A stretch of 64,000 bases of DNA. It comes from Limisalsivibrio acetivorans. GTDB lineage: Bacteria > Chrysiogenota > Deferribacteres > Deferribacterales > Geovibrionaceae. The notes below the pieces were generated by a model. It was given only the letters and a program-made list of their open reading frames with translations. It was not told where the DNA came from and ran no database searches. Made by a program: the position numbers and the translations under genes. Of the stretch, positions 1 to 64,000 are shown piece by piece. Location of the stretch: positions 372,001-436,000 of the forward strand of contig NZ_ATWF01000002.1 in assembly GCF_000421105.1 (NCBI RefSeq), given 5' to 3'. Numbering within the stretch: position 1 is the first letter of the stretch; each line of letters opens with the position of its first letter.

Positions 1-806
1 GAAGTGAGCGACTGGAACTTGTTCGGAGCCGTAACAAATCTTTTTCCTGTATGGTCAGAGATCTCCTCTGCGGACATCACGCCCATCTTCGGGTGGGCGT
101 TTATACCAGTCCCCACGGCTGTACCTCCGAGGGCCAGCTCACGCACCCTTTCAAGGCTTTTTTCGATCTGGTCATAGTCCGTATCGAGCATGGCGACATA
201 GCCGCTGAACTCCTGTCCCAACGTAAGGGGAGTAGCATCCTGAAGATGGGTACGCCCTATCTTAACAACACTCTCGAATTCCTTCGCCTTTTCATCGAGC
301 ATATCACGCAGTCTCTTTATAGAGGGGAGCAGAACATCCTCCACCTCGGAGACAGCGGCGATGTGCATAGCTGTGGGAAAGGTGTCGTTGGAGCTTTGGG
401 ACATGTTCACATGATCGTTGGGGTGAACAAGCTTCTCACTCTTGAAGTCACCGCCGAGGATCTCTGTGGCACGGTTTGCGACAACCTCATTCATGTTCAT
501 GTTCGACTGTGTGCCGCTTCCAGTCTGCCATACGGAGAGGGGGAACTGTTCATCCATCTTACCCGAAGTTATCTCATCGCAAGCCTGTACGATGGCGTTC
601 TTCTTATCATCATCCAGCTTTCCCAGCTGGTTATTAACAACAGCGGCGGAACGCTTGAGAACGGCAAAGGCGTAGATAAGCCTGATGGGCATCTTCTCCC
701 AGCCTATACGGAAATTCTGAAGGCTTCTCTGGGTCTGGGCCCCCCAATAGCTCGATTCGGGAACCTCTATCTCACCCATCGTGTCCTTCTCAATCCTCGT
801 TTTCAT
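1..806 (-). CDS. fumC: Class II fumarate hydratase, 3' part outside window
   Basis: The reverse strand encodes the N-terminal 268 or so residues of a class II (iron-independent) fumarase, which interconverts fumarate and malate in the TCA cycle. It starts at ATG 806 behind a GGAGGT box and runs off the left edge. Visible family motifs are [12 protein letters not shown] and the [19 protein letters not shown] stretch that helps bind substrate. The [15 protein letters not shown] stretch favours FumC over aspartate ammonia-lyase, which belongs to the same superfamily. The signature loop with GSSxMPxKxN lies outside the window, so the assignment rests on the N-terminal half. The gene is divergent from a class I fumarase and shares a 226-bp intergenic region with it. 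Confidence 0.93.
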
Positions 807-978
807 GTATACCTCCATAGATGTTCATAGATTCTTAAAACATTGTAACATGCCTGTGTTCCTATTAACAGGCTATTAGGTCAATATTACTCTTATTTAT
901 AATGGTCCAAAATAAACCGTCGTTCAACCCCGGACTTGAAAAATAAATACAGATGGTATACAAAATACAATCAGGCTA

Positions 979-1016
979 AACGTATTATAACCTGCTATTA
1001 GAAATTCTAATACGTT
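979..1016. promoter_or_regulatory. Nested inverted repeat upstream of class I fumarase
   Basis: An outer repeat AACGTATTA (979-987) matches TAATACGTT (1008-1016). Inside the right half lies a perfect 17-bp palindrome, TATTAGAA-A-TTCTAATA (996-1012). It sits 17 bp before the start codon at 1033, between the two divergent fumarases. It is either an operator or a short 5'-UTR hairpin; the binding protein is unknown. Confidence 0.5.
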
Positions 1017-1032
1017 AATAAATGAGGTGGAT

Positions 1033-1899
1033 ATGGAACTCAAAGATGCAATGTTGGAACTGATCCGCAAATGTTCCACAGATCTTTCTCCCGATGTGGA
1101 GAAGGCTATCAAAGAGGCGTATGAAACCGAGGATGAGAGGACTTCTGCAAAGAACGTTTTCGGAACCATCCTTGAGAATATCGCCCTTGCCAGAGAGGCT
1201 TCCAGCCCTATCTGTCAGGACACGGGTGCGATCGTCTGTTATGTGGACTTCCCCGTGGGCGATAGTGAGAAGAAGTACCGTGAGGCTCTTGAGTGGGCGG
1301 CGGCTGAGGCTACCAAGCTCCAGTACCTACGTCCCAACGCCGTTGATCCCATAACAGGCAAGAACTCCGGCAACAATATCGGCGTAAACGCACCCTACAT
1401 GCACTTTCACCAGTGGGACAAGGACGAGGTTCGTGTCCGTCTCATGCTGAAAGGTGGCGGTTCCGAGAATGTGGGTGCCCAGTATAAGCTCCCCGACACC
1501 GGACTCAAGGCCGGACGTGACCTCAGAGGCGTCCGCAAGGTTATAATTGATGCGGTTCTTAAGGCTCAGGGACAGGGATGCGCACCCGGAATAATCGGCG
1601 TCGGCATCGGCGGCGACAGGGTTACCTCCTTCGCTCTCTCCAAGGAGCAGTTCTTCCGCACCCTCGGTGAGAGGAGCGAGAATCCCGATCTAGCAGCCCT
1701 TGAGGAAGAGCTTATGGATGATCTTAACAAGCTCAACATCGGCCCCATGGGCTTCGGCGGAAAGACAACCGCCCTCGGCGTAAACATCGCAGCTCAGCAC
1801 AGGCATCCGGCTACCTACTACGTATCCATTTCTTACACCTGCTGGGCATACCGCAGAAAATCCATGACCATAAAGGGGAGCGAGGTGAGCTATGATTAA
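1033..1899 (+). CDS. Class I fumarate hydratase, alpha subunit
   Basis: This is the alpha subunit (288 aa) of a two-subunit, oxygen-sensitive [4Fe-4S] fumarase or tartrate-dehydratase-type hydro-lyase. The family motif PICQDTG and the glycine-rich GGGSEN and GIIGVGIGGDR stretches are present, and conserved cysteines near residues 60 and 180 suit the cluster. The ATG at 1033 is chosen over an in-frame GTG at 1027, because GAGGTGG at 1024-1030 is the ribosome-binding site. The stop overlaps the start of the beta subunit by 8 bp, so the two are translationally coupled. L-tartrate dehydratase is the alternative, but the neighbouring fumC favours fumarase. Confidence 0.9.
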   Translation: MELKDAMLELIRKCSTDLSPDVEKAIKEAYETEDERTSAKNVFGTILENIALAREASSPICQDTGAIVCYVDFPVGDSEKKYREALEWAAAEATKLQYLRPNAVDPITGKNSGNNIGVNAPYMHFHQWDKDEVRVRLMLKGGGSENVGAQYKLPDTGLKAGRDLRGVRKVIIDAVLKAQGQGCAPGIIGVGIGGDRVTSFALSKEQFFRTLGERSENPDLAALEEELMDDLNKLNIGPMGFGGKTTALGVNIAAQHRHPATYYVSISYTCWAYRRKSMTIKGSEVSYD

Positions 1900-2473
1900 G
1901 CTTCAGACGCCTATTTCAGAGGAGCAGATCAGAGAACTTAAGGTTGGAGACGAGGTTTCACTCAGCGGAACCATCGTTACAGCCAGAGATGCGGCCCACA
2001 AGCTCATGGTTGAGGAGAAGCCGGACTTCATCAGGGAGCACCTGAAGGATTCCGTTATCTACCACTGCGGACCCGTTGTTAAGAAGGATGATAACGGTGA
2101 GTACTCCTTCATCGCTGCAGGACCCACAACATCTTCACGTGAGGAACCCTATCAGGCGGACGTAATGTGTGAATACAGCGTCCGTGCGGTTATCGGCAAA
2201 GGGGGCATGGGCCCCAAAACAGCCGAAGGGCTCAAGAAATGCGGCGGTGTATACCTCCATGCGGTAGGCGGAGCGGGCTCGCTCATTGCCCAGCGTGTGA
2301 CAAAGGTGGAAACCGTTTATAAGCTTGAGGAGTTCGGAACACCCGAGGCGTTCTGGGTTATCAAGGTGGAGGATTTCCCCTGCGTTGTAACGATGGACAG
2401 CCACGGCGGCAGCCTTCACAAGGATATCCTCGAGATGTCCACTAAGAAGGCCGAAGAGCTCATGAGCAAGTAA
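1892..2473 (+). CDS. Class I fumarate hydratase, beta subunit
   Basis: This is the 193-aa C-terminal-type subunit of an Fe-S hydro-lyase (FumA C-terminal or TtdB family). It opens with LQTPISEEQIRELKVGDEVSLSGTI in broken form, typical of the family. It also carries the conserved HCGPVV and AGPTTSSRE motifs and KGGMGPKT near residue 110, which contribute to substrate binding. It overlaps the alpha subunit and is followed directly by two terminators, so fumAB forms a two-gene operon. Together the subunits equal one fused FumA/FumB chain. Confidence 0.9.
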   Translation: MIKLQTPISEEQIRELKVGDEVSLSGTIVTARDAAHKLMVEEKPDFIREHLKDSVIYHCGPVVKKDDNGEYSFIAAGPTTSSREEPYQADVMCEYSVRAVIGKGGMGPKTAEGLKKCGGVYLHAVGGAGSLIAQRVTKVETVYKLEEFGTPEAFWVIKVEDFPCVVTMDSHGGSLHKDILEMSTKKAEELMSK

Positions 2474-2510
2474 TCAAACTGCTGATTATGGAATTCGCTA
2501 AATAAATGAA

Positions 2511-2538
2511 AAGCCCGCTGAACTCGGCGGGCTTTTTT
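2511..2538 (+). terminator. Intrinsic terminator of class I fumarase operon
   Basis: Stem AAGCCCGC (2511-2518) pairs with GCGGGCTT (2527-2534) and runs into a T-tract, 38 bp after the beta-subunit stop. Confidence 0.9.
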
Positions 2539-2560
2539 ATAACATTATCAATGCTCACAA

Positions 2561-2588
2561 AAAAACCCGCCTTATGGGCGGGTTTTTT
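2561..2588. terminator. Bidirectional intrinsic terminator
   Basis: The stem ACCCGCC...GGCGGGT is flanked by A-run and T-run on either side, so it can end transcription in both directions. It backs up the fumarase terminator and also ends the minus-strand lipoprotein gene, whose stop is at 2629. Confidence 0.85.
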
Positions 2589-2628
2589 GAACTCTATTCA
2601 TAAAGAAATTGACGGGTTTCTTTATTGC

Positions 2629-3207
2629 TTACTTGGTTACTGATTTGATAATTGTCAGCTCGTAGTCGGGGTGTGTGAATGAGCCGTGGGCGTTGGGGAA
2701 GTTCTTGTAGAGCCATCCGTCGAAGAAAAGCTGGCCTTCCTCGTAGATCTTGATCTTCGCAACGGGGTTGTTCTCCTCGGCGGAACGGGTAGTGAATGCG
2801 CCGTCCGTATCGATTACGAAGTCGGGTATGTAGTGCTCAACCTCTATTGCGTAAGGTGTGCCCTTAACCTCAGCCTTCTGGCCTATAAGGACCTCTGTCT
2901 GAACATCTATCCCCTCTGTCTCGTTCTTAACTCCGAGGATGAGGCTCTTATATTTGTCGGATACCTCTTTGGGTATCTTGATAGTCTTTTCCTTGGGCAT
3001 GTTCATGCCTGCGTGGGGGTTCTCACCATCTGCCATACCTGCGCCCATATCTCCATGGGGGTTGGCATCCTTAGGATCCTTATTCTGGGCCTGATCCTGA
3101 ACCTGGGGAGCTTTTTCAGCATCTTCGTCCTCAACAACACCCTGAGAACAAGCGATTACACTGAACATTGCTGCAATAATGAAGATTGTATAAAGAGCTC
3201 TAAGCAT
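2629..3207 (-). CDS. DUF2155-domain lipoprotein
   Basis: The 192-aa protein begins with a lipoprotein signal ending in the lipobox VIAC near residue 20. A low-complexity linker follows, rich in Asp, Asn, His, Gly and Met (for example NPHAGMNM). The C-terminal 90 or so residues carry the DUF2155 pattern, with F-TTRSAEENNPVAKIKI followed by FDGWLYKNFP and FTHPDYEL. The function of the family is unknown. The start ATG at 3207 is preferred to the in-frame GTG at 3219, because GAGGG lies at the right distance only from the ATG. The His/Met-rich linker could bind a metal, but that is speculation. Confidence 0.75.
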   Translation of the reverse strand: MLRALYTIFIIAAMFSVIACSQGVVEDEDAEKAPQVQDQAQNKDPKDANPHGDMGAGMADGENPHAGMNMPKEKTIKIPKEVSDKYKSLILGVKNETEGIDVQTEVLIGQKAEVKGTPYAIEVEHYIPDFVIDTDGAFTTRSAEENNPVAKIKIYEEGQLFFDGWLYKNFPNAHGSFTHPDYELTIIKSVTK

Positions 3208-3246
3208 ATTTTCCCTCACTTTATTTAAAACAAAAAAAGAAAAAAA

Positions 3247-3338
3247 CGGAGCGGGAGGGATTCGAACCCTCGGTACGGCGTTATACCGTACACTCGCTTA
3301 GCAGGCGAGCGCCTTCAGCCTAACTCGGCCACCACTCC
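3247..3338 (-). tRNA. tRNA-Ser(GCT)
   Basis: The acceptor stem GGAGTGG pairs with CCGCTCC (one G-T pair). The anticodon arm CTCGC-CTGCTAA-GCGAG gives anticodon GCT. A long variable arm, typical of class II serine tRNAs, is present, as is a T-loop GGTTCGAATCC. CCA is not encoded. Confidence 0.95.
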
Positions 3339-3356
3339 TTGGTAATTGGTTTCAAA

Positions 3357-3445
3357 CGGAGGAGGTAGGATTCGAACCCACGGAAGGCTCACACCTTCAA
3401 CGGTTTTCAAGACCGCCTCCTTAAGCCAGACTCGGACACTCCTCC
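3357..3445 (-). tRNA. tRNA-Ser(TGA)
   Basis: Acceptor GGAGGAG pairs with CTCCTCC. The anticodon loop TTGAAAA gives anticodon TGA for UCN codons. It has the long variable arm and a GGTTCGAATCC T-arm. It lies 18 bp upstream of the tRNA-Ser(GCT) gene in the same orientation, so the two serine isoacceptors are probably cotranscribed. Confidence 0.95.
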
Positions 3446-3486
3446 GTAACAGCGAACACAATATATAAAATAACTTTGACAATTTT

Positions 3487-4143
3487 TCAAGGATCTTTTT
3501 CTAATAATTCATAATACCTAAGCCGATCTCGCATGAAATCCGACAATTCCGCTTCCAGATGAACCGGTGTACCCCGTTCATCAATAAAATCCAATGATTT
3601 TGCAAACAGGGTGAGCCTTCTGTCATCTATCCTTTCGTTATAGAGGAAATCCTGCTCCAGAGGATGGCCGTGGGCCCTGAGGTGGACACGTATCTGGTGG
3701 GTTCTCCCCGTATGTAGCTGTGCCTCCACAAGGCTTGCACGCTCAGACACCACCTTGGGATAGAAGGATGTCACAGCCCTGCGCCCGCTTTTGAAATTAA
3801 TCTTATACCGCCCCTTCTGGTTCCTCTTGGATATGGGGAGCATAACCGTAACGGCCTCGGGCATAGCACCCTTAACAATAGCGAGGTAGCGTTTCTCCGT
3901 CCTCCCCTCCTCCATAAGCGTATTCATATAGCTGTGAAAGGACTTGGTTTTCGCAAATATCATAACACCGCCCGTTCCGGAATCCAGCCTGTGGACTACG
4001 TATAACCTACCGAATTCCTTCTCGAGCACTCTCTGGAGAGTGGGGATAGTCTCATCGTAGCGGTCGGGGAGAACATGAAGTCCATGGGGCTTGATGACGG
4101 CAACCCAGTCCGCTGTCTCCTGAAGTACTTTAATGTTATGCAT
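3487..4143 (-). CDS. RluA-family pseudouridine synthase
   Basis: This 218-aa RNA pseudouridine synthase shows the family motif HRLDSGTGG near residue 52, where the Asp is catalytic. It also has the RTHQIRVHLRAHGHP segment near residue 145. It lacks an S4 RNA-binding domain, as in the short RluA/RluC-like forms that modify rRNA or tRNA; the target cannot be told from sequence. Its ATG overlaps the stop of the upstream DUF1302 gene (ATGA), so it is the last gene of the TetR/MMPL operon. That is an odd place for an RNA-modifying enzyme. Confidence 0.85.
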   Translation of the reverse strand: MHNIKVLQETADWVAVIKPHGLHVLPDRYDETIPTLQRVLEKEFGRLYVVHRLDSGTGGVMIFAKTKSFHSYMNTLMEEGRTEKRYLAIVKGAMPEAVTVMLPISKRNQKGRYKINFKSGRRAVTSFYPKVVSERASLVEAQLHTGRTHQIRVHLRAHGHPLEQDFLYNERIDDRRLTLFAKSLDFIDERGTPVHLEAELSDFMRDRLRYYELLEKDP

Positions 4144-5507
4144 CAGAATACGTATTTCGCCTCCGTATAGACTCTGTCGCTCTTCCTGATGCTCTCCATC
4201 ATATCCCTGCTTCCTCCGTTGTAAAGCCCTAATCCGCCCCTTAGAGTGAGCCTGTCAGTCTGCTCCCACTCAGCCTCAATCCGCTGAAGGTATCCACCTG
4301 ACCCCCACTCTCTATAGGCATAAGCCAGATATGTAAGCTCCAGACGTTCGTTGTACATATTCTTTGTTACCCTGAGAACCGTTTCCAGCTCATCCTCCCT
4401 GCTACCGCTGAGCCTCTCTATCCTCTCTTCGTGATCAAAGGTATGCCTGTCCGCCAGCTCAAGGGATACCGTCATATCCTCAAAACCGCTGTACTCGCCC
4501 CCAAGCAGGATATCACCCCTGGGCTTTTCATCCTCCGAACCGGTATAGCGCAGACGGCTGAAATAAGCCCCCTCACCCTTGAGAAGCCAGTTTCCCTCGG
4601 CGATATTCACCGAAAACCCCAGCATCTCCGTAAAATCGTGAAGCCTTTCACCCATACGGATGTATCCCGTATCATCATGGATCTTCGCCGCATAGAGGCT
4701 GAGATCCCATCCAGAAAATATACCATTAAGGGCGGCGGCATACTCGGTTTCTGAACCGCCGTCTGCTGGCTTAACATCGTCAATCTCATAGGGAGCCGGA
4801 TAGTAGTCGCTCCCATACGGCGGCAGTTTGTCCAGCCTGTTTTCATGGACGGCTATGAGTGCTAGGTTCCAGTCACCGAAGTAGTAATCAGCCTTGGTCA
4901 TGAACACGGGGAGACGAAGGTCTTCGATATCAGTCAAACCGGGCTCACGCTTGTCCATAGGATTCAGTACATCGGTTATACGTATATTGTCCGATTTTCC
5001 CCAGACAACAACCTGGCGGCCTATCTTGAGATCCAGTGCAGAGAATGGTGTAGCGAGTATATATGCCGAGCGAAGCTCCAGTTCCTCAGCCCGGTCATCA
5101 ACCTCGTTGTGGGTGTATCCATCATCACCCCTGATGCCGAAAACGAGGTCACGACTGTATTTCACGGACACAAAAAACTCCAGATTCATTGAGGGCTTGT
5201 ACTCCACATCCTCCTGAAACTCCCCCCGCAGTGCGGCGAGACCCTGTCTACCCCTTTCCGCACTGTGCGCATAGGATGAGTACAGTGAGATGCTTGTGGT
5301 AAAGTCAAAATCCGAGCGTTCGCCGGATGAGTTTTCAACACTTACGGATTCACCGGAGCCGAAGCCCTCCATAACGGAGTCCAGCTCACCTGAGGTGGCA
5401 TTATCCGAAGGTGTATCGAAGTTCTGCAAAAGCTCGTCAACATCCTGCGCTTGTACGGGAGTGAACGTACAAAAAAGTAGAATGCCGGCAGCAACAATTA
5501 ATCTCAC
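4143..5507 (-). CDS. DUF1302-like outer-membrane beta-barrel protein
   Basis: The 454-aa protein begins with a Sec signal peptide ending near VQAQ at residue 21. After a Ser/Asp/Gly-rich segment it continues as alternating amphipathic beta strands and ends in YVF, as outer-membrane barrels do. The segment LKIGRQVVVWGKSDNIRITD followed by DVLNPMD matches the DUF1302 family, which is commonly encoded with an MMPL exporter and a LolA-like protein. It probably forms the outer-membrane end of the export route made by the three adjacent genes. It overlaps the LolA-like gene by 4 bp. The substrate is unknown. Confidence 0.75.
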   Translation of the reverse strand: MRLIVAAGILLFCTFTPVQAQDVDELLQNFDTPSDNATSGELDSVMEGFGSGESVSVENSSGERSDFDFTTSISLYSSYAHSAERGRQGLAALRGEFQEDVEYKPSMNLEFFVSVKYSRDLVFGIRGDDGYTHNEVDDRAEELELRSAYILATPFSALDLKIGRQVVVWGKSDNIRITDVLNPMDKREPGLTDIEDLRLPVFMTKADYYFGDWNLALIAVHENRLDKLPPYGSDYYPAPYEIDDVKPADGGSETEYAAALNGIFSGWDLSLYAAKIHDDTGYIRMGERLHDFTEMLGFSVNIAEGNWLLKGEGAYFSRLRYTGSEDEKPRGDILLGGEYSGFEDMTVSLELADRHTFDHEERIERLSGSREDELETVLRVTKNMYNERLELTYLAYAYREWGSGGYLQRIEAEWEQTDRLTLRGGLGLYNGGSRDMMESIRKSDRVYTEAKYVF

Positions 5508-6301
5508 AACCCCTTCTCCAGCCTTCTTATGGTGAACATATCCTCGGAAAGATCCTGATAGAGTTTAATGTTGTCAATCTTCATGACCGTCTTATGCTTA
5601 GTAACGTTTCCGGACTTCTTCGTCATGTGCACCTCACGGTTCATCCAGATCCCGTCTATCTTCTCCATCTTTATCACATCCAGATACTTCATATCTCCGC
5701 CGGTGTTCTCCCAGTGAACTGCACGGGTGAGTGTATAGTTATCCTTGCGGATGAACAGATAGGACTTGCTGTAGCCTGTCTCATCGGCCACCGCCTCGCT
5801 CACAGCCTCTGCTTCGATAACCCAGACATCCTCACCCTTAACGTTCATCTCCTTGATGATGCGGAAGCGCCAGTCGGGGAGCTCCCTCTCGGTCATATCG
5901 GAGTAGTTGAAGTCCGAGCCCATAAAACTGCCGCTCTTGTCATCCGATGCGATACGCTTTGTTTTCTTGAGAGCGGGGAGATAAAGCCACTGATCATCAT
6001 CCTTGTCCGGATCGTCATAGTCGTAGGTTAAGAAACCAGTGTCCTTAACATCAGCAGGGGAGGTGAAGAACATAAGCTGCATGGTATCCTCCCCCTTATC
6101 TTTGGAGAATGAGCGCATATCACGCACCCGTTCGCTTCCGTTCTTGTCTATGAGGATCATCTTCATATCAGATGTTATGTCGTCCCCATCATCCCTGTCC
6201 TGTACCTTCTGCATTATCTCCCTTGCCTCGGGCTCATCCTCAAAGGCGTACCCCGTAAGGGCGAATGTCATTATCATCAATATTACCAGTATCTTTCTCA
6301 T
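5504..6301 (-). CDS. LolA-like outer-membrane lipoprotein-sorting protein
   Basis: This 265-aa protein has an N-terminal signal peptide (MRKILVILMIMTFALTGYAF) and is expected in the periplasm. The segments LMFFTSPADVKDTGFLTYDYDDP (in parts), QWLYLPALKKTKRI and SFMGSDFNYSDM are typical of the LolA-like proteins encoded beside MMPL transporters. In that setting they are thought to carry a hydrophobic cargo across the periplasm. It overlaps both neighbours by 4 bp. It is not the housekeeping LolA of lipoprotein sorting, which is shorter and encoded elsewhere. Confidence 0.8.
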   Translation of the reverse strand: MRKILVILMIMTFALTGYAFEDEPEAREIMQKVQDRDDGDDITSDMKMILIDKNGSERVRDMRSFSKDKGEDTMQLMFFTSPADVKDTGFLTYDYDDPDKDDDQWLYLPALKKTKRIASDDKSGSFMGSDFNYSDMTERELPDWRFRIIKEMNVKGEDVWVIEAEAVSEAVADETGYSKSYLFIRKDNYTLTRAVHWENTGGDMKYLDVIKMEKIDGIWMNREVHMTKKSGNVTKHKTVMKIDNIKLYQDLSEDMFTIRRLEKGL

Positions 6302-8709
6302 TCCTGATTTCCTCCTTTCTTATCCTTCATGAAAACCGCCAGAAGAGCCGGTGCGAGAACAAAGTCAGATAAAAGGGCCAGCGCAACGGCTGTCGCAGTG
6401 ATCAGGCCAAAGTTAAACAGATTGTTCATCTGTGCAGCTGTATAGATCAGAAATCCTGCGCTCAAAACAAGCGTTGTTGTGAGCATGGCTCTTCCGGTGG
6501 TTTGCAGTGTATTATGTACCGTTTCTGCGACACTCCCAGTCTCGTCGTAGTATCGGCGGAAGTTGTGCATAAAATGTATCGTATCATCCACAGCGAGACC
6601 GATGGCTATACTCCCCACGAGCATGGTGAACATATCAAGGGGAAGCTTGAACCAGCCTATGAAAGCCATGGCCACCACAATGGGGGCAAGGTTCGGTATC
6701 ATACTCAACAGACCGAGGCCGAAATGGCCTATGAGGAGAATCATCATTATCGTGATCACCACCGCCGCAATGATATAGCTTTTGGCCATGGAATCTATGG
6801 TGGCTGTGATAGTCCTTGAGGTGAGTGCCACCATACCAGTTATATGTGTCTTCGCACCGGGGAGTGCCTCCGCCAGCTTCTGCTCCATATCCGCAAGGAA
6901 GCCGGTGTACTCTATGGCATCCGCCCAGGGGAGCTTCATGGTTATCCTTGCCTTCTGGAACTTGTTATCCACAAGGTCCTCGAGGTCATCGGAGCCGGTA
7001 TTCTCAAACAGGACAAACTCCTGCGCTATGAGCTGTTCGTTATCGGGGACGCTGTAGTACTCCTCCCTGTTCTCGTTTAATGCCTTGTTGATCTCCTTGA
7101 GCACATCGGAGAGTGCTATGGTTTTACCCACGGATATTTCACCGTTGCTCATCCCCTCGCTCTCAAGCTTAAACCGGTTCATACTTTTCATGATTCCAGG
7201 GTCGTAAAGACCGTTCTCACCACCTGTCTCAACTATCCCCTCCATGGTAGTGGAACCCTTCAGGTGCTCATCAATGAAGAGAGTATCCTCCTTGACGGAC
7301 GCATGGTCAGGAAGCCAGGCAAGAAAGTTATGGGAGAACTCCACCCTGCTAAGCCCAATCCCTGCTATGACCAATAATACCGCAAAGGCACTGAGTACCG
7401 TTTTATTTCTGTTTACTGAGAAATCACCCACGGCGGCGAGGAAGCTGTCCAGCCTGCTCTCCCCCAGCTCCACCCTCTTCTCCGGCTGTTTTATGGGGAG
7501 CAGGGATATAAGTGCGGGAATTATCGTTACGCTGTAAAAGAATGCAAGCAGGACGCCTATGGAGGCAAAAACACCCAGATCCGCAATCGGTGCTATTCCG
7601 GCCGTGGAGAAGGAGGCAAGACCGGAGGCAGTGGTGAGGCTTGTCATGAAGATGGCAAGACCGGAGTGACCCATGGAGTATCTGAGTGCTGTTTTCTTAT
7701 CATCCCCAAGGTTCATGCGGCGGAGGAATATCGCTAGGATATGCACCGAAGCACCCACGCACACCGCCAGCAGGAAGGATGGGAGTACATTAGTAGGCGT
7801 TTTATAGGCAACACCGGTTGCAGCCATAAGGGATACTGTGGAAAGTACGGAAGTTATCACAACCACCAGCGCCATGAACACAAAGGAAATGCGGCGGAAC
7901 ATCAGATACAGCAGGACAACAATGGCGGCGATGGAGAGGAGTATAAACCGTCTGAGGTCATTCATCATCCAGTACTTAAGCATCTCCGTAACCATAGGAG
8001 AGCCGGCAACATGAAGCTTATACCCTTTCTCTGCCTCAAACTTCGAGATAATACCGTTTACCGCATCTATAATCTCACGGTTCTCCTCCGGAGTAAGGTA
8101 CTCTCTGTCGCTTTTTGCGGTCAGGGAGGTGTCATCAAACCCTGAAAAGACATCATCGGAAACACCCTTACTGCTATAGGTGTCGGTTTTGATTACTATC
8201 GTGGCGTGCCTGCCGTCTTCAGAGAAAACCTGATCGACATATAATGGATTCGAATACGCCTCCTCCTTGAGCTTTTCCACAGCCTCCTGCGACTCGGGGA
8301 AATCCTCCAGAAAATCCTCAACGATAAGCTCGTCCTCTGTGCCGATGGTTCTTCTGGTATTAATAAGGCTTGTTACCTCATCAAGGTACGGAACGTTATC
8401 CTCAATTCTAGTGTGCAGATCCTCCAGATCCTTTAGAAAGCCCAGCTCAAAGACCTCATCCGTTTCAACGGCCACGATGATAACCTCGTCCCTGCCGTAC
8501 TGGTCCCGAAACTCATTATATGCTATCAACGCAGGGTCGTTTTCATGGAGGAAGCCCTCTGTGCTGGTGTCCACTGTAATGCCGGGAAGCTGGCTGAAAA
8601 GTAACGCAAATACTATCACATAGAAGGCAAGCACTTTCAGCCGGTTATCGTAGATGCGATCCGATGCGCCCTCAAAAAAACCTTCGAGCCTCTTTCTCAT
8701 TCTACCCAT
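6298..8709 (-). CDS. RND/MMPL-family exporter
   Basis: This 803-aa inner-membrane transporter has the duplicated MMPL layout. A first TM segment (about residues 26-42) is followed by a periplasmic loop and a TM bundle (about 250-400). A second TM near 430 is followed by another loop and a final bundle (about 640-795). Charged TM motifs include VGASVHILAIFLRR and IAIGLAVDDTIHFMHNFRR, typical of proton-driven members. The start at 8709 has GGAGG six bases upstream and follows the TetR stop directly. MMPL proteins with LolA-like and DUF1302 partners are thought to move lipids or other hydrophobic molecules to the outer membrane; the cargo here is unknown. Confidence 0.88.
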   Translation of the reverse strand: MGRMRKRLEGFFEGASDRIYDNRLKVLAFYVIVFALLFSQLPGITVDTSTEGFLHENDPALIAYNEFRDQYGRDEVIIVAVETDEVFELGFLKDLEDLHTRIEDNVPYLDEVTSLINTRRTIGTEDELIVEDFLEDFPESQEAVEKLKEEAYSNPLYVDQVFSEDGRHATIVIKTDTYSSKGVSDDVFSGFDDTSLTAKSDREYLTPEENREIIDAVNGIISKFEAEKGYKLHVAGSPMVTEMLKYWMMNDLRRFILLSIAAIVVLLYLMFRRISFVFMALVVVITSVLSTVSLMAATGVAYKTPTNVLPSFLLAVCVGASVHILAIFLRRMNLGDDKKTALRYSMGHSGLAIFMTSLTTASGLASFSTAGIAPIADLGVFASIGVLLAFFYSVTIIPALISLLPIKQPEKRVELGESRLDSFLAAVGDFSVNRNKTVLSAFAVLLVIAGIGLSRVEFSHNFLAWLPDHASVKEDTLFIDEHLKGSTTMEGIVETGGENGLYDPGIMKSMNRFKLESEGMSNGEISVGKTIALSDVLKEINKALNENREEYYSVPDNEQLIAQEFVLFENTGSDDLEDLVDNKFQKARITMKLPWADAIEYTGFLADMEQKLAEALPGAKTHITGMVALTSRTITATIDSMAKSYIIAAVVITIMMILLIGHFGLGLLSMIPNLAPIVVAMAFIGWFKLPLDMFTMLVGSIAIGLAVDDTIHFMHNFRRYYDETGSVAETVHNTLQTTGRAMLTTTLVLSAGFLIYTAAQMNNLFNFGLITATAVALALLSDFVLAPALLAVFMKDKKGGNQE

Positions 8710-9321
8710 CTATGCCTCCAGCCCTTTTAGGAACATCTGCGCAGAGATCTCTGCTGTTTTCCTGTAATCGAGTTCCGGGAGTTCAAAATCCCCCATCTTC
8801 CCCATCTCTGCTGCCCTTTCAAAAGCAGGTCTTGATTTATGCAGAACAAGGGAATGTCCGAGAACCATATAGTATGCCATTATCGGATTCACCTTCCTGA
8901 ACACGCCGGCATTTTCCCCATCTTTCAGTATCTGGGAGAATATACTCAGAACACCGCTCACAATATCCATGACCTCCGACGTTATATGCTCTCCGCCGGA
9001 GGCGACCTCATGGAGCATTACCGAAGGAAAGTCCGCATTCTCCTGCTTGAAACGATGCAGAACCTCGATAAATGCCTTGAGCTTTTCCACATGGCCATCC
9101 GCTTTATCTACACCCTCCCTCAACATCTCTGTTATTTTGGTGAATGTGCACTTAAGAACCTCCACATAGGTTTCGTCCTTGCCGCCGATGTGATAGTAGA
9201 TTGTCGCCTTATTCACCCCGGCCATTCGGGCTATTTCGTCCACCCTTCCCCCGGCATAGCCTTTATCTGCAAAATGCTTCGTGGCGGCGGTTATTATCCT
9301 GTCTCGTGTGTCCTGTTCCAT
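8710..9321 (-). CDS. TetR-family transcriptional regulator
   Basis: The 203-aa protein has an N-terminal helix-turn-helix of the TetR type, RIITAATKHFADKGYAGG followed by VDEIARMAGVNKATIYYHIGGKDE, and an all-helical ligand-binding domain. The ATG at 9321 is preferred to one at 9342, because AGAGGT sits at the correct distance. It is the first gene of a five-gene operon and a 25-bp palindrome lies just upstream. It therefore most likely represses its own operon until a hydrophobic ligand binds. Confidence 0.9.
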   Translation of the reverse strand: MEQDTRDRIITAATKHFADKGYAGGRVDEIARMAGVNKATIYYHIGGKDETYVEVLKCTFTKITEMLREGVDKADGHVEKLKAFIEVLHRFKQENADFPSVMLHEVASGGEHITSEVMDIVSGVLSIFSQILKDGENAGVFRKVNPIMAYYMVLGHSLVLHKSRPAFERAAEMGKMGDFELPELDYRKTAEISAQMFLKGLEA

Positions 9322-9336
9322 TTGTAAACCTCTACT

Positions 9337-9361
9337 AACCATTTAGTTTAACTAACTGGTT
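9337..9361. promoter_or_regulatory. Probable TetR operator
   Basis: AACCATTTAGTT (9337-9348) and AACTAACTGGTT (9350-9361) form a 25-bp inverted repeat around a single T, with one mismatched pair in the 12-bp arms. It lies 15 bp upstream of the TetR start codon, as expected for autorepression. Confidence 0.75.
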
Positions 9362-9524
9362 ATATAAATACAGCCTTCCCCCATATTATTCAAGGGATTT
9401 TTTTGATTTTTTAAAAATGAACCGCTGTACAGCCTGCAGCCGGACAGAGCACAATGTGCTGAAAGGTGGTGTTTGAAGTAGAAACTTGATGGATTACTGT
9501 AAATTACAGAGGTGTTAAGAAGGA

Positions 9525-9548
9525 ATGGGGAAGGAGATTCTTCCCCAT
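9525..9548 (-). terminator. Hairpin, possible terminator of response-regulator operon
   Basis: Perfect 9-bp arms ATGGGGAAG and CTTCCCCAT surround a 6-nt loop, 66 bp after the response-regulator stop. Only a broken T-rich tract (TTCCTTCTT) follows on the minus strand, so termination would be imperfect. The rest of the 9362-9613 gap shows no gene. Confidence 0.45.
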
Positions 9549-9613
9549 CGTTATACCATCGCCAGTTCAATTATAGATGTTTGAAGATGGCGATAATAGA
9601 GAAACCTGTTTAA

Positions 9614-10177
9614 TTATTTTACGTCTATCTGCCTGTGGACAAAGTTTGCTATCCTGTCGATGGTGTTGTCCCCTTCAATTTCTTCGGGGAGGAGCTCTTC
9701 TATATCCTTAAGCCTTGAAAGGGAACCCTGAAAATAGGAAATCAGCGAATCCTTCATATCCTGGGCACGCTTGAACTCGATATGGGTACGCACCCTTGCA
9801 ACAAGCTCTTCGGAATTAAAGGGCTTTACAACATAGTCCACTGCCCCCGCCTGGAACCCTTTCTTGATATCCTCCGGCTGTGTCTTTCCGGTAAGGAAGA
9901 TCACGGGGATCTCTTTGGTATATTGATCCTCCTTAATTCGGCGACAGACCTCCAGGCCATCCATGCCGGGCATCATTATATCCAGCAGTATAAGCTCGGG
10001 AGTTCTTTTCTCCAGGAACTCCAGCGCCTTCTCTCCACTATTTGCAAAGGCGATCTGATAGTTCTTTCTACTCAGGATAGTACTGAGAAGCTGGATATTC
10101 TTTGATATATCATCAACGATCAACACTAACGGCCTGCGATTTTCTGCGTCTGTTATCAACTGGTGTATATCTTCCAT
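9614..10177 (-). CDS. Stand-alone response regulator (receiver domain)
   Basis: This 187-aa protein has a CheY-like receiver domain at about residues 15-135. The acidic pocket is VDD (residues 21-23), the phosphoacceptor is D66 in LLDIMMP, T96 is present and the conserved Lys is K118 in VKPFN. The C-terminal 50 residues are helical with no recognised output domain; they may dimerise or contact a partner. It lies 32 bp after the hybrid kinase gene in the same operon, so it is the likely end point of that phosphorelay. Confidence 0.88.
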   Translation of the reverse strand: MEDIHQLITDAENRRPLVLIVDDISKNIQLLSTILSRKNYQIAFANSGEKALEFLEKRTPELILLDIMMPGMDGLEVCRRIKEDQYTKEIPVIFLTGKTQPEDIKKGFQAGAVDYVVKPFNSEELVARVRTHIEFKRAQDMKDSLISYFQGSLSRLKDIEELLPEEIEGDNTIDRIANFVHRQIDVK

Positions 10178-10209
10178 CTAGGCCTCCGATAAATATTCTA
10201 ATACCTTGG

Positions 10210-12453
10210 TTAAGGTGATTCAACCGCCCTTTGCAGATCGTTTATCATCTTTTTAAACTCGTCAAAGAGCCTCTGAACAGCCTCAACATCAAATTCAGAT
10301 GCTGCACCTTCAAGCGCCTCCCCCCATTCACGAACAGGTGGGCACTTTTCACTTTCACCAAGTCTCTTCATGTCTGCACCGAAATCCGCCAGATCTTCTA
10401 CAATATAAGACTTTCTGAGCTGTTCCCATCTTGTAACGCTCTCCTCTATGAGATTCTCGTACAATCTTCCAGATATGCGGCATTTGCTTATATCTCTCAC
10501 AACCTTTTGCGGCTCATCATCTTTAATGATCTCTATATGGGCAGGCTCGATAAAGTCAGCGATGGTTTCTAATACGTCCCTTTTATTAAGAGGCTTTCTA
10601 AGATAACCATCACACCCGATGTCCTCTGCCTTTCGTTCTGCACCTTTCATAACCGAAGCAGTGACAATGACAACGGGAATACCCCGGAGTCTCTCATCCC
10701 TCCTTATTGCCGCAGTGGTCTGATACCCATCCATAACAGGCATTCGAATATCAAGCAGTACTAGATCGACACTGCTGTTCTCAAGAACCCTCAAAGCCTC
10801 CTTGCCGTTGGCCGCCTCAAGGACCTCGATATTGGTATTTCGCAAATAACCTTTGAGCAGTATTCTGTTGTATTCGCTGTCATCCACAACAAGAACGGTT
10901 GCACCGTTGAAATCCACATCGATACCTGTTGAGGTTTTACTCAGCCTGCTCCTTAGCTCAGTCTGCTCAACACCCTCAAGCTCTATGCTGAATGTACTAC
11001 CCGCTCCTGTCGAGCTGCGTACACTTATTCTACCTTCCATCATATCCACAATCTTTTTGGTTATACTAAGACCTAGACCGGTTCCGCCGAACCTGGCTGT
11101 ATCCTGCCCTTTCTGCTGATGAAATGCCTCAAATATCTCCTCAAGCTGCCCCTTCTCGATCCCTATACCGGTATCTGCAACATCAAAACGCAGCCTCCAC
11201 AGCCCCTCACTCTGTTCTGATCCGGTAAGCGTAACCTTTACGTAGCCCTCTTCTGTGAACTTAACAGCATTTCCGGCCAGGTTCATGAGGACCTGCCTAA
11301 GCCTTATTCCATCAATCATAAACGCCGGCGGCAGGTCTGACTGTATATCCTTAACAAAATCAATGCGCTTTCTCGAAACCTCCGGTGCAAAGATGCCCTC
11401 TATCTCACCCATGAGCCCCCTTATATCAATAGGCTCCGGGTTCAGTTCCATCTTTCCCGCCTCAATCTTCGAAAGATCCAATATGTCGTTTATAAGGTTC
11501 AAAAGGGTGACACCGCTTGATTGGATCGTCTGCAGGTGCCTTCTATCCGTCGGGTCGCTGATATTTTCCTCGAGAAGCTCGGTGAAACCTAGTATAGAAT
11601 TCATCGGCGTCCTGATCTCATGGCTCATATTCGCCAGGAATATCGATTTCGCTCTGTTTGCATCCTCCGCTATCTCCTTTGCACGGATAAGCTCCTCATT
11701 AGCCCTGCTAAGCTCACTCGTTCTTCGCTCAACGGTCTCCTCCAGGTGGGCATCCCTGCTCTGGATCTCATCAAGCATCCGGTTGAATGTTTCGATAACC
11801 TTTCCAACCTCGTCATCCGCACTCTTCTCCGCACGGACAGAGTAGTCCTTTGTTTCGGTGATCTGCTCTGCGGTTTCGGAGAGCTTAAGAAGGGGTGCAG
11901 TAACAAGCCTCTGAAGCATACCTGAGAATACGAATATAAGCACAAAGGATGCGGAGATAATCCCCATAGCTACATAGAGGAGCTTGTTTATACTTTCATT
12001 AAGGACACTCATGCCGCTTCTGATTGCAACGGTACCTACAATATCACCGGCGATATCTATCTCGGAGTAAACAAGTATATGATCTGACTTAAACACAACA
12101 TCATTATGCTCATTCAGCGCTGGCCTATAGTTTTCGAGTGAGCTTCCTGCGGGATGGTAGCTTACAAATATTCCTCCATCCGTCCGGAAGATACATGCAA
12201 AGTCTATATCCTTATCAACCTTGAGTGCAGACAGCGATTCCCTTGCGGCAGCGGGATCATCGAAGATAACAGCAGATGCCGAACTGGTTCCGATTACGTC
12301 AGCCAGCCCCATAAGTTCCTGAACTGTCCTCTCTTTTATATCGCTGATCTGGTAGTAAACAAAGATTCCTACAGTTGCCAGCATAACTATAAAGCTGGAT
12401 ATGAAGATAACAGCACTAACCTTCTGCTTTATAGAGAGTGAGCTTACCTTCAT
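10210..12453 (-). CDS. Hybrid sensor histidine kinase (CHASE8-like, HAMP, HisKA, HATPase, REC)
   Basis: This is a 747-aa membrane kinase. TM1 is at about residues 12-34 and TM2 at about 157-180; between them is a periplasmic sensor with the [13 protein letters not shown] signature of CHASE8-type domains. HAMP is at about 180-235. HisKA carries the phosphoacceptor H278 in MSHEIRTP. The ATPase has N-box NLAGNAVKF and GTGLGLS. The receiver domain has D568 in LLDIRMP. The last 110 residues are helical and Hpt-like in composition, but no clear Hpt histidine motif is seen. Its ATG overlaps the stop of the YfiR-like gene, which suggests that periplasmic YfiR-type protein and kinase act together. Confidence 0.9.
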
Positions 12454-12998
12454 TCGTCACCCCCTACTATGCGTGCTAGCTTCAGAAGGTTCGAGCTTAT
12501 CCTTATACCCGCCTTGTCCGCTCTGCCCTTGTTTATCTCAAACTTAACCTTATTGCTCGCCAGGTAGAAATTGATCATCCCTGTTTCTTCTGCAAAACCT
12601 TCACGCTCACCCACAAGAAGGATATGGCCATCAGCCGCTTTCTGCTTCAGCTCCTCTTCCCAGGCGGTATCTTCCTCATCAAGAAAGATAACCTGGCAGT
12701 TGTCCGTATCATCGGGATTCCTGAAATACTTGAAATTGACTGAGAAATCGGACGTTTTACGGCCATCCACCGATGCAAAGCTCTGTTCATGCCCAAGATT
12801 TACACTGAGACATATCAATGCGCTCCCTTCCAGTCTTGGAGAGTTAGCATCGGGAAACTCAATAAACTTAAGGAAGTTAAAAAGGAATGCAGCCTTGATC
12901 CTGTATTCCCGGGTGTTGTGGTGGTCACCCAGTGCGCTGGAGGAACTTAACAAACAGAAGATGAGAAACACAGGTATTAATCTCAAGATTCTTCTCAT
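12450..12998 (-). CDS. YfiR-family (DUF4154) periplasmic protein
   Basis: The 182-aa protein has a signal peptide ([20 protein letters not shown]) and the YfiR/DUF4154 pattern: [17 protein letters not shown], a central CQVIFLDEE strand, and [15 protein letters not shown] with [16 protein letters not shown]. In Pseudomonas, YfiR is a redox-responsive periplasmic inhibitor of a membrane enzyme through CHASE8-type contacts. Here the cotranscribed kinase has a CHASE8-like sensor, so it is the expected partner. The start at 12998 is preferred because an ATG at 13025 lacks a ribosome-binding site; the choice is not certain. Confidence 0.8.
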
Positions 12999-13192
12999 GA
13001 ACCGATCCACGCATGACGCATGCATTCTATATATATATAAGTAGTTTTATACGAAACCATGCAGGTATGGACATAATCGGCGGTATTGAACATAAATGTA
13101 GTTCCTCGTGAATGATATACAGCCATTACATACCTTTTGTTTTTGATATACAACAATACCACAGCACACTTTGATTTAGCAAACTAAAGAAG

Positions 13193-13209
13193 TGTGCAGT
13201 TTATGCACA
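13193..13209. promoter_or_regulatory. Palindrome TGTGCA-N5-TGCACA (probable activator site)
   Basis: The arms TGTGCA (13193-13198) and TGCACA (13204-13209) are perfect, with a 5-bp spacer. The same site occurs at 15232-15248 upstream of the DUF2202 gene. It lies about 80 bp upstream of a sigma54-type promoter, the usual place for an enhancer-binding protein. A further inverted repeat, GCACACTT (13164-13171) with AAGTGTGC (13190-13197), overlaps it. The rest of 13026-13192 shows no gene. Confidence 0.65.
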
Positions 13210-13278
13210 GAGGATACTTAATTTACTGTCCTAAATGTCGGGAACCTGCTATACATCATGTTATTGACAATATAAATA

Positions 13279-13294
13279 TGGCACACGCCTTGCA
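13279..13294 (+). promoter_or_regulatory. Sigma54 (RpoN) promoter
   Basis: TGGCAC-ACGCC-TTGCA matches the -24/-12 consensus at every key position, with GG and GC twelve bases apart. It lies 29 bp upstream of the DUF4405 start codon. Confidence 0.85.
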
Positions 13295-13323
13295 TTAAAA
13301 CTGGAAAAAACAGAGGTGTTGAA

Positions 13324-14160
13324 ATGTTCAAGAAAGTCCTTAGAAAAACTGTTTCATTAACTGCGCTATTCTCTTTTATGATACTCGCTTTTACAGGTGT
13401 ATTCCTTTATATCGTTCCCCCCGGGCGTCTTGCATATTGGGCCAACTGGAAGATCATCGGCCTCACGAAAGACAACATAGGCGAGATTCATATTACAACC
13501 TCTATGCTTTTTCTACTCCTTATGGTTCTTCATGTCTGGCTTAACTGGGCACCAATTATGAATTACATGAAGAATAGGTCCGGCAAGTTTACAATAACCA
13601 AGGAATTCGGCTTATCACTTTTCATATCTATAGTTTTCCTCTTTGGAACGTTATACAGTGTTGCACCCTTTAAGACCGTTGTAAATGCACTGTCAAATTA
13701 TAAGGACGCCTATGAAGAGGAAATCGTCAACCCACCCTTCGGGCATGCAGAGCTTGCTCCGTTCAACGGCTTCTGTGTTAAGATGGGAATCGATAAGGAC
13801 GCAGCCGTCCAAGCCCTTGAGGCAGAGGGCATAACTATTGAGAAGGAGTCTTCTACTCTTAAGGTTATCGCCAATAACAACGGCACGAGCCCAGCTGAAA
13901 TCTATGACATCATTAAGGATATTAAGGTTCAGAAGGAGGATGACTCCGCTGAGACCGAAGCAGTGGAAACCATAACCGGCGTGGGAAGAATGAAGGTAAG
14001 CACCCTCGCGGAACGTGCTGGCATCAGTACAGAGAAGGCGCTTGAGCTACTCGCAGAAAAGGGAATTGAGATTGATGCAGATGCAAGAATTAAGGATTTT
14101 GCCGAATCTGCAGGAATGATGCCCATCGATTTCTATGAGCTGTTTAAAAACAGTAAGTAG
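13324..14160 (+). CDS. DUF4405 membrane protein with two C-terminal repeats
   Basis: This 278-aa protein has three or four TM helices in its first 115 residues (about 11-32, 58-78 and 95-115). Histidines H56 and H70 resemble the b-type-cytochrome-like DUF4405 family. The soluble C-terminal part holds two related repeats of about 50 residues (about 147-200 and 225-276). They share the pattern G-I-x5-A-x2-L-x2-x-G-I-x-I and then an IA/FA...P-x-x-[IF]-Y-[DE]-[IL] ending. The function is unknown; a membrane heme or redox role is inferred. GAGGTG precedes the start. It is convergent with the DUF2202 gene and shares promoter type and operator with it, so the two are likely coexpressed. Confidence 0.7.
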   Translation: MFKKVLRKTVSLTALFSFMILAFTGVFLYIVPPGRLAYWANWKIIGLTKDNIGEIHITTSMLFLLLMVLHVWLNWAPIMNYMKNRSGKFTITKEFGLSLFISIVFLFGTLYSVAPFKTVVNALSNYKDAYEEEIVNPPFGHAELAPFNGFCVKMGIDKDAAVQALEAEGITIEKESSTLKVIANNNGTSPAEIYDIIKDIKVQKEDDSAETEAVETITGVGRMKVSTLAERAGISTEKALELLAEKGIEIDADARIKDFAESAGMMPIDFYELFKNSK

Positions 14161-14202
14161 TTATGGTGCTGACTCATTAGGCTTTACATTTGAAGTCATA
14201 AA

Positions 14203-14228
14203 AAAAGGGGGCTTAAAGCCCCCTTTAT
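14203..14228. terminator. Bidirectional terminator between convergent genes
   Basis: AAAGGGGGCTT pairs with AAGCCCCCTTT. A-run and T-run flank the stem, so it serves both the DUF4405 and DUF2202 genes. Confidence 0.85.
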
Positions 14229-14242
14229 TATATTGTTCGTAA

Positions 14243-15103
14243 CTACCTACGTCCGCAACCTCTCCCTTGGCACTGTTTCTGCACTTCTCCGCGTTTTGAA
14301 CCGTATCCGCCGTACTGTCCGTTAAGGATTTCATCAACCTCTTCCTGGGTGAGATACTGTGCATCATACACCATACCGTAGTATTCATATCCTCTGGCAA
14401 AAGCCTTGAGGTGGTTGTATGAACCTGCAAGGAGTCTCTCATAGACAGCCTTGATACCTTCTTTGTTTGTTGCCTCAATGGAATCACGAAGATCCTTGAT
14501 ATCAAGCTCTTCGATGTATCCGCCAACCTTTACCGCTTCCTCTGCAGATTCCTGTCCCTTCTCAACGAGTTTGGTATAAAGGTTAGCAATTGTCTCATCA
14601 CTGAATTGCCCCGGCTCCATATCGTATACCGTTGTTACGATATCATATTTATCCAGCAGTGATTTGACAGCATACATATGCCTCTGCTCTGACATGGAGA
14701 TCATATAGAAAGGCCTCAGGCCTGTGGATTCATAGAGCGCAGCATAAACATCCCTTGCAAGCTTCTCTTCGTTAAGCATTGTGATGAGATCTGACTGCTC
14801 TTCTGCGTCGGGTATTTCGTAATATGTTTCCTCGTCATAGGGGTTATAGCGGTTACCCTGTGCGCATCCACCTGTGCCGCATGGGGTTGTCCCGTTATCA
14901 TAGGCAGGACAAGGTCTTTCAGCTCCAGCAGCATTGCCGCAGTTCCCGTATGCACCCTGACAGGGGCTGTTGTAGCCTGCATTCTGATTTTGCTCAATGC
15001 CGGGGCCCTGCCCCCTTCCATTCCCCTGATTGCCGTATCTTGCGAATGCGGTCACTGTTATCGCAAGTGTTGCTACGAGTAAGAATAAAGTTAACTTCTT
15101 CAT
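14243..15103 (-). CDS. DUF2202 ferritin-like secreted protein
   Basis: The 286-aa protein has a Sec signal peptide (MKKLTLFLLVATLAITVTAFA). A Gly/Asn/Cys-rich linker follows, with six cysteines between about residues 45 and 85. The DUF2202 ferritin-like four-helix domain has NEEKLARDVYAAL and MSEQRHMYAVKSLL carrying the usual Glu/His metal ligands. The C-terminus is Gly/Arg/Cys-rich. The start at 15103 has GGAGGT upstream. The family is thought to bind a di-metal centre in the periplasm, but no activity is established. Promoter and operator match those of the DUF4405 gene. Confidence 0.82.
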   Translation of the reverse strand: MKKLTLFLLVATLAITVTAFARYGNQGNGRGQGPGIEQNQNAGYNSPCQGAYGNCGNAAGAERPCPAYDNGTTPCGTGGCAQGNRYNPYDEETYYEIPDAEEQSDLITMLNEEKLARDVYAALYESTGLRPFYMISMSEQRHMYAVKSLLDKYDIVTTVYDMEPGQFSDETIANLYTKLVEKGQESAEEAVKVGGYIEELDIKDLRDSIEATNKEGIKAVYERLLAGSYNHLKAFARGYEYYGMVYDAQYLTQEEVDEILNGQYGGYGSKRGEVQKQCQGRGCGRR

Positions 15104-15135
15104 GTGTACCTCCAGTTTTAGTCTGGCACAACTTA

Positions 15136-15151
15136 AGCCAATTCCATGCCA
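15136..15151 (-). promoter_or_regulatory. Sigma54-type promoter of DUF2202 gene
   Basis: On the minus strand TGGCATGGAATTGGCT keeps GG and GC at the required twelve-base distance. It differs from TGGCACG-N4-TTGCW at two positions. It lies 33 bp upstream of the start codon. Confidence 0.7.
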
Positions 15152-15231
15152 TTTATACACCAAATGTTCTTACGCAGCATCAGATAATTATACTCATACA
15201 CTAGGATATCCTGTGTGCTTAACTGTAACAG

Positions 15232-15248
15232 TGTGCAGAATCTGCACA
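15232..15248. promoter_or_regulatory. Palindrome TGTGCA-N5-TGCACA, second copy
   Basis: Here the symmetry is complete: TGTGCAGA-A-TCTGCACA. It is centred about 90 bp upstream of the sigma54-type promoter of the DUF2202 gene. A degenerate copy (TGT...ACA, about 15214-15230) abuts it, as tandem activator sites often do. The rest of 15249-15434 shows no gene. Confidence 0.65.
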
Positions 15249-15436
15249 ATCTTGTTTCAGCTATATTGATAAGTAGTAGACATCATGAATTGGAAGTATT
15301 TGACATCATAGGCTTGATACAAAAAGAACTAAAAACGAAAAAACGTTAAATATCAACATGTCAAACACGGGAGGGATGTGAAATGAATCTGACCTGACAG
15401 GATATATAATCAAGGGTTTCATACATATAGACATAA

Positions 15437-15464
15437 AAAAAGCCCGCCATAAGGCGGGCTTTAT
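15437..15464 (-). terminator. Porin terminator
   Basis: AAAGCCCGCC (15439-15448) pairs with GGCGGGCTTT (15453-15462). On the minus strand a T-run follows, 26 bp after the porin stop. Confidence 0.9.
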
Positions 15465-15487
15465 TATTTAGCATATCAAGAGCTAGA

Positions 15488-16684
15488 TTAGAAGCTAACC
15501 TTAAGCTCGTGAGAAGCGTAGTATGCGGGGTCAGCGTCGTCTTTTACATCATCGTTAACAGATGCGTAAGCGAACTGTACCTTGTATCCAACTGCGTCGG
15601 TGATTTTGTAGCTAAGAACTACGTCGAGTTCCTGAGCTGCGCCATCTTCGGGGTTAGCGAAACCGGAAGCAGTAGTGTCGGAATCCCAGTTAGAAGTAGC
15701 ATAAGCGTACTGTACGGAAGCCTTAGCCTTCTTGGAAAGCTTAGCGTTGAGGTACAGAGCGTAGAGAGTCATACCAGTGAGGTCGTCACCGCCGCCAACA
15801 CCGAGCTCATCACCGAGGATGATTGCGGAGTCGAAGTCGTCGTCGAAGTCATAACCAACGTTAGCATCTTCGTCAGTAGAACCGTAAGCGAAGATGAAAC
15901 CGGGAGTAAGGTTGCCCATGTTCATGAACACGTTAGCATAGAGACCGTAGAGGTTGTAGTCCTCAGCGCCAGCTACATCAGTAGTTACTGAGTCGTAGTC
16001 AAGCTCTGCCTCGAAGCCAAGAGCGCCGAAGTCGCCAGCAAGACCAACATCGAGAGAAGTCTTCTTCATGCCATCGTCGTCACCGTCCATAACTGCAGCG
16101 GAGTTGTTAGTGTAAACAAGGAGGGGCTCAACGGAAAGTGCGCCCATCTTCATCTTCATACCAACTGCGTAAGTATCGCTGTCATCCTTCTCGGAGTCTT
16201 CATCATCAGTAGGAGCGAGACCGTATCCGTTCTCAGCGTTCTTCTGGATGAATGCTACGAGGGAGCCCATGGGGAGCTTAGAAGTAAGCTTAACCCTGTA
16301 CTTACCGCCAACATCGTTACCGAAAGAGTGTGACCAGCCGCCACCGCTCATAAGACCAGCGTGAACTGCAACAGAACCGAAGTCGTGCATCATCCATGCT
16401 CTTTCAACAGTGATGTCTTCGTCAGCGCCGCCATCGGGAGACTTCCAAGTCTCGTCGTGGAACTCAGTTCTTACGAAAACGGCTGTGCCCTTTTCAACTT
16501 CGAACTTAGCGAAAACTTCGCCGTCCTGCTCCCACCACTGCTCAGTCTGGGTGTCGTCACTTGCGAAATACTTGTTCTGGAAGTATCCGCCCTTTACTTT
16601 AAAGAATCCGTTAAGCTTTACGTCAACCGCGAGAGCAGTTGAAGCGAAAGCAAGTACCATGAGAACTACCAAAAGCTTTCTCAT
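15488..16684 (-). CDS. Outer-membrane porin-like beta-barrel
   Basis: This 398-aa protein has a signal peptide (MRKLLVVLMVLAFASTALA). An acidic barrel follows, with alternating aromatic strands and long Asp/Glu/Gly-rich loops (for example near residues 155-170 and 280-300), ending in the outer-membrane sorting residue Phe (ELKVSF). AGGAGG lies seven bases before the ATG. The strong ribosome-binding site, dedicated terminator and long upstream region suggest a major, highly expressed porin. Substrate specificity cannot be read from the sequence. Confidence 0.8.
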   Translation of the reverse strand: MRKLLVVLMVLAFASTALAVDVKLNGFFKVKGGYFQNKYFASDDTQTEQWWEQDGEVFAKFEVEKGTAVFVRTEFHDETWKSPDGGADEDITVERAWMMHDFGSVAVHAGLMSGGGWSHSFGNDVGGKYRVKLTSKLPMGSLVAFIQKNAENGYGLAPTDDEDSEKDDSDTYAVGMKMKMGALSVEPLLVYTNNSAAVMDGDDDGMKKTSLDVGLAGDFGALGFEAELDYDSVTTDVAGAEDYNLYGLYANVFMNMGNLTPGFIFAYGSTDEDANVGYDFDDDFDSAIILGDELGVGGGDDLTGMTLYALYLNAKLSKKAKASVQYAYATSNWDSDTTASGFANPEDGAAQELDVVLSYKITDAVGYKVQFAYASVNDDVKDDADPAYYASHELKVSF

Positions 16685-16772
16685 ACCATTTCCTCCTGTA
16701 GGTTTTTACTCTTAAAGGTTTTCTTTTTTTGTTACCTTTTTTTTGTCTCAATTACCTTATAGCAATCGCTAA

Positions 16773-16801
16773 AAACTACCACAAGGCAAGAGCCCTGTCA
16801 A
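16773..16801 (-). promoter_or_regulatory. Possible sigma70 promoter of porin
   Basis: On the minus strand a perfect TTGACA (-35) is followed after 17 bp by TAGTTT, which is a weak -10. It is about 90 bp upstream of the start. The remainder of the 16685-17017 gap is AT-rich, with T-runs near 16720-16745 and no gene. Confidence 0.35.
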
Positions 16802-16985
16802 CACCAAGAAAATTATCACACAGCATATTCCTGGTCAATGTTTTTTTTGGCTTTTGCCTGAGCAGTTTTTAAATACTATATTATTCTTCATGGCTTTTCA
16901 AATTAAATCTTTGTAAAACGCATAAAGAATTATAACTTACACCTGTTAACCTTTCCATATTAAGCGCCTGACTAAGTAATACTAT

Positions 16986-17002
16986 CGTCATCAGGCATGA
17001 CG
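16986..17002 (-). other. Short inverted repeat after VCBS-like gene
   Basis: CGTCAT and ATGACG flank a 5-nt loop, 16 bp after the stop at 17018. No T-run follows, so it is at most a weak terminator. Confidence 0.35.
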
Positions 17003-17017
17003 AACTTTAGTAATCTA

Positions 17018-18631
17018 TCACTTTGTTTCAATATAGATCAACTGACTTTGCTTACCCCTAAACATCCCCATTGAGATATTGCGGAGCAGAAAGAGATACG
17101 TACGCCCATACTCCTCGTACATATAATAATCTGCAATAACAGGCTCAAGTTTATCCGATTCCCATACCCTGCTGAGGGCGTCACCTGTCCATTCATAAAC
17201 ACTGAATGTTGAAGCTTTGTATGACCTTGTATTTGGCAGGACCTTGGAAAGAGCAACGTTCTTAACAACATATACACGACCGTCCCTGTTAACAAACACC
17301 CTTCCCTTCAAGTATTTCCTCTTCTCTTCAACAAGAAAGGGGTTCTCCTCCATCTCCTCCTCGAGTTTATCGATGTCGCTTGAGAGGTTTTCGTATTCTA
17401 TAAGAAAGAAATGGGGGGTCTTGGAGAAGGTATCGAGTGTTGTGTATATAACCTCGTCCTCACTCTCAACATTAAGGTGGTAGTCATCACCTATATATAA
17501 TACGTCATCAAGGCCATCTCCGGTAATATCGCTGTAACCGAACCCGAAGATGCCGACACCGACGGTTCCATCGATGGCTTCACCCCTCTGGTAGCGACCG
17601 GAATAAACAACCTTCTGTATCTGGCCCACAAACTCACCCTCCGAGGTCAGCTTTTGGGCAACAAGCACTTTCTGTCCTCTGTCATAAGCTGCTCTTACGA
17701 AATAGGGAAGACCGCTTTCAATCTGCTTAAATGAATTTCCTTTATACTCATAGATATTTGTCTTAACAAACTTTCCATATTGAAGCCTGCTGATGAAGAC
17801 CTCATCAATGCCGTTTTTATTAAGATCCATAACCTCAACGCTGACCACGTTGTCAATATCTTTGATGCTGTCAACAAATGAGAAGGATTCACCGTTGAAG
17901 AGGTAGAAATCAACCTTTTCGTAGCCGACTGTGGCGATATGAATATCCTTATCATTAAATATGTGCCCCACGGACATCCCCTTATACTCCTCTTCCACCT
18001 GCTCACTCATGAGTGTGTCCCTTGTGAGCTTGCCTGAACCGTCACCGGTTTCAATATCGGAGTAGAAGTTTGAGGAGATGAGCGTATCCGCCTTTGTATC
18101 CCTTGCCTCGTAGCGGATCCCCCCCTCTTCGGCCTGGGTAAAGGTAATGACGATATCGGCACTATCCTTTATTACTATGTTTTTACCGGAGGATATATCC
18201 TCCTTGAGGAGGAGCTGAAGCCTGCGGGAGATATCCTTATAGTTTATCTGTACAGGTACGGGGGGATTCAGGATTGCGAGGTCCCCCTTAACAGGCTCAC
18301 TCTCTTTTGAAAGAACGGAGGCGGTAGAGTATGAATCGAATACTTCGTTTATTCGTATTTCAGCCACCTGAGCCTTCTTCTTGCCGAGCACCTGCCCGGT
18401 TATAGGATGCACTATCTCCTCGGACTCACGGTAGATATTCATCTCCAGACCGGGATAAACTCCCGAGCCAAAACCGAGATCCGTATAGATCTCATTCCCC
18501 TCAACGGAAACAACGTATCCTGTCATACGGCTGAACATGGAGTCCACATCCTTTGCAAGCTTCTCAAAGCGGGCAAAGGCAGCGGCGGGGAGCAGTGTAA
18601 TAATAAGCAGTGCGGCAAGAATTCTCTTCAT
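17018..18631 (-). CDS. Secreted VCBS/FG-GAP-like protein
   Basis: The 537-aa protein has a signal peptide (MKRILAALLIITLLPAAAFA). A first domain of about 150 residues resembles the flagellar-assembly-T-like or Csg-G-like periplasmic folds in outline only. Then come repeats with Ca-binding-like loops, VMDLNKNGIDEVF near residue 270 and DITGDGLDDVLYIG near 370, as in FG-GAP/VCBS propellers. It starts 19 bp after the hslU stop, so it is the third gene of the hslVU operon. That is unusual for an exported protein and may simply reflect read-through. The function is unknown. Confidence 0.6.
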   Translation of the reverse strand: MKRILAALLIITLLPAAAFARFEKLAKDVDSMFSRMTGYVVSVEGNEIYTDLGFGSGVYPGLEMNIYRESEEIVHPITGQVLGKKKAQVAEIRINEVFDSYSTASVLSKESEPVKGDLAILNPPVPVQINYKDISRRLQLLLKEDISSGKNIVIKDSADIVITFTQAEEGGIRYEARDTKADTLISSNFYSDIETGDGSGKLTRDTLMSEQVEEEYKGMSVGHIFNDKDIHIATVGYEKVDFYLFNGESFSFVDSIKDIDNVVSVEVMDLNKNGIDEVFISRLQYGKFVKTNIYEYKGNSFKQIESGLPYFVRAAYDRGQKVLVAQKLTSEGEFVGQIQKVVYSGRYQRGEAIDGTVGVGIFGFGYSDITGDGLDDVLYIGDDYHLNVESEDEVIYTTLDTFSKTPHFFLIEYENLSSDIDKLEEEMEENPFLVEEKRKYLKGRVFVNRDGRVYVVKNVALSKVLPNTRSYKASTFSVYEWTGDALSRVWESDKLEPVIADYYMYEEYGRTYLFLLRNISMGMFRGKQSQLIYIETK

Positions 18632-18650
18632 CTAATTCACCTGAGTATAA

Positions 18651-19988
18651 TTATAAAACATATTTACTGAGATCCCTGTCCTCGACGATGTCAGCGAGGT
18701 GGGAGTCAACGTATTCTGCATCAATTGTAATAGAATCGCTATCTATATCGGGAGCCTCGAAGGATATCTCCTCAAGAAGCTTCTCGAGTATCGTGTGCAG
18801 CCTTCTGGCACCGATGTTTTCTAAGGTTCTGTTTACCTCGGTGGCGATCTCTGCAATGCGGCGTATTCCGCTTTCATCGAAGTTTATAGTAAGCCCGTCT
18901 GCACCGAGAAGCGCTGTATACTGTCTGGTAAGTGCATTCTCCGGCTCTCTCAGGATGCGTATAAAGTCATCCGTTTCGAGGGAGGCAAGCTCCACACGTA
19001 TGGGGAAACGACCCTGAAGCTCGGGGATAAGGTCCGAGGGCTTGGCCATATGAAAAGCACCTGCGGCAACGAAGAGTATGTGGTTTGTCTTAACCATGCC
19101 GTGCTTCGTATTGATGGTGGAGCCTTCGACGATGGGGAGCAGATCCCTCTGCACGCCCTCTCGGGAGATATCTCCACCTTTGGCTGATGCACCCTCACGG
19201 GCGCAGATCTTATCTATCTCATCGAGGAAGATGATCCCTGTCTGTTCCACCCTGCGGAGAGCTTCGTCCTTTACATCATCCATATCTATAAGACGGTTGA
19301 CCTCCTCCTGCTCGAGGTATGTTCTCGCCTCGGAGATCTTGACCTTCCGCTTCTTCTTGGAGCCGGGGAACATGTTCTTCATCATATCCCCGAGATTCAT
19401 ACCGAGGTCATCCATGCCGGCATTGGAGAGGATCTCTACCTGCGGACCCTGCTCGCTCATCTCGACCTCTACGATCCTCTCCTCGAGGTCGCCGTTTCGG
19501 AGCTTCTCACGGAACTTGTCCCTCGTACCGCTGTCCGTCTCTTCGGAGAACCCCGGTTTCTTGGGCAGAAGAAGATCTAGAAGCTTCTCCTCGGTGTTCT
19601 GCTGGGCCTTCTCTATAACGCTTTCACGCTTCTCATGCTTCACCATGCCCACGGCGATCTCTGCCAGATCACGCACCATGGATTCAACATCACGCCCAAC
19701 GTAGCCCACCTCGGTGAACTTGCTCGCCTCCACCTTGATAAAGGGTGAGCCGGCAAGCTTTGCCAATCTTCTGGCAACCTCGGTTTTACCAACACCGGTG
19801 GGCCCGATAAGGATAATATTCTTCGGGGAAATCTCCTCCCGAAGCTTCTCATCCAGCTGGAGCCTCCTCCAACGGTTCCTCAGAGCAACGGCCACAGCCT
19901 TCTTAGCGTCCTTCTGGCCGATTACATATTTATCCAGTTCCTCAACGATCTGTTTCGGTGTAAGATTTTCCTGTTCTATAGCTTTCAA
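18651..19988 (-). CDS. hslU: HslU ATPase subunit of HslVU protease
   Basis: This 445-aa AAA+ unfoldase has Walker [10 protein letters not shown] (K68), Walker [11 protein letters not shown] near residue 256, and a long charged I-domain (about 110-240). The C-terminus ends in DLSKYVL, which docks into HslV to activate it. It unfolds substrates and feeds them to the HslV chamber in the cytoplasm. It lies 14 bp after hslV. The pair is usually heat-shock controlled, but no heat-shock promoter was recognised here. Confidence 0.97.
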
Positions 19989-20002
19989 GATTCCTCTCTC
20001 TT

Positions 20003-20536
20003 TTATTCAAACTCTTCAATAACGATGCACCGGTTCGTGTAGATACAGATATCCCCGGCGATCTCCAATGATTTAGTGACTATCTCGGCGGCGGAAAGTT
20101 CCGTATTTTCGGATAATGCCACCGCAGCGGCCTGGGCATAGGGCCCGCCGGAGCCGATGGCGGCAACGCCCTTCTCGGGCTCAACCACATCCCCGTTGCC
20201 TGTTATTATGTATAGCTGACTCTCATCGGCAACGATCATCATAGCCTCAAGCCTGCGCAGATACCTGTCCGTACGCCAGTCCTTAGCTAGTTCCACCGCA
20301 GCCCTCAGAAGCTGACCGCTGTAGCTCTCAAGCTTCTTTTCGAAGCGCTCCATAAGGGTAAACGCATCCGCCGTTGAGCCGGCGAAGCCGCATATCGCCT
20401 TGGAGCCGTATATCTTTCTTACCTTCTTTGCATTATGCTTTAAAACCGTGTTGCCGAAGGATACCTGACCGTCCGCACCAACGGCGATCTTACCATCCTT
20501 ATATACACCGACAACAGTTGTTCCTCTTATTTCCAT
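20003..20536 (-). CDS. hslV: HslV peptidase subunit of HslVU protease
   Basis: This 177-aa proteasome-beta-like threonine peptidase has the short propeptide MEIRG followed by [19 protein letters not shown], so Thr6 becomes the N-terminal nucleophile if five residues are removed. The conserved [13 protein letters not shown] segment follows. The ATG at 20536 has GGAGTG at the right distance; an upstream in-frame GTG at 20545 has no site. It is the first gene of the hslV-hslU operon. Confidence 0.96.
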
Positions 20537-20719
20537 TTTGCACACTCCGTTAGAGAATGACTTTTTAACACCCGCAGGGGTTCTTTTTCAACATAAATCT
20601 CTTCTGATATATCCGGTCTGCTCAGGGAGGGCTTAAATCGGGCGTTTACATAAAATGATAATACTACTATAATTGCGGGTTTTAAAAAGATCGGGGGCTG
20701 AACCGTTTTTTGAAAATCT

Positions 20720-21364
20720 ATGAAGAAGATATTTTTAAAAGCCGCTCTCTTTGTTGCGGCACGCCTTCTGATACTCTACGGCATGACCTTCCGCTACAGG
20801 GTTACAGGGGAAGAAAATCTAGAAAAAGCCACTGAGGGGGGACGAAGCGTCGTCTTCTACACATGGCACAATCAGATATTCCCTGTGCTCCACTACCACC
20901 GGGGGGAGAAGCTGGCCGTTATCATATCCGCCAGCAAGGACGGCGATATGATGGCCTACGTTGCCGAACTTTTCGGCTACCGTACAGCCAGAGGCTCCTC
21001 CAGCAGGCATGGAACAAGGGCGCTTCTCGGCGCCCAGCGGATCATGAAGGAGGGGTGGCACGGCGCAGTAGCGGTGGACGGACCAAAGGGACCCGTCTAT
21101 AAGTTCAAACCCGGTGCTGTCTACCTCGCAAAGATTACAGATAAGGTGCTGATGCCCGTTATCTTCAACTGCAAGAAACGGAAGAAGTTCGCCAGCTGGG
21201 ACGGATTCGTACTCCCCGCCCCCTTTTCAAGGGTGGAAATACACTACGGAGAACCTGTATTCGTCTCTGCAAATACAGACCCTGATATAGTTAAAAAGGA
21301 TGTTGAATTCATTGAAAAAAGAACTCTGGAGCTGACCCGTGGCCATTCTACGGATATTATATAA
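20720..21364 (+). CDS. DUF374 lysophospholipid-acyltransferase-like protein
   Basis: This 214-aa inner-membrane-associated protein of the DUF374 family has an N-terminal hydrophobic helix. The motifs YTWHNQIFPVL, SASKDGD, RGSSSRHG and VAVDGPKGP are typical of PlsC-like acyltransferases acting on LPS or phospholipid precursors. It overlaps waaA by 26 bp, and DUF374 proteins commonly sit beside Kdo transferase genes. The exact acyl acceptor is unknown. Confidence 0.85.
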   Translation: MKKIFLKAALFVAARLLILYGMTFRYRVTGEENLEKATEGGRSVVFYTWHNQIFPVLHYHRGEKLAVIISASKDGDMMAYVAELFGYRTARGSSSRHGTRALLGAQRIMKEGWHGAVAVDGPKGPVYKFKPGAVYLAKITDKVLMPVIFNCKKRKKFASWDGFVLPAPFSRVEIHYGEPVFVSANTDPDIVKKDVEFIEKRTLELTRGHSTDII

Positions 21365-22562
21365 CATATTCATACTATTAGCTGTTCCTTTCATTCTTCC
21401 GCTGGGTTATCTGGCCGCATTGAGGACGAAGGAGGATAAGGACTACTTCCAGCGTTTCGGCTTCATAATGTTCCCCGAGCCTCCGGAAAGCTCTGTTTGG
21501 TTCCACTGCGCAAGCGTTGGAGAGGTACGCAGTCTCAAGACACTCATCAGCAACCTCAAGGACAGATTCCCCGAAACCGAAATAATTATAAGTACCACTA
21601 CAGCCACAGGCAAAGATATCGCCGAGAAGGAGCTTAAGCCCTTCGCATCCTTCCTTCTCCCCATAGAGAACTCCTTCGCCATCAGGCATATTATCGAATA
21701 TATGAACGTCCGTGCTCTTGTTATAGTTGACACAGAGCTGTGGCCCAACCTCATAACAACAGCATCAAAGCATACACAGCTCTATCTCGTAAACGGAAGG
21801 ATCTCCGACCGCAGCATGAACAGCTACCGGAGGATCCGCTTCATCATCTCCCCTCTGCTTAAGTCCTTCGAGTTCATCTTCACCAAGAGCGGGGAGGACA
21901 GGGACCGCTTCACCGAATTAAAGGGCTCCTCAGAAGGGATAGAGGTTCTCGGAAACATCAAGTACTACGAGGTAAACCTTGAACCAGAGGATAAGGCGGC
22001 GGCACCCCTTGCCGGAACCGATTTCTTCTTCGCCGCCAGTACCCACAAGGGTGAGGAAGAGGCCGCCCTCAACGCATGGATAAAGAGCGGCAAACGGGGA
22101 AGGGTTGTCATTGCCCCCCGACACATGAACAGGGTTTCTGAAGTATACGAAGAGGCTAAGCGTGCCGGACTCCGTGTTTGCAGGCTCACAACCTTCAATG
22201 AAAACTGCGAAGCGGTGGTTGTGGATCTCTTCGGTCAGCTCGAACCGCTGTATAAGCATGCCCGCAAGATCTTCATAGGGGGCTCCATAGCCGATGTCGG
22301 GGGACACAACATCTTCGAGGCTCTGCAGTTCGGCAAATGCGCCGCTGTGGGGCCCAATATGCACAACTTCCGTGAGATATACTCCATGGCCGCAAAGCAC
22401 GGCATGGTTTGCACAGTTCACAACGAAGAGGAGATGGCCGTCTTCATTAAGGAGGATAGATGCGTACCGGACGGGGATGCGTTCATGGATGAGCTCCGCT
22501 CCTCTGCGGAACATAAGCTGGACCGATTTTTGGAGGCTTTGAATGAAAGCCTTGGCGGTTAA
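21339..22562 (+). CDS. waaA: 3-deoxy-D-manno-octulosonic-acid (Kdo) transferase
   Basis: This 407-aa membrane-anchored GT-B enzyme adds Kdo from CMP-Kdo to lipid IVA. An N-terminal hydrophobic helix is followed by the signature WFHCASVGEVRS and STTTATG. The C-terminal donor-binding stretch is IFIGGSIADVGGHNIFEAL. The start is GTG at 21339 with GGAG eight bases upstream, inside the end of the DUF374 gene. The next gene starts 20 bp before its stop. The number of Kdo residues added cannot be told. Confidence 0.93.
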   Translation: MAILRILYNIFILLAVPFILPLGYLAALRTKEDKDYFQRFGFIMFPEPPESSVWFHCASVGEVRSLKTLISNLKDRFPETEIIISTTTATGKDIAEKELKPFASFLLPIENSFAIRHIIEYMNVRALVIVDTELWPNLITTASKHTQLYLVNGRISDRSMNSYRRIRFIISPLLKSFEFIFTKSGEDRDRFTELKGSSEGIEVLGNIKYYEVNLEPEDKAAAPLAGTDFFFAASTHKGEEEAALNAWIKSGKRGRVVIAPRHMNRVSEVYEEAKRAGLRVCRLTTFNENCEAVVVDLFGQLEPLYKHARKIFIGGSIADVGGHNIFEALQFGKCAAVGPNMHNFREIYSMAAKHGMVCTVHNEEEMAVFIKEDRCVPDGDAFMDELRSSAEHKLDRFLEALNESLGG

Positions 22563-23424
22563 GGCGCTTTATTCCGTACTGGGCAGACTCAGCCTCAACA
22601 GCCTGAGAAGAACAGGCTTCTTCCTCGGAACACTCCTCTACTATCTTTCCCCCTCCAGACGCAAAGCAGCCATAAAGAACGCCCGAGTTATCGGCGCAGA
22701 GAACCCGGTTAAGACTGCGAGGAAGGCGTGCAGGCATAACATGGCAAGCTTCATGGAAAGCTTCTACAACGGAAGGATCGATCAGGATTTCGTTAAGAAC
22801 CGCCTTAAGGTAACCTTCATAGGGGAAAAGCCCGACTTCGAGCGGACATACTTCATCGTCACCGCCCATTTCGGTTCATGGGAGCTCTCCTCCGGACTGT
22901 ACAGAAACTATATTCAGAAGGATCTTGGCCTTCTTGCCAGGCGGTTCAAGGATCCCGAGATCGACAATCTCGTGCAGAAACTGCGTGGGGATTCGGAGAT
23001 GATAACCTACCTCCACCACCGCAACTGCACCGAAGATATGCTCCGCCTGCTGGGCGACGGGGTCAACATCGCCGCCCTGCTGGATCATTCCGCTACGATG
23101 AAGGACTGTATCATGGTCCCCCTGTTCGGTATAAAAACCACATTCATCAAAGGTATACCTACCCTGTCGGCAAAGATGGATATACCCCTCCTCCCCGCCT
23201 TCTTTAAGCGAACAAACGAGGGGGTCGAGCTCATAATGTATCCCCCCATCGAACCGGATAAATCTCTCAAGCCGAGGGAGCGGATATACGATCTCGCCCT
23301 GCGGGTGAACAAGGTTTACGAGGATCTTTTCAGCAGATATCCCGAACAGTGGTACCTTATACATAAACGCTTCAAAAAAACAGAGGATGAAAATGGAGAG
23401 ATTACCGACAGTTTTTATAGATAG
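22543..23424 (+). CDS. LpxL/HtrB-family lipid A acyltransferase
   Basis: This 293-aa protein belongs to the late lipid A acyltransferase family. The catalytic HX4E motif is HFGSWE (about residues 108-113). The segment KDCIMVPLFGIKTTFIKG resembles the conserved second block. The C-terminus has WYLIHKRFK, where family members usually show WxHRRFK. It overlaps both waaA and gmhB, so it is part of a tight LPS operon. Whether it is LpxL or LpxM in specificity is open. Confidence 0.88.
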   Translation: MKALAVKALYSVLGRLSLNSLRRTGFFLGTLLYYLSPSRRKAAIKNARVIGAENPVKTARKACRHNMASFMESFYNGRIDQDFVKNRLKVTFIGEKPDFERTYFIVTAHFGSWELSSGLYRNYIQKDLGLLARRFKDPEIDNLVQKLRGDSEMITYLHHRNCTEDMLRLLGDGVNIAALLDHSATMKDCIMVPLFGIKTTFIKGIPTLSAKMDIPLLPAFFKRTNEGVELIMYPPIEPDKSLKPRERIYDLALRVNKVYEDLFSRYPEQWYLIHKRFKKTEDENGEITDSFYR

Positions 23425-23968
23425 GGACGGCACAATCAACATCGAATCGGGCTACATTAATCATCCGGTGAATTTCCGGCTGTACCCCTTTGCTGCCCAG
23501 GCTATCCGCATACTCAACGAACACGGTATTCAGGTTGTTGTTGTAACGAATCAGGCGGGGGTCGGCAGGGGATATTTCGATGAGAACCATGTAAACATGC
23601 TCCACACCCTTATGAAAGAGAAGCTCAAATCACAGGGTGCACATATTGACGCACTATACTACTGCCCCCACCACAGCTCTTCTAAGGATCCGAAGTACTC
23701 CGCGGAGTGCGACTGCAGAAAGCCCTCCCCCGGAATGGTGAACAAGGCTCTGGCGGAGCTTCCAGTGGACAGGGAGCGTATGTTTGTTATCGGCGATCGA
23801 AAGGGTGATATGAAGCTTGCTGAGAACACCGGAGCCTGCGGCATTATGGTGCGCACAGGCTACGGCGAGGGTGAGCTTATCAAGGAGAAGAATATACCGG
23901 CAGAGGTAATAACCGACAACCTCCTCACCGCTGTTTATGAGGTTCTGTCAAGAATTGAGCAGGATTGA
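23393..23968 (+). CDS. gmhB: D-glycero-D-manno-heptose 1,7-bisphosphate 7-phosphatase
   Basis: This 191-aa HAD-family histidinol-phosphatase-like enzyme has the nucleophile motif [18 protein letters not shown], the zinc site CPHH...[10 protein letters not shown] and the GDRKGDM motif. It removes the 7-phosphate during ADP-heptose synthesis for LPS core. The ATG at 23393 is favoured by AGAGG spacing over that at 23387. It is the last gene of the LPS operon and its end overlaps the end of the convergent chemoreceptor gene by 21 bp. Confidence 0.9.
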
Positions 23969-25702
23969 GGGATCGAAGCCAATCCTCAGAGCTCCCCAGT
24001 GCTTCCCGTTCACATAAACGGGCATAGAGAGGTCGTTAACAACCTCCCCAGTGTCACGGACATAGGCCTGCAGAAGGAATTTCTGGGTATTCTTCACCGC
24101 ACGGCTTCCAGTTTTATCGTTGAATATCCTCTTATATCTGCTGAATTTAGTATCATGATCCGGATCCCCCGTCTGGGGCTCGGAAAACTTTGTATTATGC
24201 GAGGGTGCATAGCCGTTTTCATCCACCGCCACGGTGAAGATACACCCGCTGATATCATTCACAGCTCTGTCGTATATGCTCCTCAACGTTTCCTCCACCC
24301 TTACATCATAGGCTGTGGAATACTGTTGAGGGTCCGTTCCCTCTATCTTCTTATAGTTCTTATCGAAGATATTAAGCCCGTTTGCTGAGAACTTCTTCAG
24401 CTCCTCCTGAACCTCGTCCCTGTAATTTTCCACCTTGTAAAGAACCTCCTCGTAGGCTCCTCTGCCGATACGGAAACGTGAAACAAGCTCCTGTATAGTT
24501 TCTATCTTGGCATTCAGTTCCCCTGTTGATTCGGTGGAATCGTCCATCATCCTGGTGATAGTGAGAGCGATGTCGTGGATGCCTGATACGTTGCTGTGTA
24601 TATCATCGTTAAGCTTTGTCATATCATCAAGGGCCTGGGTAATATTCTGCAGCCCCGCATCGGTCTGCCGGAAGTCCTCAACCATCTGATTAAACTTCTC
24701 CGATGTTCTCCCAACGACCTCTTTGGTCATATCGATATGCTGGTTTATCTCCTCGGTTTCCTCGGCTGTATCACGCACCTGCTTAACCATGCTGTCGATA
24801 TTGCCGGAGATCTCCTCTGTGGCGTCCTTAACCCTTTCGGCGAGCTTGCGCACCTCATCGGCAACAACGGCAAAGCCCCTTCCGGCCTCACCGGCCCTTG
24901 CCGCCTCAATGGCGGCATTAAGTGCGAGGAGGTTTGTCTGGTCGGAGATGTCTTCTATAAGGGAAACTACCGTACGTATATTCTCCGAGTTTTCCGCAAG
25001 AACATTGACCGTACTCTGGAAGTTGTTAAGCATCCCGCTTACTTCGTTTATCTTTTCTGTAACATCCGAAAGCTCGCCGCTGGATGTTTCGGCAAACTCA
25101 AGGTTGTTTGAAGTGGAGGTGCTTATCTGGACGGAGTTTGCCGCTACACTTTCTATGGCATCGGTTGCCCTTGTGCTCGCCTGGTAAACCGTTTCGCTCA
25201 GGGTATCCTGACGCTTCGTTTCACTCGTTGCCGTATCCACATTGCGCACAACCTTTGCTGATTCAACGCCGATATTAACTCCGAGAACCCTAATATCGCC
25301 GATAATGTCCCGCAGGCTCTGCATAAAACTGTTGTAGTTGGTTGCAAGCTCCCCCATCTCGTCATAGGTTTTGGAGGGCATATCCATGGAGATGTCACCC
25401 TCCCCCTCGCTGACCTCTTTCAGCACAGAGGAAAGGTTGCGGACAGGGGTTACTATCAGGCTTCTGAGAAAGAATATCGAAAATAACGAAGCCAATATCC
25501 CAAGCACACTGAGAACAATAAGGATTGTTCCCGCAAATCCTGTGAGAACGGAACCCTGCTCTGATCCTTTGCTAAGGATAGAAATGACAAGTATTATCAC
25601 CTGAAATAGAATGATAAATCCGATATTGCCTGCAATTTTTTTTGTCAGAGTATTAAAAAACGAACGCTCCATACCTTTGTAAATGTCATAGAAGAAAGAC
25701 AT
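23948..25702 (-). CDS. Methyl-accepting chemotaxis protein with C-terminal sensor
   Basis: The 584-aa protein has two TM helices close together (about residues 25-45 and 58-85) and therefore almost no periplasmic domain. A HAMP domain follows, then the signalling coiled coil with hairpin tip [21 protein letters not shown] and [17 protein letters not shown]. After the coiled coil comes a cytoplasmic C-terminal domain of about 140 residues, with [26 protein letters not shown] and [11 protein letters not shown]; it looks Cache/PAS-like. Sensing is therefore probably intracellular. The start at 25702 has GGAG upstream. Its 3' end overlaps gmhB. Confidence 0.92.
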
Positions 25703-25916
25703 AAGCACTCCAAAACAGCTTTATATTTTATAAGACATATAGAATAAAATTTTTAGACAGTTTTTGCAAGCACACAGTATGCAGATATGGAAATATCCTC
25801 AATTATACCTATTTAATAAGCATCCGTATACTGTTCAGGATGACCATATAGCAAAATGAAACAGCACTCGCTGATATGTTTTATTTATTGTAATTGGTTG
25901 TAATGGGGTGTAGTTA

Positions 25917-26828
25917 ATGTGGATGGGATTTATTACGACTATCGAGCAGTCCATTGTACCAATGTTCCTTATCATCGCCTGCGGTTTCTTCTACCAGAGG
26001 AGGAAGAAGGGGAGCATTAAGGAGATAACGGATCTCACCCTGCTCGTTCTCGCCCCGATGACCGTTTTCAACAAGCTTGTCCAGCATAATATCGCCCTCC
26101 CCGAACTGGGGGATCATCTGCTGTTTATGCTTCTGCTCACAGGTGCGATGGTTGTCATAGGCTGGATAGGGGCAATAGTTCTGCGTTCCGGCGAGGAAAA
26201 CCGGATACCCTTCATACTCTCGGTTTCCATGATAAATATAGGCAACTTCGGGGTTCCGCTTATCCATTTCACCTACGGCGCAGACGCCTCATACTATGCG
26301 ATACTAACCTTCATAGCATTCAACCTTCCGCTCACCACCGTTGCTATATATCTTTCCAGCGGAGAATCGAGCAGGCTCGGTGCATTTAAGGATATGCTCA
26401 GGATCCCCCTCTTCCACGCCGCTGTACTCGCCCTTGTCGTTACAACATTCAGCATCCCCGTGCCGGCGATTGCAATGAAGGTAACCTCCTATCTCGGTCA
26501 GGCGGCTTTTCCTGTATTCATATTTATACTCGGCATGCAGGTTGCAAACATCAAGCTCAGCCGGAGCATGATAAGGCTTGTGGCGGCGGCAGTTATTATC
26601 CGCCTTGTGCTATCGCCGGTCATCGCCATACCCATTATGGATATGCTCCACTTTGAGGGTATAGAGAGGAACGTTGCCCTTATCCAGACCTCCTGCCCCT
26701 CTGCGCTCCTGCCGCTGATGTATGCCATACGCTTCAACCGCCCCACATCACTGCTGGCAGCCACCATACTAACATCAACACTGCTCGCCTCAGCCAGCCT
26801 CACGGCCGTTATCACCATCTTCGGCTAG
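25917..26828 (+). CDS. AEC-family (auxin efflux carrier) transporter
   Basis: This 303-aa inner-membrane protein has about ten predicted TM helices in two halves around a central loop. The intramembrane segment NIGNFGVPLIHFTYG and the final SLLAATILTSTLLAS are typical of AEC permeases, some of which transport malate or other organic acids. It is convergent with the HxlR gene and overlaps its end by 39 bp. The substrate is unknown. Confidence 0.85.
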   Translation: MWMGFITTIEQSIVPMFLIIACGFFYQRRKKGSIKEITDLTLLVLAPMTVFNKLVQHNIALPELGDHLLFMLLLTGAMVVIGWIGAIVLRSGEENRIPFILSVSMINIGNFGVPLIHFTYGADASYYAILTFIAFNLPLTTVAIYLSSGESSRLGAFKDMLRIPLFHAAVLALVVTTFSIPVPAIAMKVTSYLGQAAFPVFIFILGMQVANIKLSRSMIRLVAAAVIIRLVLSPVIAIPIMDMLHFEGIERNVALIQTSCPSALLPLMYAIRFNRPTSLLAATILTSTLLASASLTAVITIFG

Positions 26829-27176
26829 CTTAGTCTCTTTTTCATAGCTAATCCCCCACTCATGGAGGCTGTCCAGAATCGGAATCAGCGTCATACCGAA
26901 TTCCGTCAGGGAGTATTCAACCTTCGGGGGGACCTCTCTATATATCTCCCTGTGGACAAGTCCATCCTCCTCAAGCTCACGGAGCTGGGAAACGAGCATC
27001 TTCTCCGTTATGCCCCCTATGGCACGGCGAAGCTCGCCGAAACGCATAACGCCCCCTTTGCCTAAATAATACAGAATTATCGGCTTCCATTTACCGCCGA
27101 TAACCATGAGCGCCAGCTGAAAATGACATTTATACACACGATTCTTATGACTCTTATTAACACAGCCCTGTTCCAT
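26790..27176 (-). CDS. HxlR-family transcriptional regulator
   Basis: This 128-aa winged helix-turn-helix protein has the HxlR pattern. C-x-F at the N-terminus is followed by IGGKWKPIILYYL, MRFGELRRAIGGITEKMLVSQL and LEEDGLVHREIYREVPPKVEYSLTEFG. Cysteines lie near residues 5 and 17; some family members sense electrophiles or oxidants through such a Cys. The start at 27176 has AGGTGGG upstream. It is divergent from an old yellow enzyme gene with an operator-like repeat between them. Confidence 0.9.
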   Translation of the reverse strand: MEQGCVNKSHKNRVYKCHFQLALMVIGGKWKPIILYYLGKGGVMRFGELRRAIGGITEKMLVSQLRELEEDGLVHREIYREVPPKVEYSLTEFGMTLIPILDSLHEWGISYEKETKLAEDGDNGREAG

Positions 27177-27203
27177 ATACCCACCTATACTTACATTTAT
27201 GAT

Positions 27204-27228
27204 AGTACCTGTTTTAAATGTAGGTACT
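27204..27228. promoter_or_regulatory. Probable HxlR operator
   Basis: AGTACCT (27204-27210) and AGGTACT (27222-27228) form an inverted repeat around 11 bp. A second repeat, ACATTT (27193-27198) with AAATGT (27216-27221), interleaves with it. It lies between the divergent HxlR and old-yellow-enzyme genes. Confidence 0.6.
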
Positions 27229-27292
27229 GGACACGTATACACTTATATGTCATCCTTTGTAAAGCTCAGAATTAATTATGGAGGGATTATCA

Positions 27293-28384
27293 ATGAAACT
27301 TTTTGAAGAGATTAAACTGAACAACCTGCATGTCTCCAACCGTGCGGTACGCTCGGCCACCTGCGAGGGAGCTGGTGATGAAAAAGGAAGCCCCAACGAC
27401 AAGGCCGTTAAGCTCTATGAGGATCTGGCGGATGGCGGAACAGGGCTCATCATAAGCAGCTACATCTTCGTTTCCCCCGAGGGGAAGGAGCTCCCCGGAC
27501 ACTTCGGAATGACAGGTGACGAAGACCCGGCCAGGTACAGGAAGCTCACCGAAGCGGTGCACCTCAAGGGCTCGAAGATCATCGCCCAGCTCGTGCATAC
27601 TGGCGGGCAGACATCCGGCAAGGCGACCGGAGGCAAAACCGTTGCACCCTCCGCTGTGAGCTCCCCTCAGTATCCGGCAGTACCCGAAGCATTAAGCAAG
27701 GATGACATAAAACGCATAATCGGGGATTTTGGCTCTGCGGCTAAGAGTGCAAAGGAATACGGGTTCGATGGTGTTCAGATCCACGGAGCCCACGGCTACC
27801 TTGTCTGTCAGTTCCTCTCCCCCCTTCTGAACCGGAGGGAGGATGAATACGGCGGAGGGCTTGAGAACAGAGCACGTTTCCTCATGGAGATATATGCCGA
27901 GATTCGAAAGCAGACTGGCGAGGATTTCCATGTGGGCATCAAGCTGAACGGAAGCGACAACATCGACGGCGGTTTCGAACCGGAGGAATCCGTGACTGTG
28001 GCTGAGGCTCTGCAGGAAGCGGGGATTGATCATATAGAGGTTAGTGCCGGAACACCCGGCTCCGGCAAAAAAACACCTGTTCAGTCAGACGTTAAAGCGG
28101 GGCAGAACGAAGGATTCAACCTCGAATATGCTGAGAAGGTACGTGAGCGTGTTAAGCTCCCGCTCATAAGTGTCGGCGGCTACAGAACCCTGGAGAAGAT
28201 AGAAGAGGCCTTCGACAAGGGGATGGATATGGTATCCTTATCCCGCCCTCTCATCAGAGAGCCCGGGATAATAAACCGATGGAAATCAGGAGACAAAGAG
28301 CCCTCGGGCTGCATCTCCTGCAACGGATGCTTCAGGCCCCTTATAAAAGAGGGGCTTATAAGATGCACCCAGCTGGATAAATAG
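27293..28384 (+). CDS. Old yellow enzyme family NADH:flavin oxidoreductase
   Basis: This 363-aa FMN-dependent TIM-barrel reductase has the family motifs AQLVHTGGQ, the catalytic-region HGAHGYLVCQFLSPLLNRR, and the phosphate-binding ISVGGYRT. The C-terminus ends with CISCNGC and a further Cys (RCTQ), a C-x2-C-x2-C-x10-C set. This recalls the Fe-S motif of 2,4-dienoyl-CoA-reductase-like members, but the large C-terminal domains of those enzymes are missing. ATG 27293 has GGAGGG seven bases upstream. It probably reduces electrophilic alkenes under HxlR control. Confidence 0.87.
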   Translation: MKLFEEIKLNNLHVSNRAVRSATCEGAGDEKGSPNDKAVKLYEDLADGGTGLIISSYIFVSPEGKELPGHFGMTGDEDPARYRKLTEAVHLKGSKIIAQLVHTGGQTSGKATGGKTVAPSAVSSPQYPAVPEALSKDDIKRIIGDFGSAAKSAKEYGFDGVQIHGAHGYLVCQFLSPLLNRREDEYGGGLENRARFLMEIYAEIRKQTGEDFHVGIKLNGSDNIDGGFEPEESVTVAEALQEAGIDHIEVSAGTPGSGKKTPVQSDVKAGQNEGFNLEYAEKVRERVKLPLISVGGYRTLEKIEEAFDKGMDMVSLSRPLIREPGIINRWKSGDKEPSGCISCNGCFRPLIKEGLIRCTQLDK

Positions 28385-28404
28385 GAACACACCTCCTGGA
28401 CTGA

Positions 28405-28433
28405 AAAAGGGCTCCTGTATCGGGAGCCCTTTC
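28405..28433. terminator. Bidirectional terminator
   Basis: AAAGGGCTCC pairs with GGAGCCCTTT around a short loop. It lies between the convergent oxidoreductase and DUF493 genes and can serve both. Confidence 0.85.
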
Positions 28434-28440
28434 CTTATTC

Positions 28441-28698
28441 CTAAAGGTGGTAGCGAAGGCCTTCGATGCGGGAGATCATCTCGTAAAAGCTTCTCAGCTC
28501 CTCGTAGCTCCCCACCTCAACGGTTACTGTTATGCTCACATAGTTCCCCTTGCTGCTGGGGCGTTCGCTCATATCCTTAACCTTCTTCATCATGAATACG
28601 GCCTTTACGCTGTCTCTGAACTTTTTGGTGTCATCCCCCACCATCTTGTAGCTGTACTCTGCGGGGTAATCGATATTCTCTTTAAATGCGTCGCTCAT
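28441..28698 (-). CDS. DUF493 (YbeD-like) protein
   Basis: This 85-aa small cytoplasmic protein has the DUF493 pattern YPAEYSYKMVGD, then ERPSSKGNYVSITVTVEV and SYEELRSFYEMISRIEGL. Its ferredoxin-like alpha-beta fold resembles ACT regulatory domains, but its role is not established. It overlaps the nfeD-like gene by 4 bp and follows it in an operon. Confidence 0.87.
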   Translation of the reverse strand: MSDAFKENIDYPAEYSYKMVGDDTKKFRDSVKAVFMMKKVKDMSERPSSKGNYVSITVTVEVGSYEELRSFYEMISRIEGLRYHL

Positions 28699-29924
28699 AC
28701 CTTCCTTACTCCAAGTCTCATTCCTTCTATACTGACCACCTCTGCGGTGTCGTCCTTCTCAAATCCATCCTTCGATTCTGCAGTCCATATCTCGCCATGG
28801 ACGTATATCTTCCCCTCGCCGTTCTCCCAGCTCATAATTCGCCCCTGTTTGCCAACTATACTTTCAAGACCGGTTGCGGGCTTTCGCAGAAAGTCCTTAA
28901 CGATAAGCCTGCCGAGAACAAGGGCAAGGGTGGTGAAAACAGTGAGCACGCCAACTATGGTAACCCAGCTTACCTGAACGCCCATATTCCCCTCACGATC
29001 GAACATAAGGTACATTCCGAAGCCTATGGACACAATGGAGGATAGGGTCAACAGACCGAAACTGGGTATGAACACCTCCGCAGCCATCAACCCGACACCA
29101 CCGAGAAGGAGGATAACACCAAGCCAGTTCACAGGGATTATGTTTATCCCCATGAGGAACATAACAATGGCGCAGATCCCCACTGCGGCGAAGACAAAGG
29201 TTCCGGGCATCTTGAACTCAAGCACGATGGCGAGGATGCCTATAAAGAGCAGGATAAGGAGGATGTTAGGATCGCTGAGGAAGAATGCCGCCTTCTGGAG
29301 GGTTGTGGGTTCAAGGTACACCACGTTCCCCGTAACGCCGAACTCCTCCTTAAGCTTGCCGGCGAGCTCATCGTCCGTGTTAAGCACAGCATCGATTACG
29401 TTCGCCTCTAGAGCCTCCATAGATGTGAGGCTCAGGGAGTTTTTCACCATCTGGATCGCAATATCGGGGTTTCGCCCCCTCTTCTCTGCGATGGAGCGCA
29501 TGAAGGCTATGGTGTCGTTCTCAATCTTCTCCCGCATATCACCCTTTATATCTTCACCGGTGATGTTAACAGGATGGGCGGCGCCGATATTTGATCCCTC
29601 TGCCATGACGGCGTAGTGGGAGGCGAGGGTTATAAAGCTCCCCGCAGAACCCGCCCTTGAGCCCTGAGGTGAAACATGGGTGACGGTGAGGGTCTTACTT
29701 TCTAGGAGTGTCGAGACGATATCCCGTGTGGCGGAGAGTAGCCCTCCGGGGGTGTCCAGCTTCATAACCAGAACCCCGTCTTCGGCCTGAGCCTTCTCCA
29801 GGGATTCCTCTATGTATTTCGATGTGAAACTGCTGATAACGCCGTCGATGCGCACAACATAAATATCTCCGGCATAGGCGGTTGATACTGTTAACAGGAA
29901 AATAAGTGCAAGCAGAACTCTCAT
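28695..29924 (-). CDS. NfeD-family membrane-bound ClpP-class serine protease
   Basis: This 409-aa long-form NfeD protein has a signal peptide and then a ClpP-like protease domain with KLDTPGGLLSATRDIV and the serine motif SPQGSRAGSAGSFI. Four to five TM helices follow (about residues 215-335). The C-terminal OB-fold ends with IVGKQGRIMSW and VHGEIWTAES. Family members are thought to cleave membrane partners such as stomatin, which is often encoded next door; no stomatin gene lies here. Confidence 0.9.
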   Translation of the reverse strand: MRVLLALIFLLTVSTAYAGDIYVVRIDGVISSFTSKYIEESLEKAQAEDGVLVMKLDTPGGLLSATRDIVSTLLESKTLTVTHVSPQGSRAGSAGSFITLASHYAVMAEGSNIGAAHPVNITGEDIKGDMREKIENDTIAFMRSIAEKRGRNPDIAIQMVKNSLSLTSMEALEANVIDAVLNTDDELAGKLKEEFGVTGNVVYLEPTTLQKAAFFLSDPNILLILLFIGILAIVLEFKMPGTFVFAAVGICAIVMFLMGINIIPVNWLGVILLLGGVGLMAAEVFIPSFGLLTLSSIVSIGFGMYLMFDREGNMGVQVSWVTIVGVLTVFTTLALVLGRLIVKDFLRKPATGLESIVGKQGRIMSWENGEGKIYVHGEIWTAESKDGFEKDDTAEVVSIEGMRLGVRKV

Positions 29925-29949
29925 ATGCCGCCCCCTTCGAGCCGTATAC

Positions 29950-30636
29950 TCAGCCCTTCTTCACCATGCGGAAGAAGAATACGCCGTTTTCGTCTGCAAA
30001 CTTACGATAATACTTTGTGGGAAGATAATCCACCAGTTCGTTCACACAAACGGTGTCAAAGGCTGTCTCAAGGGAGTCCAAGGGTTTAAGATTCTCCATG
30101 ATCTCCTGGGCATAGTCCGCCTGATCGGTGGCCATATAGAGGCTCCCGCCGGGCTTAAGCTTGGATGTGAGCAGTTCTATGAACTCCGTTTTCAGGAGCC
30201 TGCGCTTCTTGTGCCTTTTCTTGGGCCAGGGATCGGGGAAATTAACATAGAAGTTATCAACGCATTCATCCTCAAGGATGGTAACGAAGAACGTTGCATC
30301 GAAATGGATGAGCCGGACGTTGCTCTGCTCGAGCTTACCCGCACGCTTAACGGCACGGTTGAAGATCCGCTTCATAACCTCGAAGCCGAGGTAGTTCTGG
30401 TCCGGGTTTTTTTCCGCATACCCTGCGATGAACTCGCCGTTGCCTATACCTATCTCAACATTAAAGGGGGCATCGTTCCCGAAGAAATCCGAGGGTTTAA
30501 GCCTTTCGTAATCCTCGAAACCGCCGCCGTGGCTGTACTTCTGAAAACGTTCCACCTGAGGACGCAGATCTTCCGAGTAGATAAATAAATTGTCCTGAAA
30601 ATCAAGTTCTATACGTTTAATAGCTCCTTCCTCCAA
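29950..30636 (-). CDS. trmB: tRNA (guanine-N7-)-methyltransferase
   Basis: This class I SAM methyltransferase makes m7G46 in tRNA. The SAM-binding motif VEIGIGNGEF and the TrmB signature NFPDPWPKKRHKKRRL are present. The start is uncertain. The extended frame begins at TTG 30636, which has no ribosome-binding site in front. GGAGGAAGGAG then overlaps the first codons and precedes an in-frame ATT at 30621, followed by AAACGT. No ATG or GTG occurs in frame until a GTG near residue 28, already inside conserved sequence. ATT 30621 is therefore a real candidate for a rare start codon. Confidence 0.92.
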   Translation of the reverse strand: MEEGAIKRIELDFQDNLFIYSEDLRPQVERFQKYSHGGGFEDYERLKPSDFFGNDAPFNVEIGIGNGEFIAGYAEKNPDQNYLGFEVMKRIFNRAVKRAGKLEQSNVRLIHFDATFFVTILEDECVDNFYVNFPDPWPKKRHKKRRLLKTEFIELLTSKLKPGGSLYMATDQADYAQEIMENLKPLDSLETAFDTVCVNELVDYLPTKYYRKFADENGVFFFRMVKKG

Positions 30637-30679
30637 ACATTATTAATCCGATTGCAGGATGGGACTATAACCTCTTTTT

Positions 30680-30886
30680 TCAGGAATTTGAAGAGTTCAG
30701 GAAATTTTTAAGATCCGCAAGCACCTCTTCAACATCGAGCCCGTGCATAAGGCAGCCCTTCTCGATACTCTCGTTTGCCACACCCATGCAGCTTACGCAT
30801 CCCATATTGTATTTTTCGAAAACCTCAGAGGTCTTCGGGTTATGTCTAAGCACATCTGCAATTATAGTTTTTTTAGTGATCTCCAT
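30680..30886 (-). CDS. DUF1858-domain small protein
   Basis: This 68-aa protein has the DUF1858 pattern: ITKKTIIADVLRHNPKTSEVFEKYNMGCVSC. The CVSC pair is followed by a helix and a third Cys. Such domains occur alone and fused to redox enzymes, and their role is unclear. ATG 30886 with AAGGAG eight bases upstream is preferred over an upstream start. Confidence 0.85.
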   Translation of the reverse strand: MEITKKTIIADVLRHNPKTSEVFEKYNMGCVSCMGVANESIEKGCLMHGLDVEEVLADLKNFLNSSNS

Positions 30887-30999
30887 ATCTAATACTCCTT
30901 CGTATTGGGAAAAAAACTCTTGATCGCCCATATGGCTTATGGTAGCATTTCAAGCTCTTTAGATCAAGAGTATTGAGAGACTGCAAGGAGGACACAGCA

Positions 31000-31188
31000 A
31001 TGGCGAAAAGATGCGACATATGCGGCAAAGGCCCCATGTTTGGACATACAGTCAGCCACGCACACAACGTATCCAGAAGGGTATTCTACCCTAACGTGCA
31101 CAGGATGAGAATCGTTCAGGACGGCTCCGTTGTGAGAAAGAAGGTCTGCACCAAGTGCCTTAAAGCCGGCAAAGTAGAGAAAGCCTAA
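31000..31188 (+). CDS. rpmB: 50S ribosomal protein L28
   Basis: The 62-aa protein starts MAKRCDICGKGPMFGHTVSHAHN. It keeps both zinc-ribbon CxxC pairs (CDIC near residue 5 and CTKC near 52), so it is the zinc-containing C+ form. AAGGAGG lies ten bases before the ATG. It is a single-gene unit. Confidence 0.97.
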   Translation: MAKRCDICGKGPMFGHTVSHAHNVSRRVFYPNVHRMRIVQDGSVVRKKVCTKCLKAGKVEKA

Positions 31189-31210
31189 CACCCGCCAACC
31201 ATCAGCAATC

Positions 31211-31278
31211 GCCTGCCGGTACAGCTTTATTCCGGCTTTCTTCGCTGAATAAAACGGCAGGCCCGACCTGGTTTTTTT
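31211..31278 (+). terminator. Inverted repeat and T-run after rpmB
   Basis: GCCTGCCG (31211-31218) pairs with CGGCAGGC (31255-31262), with an inner TTTATT/AATAAA pairing. A small CAGG-CCTG hairpin and a run of T residues follow by 31278. It is a likely terminator for rpmB, though the T-run lies some 10 nt from the large stem. Confidence 0.5.
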
Positions 31279-31355
31279 CCATTTAATATCTAAGGTTTAA
31301 AACAAATAGGCACATACGGGGTTATGTTAATCCCGTTGTGCCTCAGGCCGTTTCC

Positions 31356-33536
31356 CTATGAAGGATTCTTAGCCATCTCGTACTGGCTTGTGGAGACCTT
31401 CTGCACCCCTTCAAGGCTGTGCAGCTTGCTCACAACAGTCTTGAGCTCCTTCTTGTCCTTTACCTCTATGATAAAATCCTGCTTTGCAAAGCCGTCATCC
31501 AGCCTGCTGGACTGCATGTTAGATATATTTATACCCATATCACGCATAACGTTGGCAATCTCAAAGAGCATGCCGGGCTTATCCGCTATAACTGTTTTAA
31601 GGCTTACAGGCATACGGAATATCTTCTCCCTGCTCCATTCCACAGGGGTCAGCCGCTCATCGTTGATGGAACCGCTTATTATGTTCGGGCAGTCGTGCCT
31701 GTGCACAACGATACCCCTCCCCCGTGTTATATAGCCGACGATATCATCCCCGGGCAGAGGGTTACAGCATTTGGCCACCTTAACCAGCACATCGTCTATA
31801 CCGTCTATTATGAAGGGCTCTTCGGTGCGTTTCTTCGGCTCCCGAACGAGGCTTTCTGCATCCTCATCGGTGTGCCTCTCCTTCTCCTCATCCACAAAAA
31901 CATGGACTATCTGCTTAGGGGAAACACGGCCGAAGCCGACGCCGACATATATATCCTCAGCCTCTTTCAGACCGAACTTCTCCATAACCTTCTTAACGTT
32001 GGCATCCTTGTTAAACACCTCACGATAATCCAGTCCGTTATGCTTAAACTCTCGCTCAAGGAGATCTGTGCCCTGCTCGATGGCTCTGTCACGCTCCTCT
32101 TTACGTATATAGTTGCGAATTCTTGTCTTCGCCCTGTTTGTCTTAACGAAGTTCAGCCAGTCACGGCTGGGCTTATGGTTTGCGCTGGTCTGTATGGTTA
32201 CCCTGTCGCCGTTTCGCAGGCGGTACTTGAGGGGAACCATCCGGCCGTCCACCTTGGCGCCGCTGCACATATTTCCGATGTCCGTATGGATGGAGTAGGC
32301 GAAATCCACTGGTGTGGAACCTACGGGGAGCTCCATAACATCACCCTGAGGGGTGAAGACGTATATCTGGGTGGGAAGAACATCCTCTTTCAGCGCCTCC
32401 ACAAGGTCTATGGGACGCTTAAGGTCATGCTGTTCGAGGAGGCTTCTGAGCCAGCGGAAGGTTTTATCTTCCTGCGGGTCAAAGACTTTCCCCTCCTTAT
32501 ACTTCCAGTGGGCAGCGATCCCCTCCTCCGCCACCTTGTGCATTTCTCTGGTTCTTATCTGGAACTCAACGGCCATACCCTTAGGGCCAACAACCGTTGT
32601 ATGGAGCGATTGGTAAAGGTTCGATTTCTGCATAGCGATATAGTCCTTGAACCTGGACTGTATAGGCTTCCAGAGGTTATGGATTATTCCCATGGCGCCG
32701 TAGCAGTGGGGTATCGATTCAACAATAATCCGAAGGGCGAGGAGGTCGTATATCTCCTCAAAGCTCGCCTTCTTCTTTACCATTTTATTGTAGATACTGT
32801 AGAAATGTTTCGGCCTGCCAGTGACCTCTGCCTCAATGCCGCTGTTCTTAAGCTCATCGATAATCTTCTGCATAACCTCGAGCAGATACTGCTCCCGCTC
32901 ACCCCGCTTAAACTTGACCTTCTCGTAGATCTCGTAGTACATCTTGGGGTTTATGGCACGGAAACACCTGTCCTCAAGCTCCCACTTTATCCATGCAATA
33001 CCGAGGCGGTGCGCCATAGGTGCGTATATATCCATAGTCTCCTGGGCTATGCGGACCTTCTTCTCCTCCCGGAGATGATCGAGGGTACGCATGTTGTGGA
33101 GCCTGTCAGCAAGCTTTATGAGGATAACCCGCACATCCTTGGACATGGAGATAAGCATCTTGCGGAAGTTCTCCGCCTGCTTCTCTTCCTTGGATTTAAA
33201 CTCTATCTGGCCTATCTTTGTGACGCCGTTCACCATAAAGGCGACATCATCACCGAAAAGCTCCTCAAGCTCATCATAGCTGGCATCGGTATCCTCGAGG
33301 GTATCGTGGAGAAGACCGCCGATAACGGTGTCCAGATCCATATTCATCTCTGCGAGGATATAGGCCACATTGAGAGGGTGTGAAAGGTAAGGTTCGCCGC
33401 TCTGACGGAGCTGACCCCGGTGTTTCTGGGCGGCGTATACGTAAGCTTTATGTACTTTCTCCAGTCCCTCCGTGACGCCATTCTTGACGAGGCGGTCCTG
33501 GATATCCATTAACCGTATTATTTTTGTATTACTCAT
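31356..33536 (-). CDS. rel: Bifunctional (p)ppGpp synthetase/hydrolase
   Basis: The 726-aa protein has four domains. The HD hydrolase domain (about residues 45-150) has H53 and the HDTLED motif at 77-82. The synthetase domain (about 235-345) carries RFKDYIA, the RxKD form seen in bifunctional enzymes and not the ExDD form of RelA. TGS is at about 390-450 and ACT at about 655-725. It should both make and degrade the alarmone. It overlaps the recJ start region by 4 bp, so the two are cotranscribed. Confidence 0.95.
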   Translation of the reverse strand: MSNTKIIRLMDIQDRLVKNGVTEGLEKVHKAYVYAAQKHRGQLRQSGEPYLSHPLNVAYILAEMNMDLDTVIGGLLHDTLEDTDASYDELEELFGDDVAFMVNGVTKIGQIEFKSKEEKQAENFRKMLISMSKDVRVILIKLADRLHNMRTLDHLREEKKVRIAQETMDIYAPMAHRLGIAWIKWELEDRCFRAINPKMYYEIYEKVKFKRGEREQYLLEVMQKIIDELKNSGIEAEVTGRPKHFYSIYNKMVKKKASFEEIYDLLALRIIVESIPHCYGAMGIIHNLWKPIQSRFKDYIAMQKSNLYQSLHTTVVGPKGMAVEFQIRTREMHKVAEEGIAAHWKYKEGKVFDPQEDKTFRWLRSLLEQHDLKRPIDLVEALKEDVLPTQIYVFTPQGDVMELPVGSTPVDFAYSIHTDIGNMCSGAKVDGRMVPLKYRLRNGDRVTIQTSANHKPSRDWLNFVKTNRAKTRIRNYIRKEERDRAIEQGTDLLEREFKHNGLDYREVFNKDANVKKVMEKFGLKEAEDIYVGVGFGRVSPKQIVHVFVDEEKERHTDEDAESLVREPKKRTEEPFIIDGIDDVLVKVAKCCNPLPGDDIVGYITRGRGIVVHRHDCPNIISGSINDERLTPVEWSREKIFRMPVSLKTVIADKPGMLFEIANVMRDMGINISNMQSSRLDDGFAKQDFIIEVKDKKELKTVVSKLHSLEGVQKVSTSQYEMAKNPS

Positions 33537-35302
33537 TCTCTATCCGACAGCCGCATATCCTTCAGGTTCAGCTGTATATAGCGTCCTCCGTAATAACCGT
33601 TCAGAACGGGGGAGAAGACAATATCGAAATACTCGCCGGTTTCCACCAGCTCCTCGTATTCCTTCATATTATAACCTATAACATCAAATGTGCGCCCTTC
33701 CCTTTCAAGATAACCCTTAAGATGGTTCTTTTCCTTCCCGACATAGGAGAAGTTCTGGGTTTTCCGCATGCCTACCATGCAGAAAACGGGCTCCTTATTA
33801 CCCGCCCCGAAGGGCTGCATCCTCTCCAGCCACTCCATGAGCTCCCTGTTAATATCGTCCGGACGAAGGAAGGTGTCTATGGTTAATTCGGGGATAAAGT
33901 CCTCATCGGTAAGGGTTGATTCCACAGCCTCGTTAAAACGCTCTTGAAGGGCGGAGATATTGTCCATATCCACCTTAAGTCCGGCGGCGTATTTGTGTCC
34001 GCCGAAGGTTATGAGAAGATCCTCCAGCATTTTAAGCCCTTCGTAAAGATGGAAGGCGGGGATGCTCCTTGCAGAGCCCTTGCCTACACCATTCTCCGCA
34101 GTGATTATTATGGTGGGTTTATGGAACTTCTCAACTATGCGGGAGGCCACGATACCGATAACGCCCTGATGCCATTCATCGGAATAGAGCACAAGCCCCT
34201 TATACTTCTCATGGAGCTTATCCTTTTCGATCCGGTCATAGGATTCGGTGATTATCTCTTTCTCTATGGTCTGGCGGAAGCGGTTCTCCTGATCCAGCTC
34301 TCTGGCAAGATACCTCGCCTCATCCCTGTTTTCGGTTATGAGAAGTTTAAGCCCCTTATCCGAGCTACCCATTCTCCCCACAGCATTTATTCGCGGAGCA
34401 AGGGCGAAGCCCACCTGAACGGTTCCGATGCGGGAGCCCTCGAGCCCTGTTACACGCTTGAGCTCATATATACCCGGTCTCGTATCCTTCTCCGAGAGAA
34501 TCTTGAGACCGTGGCGCACAAAGATCCTGTTCTCACCCAGTATTGGGACAACATCGGCAACGGTTCCAAGGGTCACAAGATCCAGATACTGCTTGATATT
34601 GGGGAGATCCCCTTTGTAGGAAGCGTTCTCACGCAGATGGTAGCGAAGCCCCATAACAAGCTTGAAGGCTACACCGACCCCGGCAAGCTCCTTAAAGGGA
34701 TACGGGCAGTCTTCCTGCATCGGGTTAACCACCGCCACAGCCTTATCCGGCAGAACCTCCGCCGGCTGGTGATGGTCTGTGACGATTACGTCTATCCCCA
34801 TCTCGGTGGCTTTTTCCACCTGCTCCACGGCGTTTATGCCGCAGTCCACAGTGATGATAAGCGATGTTCCACGGGAGCGGATCTCATCGATCGCCTCAAG
34901 GTTGAGGCCGTATCCCTCCTCCAGACGGTTCGGGATGTAATAGTCCACGGCTGCGCCGACTTCACGCAGGAAGAGATAAAGGAGAGAAACGGAGGTAACT
35001 CCGTCCACGTCGTAATCGCCGTAGATGCAGATACGTTCGTTTTTCTCCAGGGCTACACCAATACGCTTTACAGCCTTATCCATATCCTTCATTTGAAAGG
35101 GGTTAAGCAGATCACGAAGGGGGGTGTCGAGAAAACAGTTTACCTGTTCCTCTTCGGAGAGCTTCTTTTTGGAGAAGACCTCCGCAAGGCTTGCAGGGAT
35201 GGAAAATAATTCTGAAATACCCTCAAATGCAGGATTGACGATACTTTCATATCTCCATCTAAATTTAATACTTCGGTAAGTTTCGACCTTATCGGTTTTC
35301 AA
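33533..35302 (-). CDS. recJ: Single-stranded-DNA-specific exonuclease RecJ
   Basis: This 589-aa DHH-family 5'-3' exonuclease is used in recombination and mismatch repair. Motif I is YGDYDVDGVTS, motif III is TDHHQP and the DHHA1 motif is FGGHKYAAGL. An OB-fold C-terminal segment with FDVIGYNMKEY follows. Length agrees with the family. It is upstream of rel in the same operon and 48 bp downstream of a small membrane protein gene. Confidence 0.95.
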   Translation of the reverse strand: MKTDKVETYRSIKFRWRYESIVNPAFEGISELFSIPASLAEVFSKKKLSEEEQVNCFLDTPLRDLLNPFQMKDMDKAVKRIGVALEKNERICIYGDYDVDGVTSVSLLYLFLREVGAAVDYYIPNRLEEGYGLNLEAIDEIRSRGTSLIITVDCGINAVEQVEKATEMGIDVIVTDHHQPAEVLPDKAVAVVNPMQEDCPYPFKELAGVGVAFKLVMGLRYHLRENASYKGDLPNIKQYLDLVTLGTVADVVPILGENRIFVRHGLKILSEKDTRPGIYELKRVTGLEGSRIGTVQVGFALAPRINAVGRMGSSDKGLKLLITENRDEARYLARELDQENRFRQTIEKEIITESYDRIEKDKLHEKYKGLVLYSDEWHQGVIGIVASRIVEKFHKPTIIITAENGVGKGSARSIPAFHLYEGLKMLEDLLITFGGHKYAAGLKVDMDNISALQERFNEAVESTLTDEDFIPELTIDTFLRPDDINRELMEWLERMQPFGAGNKEPVFCMVGMRKTQNFSYVGKEKNHLKGYLEREGRTFDVIGYNMKEYEELVETGEYFDIVFSPVLNGYYGGRYIQLNLKDMRLSDRE

Positions 35303-35350
35303 GAAACGCTCCTATACTAAGTTCTTTTCTTTACAAAGATTAAGGCAAAA

Positions 35351-35602
35351 CTAAAGGAAGCTTACAGGCTTGATAGGCCTGTATGACTTCGGAACCTGAA
35401 GACTTTCAGGCGCCTGAAGACGGTATTTGTCCACAATCCTCACATCCTTGACCTGTCCGTCTCTATCGTAAAGAGTTACCTCATACTGGGTTACTGCCCT
35501 TGCATTCACCATGGAGCCGATAAGCCATGCAAGGCTTATAACGAAGGCAATGTACCAGTATTTAAGGCTTGAGCCGGTAAAAAAACGGCTAAATTCGGGC
35601 AT
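35351..35602 (-). CDS. Small single-pass membrane protein, unknown function
   Basis: The 83-aa protein has one TM helix (about residues 15-33, LKYWYIAFVISLAWLIGSM). A 45-residue soluble tail follows, with beta-like character (YEVTLYDRDGQVKDVRIVDKY) and a proline-rich end. No family was recognised. Its position just upstream of recJ in the same direction suggests cotranscription. Confidence 0.6.
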   Translation of the reverse strand: MPEFSRFFTGSSLKYWYIAFVISLAWLIGSMVNARAVTQYEVTLYDRDGQVKDVRIVDKYRLQAPESLQVPKSYRPIKPVSFL

Positions 35603-35701
35603 AAATCCACCGCCAGTTTTAGTCTGTATTTATACGTCAACGGTATAAAAAATGCAAGCCTGCGCCCATCATTCTAACATCCTGTTCCCTTTCGTAGCGA
35701 T

Positions 35702-36646
35702 ATGCTGTATAAAAAATCTATGATTAAGATAATACTCATTGTCCTGCCGATATTTATCGTACTGCTGGTGGGGAGCTTCCTGAGAAGGGGGGGGCTCATA
35801 GATGAACAGTTCATCAAAACTTCGAACCGCCTTATTTTCAATGTCTGCCTCCCGGTGCTCCTCTTCTACAAGATATCCCAGGCGGATATCGGCAGCGTTC
35901 TGGACTGGCGGACAATAAGCATTATCGTTGTGTCGATCCTGCTGATGTTCATCCTCAGCTTCATATCCGGCAAGGCACTGGGGTTTGACAAAAAAGTTCT
36001 TGGAACCTTCGCAATGAACAACTTCCGGGCAAACTACGCATATATGGGCCTGCCGGTCAGCTTCTATGCCTACGGCGATCAGGGACTTATGTATGCCAGC
36101 GTTCTCATGGCAATCATCGTACCCTATGTTAACTTTATGTCTGTAATCGCCCTGAGCATTAGCTCACCCGGCGGTGAAAAAAGGAGCTTCGTCCCTTTCA
36201 TAAAGAACACACTGCTCAACCCCCTCGCCATAGCCTGTGTGGCAGGTTTAGTAGTGGCGGCTCTCAACATCGGGATACCCGATTTCATAAACCGAACACT
36301 CGATATAATAAGCGGAGTAACCCTCCCCCTTGCCCTCTTCTGTGTGGGAGCAAGCATAAGTTTCGCCGCTCTAAAAGGTGATATAGCACCAACGGGGGCA
36401 TCGCTTGTTATGAAGCTGATCGGCCTGCCACTTATCGCTTTTATCATCCTTAAAATATGGGGGATCGATCTGGATGTGGGCACAAAGACTATGGTCATAA
36501 TGCTCGCCGCACCCTCAGCCACCGTGAACTATGTACTCGCCGCCACCATGGACGGAAGCCCCTCAGCCGCCAGCAGTACCATCGTCGCAACAACGACATT
36601 CAGCATATTCACCTTCGTTTTCTGGCTTAACCTTCTCGGCCTCTGA
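35702..36646 (+). CDS. AEC-family transporter, second copy
   Basis: This 314-aa protein has about ten TM helices with the AEC pattern: FNVCLPVLLFYKIS near residue 46, NFRANYAYMGLPVSFYAYG near 115 and GVTLPLALFCVGASISF near 205. It is only distantly similar to the protein at 25917-26828. The start may instead be the ATG at 35720; neither has a clear ribosome-binding site. It overlaps the convergent DUF167 gene by 20 bp. The substrate is unknown. Confidence 0.82.
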   Translation: MLYKKSMIKIILIVLPIFIVLLVGSFLRRGGLIDEQFIKTSNRLIFNVCLPVLLFYKISQADIGSVLDWRTISIIVVSILLMFILSFISGKALGFDKKVLGTFAMNNFRANYAYMGLPVSFYAYGDQGLMYASVLMAIIVPYVNFMSVIALSISSPGGEKRSFVPFIKNTLLNPLAIACVAGLVVAALNIGIPDFINRTLDIISGVTLPLALFCVGASISFAALKGDIAPTGASLVMKLIGLPLIAFIILKIWGIDLDVGTKTMVIMLAAPSATVNYVLAATMDGSPSAASSTIVATTTFSIFTFVFWLNLLGL

Positions 36647-36896
36647 GGATTGAAAGCACCTCTTCGGGCTTCATATCTGCTTCTATTTCAATGGTTTTAT
36701 ATCTGGACATCGCACCGGAAACGATACTCACCGAGGATTTCGACAAACCAAGGGTTTTGGATACATATTTAATAACGGCCTTATTCGCAGCACCCTCCAC
36801 AGGGGGAGCAGCTATCTTAATCTTCGGTACTCCGTCGAACTCTCCGACGTATCCATTCTTTTTTGAACCGGGCTGGACATAGATTGAGATTCTCAT
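36627..36896 (-). CDS. DUF167 (YggU-like) protein
   Basis: This 89-aa small protein has the DUF167 signature VQPGSKKNGYVGEFDG, then IKIAAPPVEGAANKAVIKYVSKTLG and VSGAMSRYKTIEI. It is conserved in bacteria and eukaryotes without a defined role. Confidence 0.9.
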   Translation of the reverse strand: MRISIYVQPGSKKNGYVGEFDGVPKIKIAAPPVEGAANKAVIKYVSKTLGLSKSSVSIVSGAMSRYKTIEIEADMKPEEVLSILRGREG

Positions 36897-36997
36897 CCAG
36901 AGGAGCTTAGAACAAAACAGTTCCGTTTACAAGACCCGCAAAAAGTTGTACGATTCACACCAAAGAAGGGCTTGGAGCCCTGTTCAGGAGGATATAT

Positions 36998-38002
36998 ATG
37001 AAAGTATCGGTTATCGGAGCGACAGGCTACACAGGATTCGAACTGGTTAAGATCCTTCGCCGTCACCCCGGTTTCGAGATCGCCGATCTCACAAGCGACA
37101 GCAGTGCAGGGGAGACATACTCCTCAATCTACCCATCCCTGAGGGGCGTTGTGGATAATAAACTGGTCCCTAACGATTTCTCCGCTGTGGCAAACCGATG
37201 CGATGCAGTATTCCTCTGCCTCCCCCATGCCGCCTCACAGGAGGCCGCAAACTTCTTCCACTCCAGCGGTAAGAAGGTTGTGGATCTCAGTGCGGACTTC
37301 CGTGTCAGGGACAAAGAGACCTACGAAACAACCTACGGTGTTGAGCACAAATACCCTGAGCTACTCGAAAAGGCCGTTTACGGCATACCGGAGATCTACA
37401 CCGAAGAGCTGAAATCAGCCGATATGATAGCAAACCCCGGATGCTACCCCACATCGGTGATAACACCCCTCTTCCCCCTCCTCAAGAAAGGGCTGGTTCA
37501 GAAGGATTTCATCATTGCGGACAGTAAGTCCGGCGTTTCCGGTGCGGGTAAGAAGCCTTCCTCAAAGACCCATTTCTGTGAGGTAGATGAGGATTTTAAG
37601 CCCTACGGTGTCTTCTCCCACAGGCACAATCCTGAGATAAACCATATCCTCTCAAGGGCTTCGGAAGATACCGAGGTAACCTTCACCCCCCATCTTTTAC
37701 CAGTAATTAGAGGTATCGAAACCACCATCTACCTCAAGTCCGAGGTAAATGAGGAGCGGCTCAGGGAGTGCATAAAGGAATACTACAGCGGCAGAGCCTT
37801 CGTCCGCTTCATTGAGGACGGTTCCGCACCCTCCCTTGCCGGCATAAAGGATACGAACTTCATAGATATCGCCCTCTTCAAGAAGGGTGACATGGTCATT
37901 ATTGTCAGCTGTCTCGATAACCTTATTAAAGGTGCGAGCGGCATGGCTGTACAGAACCTTAATATAGCGGCGGGTCTGGAAGAAACCGCCGGACTGATAT
38001 AG
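36998..38002 (+). CDS. argC: N-acetyl-gamma-glutamyl-phosphate reductase
   Basis: This 334-aa NADPH-dependent reductase of arginine synthesis has a Rossmann motif GATGYTGFEL and the catalytic Cys149 in NPGCYPTS. The segments SGVSGAGKKPS and HRHNPEI, which line the active site, are also present. AGGAGG lies seven bases upstream. A small hairpin AGGGCT-TGG-AGCCCT at 36967-36981 abuts the ribosome-binding site. It is followed by argJ after 9 bp. Confidence 0.96.
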   Translation: MKVSVIGATGYTGFELVKILRRHPGFEIADLTSDSSAGETYSSIYPSLRGVVDNKLVPNDFSAVANRCDAVFLCLPHAASQEAANFFHSSGKKVVDLSADFRVRDKETYETTYGVEHKYPELLEKAVYGIPEIYTEELKSADMIANPGCYPTSVITPLFPLLKKGLVQKDFIIADSKSGVSGAGKKPSSKTHFCEVDEDFKPYGVFSHRHNPEINHILSRASEDTEVTFTPHLLPVIRGIETTIYLKSEVNEERLRECIKEYYSGRAFVRFIEDGSAPSLAGIKDTNFIDIALFKKGDMVIIVSCLDNLIKGASGMAVQNLNIAAGLEETAGLI

Positions 38003-38011
38003 GAGATTATC

Positions 38012-39211
38012 ATGGAACATATAAAAGGCGCAGGCGTATGTACGCCCCTCGGCTTCACAGCCTCAGCGGTATCCGCTGATATCAAAGGAAACGGTAAAAA
38101 CAGGAACGACTTCACCCTGCTGTACTCCGAGGTTCCGTTCAGAGCATCCGCCATATTCACAAAAAACAGGTTCAAGGCCGCTCCCCTCCTCTACTGCCAG
38201 GAAGTTATGGGCAAGGGGAAGGAATACTACGGCATTGCGGTTAACAGCGGCAACGCAAACGCATGTACAGGTGAAGCGGGTCTTGAGGACTGCAGGACCA
38301 TAGCCGCCGCCCTTGAGGCTGAAATAGGCGTTCCCTACGGAAGCATTCTCCTCAACTCCACGGGTGTTATCGGCGTTCCGCTCCCCGTCGACAGGATGGT
38401 CGAAAAGACCGGCGAGCTTGTGGATGAACTGGATTCTTCCCAGTCCGACCTGTTCGCCGAAGCTATCATGACCACAGATTCCGTAAGCAAGGAATACTCT
38501 GTCCTGGTGGAAACGGATAACGGAGCATACGTCGTAGCCGGAGCCGCCAAGGGCGCAGGCATGATCGCACCCGGCATGGCAACAATGCTGGCATTCATAA
38601 CCACCGATGCCATGGTTAATCAGGATCTCCTGGATGAGTCTATCAAGGAAGCGGCCGAGGATTCCTTCAACTCCATCACCGTTGACGGCGATATGAGCAC
38701 GAACGATTCTGTCTACCTCTTCTCCAACGGCATGAGCGGAATCATCCCTAATAGGGACGAGTTCAAAGCCGCCGTGCTAAGGGTTTGTCTCGAACTGGCA
38801 AAGATGATCGTACGTGACGGCGAAGGTGCAACAAAGCTCTGCGAGGTTAATGTTAAGGGAGCAAAAAGCCCGGAGGATGCAGAGATACTGTCCTTCGCCC
38901 TTGCCAATTCACCCCTCTTCAAAACAATGCTCCACGGTGAAGACCCGAACTGGGGAAGAATCATGGCCACCATCGGCGCAAGCCGTGTTAACTGCGAGCA
39001 GGGTGAAGTGGATATTTACTTCGAGGACCTCAAATACGTCGAAGGTGGACTGCTTATCAACCCTGAACTCGAATCAAAAGCGGCAGAGATTATGAAGCAG
39101 GACGAACTTACGATAACCATTGACCTCAATGCAGGCTCCGACGCCCGCAAGGTGTACACCTGCGACCTCACAAGGGAGTATATCGCCATAAATGCCGATT
39201 ACCGCAGTTAA
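38012..39211 (+). CDS. argJ: Bifunctional glutamate N-acetyltransferase/ornithine acetyltransferase
   Basis: This 399-aa enzyme of cyclic arginine synthesis has the self-cleavage site PGMATMLAFI, with Thr191 as nucleophile of the beta chain. It also has NSGNANACTG and GEDPNWGRI (about residue 310), both typical. It recycles acetyl groups from acetylornithine to glutamate. It forms an operon with argC. The other arginine genes are not in the window. Confidence 0.95.
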   Translation: MEHIKGAGVCTPLGFTASAVSADIKGNGKNRNDFTLLYSEVPFRASAIFTKNRFKAAPLLYCQEVMGKGKEYYGIAVNSGNANACTGEAGLEDCRTIAAALEAEIGVPYGSILLNSTGVIGVPLPVDRMVEKTGELVDELDSSQSDLFAEAIMTTDSVSKEYSVLVETDNGAYVVAGAAKGAGMIAPGMATMLAFITTDAMVNQDLLDESIKEAAEDSFNSITVDGDMSTNDSVYLFSNGMSGIIPNRDEFKAAVLRVCLELAKMIVRDGEGATKLCEVNVKGAKSPEDAEILSFALANSPLFKTMLHGEDPNWGRIMATIGASRVNCEQGEVDIYFEDLKYVEGGLLINPELESKAAEIMKQDELTITIDLNAGSDARKVYTCDLTREYIAINADYRS

Positions 39212-39291
39212 TGCGAAAGAGTATGTGGCGCATAAGCGCAAGACAAATATGTTAGTGACTTATTTCTAATATGATTATGTATGGAAAAGAC

Positions 39292-39327
39292 TTAAGGGGT
39301 GCTTTTTAGGAACAAACCACCCCTTAA
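39292..39327. repeat. Perfect 10-bp inverted repeat downstream of argJ
   Basis: TTAAGGGGTG (39292-39301) pairs with CACCCCTTAA (39318-39327) around a 16-nt loop. There is no T-run on the plus strand and only a short one on the minus strand. It may end argJ transcription weakly. Confidence 0.5.
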
Positions 39328-39416
39328 CAACCCCTCAAAAACTCCTTTATCTATCTGAATATTTTTCCGTCCATGAAAGCTTATGCTAATCATGCAAATA
39401 AGGTTGCTACTCAACA

Positions 39417-39590
39417 GGCTTCCAGGGATGGAAGCCCTGAAGGCGAAGCTGAATTGAGCTCTGCCCAATTCACGAAGCCGGAAGTGCGAGAGGGCAAGGT
39501 CTCCTTGCCCGAACAGCAATGGAATTTCCATGGACGGGAAATTCCATAAATCAAATTAGCCAGGGAAATTCTCAGGATGATGAATTTCCC
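39417..39590. repeat. Cluster of five hairpins between argJ and flagellin
   Basis: Five inverted repeats lie in 174 bp. GGCTTCCA/TGGAAGCC has a GGGA loop (39417-39436). TGAATTG/CAATTCA is at 39450-39472. GGGCAAGG/CCTTGCCC has a 3-nt loop (39492-39510). TGGAATTTCC/GGAAATTCCA is at 39520-39546. GGGAAATT/AATTTCCC is at 39563-39590. No convincing reading frame uses this DNA. It is either a structured RNA or a dispersed intergenic repeat. The remaining parts of the 39212-39666 gap show nothing else. Confidence 0.6.
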
Positions 39591-39600
39591 AGATAAATAA

Positions 39601-39626
39601 AAAGGCGGCCCCGAAAGGCCGCCCTT
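39601..39626 (-). terminator. Flagellin 1 terminator
   Basis: GGCGGCC pairs with GGCCGCC around CCGAAA, with a T-run on the minus strand, 41 bp after the flagellin stop. Confidence 0.9.
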
Positions 39627-39666
39627 TTTATATGTATTAAGTTTACTGACTTGTCCCTTTTGAACC

Positions 39667-42102
39667 TTATCCGAGAAGCTGCAGTGCAAGCTGGGGAAGC
39701 TGGTTCGCCTGAGAAAGCATAGCCACGTTTGCCTGAGACAGGATCTGGTTCTTAGTGAACTTCGCCATCTCATCGGCAACATCAAGGTCACGAATCCTTG
39801 ATTCGGCTGCAGTCAGGTTCTCTCTGGCAGTGTCGAGTCCTACCATGGTGTACTCAAGTCTGTTGATCTGAGAACCGATGGTCGCTCTAACTCCGGAAAC
39901 TCTCTCAAGTGCCTTATCAAGCTTAGTGATGGACTCCTGAGCAAGCTCCTGGTCTACCATGTAAACATCGTCTATACCGAGTGCCTTAGTGTTAATCTCG
40001 GGGATGTTTGCAAGAACTGTCTGACCTTCGTTAGCACCGATCTGCATTTCCATGGCGTTGTCCACAAGGTGAAGCTTGATGTCTTCGGTTTCGCCTGTGG
40101 CGCTGAAGTTCATCGTTCTGTCACCCTGGTCCCAGCTGATATCGAGGCCGACGCTGCTGTCTACCTTAACATCAACACCCTGGATTACATCTCTGAGTGT
40201 GAAGTCGTTAACCGTATCGGAGCCTACTGTTTTACCAGTGTGTGCATCGGTAACCTTAACGTTAAGCTCACTGTTCTCGCCTTCCTGGATAGTTGCAAGG
40301 CTGAGTCCATCGATGAGTGCCTGGTCTCCGATGAAGGAGAGTCCGCTGTCCTCACCAAGCTTAGCAGTCTGGATTACGAATGTACCTGTCACAGCTTCGT
40401 TGGAGTTCGCAATGGTATCACCGCTCGCCACATAGTTTACAAGGTTGTTGTTAACATCTGTAGCTTCTGAGCTGGTGTCTACGCCTGCGCCCATACCGAG
40501 CTGATTTGAGATAGCATCTGTAAGCTTCTGCTCGAAGTCTGCAACTGTGTCGTAGCCTTCAAGGTAGATGGTAGCTTCCTTGCCGTTACCGAAAACTGTA
40601 AGCTCCTGAGTGTTATCGAAGAGGTTACGTCCGTCATCGGTGGTGAATCTGGCGATATCCTTAAGCATTGTTGTGGAAGTAGCTGCTTCTCCGCCGCCAA
40701 CAACCTCAACGTTGAAGTCGCCTGTGGAAGTCTTGCCTGCATCACTGCTGTGGTCGCTGTCCTGCTCTTTGAAGTTAAGAACCATGCTACCCACATCAAG
40801 GTTGCCTGTTTCGCCGTTAAGCTCTGCGTAGTGTACGCTCACGTTGTTGTAGTCGATTGTGGAATCGCCGTTATCGTGAGTTGTCAGTGAGCTTGCGCCG
40901 GTGAATATAAGTGAGGGACCTGTCTGGTTCTGAGGTCCGCCGGAAACCTGAACTGTACCACCACCTGAGGATGAGAAGTTCGCAGTTTCCACACCCCTTG
41001 AGAGGCTGAAGAGTACCTTGTCACCACTCTGGATAGTACCTGTGTTGGATACGTTGAGGGTAACGGAAAACTCAATTGAAGCATCATCATTGTTTTTGAA
41101 TGAGTCAGCCGCGTCACCGCCTGCTGCTGTATCAGTTCTGATGGTAACTGCTCCGCCTGAGGTTGAATAGGAACTTACTGTCTGCCAGTCGCTCACTTCA
41201 CCGGTCTTGGCATCTACGAAACGTAAGCGGAAGTCGCCGCCCGCACTTGTGCCGCCGGAGAACTTGGAGAGTGACTCAACTTCGATATAACCGGAAGCAG
41301 AACCGGAAGTGGAAAGAGTTACATCTGTTACGAGGAACTCTGAACCGGACTGCTCATAGTAACCGAGTGTGCTCATACCTGATGCCACAGTTGCCGCAGT
41401 CTCACCGGAGCTTACTGTTACTGAGAAATAAGCTGTACCGGTTTTGGGCATAGTAGTGGGCTCGCTGACGAAGGTTACGTTAGTTTCGTTTGCACTAGCG
41501 CCGCCGCCTGTAACTATCTGAGCACCGATGGCGTCTTCGTTAAGGGTCATAACGTCTGACTTGTAAACAAAGTTTTTACCGGGATCAACTGTAACGTTAA
41601 GATTGTAGTTACCTTCTGCAACTTTATTCTTAACAGTTACGTCGATGTTGTCCTTGTCGGATGACCAAAGAGCTGTTGCGTCACCGTTAAGGAGCTTCTT
41701 AGTGTTGAATTCAGTGGATGTAGCAATACGATCGATCTCTGTCTTGAGCTGTTCCACCTCTTTCTGGATTTCGCGGCGGTCGTTTGTGGTGTAAACACCG
41801 TTACCCGCCTGAACTGCAAGCTCTCTCATCCTTTGAACCATGTTCTGGATGTTCTGCAGTCCGCCTTCAGCAGTTTGAAGAAGTGATATACCGTCCTGGG
41901 CGTTGAGTGAAGCTCTCTTAAGACCGCTAATCTGGCCCCTGAGTTTTTCAGAAATTGCAAGACCTGATGCGTCGTCGGAAGCGCTGTTGATCCTCAATCC
42001 GCTGGACAGCTTCTCAAGTGAATCTGCTACAGCATTGTTTGTTTGACCCAGGTATCTCTGAGCCGTAAGTGAAGGGATGTTGTTGTTGATATACATTGCC
42101 AT
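39667..42102 (-). CDS. Flagellin 1, long form (811 aa)
   Basis: The N-terminal D0/D1 domain (about residues 1-165) has [20 protein letters not shown] and [21 protein letters not shown]. The C-terminal D1/D0 (about 715-811) ends [12 protein letters not shown]. Between them is a Ser/Thr/Gly-rich domain of about 550 residues, making this far longer than the usual 280-500. That outer domain is a natural target for O-glycosylation by the adjacent island. It is transcribed from a sigma28 promoter through a leader with an attenuator and a GGA hairpin. It is very similar to flagellin 2 and of exactly equal length. Confidence 0.96.
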   Translation of the reverse strand: MAMYINNNIPSLTAQRYLGQTNNAVADSLEKLSSGLRINSASDDASGLAISEKLRGQISGLKRASLNAQDGISLLQTAEGGLQNIQNMVQRMRELAVQAGNGVYTTNDRREIQKEVEQLKTEIDRIATSTEFNTKKLLNGDATALWSSDKDNIDVTVKNKVAEGNYNLNVTVDPGKNFVYKSDVMTLNEDAIGAQIVTGGGASANETNVTFVSEPTTMPKTGTAYFSVTVSSGETAATVASGMSTLGYYEQSGSEFLVTDVTLSTSGSASGYIEVESLSKFSGGTSAGGDFRLRFVDAKTGEVSDWQTVSSYSTSGGAVTIRTDTAAGGDAADSFKNNDDASIEFSVTLNVSNTGTIQSGDKVLFSLSRGVETANFSSSGGGTVQVSGGPQNQTGPSLIFTGASSLTTHDNGDSTIDYNNVSVHYAELNGETGNLDVGSMVLNFKEQDSDHSSDAGKTSTGDFNVEVVGGGEAATSTTMLKDIARFTTDDGRNLFDNTQELTVFGNGKEATIYLEGYDTVADFEQKLTDAISNQLGMGAGVDTSSEATDVNNNLVNYVASGDTIANSNEAVTGTFVIQTAKLGEDSGLSFIGDQALIDGLSLATIQEGENSELNVKVTDAHTGKTVGSDTVNDFTLRDVIQGVDVKVDSSVGLDISWDQGDRTMNFSATGETEDIKLHLVDNAMEMQIGANEGQTVLANIPEINTKALGIDDVYMVDQELAQESITKLDKALERVSGVRATIGSQINRLEYTMVGLDTARENLTAAESRIRDLDVADEMAKFTKNQILSQANVAMLSQANQLPQLALQLLG

Positions 42103-42109
42103 GATTATA

Positions 42110-42141
42110 CCTCCGTGTTTTCATGTCCGGCGTCCTTGCCG
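42110..42141 (-). promoter_or_regulatory. Possible CsrA site: GGA hairpin plus RBS, flagellin 1
   Basis: On the transcript CGGC-AAGGAC-GCCG (42141-42128) shows GGA in its loop. About 20 nt further lies the ribosome-binding site CGGAGG (42116-42111), a second GGA. Paired GGA sites of this kind are bound by CsrA on flagellin mRNA in other bacteria. Confidence 0.5.
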
Positions 42142-42266
42142 TTTTTGAAATTTTCTTTTTTGTTAGTTACTTAAGCTTGTTCAACAACTGTTCTAAGTCT
42201 GTATAAAATCTTACTGTATCCCGCTAAGAACACCTCCTGATCAGAAGCTGAGGCTGAATTTTGGAC

Positions 42267-42328
42267 AAAAAAAAGGCCGATGCCGGACTGGTAAGTCCAA
42301 AGACATCGGCCTGATTATTTCAGTACCT
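42267..42328 (-). promoter_or_regulatory. Leader terminator (attenuator) of flagellin 1
   Basis: The box AGGTACTGAAATAATCAG starts at 42328 on the minus strand. It runs into the stem GGCCGATG/CATCGGCC, with inner GGACT/AGTCC, and ends in eight U residues. It lies downstream of the sigma28 promoter and about 165 nt before the start codon. An almost identical arrangement precedes flagellin 2. The terminated transcript would be about 80 nt. Confidence 0.75.
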
Positions 42329-42352
42329 GCTTCTATTCTTTTGTCACAAGTA

Positions 42353-42379
42353 TTATCGTTCAGGTTTTGAAAAACTTTA
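42353..42379 (-). promoter_or_regulatory. Sigma28 (FliA) promoter of flagellin 1
   Basis: On the minus strand TAAAGTTT, an 11-bp spacer and AACGATAA match the TAAAGTTT-N11-GCCGATAA consensus at 14 of 16 positions. Confidence 0.85.
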
Positions 42380-42433
42380 GAGATCTAAACTACTGCTGTA
42401 TGATCGTTTTATCTGATTGGAAAAATTGAAGAA

Positions 42434-42458
42434 AGGGGCCGGATGAGCCCGGACCCCT
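42434..42458 (-). terminator. flaG terminator
   Basis: The stem AGGGG-CCGG pairs with CCGG-CCCCT with one bulged base. A T-rich tract follows on the minus strand, just after the flaG stop at 42470. The flagellin 1 leader element therefore is not needed to end flaG. Confidence 0.7.
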
Positions 42459-42469
42459 GAAAAAATATT

Positions 42470-42856
42470 TTAAAAAGTTTCATCATAAATCAGACCAACC
42501 ATCTCCTTGATGTTCTTGGAGAGCCTTATCGCCTCCTCGGAGGGGATCTGCTTGATGATCTTATCCTCATCCTTATCGATGAGCTTTACGATAACCTCGT
42601 TCAGCTGCTCCTCCACCTTAAACTCGCGTTTAACGTTTATGGAGCTGAGGCTTTCGTTGAGAGTCTCGACGGCGGATTCAATATCCTTCATCTGAGACTT
42701 CTCCTCTTTTTTAGACACCTTCCCGGCAGCGTCGCCGGAAGTGCTTTGGTACTTGAGCTTCTGAGCTTGCGAAACACTCTGGTTCTGCTGTCCTCTTGCT
42801 CCGCTGCCGCTGTCAGGTGCATTTGTCTGGTTATAGTAAGTTCCTATCTCAACCAT
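42470..42856 (-). CDS. flaG: FlaG-family flagellar protein
   Basis: This 128-aa protein has a Ser/Gln-rich N-terminal 60 residues. The FlaG domain follows, with LNESLSSINVKREFKVEEQLNEVIVKLIDKDEDKIIKQIPSEEAI and closing KNIKEMVGLIYDE in parts. FlaG proteins influence filament length. It starts 71 bp after flagellin 2 and is probably cotranscribed with it. Confidence 0.9.
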   Translation of the reverse strand: MVEIGTYYNQTNAPDSGSGARGQQNQSVSQAQKLKYQSTSGDAAGKVSKKEEKSQMKDIESAVETLNESLSSINVKREFKVEEQLNEVIVKLIDKDEDKIIKQIPSEEAIRLSKNIKEMVGLIYDETF

Positions 42857-42927
42857 GCTACACCTACCTTGTAATTAACCGACCCGGCGGGAGGGGTCAG
42901 CCCTCCCCTGTCCGGACGGAATGGTTA

Positions 42928-45363
42928 TTACCCTATCAGCTGGAGCGCAAGCTGCGGAAGTGCATTCGCCTGAGAAAGCATAGCCACGTTTGCCTGTGAG
43001 AGGATCTGATTCTTAGTGAAATCAGCCATCTCGGAGGCAATATCCAGATCCCTGATACGGGATTCTGCAGCTGTGAGGTTTTCTCTGGCGGTTTCAAGAC
43101 CGACCATTGTGTACTCCAGTCTGTTGATCTGAGCACCGATTGTCGCCCTTACACCCGAAACAGTTTCAAGAGCTTTATCAAGCTTTGTTATAGACTCCTG
43201 AGCGAGTTCCTGGTCGATCATCAGAACGTCATCGATGTTCAGTGACTTAGTGTTGATCTGAGGAATATTCGCAAGGATTGTCTGCCCTTCGTTCGCACCG
43301 ATCTGCATCTCCATGGCGTTGTCCACAAGGTGAAGCTTGATATCCTCGGAGGCGCCGCTTGCGCTGAAGGTTACCTCTCTGTTGGTGTTGTCCCAGTTGA
43401 TATCGATGCCGACATCGCTGTCTATCTCAACATCAACACCCTGGATAACATCCCTGAGAGTGAAATCGTTTACGGTGTCTGTTCCAACTGTTTTACCGGT
43501 GTGCGCATCGGTTACCTCAACGGTAAGCTCGCTGCTTTCACCTTCCTGAATTGTTGCAACACTGAGGCCGTCGATGAGTGCCTGATCCCCGATAAAGGAG
43601 AGCCTGCTGTCCTCACCGAGCTGTGCGGTCTGGATAACGAACGTACCGCCAACAGCTTCGTTGCTGTTGTCTACGGTATCAGCGTCTGTTACGTAGTTCA
43701 CAAGGTTGTTGTTAACCTCGGTGGACTCATCGCTGGTATCCGTAACAGCACCCATACCGAGACCCTTTACGATGGCATCGGTGAGCTTAGTTTCAAGGTC
43801 GGAAACCGTATCGGAACCTTCAAGATAGATTGTTGCTGAGGTTCCATTACCGTAAATGGTAAGCTCCTGAGTGTTGTCGAAGATGTTGCGTCCGTCATCG
43901 GTGGTGAACCTTGAGATATCCTTGAGCATTGTTGTGGACGTTGCCGCATCGCCGCCACCTTTAACTTCGATGTTGAAGTCGCCAGTGGTTGTCTTGCCGG
44001 CATCGCTGCTGTGGTCGCTGTCCTGCTCTTTGAAGTTAAGGGTAAGGTTACCCACATCAAGGTTGCCTGAATCGCCGTTAAGCTCTGCGTAGTAAACGCT
44101 CACGTTGTTGTAGTCGATGGTAGAATCGCCGTTGTCGTGGGTTGTAAGCGAGCTTGCACCGGTGAATATGAGTGTAGGTCCGTCTGCATTCTTAGGTCCG
44201 TCGGAGATCGATATTGTACCGCCGCCGGAGGATGAGAAATCTGCAGTTTCAACACCCCTTGAGAGGCTGAAGAGAACCTTGTCACCACTCTGGATTGTTC
44301 CAGTGTCTGAGGCGTCGAGGGTAATTGAGAACTCGATGGATGTTCCGTCGTTGTTCTTGAATGAGTCAACAGCATCGCCTCCAGCTGCTGTATCGGTTCT
44401 GATAGTTACAGCACCAGCTGTTGAGGAGTATGAGCTCACTGTCTGCCACTCGCTAACCTCACCAGTCTTGGCGTCTACGAAACGGAGACGGAAATCGCCC
44501 CCCGCACTAGTGCCGCTGGAGAACTTATCAAGTGCTTCAACTTCTACATAGCCCGATGCAGAGCCGGAAGTGGAGAGTGTTACATCTGAAACAAGGAACT
44601 CGGAACCGGACTGCTGGAAGTAGCTGAGCGTACTCATACCGGATGCAACGGTAGCTGCGGTTTCACCGGAGCTTACGGTTACTGTGAAATAGGATGTTCC
44701 GGTTTTGGGAAGACCTACGGGCTGGTCAACGAAGGTAATGTTGGTTTCGTTGGCACTAGCACCGCCCCCTGTAACGATCTGCGCACCGATGGCGTCTTCG
44801 TTGAGGGTCATAACGTCGGTCTTGTAAACGTAGTTTTTACCGGGATCAACAGTTACGTTAAGGTTGTAGTTGCCCTCGGCCACCCTTTCCTTAACAGTTA
44901 CGTCGATGTTCCCCTTATCGGACGACCAAAGGGCCGTTGCGTCACCGTTAAGGAGCTTTTTTGTGTTGAATTCAGTGGAGGAGGCGATCCTGTCTATCTC
45001 AGACTTAAGCTGCTCTACCTCTTTCTGGATCTCGCGGCGGTCGTTGGTAGTATAAACACCGTTACCAGCCTGAACAGCGAGCTCCCTCATCCTCTGAACC
45101 ATGTTCTGAATGTTCTGCAGACCGCCTTCAGCAGTCTGAAGAAGTGAAATACCGTCCTGGGCGTTCAGTGAGGCCCTTTTAAGGCCGCTAATCTGCCCTC
45201 TCAGTTTCTCTGAGATCGCAAGGCCCGATGCGTCGTCGGAAGCACTATTGATCCGCAGACCGCTGGAGAGTTTCTCGATGGAGTCAGATAACTTGCTGTT
45301 TGTCTGACCGAGATATCTCTGCGCAGTGAGCGAAGGGAGATTGTTGTTAATATACATAGCCAT
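42928..45363 (-). CDS. Flagellin 2, long form (811 aa)
   Basis: This flagellin has the same domain plan and the same length as flagellin 1. Both conserved ends are nearly identical; differences concentrate in the long Ser/Thr-rich middle (for example [12 protein letters not shown] against VQVSGGPQNQTG). It ends [18 protein letters not shown] precedes the ATG. The equal length and high identity indicate a fairly recent tandem duplication with flaG trapped between the copies. Both may be in one filament, with different promoters tuning their amounts. Confidence 0.96.
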
Positions 45364-45367
45364 ACTG

Positions 45368-45407
45368 TCCTCCTTGTGTGGCTTTGCTCAGTCGTCCTTG
45401 GCTGAGC
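45368..45407 (-). promoter_or_regulatory. Possible CsrA site: GGA hairpin plus RBS, flagellin 2
   Basis: On the transcript GCTCAG-CCAAGGACGA-CTGAGC (45407-45386) shows CAAGGACG in the loop, as in the flagellin 1 leader although the stem differs. The ribosome-binding site AAGGAGGAC (45376-45368) gives the second GGA about 26 nt away. Another hairpin (CCCGG/CCGGG, about 45433-45453) lies just upstream. Confidence 0.55.
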
Positions 45408-45545
45408 GTCTTTAAGCATATCTACTTGTTATTCCCGGGCGTCGAATCCGGGATAACCCTGCTTAGTAGCCTCTTGCGTCGAAAGCTTCTATGCAGAACT
45501 CCACAAAAAAGAATTAAAATCCTTCTCTAAATACACCCCCTTAAA

Positions 45546-45606
45546 CAAAAAAGACCGGATCGCCCCTATACATCTAGAAGCATCCGGTCTGATTGTTTCA
45601 GTACCT
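45546..45606 (-). promoter_or_regulatory. Leader terminator (attenuator) of flagellin 2
   Basis: The box AGGTACTGAAACAATCAG starts at 45606 on the minus strand and differs from that of flagellin 1 by one base. It leads into AGACCGGAT/ATCCGGTCT with a 21-nt loop and six U residues. No minus-strand gene lies upstream, so this terminator can only act on the flagellin leader itself (or make a small RNA). Confidence 0.75.
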
Positions 45607-45688
45607 TAGTTATTCTCTTTTCAAACCCGGCGGCTTTAATTCCCAGTAAACTCCTTTACCGGCCTCCGGATATTTTTACCTGTTATCT

Positions 45689-45716
45689 CTATCGGTCGAT
45701 CACTGCCCGTTCTTTA
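45689..45716 (-). promoter_or_regulatory. Possible sigma28 promoter of flagellin 2
   Basis: On the minus strand TAAAG, 16 bp, then CCGATAG. The -10 core fits sigma28 but the spacing is one base long, so it would be weaker than the flagellin 1 promoter. Confidence 0.4.
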
Positions 45717-46001
45717 ATAAAAAATGGAATATCTTGAAAAAAATATCATAAAGATCACTTTTGAAATATTTTAGAAAGGTCCATCAATCATTTAAGCAAT
45801 AGCTATTTTTCTGATGATCAAAGCATGAAAACAAGAAGCCGATGATCGATGGTTCATATGCGGATCCAGAAACAGATTATGATCAGATATTTATGATCTG
45901 GACTCATCTTTATTGGTATTTATTATCATTTTTATTTGCTATCCCATCATTCTCTCCCCTTTCAAGATCTTCGGATACTTCGGAAAAAGCGTTCAGCGGC
46001 G
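45717..46001. other. AT-rich intergenic DNA, nothing recognised
   Basis: This stretch separates the flagellin 2 promoter from the plus-strand modification island. It contains repeated TATGATC motifs around 45888-45900 but no gene and no clear operator. Confidence 0.5.
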
Positions 46002-46030
46002 TTGACTGTTAACCATGAATAGTCTAAGAT
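46002..46030 (+). promoter_or_regulatory. Sigma70-type promoter of the modification island
   Basis: TTGACT, a 17-bp spacer and TAAGAT match the housekeeping consensus at 9 of 12 positions. The start codon of the Maf gene lies about 85 bp beyond the expected start of transcription. Confidence 0.55.
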
Positions 46031-46124
46031 CTTAATGGGATGCAGTGGTATAGCTCTGTATCTTGTGAAGGTTTTGCGAGCTTCGGCTTTCCCTTCATTT
46101 CTCCATAAAATACGGGGGTTTATG

Positions 46125-48065
46125 ATGATAGAGAAGAAGAACTACCGTGCGCTCAAGGAGTGCAGACCCGAACTTTACCAGCTCATGCTCAAGACTAAGC
46201 GGAGCGACCGCTACAAGATGATCAACTCCGCCCACCCCAAGAAGTACCCTAACCTCATAAACCTGCGTACGAACACCATGTTCTATGAGAATAACGACCC
46301 CGTGGGGGCCTCCAGAAAGTCCATAATGGACAAGAAGATAAACGTGCCCCAGGTCTCCTATTTCCTAGGCATGGGACTCCTCTACAACATTTTCAACTAT
46401 CTTGATATGTATAACTTCCACGACTGCACATACATAGTCATTGAAAAGGATGCAGAGCTGTTCCACCATATTCTGGAGTTCATCGATATCGAGCAGATCA
46501 TCCGTGACCAGCGTGTTCACCTCATCGTAGGCAAGGATGTAAGCGAACTGTACCCCGTTATCAACGGCATTCTATTCAAGGGGGCAAACAAGTTCTACGC
46601 CAAGGCGCTCAACATCATAGAGGAGCCCGCCGCCTTCACCGCCCACAGGGAATACTATTCCGGAGTAATGCGCACCATTCGGGATGCCGTTCGCGAGGTT
46701 GTTCTCTTCTATGGTAACGATCCCCTCGACTCTCTTATTGGTATCGAGCACACCTTCATCAACATCAATGAGATAATAGACAATCCAGGGATTAAAGACC
46801 TCGAAGGGCGCTTCAAGGGGAAGCCGGGCATCGTAGTGGCAACCGGTCCCTCCCTTAATAAGAATGTCCATCTCCTCAAAGGTTTGGAGGATAAGGCCGT
46901 TATCTGCTCTGTGGACGCATCGATGCGTGTACTGAAGAATCACGGGCTTAAGCCCCATATGGTGACATCCCTCGAGCGTGTGGAAGCGACCAGCAGGCTC
47001 TTCGAGGAGATTACCGAAGAGGATGCGGAGAAGGTTTTTCTCGCCGCAGTCCCCGTTGTACACCCCAAAACCTATGAGAACTATCCCGGCGAAAGGATCG
47101 TTGTCTATAGAAACTTCGCAACCTTCCACTGGCTCGATATCAAGAAGGGTATTCTGGACATAGGCCCCTCATCTGCGAACATGGCCTTTAAGGTGCTGGA
47201 ATTCCTCGGCTGTGATCCTATTATACTCATCGGGCAGGACCTCGCCTTTGGCCCCGATGAAACAACCCACGCCGAAGGAAGTACCTACGGCGAAAAGGAG
47301 GAGCAGTACTCCAAGCCGGACAGAACGCTCACCGTGGAGGGTAACTTCGTTCCCGAGATCAAAACATCAGTGGTCTGGAACGCCTTCCTTAAGTACTACA
47401 CCAAGGATGTGGCAAACTACAGCGGAACCGTGATCAACGCCACCGAAGGGGGAGCAAAGATCCACGGAACCAAGCTGATGACATTCGCCGATGCCATCGA
47501 CAAACATATAAAAGACCAGCCTTCCATGGATGTCTATCAGATGATAAAAGGTGATCTTGAGGAGATAACCGATGAGCTCCGTGAGGAGCACAGGGATATC
47601 ACCATGGAGCGGGTTGATGAGAGTATAGAATACTGCGAAGACGTTATGCACCGCTTCTACGAGGGCTATAAGATCGGCGATGAATACGTTGAGAAGGTCC
47701 TCAAACCCTATGAAGATGGGGAGCCCTACAACATGGAGCTCGGCATGAGCATGTTGAAGGAGCTTGAGAAGACGATGCAGATCTTCAACGAGCAGAAGTT
47801 CTTCAACATACTGATGCACTATGTGCAGTCCTACTATATCAAGTCTGTCATTGACATTCAGGGTGTACGTGCAGGGCATGAGGAACAGCACATAAAGAAT
47901 AACAAGGTGATGTCCATTCTCCGGGATCTCTTCGGGGTTATGGTTGAGCTGATCAAGAAGATGCTCCAGCTTCTGCATATCCTCAAACAGATACTTGAGA
48001 TCACCAGCGGAAAAAATACTGAAAAGGATAATGATACTGATGAGCGAACAACAACAGAGAATTAA
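46125..48065 (+). CDS. Maf/DUF115-family flagellin glycosyltransferase
   Basis: This 646-aa protein is of the motility-associated-factor type. The DUF115 (MptE-like) core begins near residue 235 with GIVVATGPSLNKN and VDASMRVLKNHGLKPHMVTSLE, and continues with GPSSANMAFKVLEFLGCDPIILIGQDLAF. An N-terminal domain of about 200 residues has the second Rossmann-like unit (SYFLGMGLLYNIF). Maf proteins move nonulosonic acids onto flagellin Ser/Thr. The location beside the flagellins supports this. ATG 46125 has GGGGG six bases upstream; an ATG directly before it is possible. Its end overlaps the next gene. Confidence 0.88.
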   Translation: MIEKKNYRALKECRPELYQLMLKTKRSDRYKMINSAHPKKYPNLINLRTNTMFYENNDPVGASRKSIMDKKINVPQVSYFLGMGLLYNIFNYLDMYNFHDCTYIVIEKDAELFHHILEFIDIEQIIRDQRVHLIVGKDVSELYPVINGILFKGANKFYAKALNIIEEPAAFTAHREYYSGVMRTIRDAVREVVLFYGNDPLDSLIGIEHTFININEIIDNPGIKDLEGRFKGKPGIVVATGPSLNKNVHLLKGLEDKAVICSVDASMRVLKNHGLKPHMVTSLERVEATSRLFEEITEEDAEKVFLAAVPVVHPKTYENYPGERIVVYRNFATFHWLDIKKGILDIGPSSANMAFKVLEFLGCDPIILIGQDLAFGPDETTHAEGSTYGEKEEQYSKPDRTLTVEGNFVPEIKTSVVWNAFLKYYTKDVANYSGTVINATEGGAKIHGTKLMTFADAIDKHIKDQPSMDVYQMIKGDLEEITDELREEHRDITMERVDESIEYCEDVMHRFYEGYKIGDEYVEKVLKPYEDGEPYNMELGMSMLKELEKTMQIFNEQKFFNILMHYVQSYYIKSVIDIQGVRAGHEEQHIKNNKVMSILRDLFGVMVELIKKMLQLLHILKQILEITSGKNTEKDNDTDERTTTEN

Positions 48066-50073
48066 CTACCCCGCCGATGCAGTGGCGGAGATCAAGAAAG
48101 GGAACTACTCAAAATTCTACGAAATGGCGGTGAACATATCCGCAGGACTTAAAGAGGAGATGCTTAACGGCTACCTCATCTCCACCATGCAGACCCTCGG
48201 CGAATTCAAGATGGTTGATCCTAACTATGCCGAGATGAATACCAAACTTATCCACGCCATGCGTGAAAACATTCTTATACCTATGGTGGCTGCGAACAAG
48301 TTTAAGCCTGAGCTCGGACTCATAGCCCGCATGGCGGACATGCTGGGTATCTATCCCGAGGAATCGGAGAACTCAAAGATTATCAAGGATAGGCTTGTTG
48401 AGGAGCTGGGCAAAAAACCGGAGCCTATGAACAGGATAATCTTCGCATCGATCCTCTATCTTCTGCGGGCTGTGGAAGGAACAGAAGGGGCAAAGAATGA
48501 ATTTATAAAAGAGCTTAGGGACTGCCCCACCCATGCCCTTAAAGCCGGAGATAAGAATAACTCACCCGTTTTTACCCAATACATACTCCACGCCTTTACT
48601 TCGCCGAACGTAACCCTCGGGATATTTAAGGATATCCTTACCTCAGATGAAGCAAAGGATTTCAGCGAAAGGGAGAAGGTTAACCTTCTCGGATGGTTCC
48701 ACGCCCTCTTTATAGAGTCCTTCGGGCTTAAGAAAGAATACCTGGATCTGTATCCGGTCTTTGCAGAGATGCTGAAGAGCGCAGTCCAGAATGAGCACCT
48801 TGATCTCGCCTTCTTCCTGCAGGAGATAATGAACCGGATGCACCGCAACCCCGGCTTTGAAACCGAGGAATCACCCAATGAAATAATAAAGCCTCTCTAT
48901 GAGGATATAAGGGAGAAGCAGGCACTCAAACCCGCCAAGGAAGCGATGGCTGAGGATGAGGCATTAAGGATCGTATTCATATCAGACGGAATCGGCCTTG
49001 AGCCGGACAGCCGCCTGATATTCTCCCTGCTCAAGGGGATCAAGGAGAATTACGGTTCTGAGGCTGAATTCTCCGTAATAAACGTGGACAGCGGAACGGG
49101 TAACGCCACCCATGAACCCGCCGAGAGACTCTTTTCAACAGGCGGATTCCCCCCGCTTAACCTGCACAGGGCAACATCCTCCGGTGAAAAGGGGCGTGAG
49201 CATTCCAGATACCGCAAGGCACTCAAGCTCTGGACAGAGTTGTCCGATAAAAAACCCGATGTCGTTGTGGGAATGGGGGGTTCAACCGCCCTTGAGTTCG
49301 TATTCTCACTCCGTGCTGCGCCGAAACAGATCTATATAGGACCCAAGGGATTCCGTCCGGAAAATACGGATGTTACAGCGGTGTTCACCCAGGAAAGAGT
49401 CCTCAAGGAGGAGACCGGCGACAGGGCGATAATCCCCAGACTCGCAAAGGAGCTTTTCCAAAAATACCCCTCAACTCAGGCGGGGGAGATAAAGAAGAAA
49501 TACTCAGATAAAAAGATCATACTGGGCGGACTCGCCTTCACACTGCAACAGGGGAGCTCGGAGTATCTTTCCGCACTTGCAGAGATACTTAAAAACAACC
49601 CCGACGCCTTCATACTCTTCGCTGGTCCCGCTCATTCAGATGCTATTAAACGTGAATTCGGCAAACTGGGCTTCGCCGAGCGCATCGCCTTCGAGGATAT
49701 ACAGCCCCAGGACTACATGGAAGTTGTTGATGTCATGCTGGACCCCTACCCGATGAGCGCATTTGATATGGTTATCATGGCGAGGGTAAAGGGTCTCCCC
49801 GTTATCCGCATGGAGGGCTCAAGGTACTACGACCCCACGGGCAAGGATGAGCGTGCCGTTGCGGCGGAAGGGTTCGATGAGGATCCCGAAAAGAACCCCA
49901 GCAGACTCTGCTTCCCCCAGAACCCGAAGGAGTATGTGGAATACGCTGGCATCCTCATCAACGATGACGACGCCAGAAAGGCTGCGGGTGAATTCGGCAC
50001 GGTTCTTGGTGATAAGATAATGTTCCACCCTGAAGAATCCGCCAAAGATTTCATGGACATCGTTAAGGGATAG
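48040..50073 (+). CDS. GT41/HMW1C-like glycosyltransferase with helical N-terminus
   Basis: This 677-aa protein has a helical, repeat-like N-terminal half (about residues 1-290). A two-lobed GT-B region follows. Its second lobe has [29 protein letters not shown] in parts, [39 protein letters not shown] and GLPVIRMEG. This resembles the donor lobe of O-GlcNAc-transferase-like and HMW1C-like enzymes, which glycosylate proteins in the cytoplasm. The match is by eye. It starts within the end of the Maf gene, so the two products are made together and likely act on the same target. Confidence 0.65.
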
Positions 50074-50075
50074 GT

Positions 50076-50588
50076 ATGAGCATAATAGAGGATTTCCTTC
50101 ACGGTCTAAGGGAGCGTATCGCCTCTAAGAAGAGGGATTACAACCGCATACTCCCATCCGGCGACTATCTTATGGACCGCTGGGAGAAGGCACGTCTTGC
50201 AGGCTTCGGTGAGGGAACCTCTATTTACGACAGCTCGGTTGTGATCGGGGATGTCCGTGTTGGGAAGAACACATGGATAGGCCCCTTCACAGTCCTGGAC
50301 GGTTCGGGAGGCCTTAGTATCGGGGATAACTGTTCTATCTCCGCTGGTGTGCAGATATACTCCCACGATTCTATTAAATGGGCGCTTAGCGGGGGCCAGG
50401 ATGATTATGAGTACGCCGAAACGAGTATCGGCAGCAACTGCTACATAGCACCAAATGTGATTATTCAAAGGGGAGTGACGATAGGAGACGGGTGCATAAT
50501 AGGTGCAAACAGCTTCGTTGCATCAAGTATTCCTGCCGGACACAAGGCCTATGGAAATCCTGCCAAAGCTTTTCCCATAGAGGACTGA
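50076..50588 (+). CDS. Left-handed beta-helix acyltransferase
   Basis: The 170-aa protein is built of hexapeptide repeats ([22 protein letters not shown], then [17 protein letters not shown] and [31 protein letters not shown] in broken form). His in YSHDS is the likely catalytic base, as in WbbJ-type sugar O-acetyltransferases, and it ends [10 protein letters not shown]. It is probably a sugar O- or N-acetyltransferase for the island glycan. Its stop codon abuts that of the convergent formyltransferase gene with no gap. Confidence 0.82.
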
Positions 50589-51374
50589 CTAGCCCCTTTC
50601 CCTATCCTTTCTCAAGCGGCCGACCTCTTCCATGGAAAGGTAGCAGTCGACATACACCCTTTCCCCCTCCTTTTCATAGTATGCACCCCTTAAAGGTTTA
50701 ACCTGAGCCCTTATGAGATTGAAGATCCCCCTGTCCGTCATTGAATCAAAATCTATGCAGGGGTAATCGGGTGTGAGTCTGGGGTTCTTGGTGGCCCGGC
50801 TATCGTCCTGCTTTGTTCCTTCGGGCTTCTCTCTCAATAAAGCCGGAACAGTCCTGCTCAAAAGGTCGAAGGCTCTCTGCTTCAAGCGCTCATTCAAGCT
50901 AACCCATGTATCCGTTTCCCTGATCTCTTCCCTTGCAGATGAAATAATCTCGCCTTCGTCAAAGCCTTCGCTCATCCGGTGTATTGTAACCCCTGTAACG
51001 CTCTCATCACGTATAATTGCCCACTGGACAGGGTTTGGTCCTCTGTTGAGCGGGAGTAGCGCATAATGGACATTGTATGCCCTGCCGCCGAAGAGCTCCA
51101 AGATATCACCCCTTATGAGCATGGAGTAAGAGTTGCATATGAGCACATCCGCTCCGCATTCCTGAACCCTGCGGGAGAACTCGGTATAATCAGGCGTATT
51201 GTACTTCGGCTGAATGATTAGCTGAGCATTCGACTGTGCGGATAGCTCCTCGAGCTCATTGATATACCGGGGGCGCACCGAGGCACCGACGATTCCGCAG
51301 ATACTCTCCACCGGAATAAGCTCCATAAGCTGGGATACGCCGAAACTGTCACCCACAAGAAGAACTTTTGTCAT
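50589..51374 (-). CDS. Sugar formyltransferase-like protein 1
   Basis: This 261-aa protein has the formyltransferase N-terminal fold. The catalytic triad is N101, H103 and D139 in YNVHYALLPLNRGPNP and FDEG, and GVTIHRM is typical. The long methionyl-tRNA C-terminal domain is missing. Family members like this one transfer formyl from N10-formyl-tetrahydrofolate to an amino sugar nucleotide. It overlaps the methyltransferase gene by 4 bp (ATGA) and is expressed with it. Confidence 0.8.
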   Translation of the reverse strand: MTKVLLVGDSFGVSQLMELIPVESICGIVGASVRPRYINELEELSAQSNAQLIIQPKYNTPDYTEFSRRVQECGADVLICNSYSMLIRGDILELFGGRAYNVHYALLPLNRGPNPVQWAIIRDESVTGVTIHRMSEGFDEGEIISSAREEIRETDTWVSLNERLKQRAFDLLSRTVPALLREKPEGTKQDDSRATKNPRLTPDYPCIDFDSMTDRGIFNLIRAQVKPLRGAYYEKEGERVYVDCYLSMEEVGRLRKDRERG

Positions 51375-52324
51375 ATCTTACCGAATCTTCCGCTATAGCA
51401 TGCAGGTTCAGTATGAAAATAAAGTGCTTTCAGGAAATTCCTCTCCGCCATCTCCATAAACTCTTCCCTGCTGTATCTGTCCGCCTTGGCGGGTGAATAC
51501 CAGTCGAAATTGATCATCACAGAAGATTCCTCACCAAGCTCCTCATTCCAGTAACATTTAAAGAAGTTCCAGTACAAAAACCTCTGCAGATCATACTCAC
51601 CACCTTCGATTCCGAGAGCCGGTATGTCCGGCACGTTTATCTTTGCATCAAGCCCGCTTAAAACCCTGCCGAGTTCAGTCATTTGTTTAGAAAACTCCCA
51701 TAGCTCTTCCTTGGTGAGGTTCATGCATTCCTCCCTGAAATACGTATCAAGGAGCTCTCTGGGTATCGCTTTTTTACGGTATACATAACATGCAAACTCA
51801 CCATCAGGGCTGAGGAGAGAGGCGAGTTCATCAAAGGTTATACCAGGGTCAGTGGTATGATGCAGAACCTGATCACAGCTCACATAATCCACAGCACCAC
51901 TGTGTATCCCCGTGTCTGCTATATCACCTTTAACAAAGTGCAGGTTTTCATAACCGCCATATCTCTCCGATGCCACCTCGATGGAGGAGGATATATCCAT
52001 CCCGATTATGGTAGTATCCGGTGCCATTTCTGCAAACCAGGCGCTTTTATGCCCCAGCCCGCATCCGGCGTCAAGAACAACCGAGCAGCTGCGCAGATAT
52101 TCACCTAGCGATGCCTCGCTGTCAAAACCGTAAAGCTCAAGATACCAGCGTTTTTGCATCTCATAGTATCTCTTTTGGGCGGCTTCATTCTCTTTGGAGT
52201 ATACAGTCCACTTCTCACCAAATGATTCCCCTGTCTGCTGCTGGATGACGCAGTCCACAGAATCCACTGCTGAGCTGTAACCTCCACAGTCTGCTAATTC
52301 TCTATAGAATATTTCTGAAAGCAT
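51371..52324 (-). CDS. Class I SAM-dependent methyltransferase
   Basis: This 317-aa protein has the SAM motif VVLDAGCGLGHKSAWFAE near residue 80, the acidic residue in IIGMDIS and the motif IV-like DYVSCDQVLHHT. The N-terminal segment with KRYYEMQKRWYLELYGF and the long helical C-terminus resemble the methyltransferase domains of surface-glycan and flagellin-modification islands. The methyl acceptor is unknown. It is divergent from the glycosyltransferase at 52430. Confidence 0.82.
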   Translation of the reverse strand: MLSEIFYRELADCGGYSSAVDSVDCVIQQQTGESFGEKWTVYSKENEAAQKRYYEMQKRWYLELYGFDSEASLGEYLRSCSVVLDAGCGLGHKSAWFAEMAPDTTIIGMDISSSIEVASERYGGYENLHFVKGDIADTGIHSGAVDYVSCDQVLHHTTDPGITFDELASLLSPDGEFACYVYRKKAIPRELLDTYFREECMNLTKEELWEFSKQMTELGRVLSGLDAKINVPDIPALGIEGGEYDLQRFLYWNFFKCYWNEELGEESSVMINFDWYSPAKADRYSREEFMEMAERNFLKALYFHTEPACYSGRFGKI

Positions 52325-52429
52325 TTCTTCTCCTGTATATACCTTGAGAATAAAAAGGTATTATCATCTTATATATTCGGCTATATTGCCGATATCTATA
52401 CTGCCAAATACATCCGGAGGATTTGGTTT

Positions 52430-53620
52430 ATGCCTAAACAGGGCAAGGTCCTTTTTTTTGGCCTAAGCTACTATCATACAAACAACATTGCCGATGAGAT
52501 GCGCAAAAGGGGTTGGCGAGCAGACACCCTTAACTTCGACGACTGCGCAGACAACAACATCTTCTACCACGGAGAGGACTTCAAGTTCACCTACAACGGT
52601 ATAACAGACAACCTTAAACACCTGGCATTCTATATTAAATCACTCAAAGACTACGACATCTTCCATTTCTCCAACATGGGTGGAATAAAGATGCTCCAAG
52701 ACTGGTACAGGCTGGGAAACAGGATACCGTTCCTCCCCGAGTACTGGGATATAAAGCTGCTCAAGAAACTTGGCAAAAAGATAGTTTACTCCAACAACAG
52801 CTGCCACGATGGCCTACTCCAAAGCACCTTTGCACAGCAGGGATACTTCAACACATGCTCCATCTGCCGGTGGAAGGATGTACCAAAGGTTTGCTCAGAT
52901 GAAAAAATGAAGCACTGGGGGGAGTACAGAAACTCTGTGGTGGATTTTCATGTACACAACGGAGGACACAAGGCGGACTACAACCTGCATCCTTCAACAC
53001 ATGACGTACCGGAGTTCTACTGCCTCGACAGCGAAGTTTGGAATCCGGATCTACTTATACCGTCAAACTACCGGTTGAGCATATCCGAGGATACAGTGAA
53101 GATATACCATGCTGTCGGGCTGTATAATCAGCGTACCAAAGGCAATGTGAACGCCAAAACCAGCCACATAATCATACCATCCATCGAAAAACTCAAGAAG
53201 GAAGGGCACAACGTTGAACTGATTTTCGTAAACGACGTGCCCAACAAGCATGTTAAATACTACCAGATGCAGGCGGATATAGTTGCCGATATGCTCACCT
53301 ATGGATGGTTCGGGGCAAACATACGTGAGGCGATGATGCTTGGCAAACCGTGCATCTGCTACATAAACCCCGAATGGCGGGATAGTATCGGAGAAAGCAT
53401 ACCGGAGTACGCCCGGGATCTCCCTATTGTGAGCGCTACAGTAGACACCTTCTACGACAGACTCAAGGAACTCGTTGTCGATGCAGAAAAACGTAAAGAT
53501 ATCGGCAGAAGGAGCAGAGCCTTCGCCGAAAGGTGGCACTCGAAGAAGAGTGCGGGTGAGATATTCGAAAGGATTTACACATCCCTCATCAAGAACAAGG
53601 AGTTCCGCAGAAATGGTTAA
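52430..53620 (+). CDS. GT-B glycosyltransferase
   Basis: This 396-aa protein has a GT4-like C-terminal lobe with TVKIYHAVGLYNQRTKG, VELIFVNDVPNKHV and ADMLTYGWFGANIREAMMLGKPCICYI, where the Glu sits as in retaining enzymes. A CSICRWKDVPKVC cluster near residues 145-157 could bind zinc. It is the first gene of a long plus-strand run in which neighbours overlap, so it probably heads an operon of about eight genes. Confidence 0.72.
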   Translation: MPKQGKVLFFGLSYYHTNNIADEMRKRGWRADTLNFDDCADNNIFYHGEDFKFTYNGITDNLKHLAFYIKSLKDYDIFHFSNMGGIKMLQDWYRLGNRIPFLPEYWDIKLLKKLGKKIVYSNNSCHDGLLQSTFAQQGYFNTCSICRWKDVPKVCSDEKMKHWGEYRNSVVDFHVHNGGHKADYNLHPSTHDVPEFYCLDSEVWNPDLLIPSNYRLSISEDTVKIYHAVGLYNQRTKGNVNAKTSHIIIPSIEKLKKEGHNVELIFVNDVPNKHVKYYQMQADIVADMLTYGWFGANIREAMMLGKPCICYINPEWRDSIGESIPEYARDLPIVSATVDTFYDRLKELVVDAEKRKDIGRRSRAFAERWHSKKSAGEIFERIYTSLIKNKEFRRNG

Positions 53621-54347
53621 TCTTGACTCAGACAAAGAGTTCCTCATAACACTTGACACTGACTGGGCATCGCCGGAGATCCTAGGTTATGTATCCGACC
53701 TGCTCAAAGAATTCCGAACCTCCGCCCATTGGTTTATAACCGACAATGGTTTTCGTGAAGCAGGCATAAACGATGCCCCCCTTTTTTCCATCGGAATACA
53801 CCCGAATATGATGGAAGGATCCACCCAGGGGAGGAGCGTGAAAGAGGTATTCGACTATCTACTTAATCTCGCCCCCGATGCTGAATCCATGCGCACTCAC
53901 TCCCTTTTCCAGTCCACTCCTTTTTTCTCAGAAGTTATTGAGCACTACCCGCAGATTAAAACAGATCTGTCCTGCTACACCCCCTTCAATCCAAACCCGA
54001 AACCCTTTAACCTTCATCTGGACAACGGTTCAATCTGCAGGCTCCCCTACATATGGGAAGACGACCTGAACATGTATATGCCGGAGAGTGACAGGTTCCT
54101 CAAATGGGGAGCCTTTACCCCCGAAACTACCTTCATTACCACAGATTTTCATCCGGTGCACATTGCACTGAATTCAGCTGATATGTCCGCCTACAAAAGA
54201 ATGGTTTCAGAGCACAGTCTTTCATCTGTAGATCTTAAAACCCTCAGGAAATACAGGAATAACAGTGTCTACGGAACGGAAGACTTCCTTCGTGATATTC
54301 TGAGCCAATGCCGCAGCGTTTCGCTTAGGGAGGTGACGGCATGCTGA
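53613..54347 (+). CDS. NodB/polysaccharide-deacetylase-like protein
   Basis: The 244-aa protein opens with EFLITLDTDWASPEIL, a TxDxD-type metal-binding motif like NodB motif 1. It then has SAHWFITDN, SIGIHPNMM (a His as in motif 2) and SLFQSTPFF. This fits a divergent polysaccharide deacetylase fold as found in O-antigen clusters; catalysis is not certain. ATG 53613 lies inside the end of the previous gene with AAGGAG upstream. Removing an acetyl group before N-formylation by the next gene product would be a sensible sequence of steps, but that is inference. Confidence 0.6.
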   Translation: MVNLDSDKEFLITLDTDWASPEILGYVSDLLKEFRTSAHWFITDNGFREAGINDAPLFSIGIHPNMMEGSTQGRSVKEVFDYLLNLAPDAESMRTHSLFQSTPFFSEVIEHYPQIKTDLSCYTPFNPNPKPFNLHLDNGSICRLPYIWEDDLNMYMPESDRFLKWGAFTPETTFITTDFHPVHIALNSADMSAYKRMVSEHSLSSVDLKTLRKYRNNSVYGTEDFLRDILSQCRSVSLREVTAC

Positions 54348-55255
54348 GGGTCGGTTTCATGGGCAGAACCTCTTTCATGATGAATACGATACAGCTTATT
54401 CATGAATCAGGGTTTCCCATCGCTTTTATTGCAACGGCACCCGCCGCCCAGGAATACATTGTAAATGAACAAGATTTTCAGGAAACTGCTGGCAGACTGG
54501 GTGTGCCCTTCTACGGAAAGGAGATAGGCTCCGGGGAAATATCCAGATTATCTGCAGACATTATACTAAGTGTTAACTGGCCGAGGATAATCGGTGATGA
54601 ACTGATAAGTTCTGTACCCCTCGGCATATTGAATGCACACTTCGGGGATCTCCCTAAATATCGCGGGAACGCATGCCCGAACTGGGCGATTATCAATGAT
54701 GAAGACTATATTAACCTGTCTATCCATAGGATGATGGCTGGCGAGCTGGACTGCGGCTATGTACTGGCCGAAAGGAAGATTAAAAACGACGATTCCCTTT
54801 ATATAAAGGATATATACGAATGGGGGGAGGAAGCTATCCCCGAAGCGTTCCTTGAGACAGTGAAGTTGCTTTCAGAAAACAGCAAATTCCACATACGCTA
54901 CGCCGATCCTCAATCCAAGGATGCAATGAGGTGCTACCCGAGAAACATAGAGGATGGACGAATAAACTGGACGCACAGCTCCACTGAAATACTACGTCTA
55001 ATAAGAGCCTCTGGAGAGCCCTTTTACGGTGCGTTCTGTCACTATAATGATGAAGAGATAATTATAACAAGGGCAAAGCTTTATGACGATAAGGAAAACT
55101 ACTGCGCCATGCCCGGTCAAATAAGCCTTGTTGACGAAAGGGGTGTTGTTGTTATCACAGGAAAAGATAAACTCCTAATCACAGAAATAAAGCACAATGG
55201 TGAAAAAAAGCACCCCTCCAGTGTAATCAGAGGAATCAGAAAAAGACTTACCTAA
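54341..55255 (+). CDS. Sugar formyltransferase-like protein 2
   Basis: This 304-aa protein has the formyl-transfer triad N98, H100 and D137 in LNAHFGDLPKYRGNACP and ELDCG. A C-terminal domain (about residues 205-300) has YPRNIEDGRINW and EILRLIRASGEPFYGAF, as in the OB-fold that binds substrate. Length and motifs fit sugar formyltransferases better than Fmt, which would normally sit beside def. Its start overlaps the NodB-like gene and GGAGGTG precedes it. Confidence 0.82.
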   Translation: MLRVGFMGRTSFMMNTIQLIHESGFPIAFIATAPAAQEYIVNEQDFQETAGRLGVPFYGKEIGSGEISRLSADIILSVNWPRIIGDELISSVPLGILNAHFGDLPKYRGNACPNWAIINDEDYINLSIHRMMAGELDCGYVLAERKIKNDDSLYIKDIYEWGEEAIPEAFLETVKLLSENSKFHIRYADPQSKDAMRCYPRNIEDGRINWTHSSTEILRLIRASGEPFYGAFCHYNDEEIIITRAKLYDDKENYCAMPGQISLVDERGVVVITGKDKLLITEIKHNGEKKHPSSVIRGIRKRLT

Positions 55256-55317
55256 AAGGGTAATGATCATATATTAAGGGACGATAGATCATAGTACACA
55301 GTTCCCGGAGGATACTC

Positions 55318-56742
55318 ATGGATATAACCGTTCTGGCCGCATGCGCAAACGAAAAGGATGCGGAACTGGCAGAGAATATCATAAAATACAACAACTTCAG
55401 CGCTAAATATGCTCTTTTCAAAATAGAAGATAACGGCCTGAGCTTTCTACGGGGCACAATCGAGCCCAAAGAAGCAGAAACCTTACCCAGGATTCTCGCA
55501 GTTATGGATAAAGAATCCGAACACTACATCCTCCTTGAGCTCATAAGGGCCGATGTGAGGAAAGGGCTCCTTCAATCAATCTTTCAGGAGTTCCAGAGAA
55601 CACGAAAAGACTACGGATATACCGATATCATCTACCATACGAAATGCAGAGCAGAGATACTCACCAGGAAAGGGGCAATCGATGCACAAAGTATTGATAC
55701 AGGCTCTTTTGCCACCATCTTCGAGGCGAGGCTGAGCCCCGCTGAGGATGTCTTCTGGACACCGTGGGAGGATGTTGTTTACTACTACAAGAAGGATGAG
55801 CGGTACTCATCACCCATGTACCTGAATATTGAGATAACCACAAAGTGCGACCTGAGGTGCCCTAAGTGCCAGTACCACGGTGATATCCAATCCTTCTGCA
55901 CATCACCTGAACGAAACTCGGACATGGATTTCGAGATGCTTAAGTACCTGATGGATCAAGCTGCGGAGTTTGAGAAAAAACCCCTGATCAACCTGCATTC
56001 GGGTGGAGAAAACGTTCTTTACTACAAGTTCAGGGAGGCTGTGCTCTATGCCGAGAAGAAGGGGCTGAAGATTATCCTCACCACCAACGGCATCTCTATG
56101 GACAAAGACCTTGCCGACTTCTTCCTCGAAAGGGAAAACATGCATGCCATATCCGTGAGCCTCGATGCAATGAGTCCCGAGATTTACGAAAAGATGCACG
56201 GTATCGACAGGTATGAGAAGGTGGTCGAAAACCTTGAATACATACTTGCCCGAAAAAAGGAGCTTGGCAAAAAATTTCCCTACGTGGGGCTTAACTGCTG
56301 CCTGAACAAGGTAAACAGCCATATATTCCACGACTACTTCGAGAAATGGAAGGATAAGGTGGATAATATAACAAACCCTATAATCTACTACTACGACGAT
56401 GAAACCAAGCTCACCCTCCCCCCCTACACCGATTTCCCGAGATTTGACTACCCGTGCCAGGTTCCGTTCCTTGCCCTCTGGGTGGACGGAAGCGGAAGGT
56501 ACTTCTCCTGCCACCACATGCCCTCAAAGACCCCCAGTGTAATGGAGCTGAGTCTCAAGGATTTCTGGGCCACTGCCATGGAGGATCTCAGAAGCTACAT
56601 GAAGGGCGAGCTTGAAAGCGACTTCTTTGATGCGCACTGCAAAAAATGCTTCATAAGGAACGCAAATAACTGCCAGTTCAGATTCTTCAACGGCAAAAAG
56701 GGCATTGCGAACCCGACTTGTTACGCATACCATATTGCGTAG
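55318..56742 (+). CDS. Radical SAM/SPASM-like protein A with SpsF-like N-terminus
   Basis: This is a 474-aa protein. Residues 1-160 form an N-terminal domain with a stretch like SpsF cytidylyltransferases (LIRADVRKGLLQSIFQEFQR, then YTDIIYHTKCRAEIL) but without the usual GSTRLPGK nucleotide loop. The radical SAM core follows with C177, C181 and C184 in TKCDLRCPKC. The C-terminal region has four cysteines (PCQVPF, SCHHM, CKKC), a SPASM-like auxiliary Fe-S site. The reaction is unknown. It is the first of four paralogues at this locus. CGGAGG precedes the ATG. Confidence 0.78.
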   Translation: MDITVLAACANEKDAELAENIIKYNNFSAKYALFKIEDNGLSFLRGTIEPKEAETLPRILAVMDKESEHYILLELIRADVRKGLLQSIFQEFQRTRKDYGYTDIIYHTKCRAEILTRKGAIDAQSIDTGSFATIFEARLSPAEDVFWTPWEDVVYYYKKDERYSSPMYLNIEITTKCDLRCPKCQYHGDIQSFCTSPERNSDMDFEMLKYLMDQAAEFEKKPLINLHSGGENVLYYKFREAVLYAEKKGLKIILTTNGISMDKDLADFFLERENMHAISVSLDAMSPEIYEKMHGIDRYEKVVENLEYILARKKELGKKFPYVGLNCCLNKVNSHIFHDYFEKWKDKVDNITNPIIYYYDDETKLTLPPYTDFPRFDYPCQVPFLALWVDGSGRYFSCHHMPSKTPSVMELSLKDFWATAMEDLRSYMKGELESDFFDAHCKKCFIRNANNCQFRFFNGKKGIANPTCYAYHIA

Positions 56743-56748
56743 GTGACC

Positions 56749-58149
56749 ATGTTTGTCATAGCCAGATGCCAGAAAGAGCAGGATGTAGTATTTGCCCGCA
56801 AAGCCTTCGAGCAGCTCCCCGAAGGAAGCTCCCTGATAATCATGGAGCGGAATTCTGGCACGCCCGACTACGATACATACTGCGCCGAAGGTGACATAAA
56901 ACTGCCTCATTCCACATACAGAAGAGCTCCGCAGCTTCTCAGCCCTACCGGTTCCGATACAGTAATTATGCATCTTTCATCGGTGGATGCCGATGCCGGT
57001 ATCCTCGGAAGAGCACTGGAAAAGCATAGAGCATCAAAAAAGCCCTACTCCCTTTTCAGCTACAATATGTTCACCAAGGCAAGGTTTGAATTCATAAACA
57101 AAGAACTGCTTGCTACAGCATCCCAAAGGGAATCGGAATACCTTTATGACACACCCGATGCTAACTTCTCCCACGCCATATGGCCGGATAAAGAGGACTT
57201 CAGCTCATACTACAAGGACAACTTCGAAAGATACTTCGCATACCCCCAGTCCATCTCTCTGCAGCTCACCCCTAAATGCAACAAAAGGTGCCCTAAATGC
57301 CTCTACCACTCGCCGGAACTCATGGGTAACAAGAAATCACCCACTCCGGAGGCGGATATGCCCATTGAAACCGCCGAAGCACTGCTGAAAGAGATATCCG
57401 GATGGAGCACACGCCCCGTTGTTTCACCTTCTTGCGAGAGCGAGCCTTATATGTACAGGGATATTGAACGCTTCATTTCCAGTGCCGAAGGCTATGGCAT
57501 ACCCATACACATAACCACAAACGGAACACTCCTGAATGAACAGAACATAGACTTTATGCTCGGCAGAAAGAACCTCCACGCCCTCGTTTTCAGTGTGGAT
57601 GCCCTGAGCGAGGAGACCTATTCCCAGATGCAGCCGCCGGGGAGATTGAAGGATATTGAGAAAAAGATCCTCTATGCCGCCGATGCTAAGAAAAGGCTCA
57701 ACTCAACGGCTTTAATATACGTAAACTGCGTAATATCTGAAAGAAACAGGGAGGAGTTCAGTCATTTGGTTGAAAGATGGATTCCCGTTGTGGACGGGGT
57801 TTCCGGGATCCTTTCCCTTGAATATACAAAAGACGGCAAACTCGCCTCACTCCCCCCCTTCTTCGATAAAGGAGAAACACTCCCCTGTAAAACTGCATGG
57901 GACACAATGTACATCTATGCAGACGGTAGCTCCATCCCCTGCGATAAGCACCCTGTAATGCTGGGGAATGTGCTTGAGGAAGGTATTCTCAATGTTTGGC
58001 GTAATGAGCGATACAAAAAATGGCGTGAATCACAGCTCAGCAACAGCCACAACTGTCATATATGGTCCACAGCCCTTGCCATACCTATATCCGAAAATGG
58101 ACGGACAGTAACTCTCACCCCCTTCACATACGACTGCAGGAAGACCTGA
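56749..58149 (+). CDS. Radical SAM protein B with SpsF-like N-terminus
   Basis: This 466-aa paralogue of A has the cluster motif at the same residue numbers (C177, C181, C184 in PKCNKRCPKC). A linker YYKDNFERYFAYPQSISLQL precedes it and is shared in form with the other copies. The N-terminal domain starts MFVIARCQKEQD. The C-terminal region has PCKTAWDTMYIYADGS and a later Cys, but lacks the CxxC pair, so the SPASM-type site is reduced. ATG 56749 with AGGTGA upstream is chosen over GTG 56743, which abuts the preceding stop. Confidence 0.78.
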   Translation: MFVIARCQKEQDVVFARKAFEQLPEGSSLIIMERNSGTPDYDTYCAEGDIKLPHSTYRRAPQLLSPTGSDTVIMHLSSVDADAGILGRALEKHRASKKPYSLFSYNMFTKARFEFINKELLATASQRESEYLYDTPDANFSHAIWPDKEDFSSYYKDNFERYFAYPQSISLQLTPKCNKRCPKCLYHSPELMGNKKSPTPEADMPIETAEALLKEISGWSTRPVVSPSCESEPYMYRDIERFISSAEGYGIPIHITTNGTLLNEQNIDFMLGRKNLHALVFSVDALSEETYSQMQPPGRLKDIEKKILYAADAKKRLNSTALIYVNCVISERNREEFSHLVERWIPVVDGVSGILSLEYTKDGKLASLPPFFDKGETLPCKTAWDTMYIYADGSSIPCDKHPVMLGNVLEEGILNVWRNERYKKWRESQLSNSHNCHIWSTALAIPISENGRTVTLTPFTYDCRKT

Positions 58150-60026
58150 TGCGTATCCTTATGCTCCTTCCGGATATATATATGGATTCCACTCTGGGCT
58201 TCCCGCTGGGAGCCCTTTATATATGCTCCGTACTAAGGGATGATGGGAATGATGTACGTCTGGAGCTCATATCCAGCTCCAATGCACGCTATGATACCTT
58301 AACAGCCCTGGAAAAACATGCACCCGAGGCCATTTGTGTTTCGGCAATAGTGACCGAATTCACGATTATAAGGGAAATCCTAAAGACATGCAGGGCGCAT
58401 TCACCTGATGCGCTAAGAGTGCTCGGAGGAGCCCTGCTCTCTAGCAGGCCGGAGCTGATAATGGAAAATACCGATGCGGATATCGGTATAATCGGCGAAG
58501 GGGAGATTACGGCATCAAAGCTTTTCAAGTGCATAAAAGGCAATGACGATTTTGAAGATGTCCGGGGAATAATATACCGCAAGGACGGAAGCATGTTCAA
58601 GACCCCTTCGAGGGAGCTTATTCAGGATCTGGACAGCATCCCATTCCCTGCCCACGACCTAATAGACTACGGGCGATACCTCTCAACACGCCCGAGATCA
58701 AATTTCATGTATTTCTCCGCCGTGGACAATCCAAGAACGGCATCGATCATAACATCAAGATCCTGCCCCTACCTTTGCACCTTCTGCTATCACCCCATGG
58801 GGAGAGGAACATACCGTAAGAGAAGCATGGACAACGTTTTCGAAGAGATCGATTACCTTGTAAAAAACTTCGGGATAAACTTCCTTTATCTCAGCGATGA
58901 CATGTTCTCCGCCAACAGGGAGAGAGTCCTTGAGTTCTGCAGAAGAATCAGGGAGTACGGAATAAACTGGTATGCCCAGATGCGTATTCAGGCCGCATCC
59001 GGGGAGCTTCTCACAGCCATGTATGATTCCGGCTGCATAACAGTGGGCTACGGCGTAGAAAGCATTAATCCGGATGTTCTGAAGAGCATGAAGAAAAAGA
59101 GCTCAAAGGAGCGGATTGAGAAAGCTCTGGATCTTACAATCAAAAACAGGATATTCCACAGCGGACTCATCATCTTCGGCGATCCCGCAGAAACGTTCTC
59201 CATGGCGCAGGAATCCATAGAATGGGTACGTTCAAACCCTCAATACAACATAGCTGTAACACCGATACTCGCCTATCCCGCCTCCGAGGATTATCTATAC
59301 GCAGTAGAAAAAGGCTTTATCACCGACGAGATAGAGCATATCGAAAAAGAGTGCCCCCCTGTAAACTTCAGCAGAATGGACGACAAAGAATACAGGGATA
59401 TCTTCATAGAGGGGCGGAACCTCTGGCAGAGGATAAACACTTCAAAAGAATCATTCTCCTTCAACTATGAGGGGAATGACGGAGAAGACTTCATATACAC
59501 AGTTAAGTCAAAATGCCCCGCCTGTTCAGAGGAATCTGTCTATAAAGGCTTTCGGGCATTTGCATTGACGAATACGAACTACTCGCCTATTGAGAAGTTT
59601 GTCGTAATGTGCAAGCACTGCCGCCAGAGGGTCGATATACTCCCCATGTGGATACCACACATCGAAGCGGCTTATCTGGAATCTGCCGAATCGCTGAACC
59701 CTATTCTTGAGAAACTCGCCGCAGAAAAAACCCCGGTTGCCCTCACACCTTTCATCCACGAAAAGGCTTTAGAAAACATGAACAGTATATACAGCCTGGA
59801 GGGTCTTAATATTGTCAGCGTCATGGACAGCAACAGTTTCCTGCACGGCTACAAATACCTAAACAAGGCAGTTGTTACGAGACAGAATAAAACTGCCTAC
59901 TCCGCACTGCCGGAGAATACCGCTGTAGTAGTCCTGCCCACGGGCAAGCGGAAAATGATCGAGGAAATTGTTAAAGGGTTTGCCGCCGGTAATATTATAA
60001 ATCTTCTGCCGGAGGTCCGGACATGA
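58149..60026 (+). CDS. B12-binding-type radical SAM protein C with Zn-ribbon and extra C-terminal domain
   Basis: This is a 625-aa protein. A cobalamin-binding-like Rossmann domain (about residues 1-135) lacks the DxHxxG histidine. The radical SAM core has C206, C210 and C213 in RSCPYLCTFCYHP, followed by SDDMFSANRERVLEFCRRI. After the core (about residue 430) there is a four-Cys zinc-ribbon-like segment (CPAC and CKHC). The last 110 residues look Rossmann-like (TPVALTPFIHEKAL, VVVLPTGKRKM). The ATG overlaps the stop of gene B. Such enzymes methylate unactivated carbons, ligate or rearrange; the role here is unknown. Confidence 0.78.
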   Translation: MRILMLLPDIYMDSTLGFPLGALYICSVLRDDGNDVRLELISSSNARYDTLTALEKHAPEAICVSAIVTEFTIIREILKTCRAHSPDALRVLGGALLSSRPELIMENTDADIGIIGEGEITASKLFKCIKGNDDFEDVRGIIYRKDGSMFKTPSRELIQDLDSIPFPAHDLIDYGRYLSTRPRSNFMYFSAVDNPRTASIITSRSCPYLCTFCYHPMGRGTYRKRSMDNVFEEIDYLVKNFGINFLYLSDDMFSANRERVLEFCRRIREYGINWYAQMRIQAASGELLTAMYDSGCITVGYGVESINPDVLKSMKKKSSKERIEKALDLTIKNRIFHSGLIIFGDPAETFSMAQESIEWVRSNPQYNIAVTPILAYPASEDYLYAVEKGFITDEIEHIEKECPPVNFSRMDDKEYRDIFIEGRNLWQRINTSKESFSFNYEGNDGEDFIYTVKSKCPACSEESVYKGFRAFALTNTNYSPIEKFVVMCKHCRQRVDILPMWIPHIEAAYLESAESLNPILEKLAAEKTPVALTPFIHEKALENMNSIYSLEGLNIVSVMDSNSFLHGYKYLNKAVVTRQNKTAYSALPENTAVVVLPTGKRKMIEEIVKGFAAGNIINLLPEVRT

Positions 60027-61429
60027 GCCTTATCATACACGCAAGATGCCTGACAGAATCAGACAGAAACCTTGCAGAGGAGATAGCTTCCACCATAGAG
60101 GGAGCAGTTTTATATCTATACAGCAGTTCGGACGGCAAGTTCACAGCGGGAGGTAAATCGTTATATCCGGGTGAGATCCTTGAGAAGCACCAGAAAGAAA
60201 ACTCCTGTCCTGCACTGTTCCTTTATCTCCACCATGCCGACTGCCGAAGGGACTTCATAAAGCGAGCATACTCAAAATACTCTGGAAGAGGAATGATGAT
60301 AGCCTCACTGAACCCCCTATTCCGCCTTAAAGGAGAGTTTGTATCGATAGATCTCACTGGCTACCGGAAGGACAGAGAGTTCCTCTCCTTCGGCATGACA
60401 GACTACACGCTTTTCAATCCAGAGGATGCAGACAGGGAGTTCTACTTTATAGAACGCTTTGACGAGCTGCACAGCATACCGAAATCCATAAACATACAGC
60501 TTGTTAACGCATGCAATAAGAAGTGCCCGAAGTGCCTCTTTCACTCCGAGGAGAGCCCCTTCTCACAGAATTTCAACGGTGGTGAGATGGAAGAGAGAGT
60601 ATTACAGAAAATTCTCTCCGATGCCGCCTCAATGTCTCCCAAACCTGTTATCAGCACATCCCACGGGTGCGAACCTCTCCTATACAGCAGATTTGAACAT
60701 TTCCTTGCCGAAACAGCCCGTTACGGGCTCAGGGTTAATCTAACATCCAATGCAGAGCTTCTTACTCGTGAGAAAACAGACAGGATTCTCTCCTCCGGTG
60801 CGGACATAGCAACCGCTACATTCAGTCTGGATGCTGTAAAACAAAACACATATCTCAGGGTGCAGCCCCCCGGCAACCTGGACGAAACGGAAAGAAGCAT
60901 AGAATACTTCATAGATAAGGCTGACAATGCAGGGATACCGGTTGAACTGAGCTATGTATATGATGATAATAATGCAGATGAGTTCGAGGCCTTTCTGAAT
61001 AAATGGAAGGATAAGGTCTCCATGATAACAAAGACCGACCGATTCTATATTGAGGATGGTGCATTTGTAATAGAGCCTTCGGCCGCAAACTATGTATCAA
61101 CACCATGCCATATACTCTGGAACGCCATGTTCATAGACTATCGCGGGAGTGTCTGGAGATGCGGAATGGACTTTGAGGAGAGAGGAAGCTCCCTTCCAAA
61201 TGTTTTGGAAGAGAATACCTGTAACATATGGCGGGGGGATAAGTTCATGGAGCTTCGAAGGGAGCATATTGATGGAGAACTCTCTGGTTTGTGCAGAAAA
61301 TGCCTTTGTTTTGGTCACTTCAACGACAACACTGCCGAAGAAGAGGATGGAATGCTCGTTAAGAAGTTTTACGGGTTCACCACATACAAGCCGTTAAACA
61401 AATACCACAATAAAAACACCGGAGACTAG
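60023..61429 (+). CDS. Radical SAM/SPASM protein D with SpsF-like N-terminus
   Basis: This 468-aa protein has an N-terminal domain of about 145 residues (MSLIIHARCLTESDRN). The cluster cysteines are C164, C168 and C171 in NACNKKCPKC. The SPASM region has PCHILWNAMFIDYRGSVWRC, then NVLEENTCNIW and CRKCLC. It begins in the last four bases of gene C (ATGA), so it is translated together with it. It is a paralogue of A, B and E. Confidence 0.8.
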   Translation: MSLIIHARCLTESDRNLAEEIASTIEGAVLYLYSSSDGKFTAGGKSLYPGEILEKHQKENSCPALFLYLHHADCRRDFIKRAYSKYSGRGMMIASLNPLFRLKGEFVSIDLTGYRKDREFLSFGMTDYTLFNPEDADREFYFIERFDELHSIPKSINIQLVNACNKKCPKCLFHSEESPFSQNFNGGEMEERVLQKILSDAASMSPKPVISTSHGCEPLLYSRFEHFLAETARYGLRVNLTSNAELLTREKTDRILSSGADIATATFSLDAVKQNTYLRVQPPGNLDETERSIEYFIDKADNAGIPVELSYVYDDNNADEFEAFLNKWKDKVSMITKTDRFYIEDGAFVIEPSAANYVSTPCHILWNAMFIDYRGSVWRCGMDFEERGSSLPNVLEENTCNIWRGDKFMELRREHIDGELSGLCRKCLCFGHFNDNTAEEEDGMLVKKFYGFTTYKPLNKYHNKNTGD

Positions 61430-61435
61430 TGTCAT

Positions 61436-62926
61436 ATGAGATGTTACTGGGAACTTTCCAAAAAAGCAGATAAGGAAACCATACAGCAAAACCTTAATGT
61501 TCTTTTGAACAGCAGTGCCGTTGAAAGCATCCATATACCGGGCAACGCACTGAAGGAAAACCCCTGGCTGGCTGAGTATGCAACAACCGCCCCGGATGAA
61601 TTCTACACATTCGCAGAGCGCTCCCCGGAGGTTACATTACTCCGTTTTGCCCCTTTCATTAATACGGTTCCCGGCACTTTAATCGATAAAATGTACAGGG
61701 AACACAAAGAAAACGGTGCCGAATATACCTATGCCGATCTGCACGATATCTACTTCAAGGGGACCTTTGAGATCGTAGAAAGCTCTCCCATTTCCAGACT
61801 TGGAGAGAGAAGACCATTCTTCCCCGATGACTCCCTAGGGCTGTTCGGCGAGCTTAAGTTTCATGTTTATCACTTCGACGTGGAGGACTACAGTCATTAC
61901 CTGAAGGACAACTTCGACAGGTATTTCAAGTATCCCGTGTCCATATCCCTTGAATCTACCTACCTCTGCAACCTTCGTTGCGACATGTGCTGCTACCATT
62001 CAGAAAAATACGACAGAAACTGGATGGAGAATGCAGGTGCTCCGTATATGGATTTTGACAAATATACAGGATTAATCGACGAGATAGCATCCTTTGGCAG
62101 AAATCCCACCGTGGAGCTGGTTCACAGAGGGGAGCCCCTTCTGCATAAAAGACTTGTGGAGATGGTGGAATACGGCAGCAGGAAAGGAATTAAGATCTCC
62201 CTTGTAACCAACGCCCTTGAGCTTGATGCGGACAAATCAAAGTCACTTCTGGATGCGGGCCTTACAAACATGTGGTTCAGTATGGACGGTGCGGACAGGG
62301 AAACCTACGAAAGCATCAGAAGAGGTTCTAACTATGAAAAGGTTATAAAGAATATCCATGCATACATAGATACAGCGGAGAAGAGTTCCTCAAACACCTT
62401 CACTGCAATGAAATACGTCCTATCCGAAGCTAATGCAGGGGGGCGGGAGCGCATGGCCGATATGTGGCTGGACAAGGTGAACTATCTGGTTTTTCAAATA
62501 ATGAAGAAACACAACAGTGACGGCGAGTTCAGCATCATACGTGATACCAATGCAGAGAACCTGAATATAAAGGAGCGGATGCCTTGCCTGCACCTTTTCC
62601 ATACGGCACTTGTTACCGCACAAGGGAACGTGGGTCCCTGTACAAACCTGTATAACGAAAAACCGGAGCATATCATAGGAAATGTATTCGAAGAGAACTC
62701 GCTCTATGGTGTATGGGCCGGCGAAGAGTTCCGCAGGAGAAGGGAACTTGCCCTTGAAAAGAGATACAGCGAGATACCTCTATGCAACATATGCGACGGT
62801 TTCATAGCGGTACCCTACCTTCTGGATAAGAGGATGGAAGGAAACCGCTTTATCATCCACGACGACTTCGGATATATCTACACAAAGGCAGATGACAAAA
62901 AACTGTACCCGAATTTCACTTTCTAA
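61436..62926 (+). CDS. Radical SAM/SPASM protein E with SpsF-like N-terminus
   Basis: This is a 496-aa protein. The N-terminal domain shows the clearest SpsF-like block of the four: PGTLIDKMYREHKENGAEYT followed by YFKGTFEIVESSPI (about residues 79-120). A linker DYSHYLKDNFDRYFKYPVSI follows, then C178, C182 and C185 in YLCNLRCDMC. SPASM cysteines are PCLHLF, VGPC and CNIC, with GNVFEENSLYGVWAGEEF between. It starts 6 bp after gene D and is convergent with a methyltransferase, overlapping its end by 11 bp. Confidence 0.8.
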   Translation: MRCYWELSKKADKETIQQNLNVLLNSSAVESIHIPGNALKENPWLAEYATTAPDEFYTFAERSPEVTLLRFAPFINTVPGTLIDKMYREHKENGAEYTYADLHDIYFKGTFEIVESSPISRLGERRPFFPDDSLGLFGELKFHVYHFDVEDYSHYLKDNFDRYFKYPVSISLESTYLCNLRCDMCCYHSEKYDRNWMENAGAPYMDFDKYTGLIDEIASFGRNPTVELVHRGEPLLHKRLVEMVEYGSRKGIKISLVTNALELDADKSKSLLDAGLTNMWFSMDGADRETYESIRRGSNYEKVIKNIHAYIDTAEKSSSNTFTAMKYVLSEANAGGRERMADMWLDKVNYLVFQIMKKHNSDGEFSIIRDTNAENLNIKERMPCLHLFHTALVTAQGNVGPCTNLYNEKPEHIIGNVFEENSLYGVWAGEEFRRRRELALEKRYSEIPLCNICDGFIAVPYLLDKRMEGNRFIIHDDFGYIYTKADDKKLYPNFTF

Positions 62927-63770
62927 GCCTGTATACTCCGCCTATTCCTGCAAAGAGCTTATCTTTCATAGGAAAACCTCTACCACTGAACTGGAGTGAA
63001 TCGAGGAACTCCCTTGATTCCTCCGGAAGTCTCTCATCCTTGAGGGCGTCCATATACTTATAGCGGAGCATCTCCATCTCCCTTTCGCTTATGTAGCCGC
63101 CGGCAAACTCAGCATCGAAACCTACATTCCGGCATAGGGATATAAACTCTTTGGGTACAAAGGGTTTTGAGACGGGACAGTTCTCGCCGTCCGTCGTTCT
63201 GGAAAAGGCTTCCTCGGGACTGAGCCCTTCAAAATGACCTTTTTTGATCATCCTCTCATAAACTGTGAAAAGATGAAACCAGACGCTCTCCCTGTTGTAC
63301 ACCATAACAACACCTGTACCGCTCGGCCTGAGAACTCTGTAAAGCTCCTTTAAAACATCTGCGGGGGAGCTGCTGTGATGGATAACACCGGAGGAATGGA
63401 CATGGTCAATACTCCCTACATCAATTGGAATACTCTCCCCTTCCTGAATTTTTATAAGCTCTACCCTTTTACTGTCAATACCGTAAAGCTTCAGCCTGTC
63501 TTCAAGGAGCCCCAGAGCCTTCGAGGATATATCCAGTGAAAATACTTTACTGGCACCACCTTCCATCAGGTATCCGATGGTGTCATCACCGGGTCCGCAG
63601 CCATAGTCAAGTACAGTCTGCCCCCCTCTGTCACCATAAAGATCCATAAGCTCTTTCATCTTGGGATAGATATCGCTCCTCCAGAGCAGATACCTTTCCG
63701 ATTCTTCCTTTGATGTAAATGGAGTAGAGTTCACAGTATGCTCTTCCCAGTATCTCTCTATATCGTTCAC
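62916..63770 (-). CDS. Class I SAM-dependent methyltransferase
   Basis: This 284-aa protein has the SAM motif VLDYGCGPGDDTIGYL near residue 50, the acidic end of beta 2 in VFSLDIS, and HSSGVIHHS. GTG 63770 is chosen as start: AGAGGTGG precedes it, and MNDIERYWEEHTV is a usual beginning for this family. A longer frame to 63917 would overlap the radical SAM gene upstream by 125 bp. It follows that gene by 22 bp on the same strand. The methyl acceptor is unknown. Confidence 0.82.
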   Translation of the reverse strand: MNDIERYWEEHTVNSTPFTSKEESERYLLWRSDIYPKMKELMDLYGDRGGQTVLDYGCGPGDDTIGYLMEGGASKVFSLDISSKALGLLEDRLKLYGIDSKRVELIKIQEGESIPIDVGSIDHVHSSGVIHHSSSPADVLKELYRVLRPSGTGVVMVYNRESVWFHLFTVYERMIKKGHFEGLSPEEAFSRTTDGENCPVSKPFVPKEFISLCRNVGFDAEFAGGYISEREMEMLRYKYMDALKDERLPEESREFLDSLQFSGRGFPMKDKLFAGIGGVYRLRK

Positions 63771-63792
63771 AGTCCACCTCTGTCTATTACAG

Positions 63793-64000
63793 CTATTCCC
63801 AGCTGTCGTTGTCTGTTTTATGCCAAAAGTTCGGAAAAAGGCTCCATACGCTACACCTTTCACAGAACTCAAGTTCCTCAGGTCTGTTCTGCAGATGAAG
63901 CCTTCTGTATTCTGCAAGCTTTTCCCCTTTCCATATACCCTCGAAGTCCTCCTCCATAATATTCCCCAGGGGGTTCTTCTCCCCTGTTACGTGGATAAAA
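63793..64000 (-). CDS. Radical SAM/SPASM protein F, C-terminal end only
   Basis: The last 69 residues of a gene entering from the right edge are visible. They show NPLGNIMEEDFEGIWKGEKL followed by a CERC pair. This is the usual end of a SPASM domain and closely resembles the ends of proteins D and E. The radical SAM core lies outside the window, so the call is by likeness of this tail. The stop codon is at 63793-63795. Confidence 0.6.
   Translation of the reverse strand, partial: FIHVTGEKNPLGNIMEEDFEGIWKGEKLAEYRRLHLQNRPEELEFCERCSVWSLFPNFWHKTDNDSWE

Follow-up and report, generated by a model that had tools for sequence, protein, structure and literature searches.

Here we describe an operon of five radical SAM genes, lying end to end within a flagellin-glycosylation island of Limisalsivibrio acetivorans, in which three or four of the proteins, all members of a known superfamily, have a new N-terminal domain in front of the radical SAM core. 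The operon (genes A–E, Table 1) was analyzed in a window of 64,000 nucleotides of contig NZ_ATWF01000002.1, and gene coordinates are given as positions in that window. Clusters for bacterial surface glycans repeatedly include radical SAM genes, most of them without an assigned role; the present locus, where an intact SpsF gene lies close to five such genes, offers a compact place for testing what these enzymes do.

Organization of the Operon and the Surrounding Island

The genes A–B–C–D–E form one tightly coupled operon. There is no gap between A and B, the start codon of C lies within the stop codon of B (shared sequence TGATG), C and D have four bases in common, and six bases separate D from E; a formyltransferase gene on the same strand ends 62 bases upstream of A. 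The original prediction of four radical SAM proteins (A, B, D, and E) is confirmed, PF04055 lying far above its cut-off in each, and their CX3CX2C motifs, expected at residues 177, 177, 164, and 178, were found at those positions in all except B, whose motif falls at 177 if the protein is counted from an ATG two codons downstream (Table 1). Gene C, which lay outside that four-gene finding, is the third gene of the operon, flanked by B and D. Its best NCBIfam match is the PhpK-type P-methyltransferase family (143 bits against a cut-off of 600), and its C-terminus, about 250 residues without assignment, holds CPAC/CKHC pairs.

Table 1. Genes of the radical SAM operon and of the island around it. 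Positions refer to the window unless a sequence handle precedes them.
Feature	Position	Strand	Remarks
Flagellin	39667..42102	-	811 aa
Flagellin	42928..45363	-	811 aa
Maf-type flagellin glycosyltransferase	46035..48065	+	MptE-like domain; 45% identical to Maf of G003
Hexapeptide acyltransferase	50076..50588	+	61% identical to counterpart in L037 island
Second formyltransferase	50589..51374	-	
SAM-dependent methyltransferase	51371..52324	-	Relatives in L037, Lawsonia, and Smac51 clusters
Glycosyltransferase group 1	52430..53620	+	
WbmS-like polysaccharide deacetylase	53616..54347	+	Overlaps formyltransferase gene
Formyltransferase (Fmt/ArnA type)	54341..55255	+	Directly upstream of A
Gene A	55318..56742	+	474 aa; motif CDLRCPKC at 177; N-terminal domain 1–146, diverged linker, radical SAM core, C-terminal Cys 380/398/441/444
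Gene B	56743..58149	+	468 aa; motif CNKRCPKC at 179; N-terminal domain 1–147, linker YYKDNFERYFAYPQSI, radical SAM core, SPASM/twitch Cys 382/400/438 only
Gene C	58149..60026	+	B12-binding radical SAM protein, motif CPYLCTFC
Gene D	60023..61429	+	468 aa; motif CNKKCPKC at 164; N-terminal domain 1–132, diverged linker, radical SAM core, SPASM/twitch Cys 362/380/424/427
Gene E	61436..62926	+	496 aa; motif CNLRCDMC at 178; N-terminal region (11–109 = best SpsF match), linker YLKDNFDRYFKYPVSI, radical SAM core, SPASM/twitch Cys 384/402/450/453
SAM-dependent methyltransferase	62916..63917	-	Downstream of E
Sixth radical SAM gene	L007:10794-11774		Beyond the window, after methyltransferase 62916..63917
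SpsF	L008:12352-13176		Intact loop ARTGSSRLPAK
Third flagellin	L008:14652-17096		

Flagellin, Maf, and nonulosonate genes cluster around the operon. Past the sixth radical SAM gene, further beyond the window, lie two asparagine-synthase-like genes, aminotransferases, and WbqC, and the right side of the island carries PseB, PseH, PseI, a formyltransferase, PseG, an intact SpsF, PseC, and the third flagellin (these genes were named by eye from their translations, SpsF also by PF02348). The pseudaminate set looks complete and includes an intact SpsF. In another genome of the same family (G003), a matching locus repeats the order argC–argJ–radical SAM–WbqC–Maf–flagellin–NeuB, with a radical SAM gene that lacks the extra N-terminal domain. 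The glycan and flagellin setting proposed earlier is therefore well supported by the three flagellins, the Maf gene, the pseudaminate set, and the synteny with G003, and this context clearly favors glycans over ribosomally synthesized and post-translationally modified peptides (RiPPs) as the business of the operon. The three flagellins that flank the island are unusually large (811–814 aa).

The N-Terminal Domain and Its Linker

Profile alignments in which each of A, B, D, E, and one outside protein, L037 from the Desulfovibrionaceae, was left out in turn (linker removed, 100 shuffles each) show that A, B, and D share with L037 a single N-terminal domain of about 150 residues. Each of these four N-termini aligns to the profile of the other four over 100–112 columns with a score of 26–35, which 0/100 shuffles reached in every case. 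E aligns to the other N-termini over residues 77–116 only (likewise 0/100 shuffles), so that its statistical support covers the second half of the domain. The original claim that all four proteins carry the domain accordingly holds for A, B, and D and, within residues 77–116, for E. The linker said to be common to them (YxKDNFxRYFxYPxSI) is clear in B and E only, D and A having a diverged form; since a comparable element, EYRxxWxxYPxxxxxxxYPLxxDIExxxxCNLKCPMC, occurs in many ordinary radical SAM proteins of glycan loci, the linker is a trait of the wider family.

The N-terminal domain of A, B, D, and E was recognized by no Pfam or NCBIfam model, with the exception of a faint TIGR04321 match in the N-terminus of E (residues 71–103, E-value 0.024). 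TIGR04321, the spiro-SPASM family, resembles these proteins in joining a radical SAM core and a C-terminal SPASM domain to a long N-terminal region (the model has 510 positions, with the Cys motif near 240), and it is among the best NCBIfam matches of all four (60–85 bits). These matches, however, cover model positions 210–505 only and fall far below the cut-off of 250 bits, the N-terminal half is unmatched, and the N-terminal regions found here fall short of the spiro-SPASM one by about 60 residues.

Possible Descent From SpsF

The N-terminal domain had been read as a decayed SpsF-type cytidylyltransferase that has lost the GSTRLPGK loop. The absence of the loop was confirmed by alignment in A, B, D, and E and extends to L037, while the separate SpsF gene of the island retains it (Table 1); cytidylyltransferase catalysis by the four proteins is therefore very unlikely. 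Descent from SpsF is plausible but unproven, and we lean slightly towards it. The family profile scored 27.2 against a first SpsF profile, for which the shuffled maximum was 18.8, and E alone, compared with a diverse SpsF profile, ranked first among about 310 real protein pieces, SpsF itself aside. Residues 11–109 of E align to SpsF 25–135 over 96 columns, and residues 68–150 of B align to SpsF 88–183 in a register that agrees with that of E; the register common to B and the family profile spans the block strand-[GA]D-helix-strand-DxExF. Within this block, the Asp of the SpsF [GA]D metal position is kept in A, B, D, and L037 (the island SpsF reads TADCP), and the Glu of DxE[IV]F is kept in A, B, D, and E. 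The likeness consists of a weak in-register profile match with mostly conserved Asp and Glu positions, whereas the loop is gone, Pfam finds nothing (PF02348, CTP_transf_3, gave no match at E-value 10 to any of the N-termini), and an intact SpsF exists separately in the island. Neither A alone nor D alone matched the SpsF profiles. Support for a decayed SpsF domain is moderate and falls short of decisive, and statistically the link is not clean.

The domain could instead be an unrelated alpha/beta domain of its own, serving protein–protein docking or electron delivery, with a likeness to SpsF that arose by convergence of short motifs. Such an origin is possible, although we do not favor it. It would account for Cys9 and Asp14, which are invariant in the alignment of the domain family and have no SpsF counterpart, and it fits both the unrelated formyltransferase profile that, used as a decoy, scored 25.8 against the 27.2 of SpsF, and the KdsB profiles, which gave no match to the N-terminal domain. 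Other radical SAM proteins of glycan loci have N-termini of 130–230 residues that by eye look just as SpsF-like and yet have no profile match, a warning against judging such likeness by eye. Convergence explains less readily that the family profile, like B and E, falls in one register with SpsF, that Asp and Glu are retained, and that E ranks first. Two supposed links to SpsF that had been drawn by eye were dropped: the linker form DxxxDYxxYlkdnF was not borne out by profile alignment as the SpsF C-terminal DTPEDYxLI, and the N-termini from Campylobacterota and from Calothrix and Desulfovibrionales received no profile support as bridges.

Structure prediction had been suggested as a check on the fold. 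In an AlphaFold model of B, which is of moderate confidence outside residues 41–70, the first 130 residues follow the order strand-helix-strand-strand-helix-strand-helix-strand-strand-helix, which is compatible with the GT-A/nucleotidyltransferase fold. In E (modeled from five sequences), most of the N-terminus has a pLDDT below 50. A whole-chain Foldseek search of the PDB with the model of B listed only radical SAM proteins, matched through their cores, with SuiB at the top.

Radical SAM Cores and Auxiliary Cysteines

All five proteins exceed 29.5 bits with PF04055, past its cut-off, and the cores of A, B, D, and E are mutually 25–32% identical. The SPASM model PF13186 is above cut-off in B, D, and E, and A is below Pfam detection with a C-terminal Cys set that is twitch-like. 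A, D, E, L037, and the island's sixth radical SAM protein have four C-terminal Cys in the pattern C..G..C / CX2C, as expected for enzymes with a single auxiliary cluster. In B, Ser replaces the third of these Cys (58040–58070; NSHNC vs xCxxC), which leaves three, and the protein also lacks the GGE-like glycine, so that a different cluster or a lower activity is possible for this protein. The Ser in B also hints at an open iron site or at cluster loss.

Among solved structures, the best profile match is BtrN (E-value 1e-17), followed by MoaA; BlsE and DesII, both of which act on sugars, were also matched. BtrN is a twitch enzyme that performs a two-electron oxidation and whose auxiliary cluster has four Cys ligands (PMC9012708). 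The cysteine pattern of A, D, and E is likewise of the one-auxiliary-cluster type, and the four auxiliary Cys, with BtrN as the nearest structure, suggest a BtrN-like oxidation or epimerization of a sugar. BtrN differs in having no such N-terminal domain and in acting on 2-deoxy-scyllo-inosamine.

SPASM/twitch enzymes are common among RiPP maturases, and together with the first place of SuiB in the Foldseek search this would agree with an N-terminal domain that acts as an RRE-like peptide-binding module and with a ribosomal peptide as substrate. We consider this very improbable, and the maturase reading was rejected for want of an adjacent precursor gene: the genes of the operon abut or overlap and leave no space for one. 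The RRE is a small fold, and both the length of the N-terminal domain and the order of strands and helices in the model of B are unlike it. The neighbors in the homologous loci examined are mostly glycan genes, the Calothrix locus excepted. A predominance of homologues beside RiPP precursors would have spoken for peptides; the sole outside homologue of the domain, L037, lies in a glycan island.

Origin and Distribution

The four proteins had been described as an array of paralogues, as if by local duplication, a view that a tree of 47 sequences does not bear out. B is sister to the L037 protein (99/85) within a clade of B, D, and L037 (100/99), whereas A and E branch elsewhere, with weak support. 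Recent tandem duplication was rejected on these placements; the array was instead put together from lineages that are old and that in part also occur in another phylum. Genomes were searched in the organism's own phylum (51), in the order of L037 (347), and in the phyla of G059 (395), G052 (399), and G053 (298). In these some 1,500 genomes, a thin sampling that leaves outside the spirochaete chromosomes in which spiro-SPASM proteins are to be expected, no full-length homologue of the N-terminal domain beyond L037 was found, and viral contigs searched with E, B, and SpsF held no relatives.

Proposed Function

The analysis demonstrates the structure of the operon, its motifs, the domain common to A, B, D, and L037, and the setting in the island; which substrate is used, what reactions take place and in what sequence, and what the N-terminal domain does are inferred from these data. 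Our judgment is evenly balanced on the joint reading in which the operon tailors a sugar of the flagellin glycan and the N-terminal domain is a stripped SpsF/GT-A fold. On this reading, the radical SAM enzymes would act on an unusual sugar, either an activated nucleotide sugar or an intermediate, and alter its carbon skeleton, after which Maf-type transferases would attach the tailored sugar to the flagellins. A, D, and E would each abstract a hydrogen from its sugar, turning an alcohol into a ketone or epimerizing a center, and C, which has a B12 domain, would contribute a methylation. The N-terminal domain would be a nucleotidyltransferase fold of the SpsF/GT-A type, and, having lost the CTP-binding loop, it would be unable to make a CMP-sugar; it may nevertheless serve to bind the substrate, whether sugar or nucleotide sugar, or to dock the enzyme onto the pathway. 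The more specific proposal, that a dead cytidylyltransferase domain holds the nucleotide sugar while the fused enzymes of the operon act successively on one activated flagellin sugar, strikes us as rather doubtful.

A pseudo-cytidylyltransferase at the N-terminus, if that is what the domain is, would suggest that the substrates are sugars activated by CMP or another nucleotide and that bacterial flagellins bear radical-modified sugars. A front domain left over from a sugar-activating enzyme would suggest a novel means of delivering sugars to radical enzymes.

Related Loci in Other Genomes

The L037 island contains relatives of at least eight genes of the L. acetivorans island, among them a radical SAM protein with 58% identity to the sixth of those described here. 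In the plasmid clusters of Lawsonia, strain Smac51, and Solidesulfovibrio, a radical SAM gene is accompanied by DegT and by varying members of the set AsnB, methyltransferase, and WbqC. The sequence analyzed around L037 and around the plasmid clusters gave no flagellin hit, and so these enzymes belong to glycan clusters generally and not to flagella as such; a tie to flagella was seen in this lineage only.

These loci also bear on another possible target of the operon, namely the polypeptide of the flagellin, or the glycan after its transfer, in place of a free or nucleotide-bound sugar. The operon is located between flagellin genes, and SPASM enzymes that act on proteins exist, such as the anaerobic sulfatase maturases. 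We nevertheless judge this improbable: homologous radical SAM genes recur in glycan clusters without a flagellin hit in the sequence analyzed, and some stand beside NeuB or are fused to it. On a Rhizobium plasmid (L211:5800-9613), a radical SAM gene, NeuB, an intact SpsF, and a PseG-like gene are consecutive, followed by WbqC, and a 706-aa single protein of a Lachnospiraceae MAG (L101:8792-10909) is a NeuB-type nonulosonate synthase fused to radical SAM. Both connect this radical SAM superfamily with nonulosonate genes, as would be expected if the operon tailors a sugar, but they differ from the L. acetivorans genes in that the radical SAM protein is short and, in L211, SpsF is intact and separate.

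Radical SAM arrays in glycan clusters have precedents, one known and others found here. Several consecutive radical SAM genes lie beside rfb and glycosyltransferase genes on the 36-kb plasmid of Brachyspira hyodysenteriae (PMC4267127); unlike those of the present operon, the proteins are of about 330 aa, lack the N-terminal domain, and (five of them) form their own clade in the tree. In Campylobacterota (L224:8633-15288 and L225:7994-12603), two or three radical SAM genes stand beside glycosyltransferase-like and AsnB genes, but their N-termini (185–227 aa in the complete ones) form a different, unassigned family that profile alignment matches neither with SpsF nor with the domain described here.

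Further architectures were seen among these relatives. At L037:8138-11179, in the Desulfovibrionaceae MAG, a methyltransferase precedes the domain and radical SAM/SPASM in a single reading frame of about 800 aa, which thus has three modules. A third type of N-terminus, about 135 aa long, is common to a Calothrix plasmid protein and to radical SAM proteins of Desulfovibrionales (L192:7746-9176, L226:7435-8808, and L227). In a further genome of the same family (G009), the radical SAM relatives L013 (G009:C12:60207-61094) and G009:C3:25414-25785 contain one in-frame TGA each.
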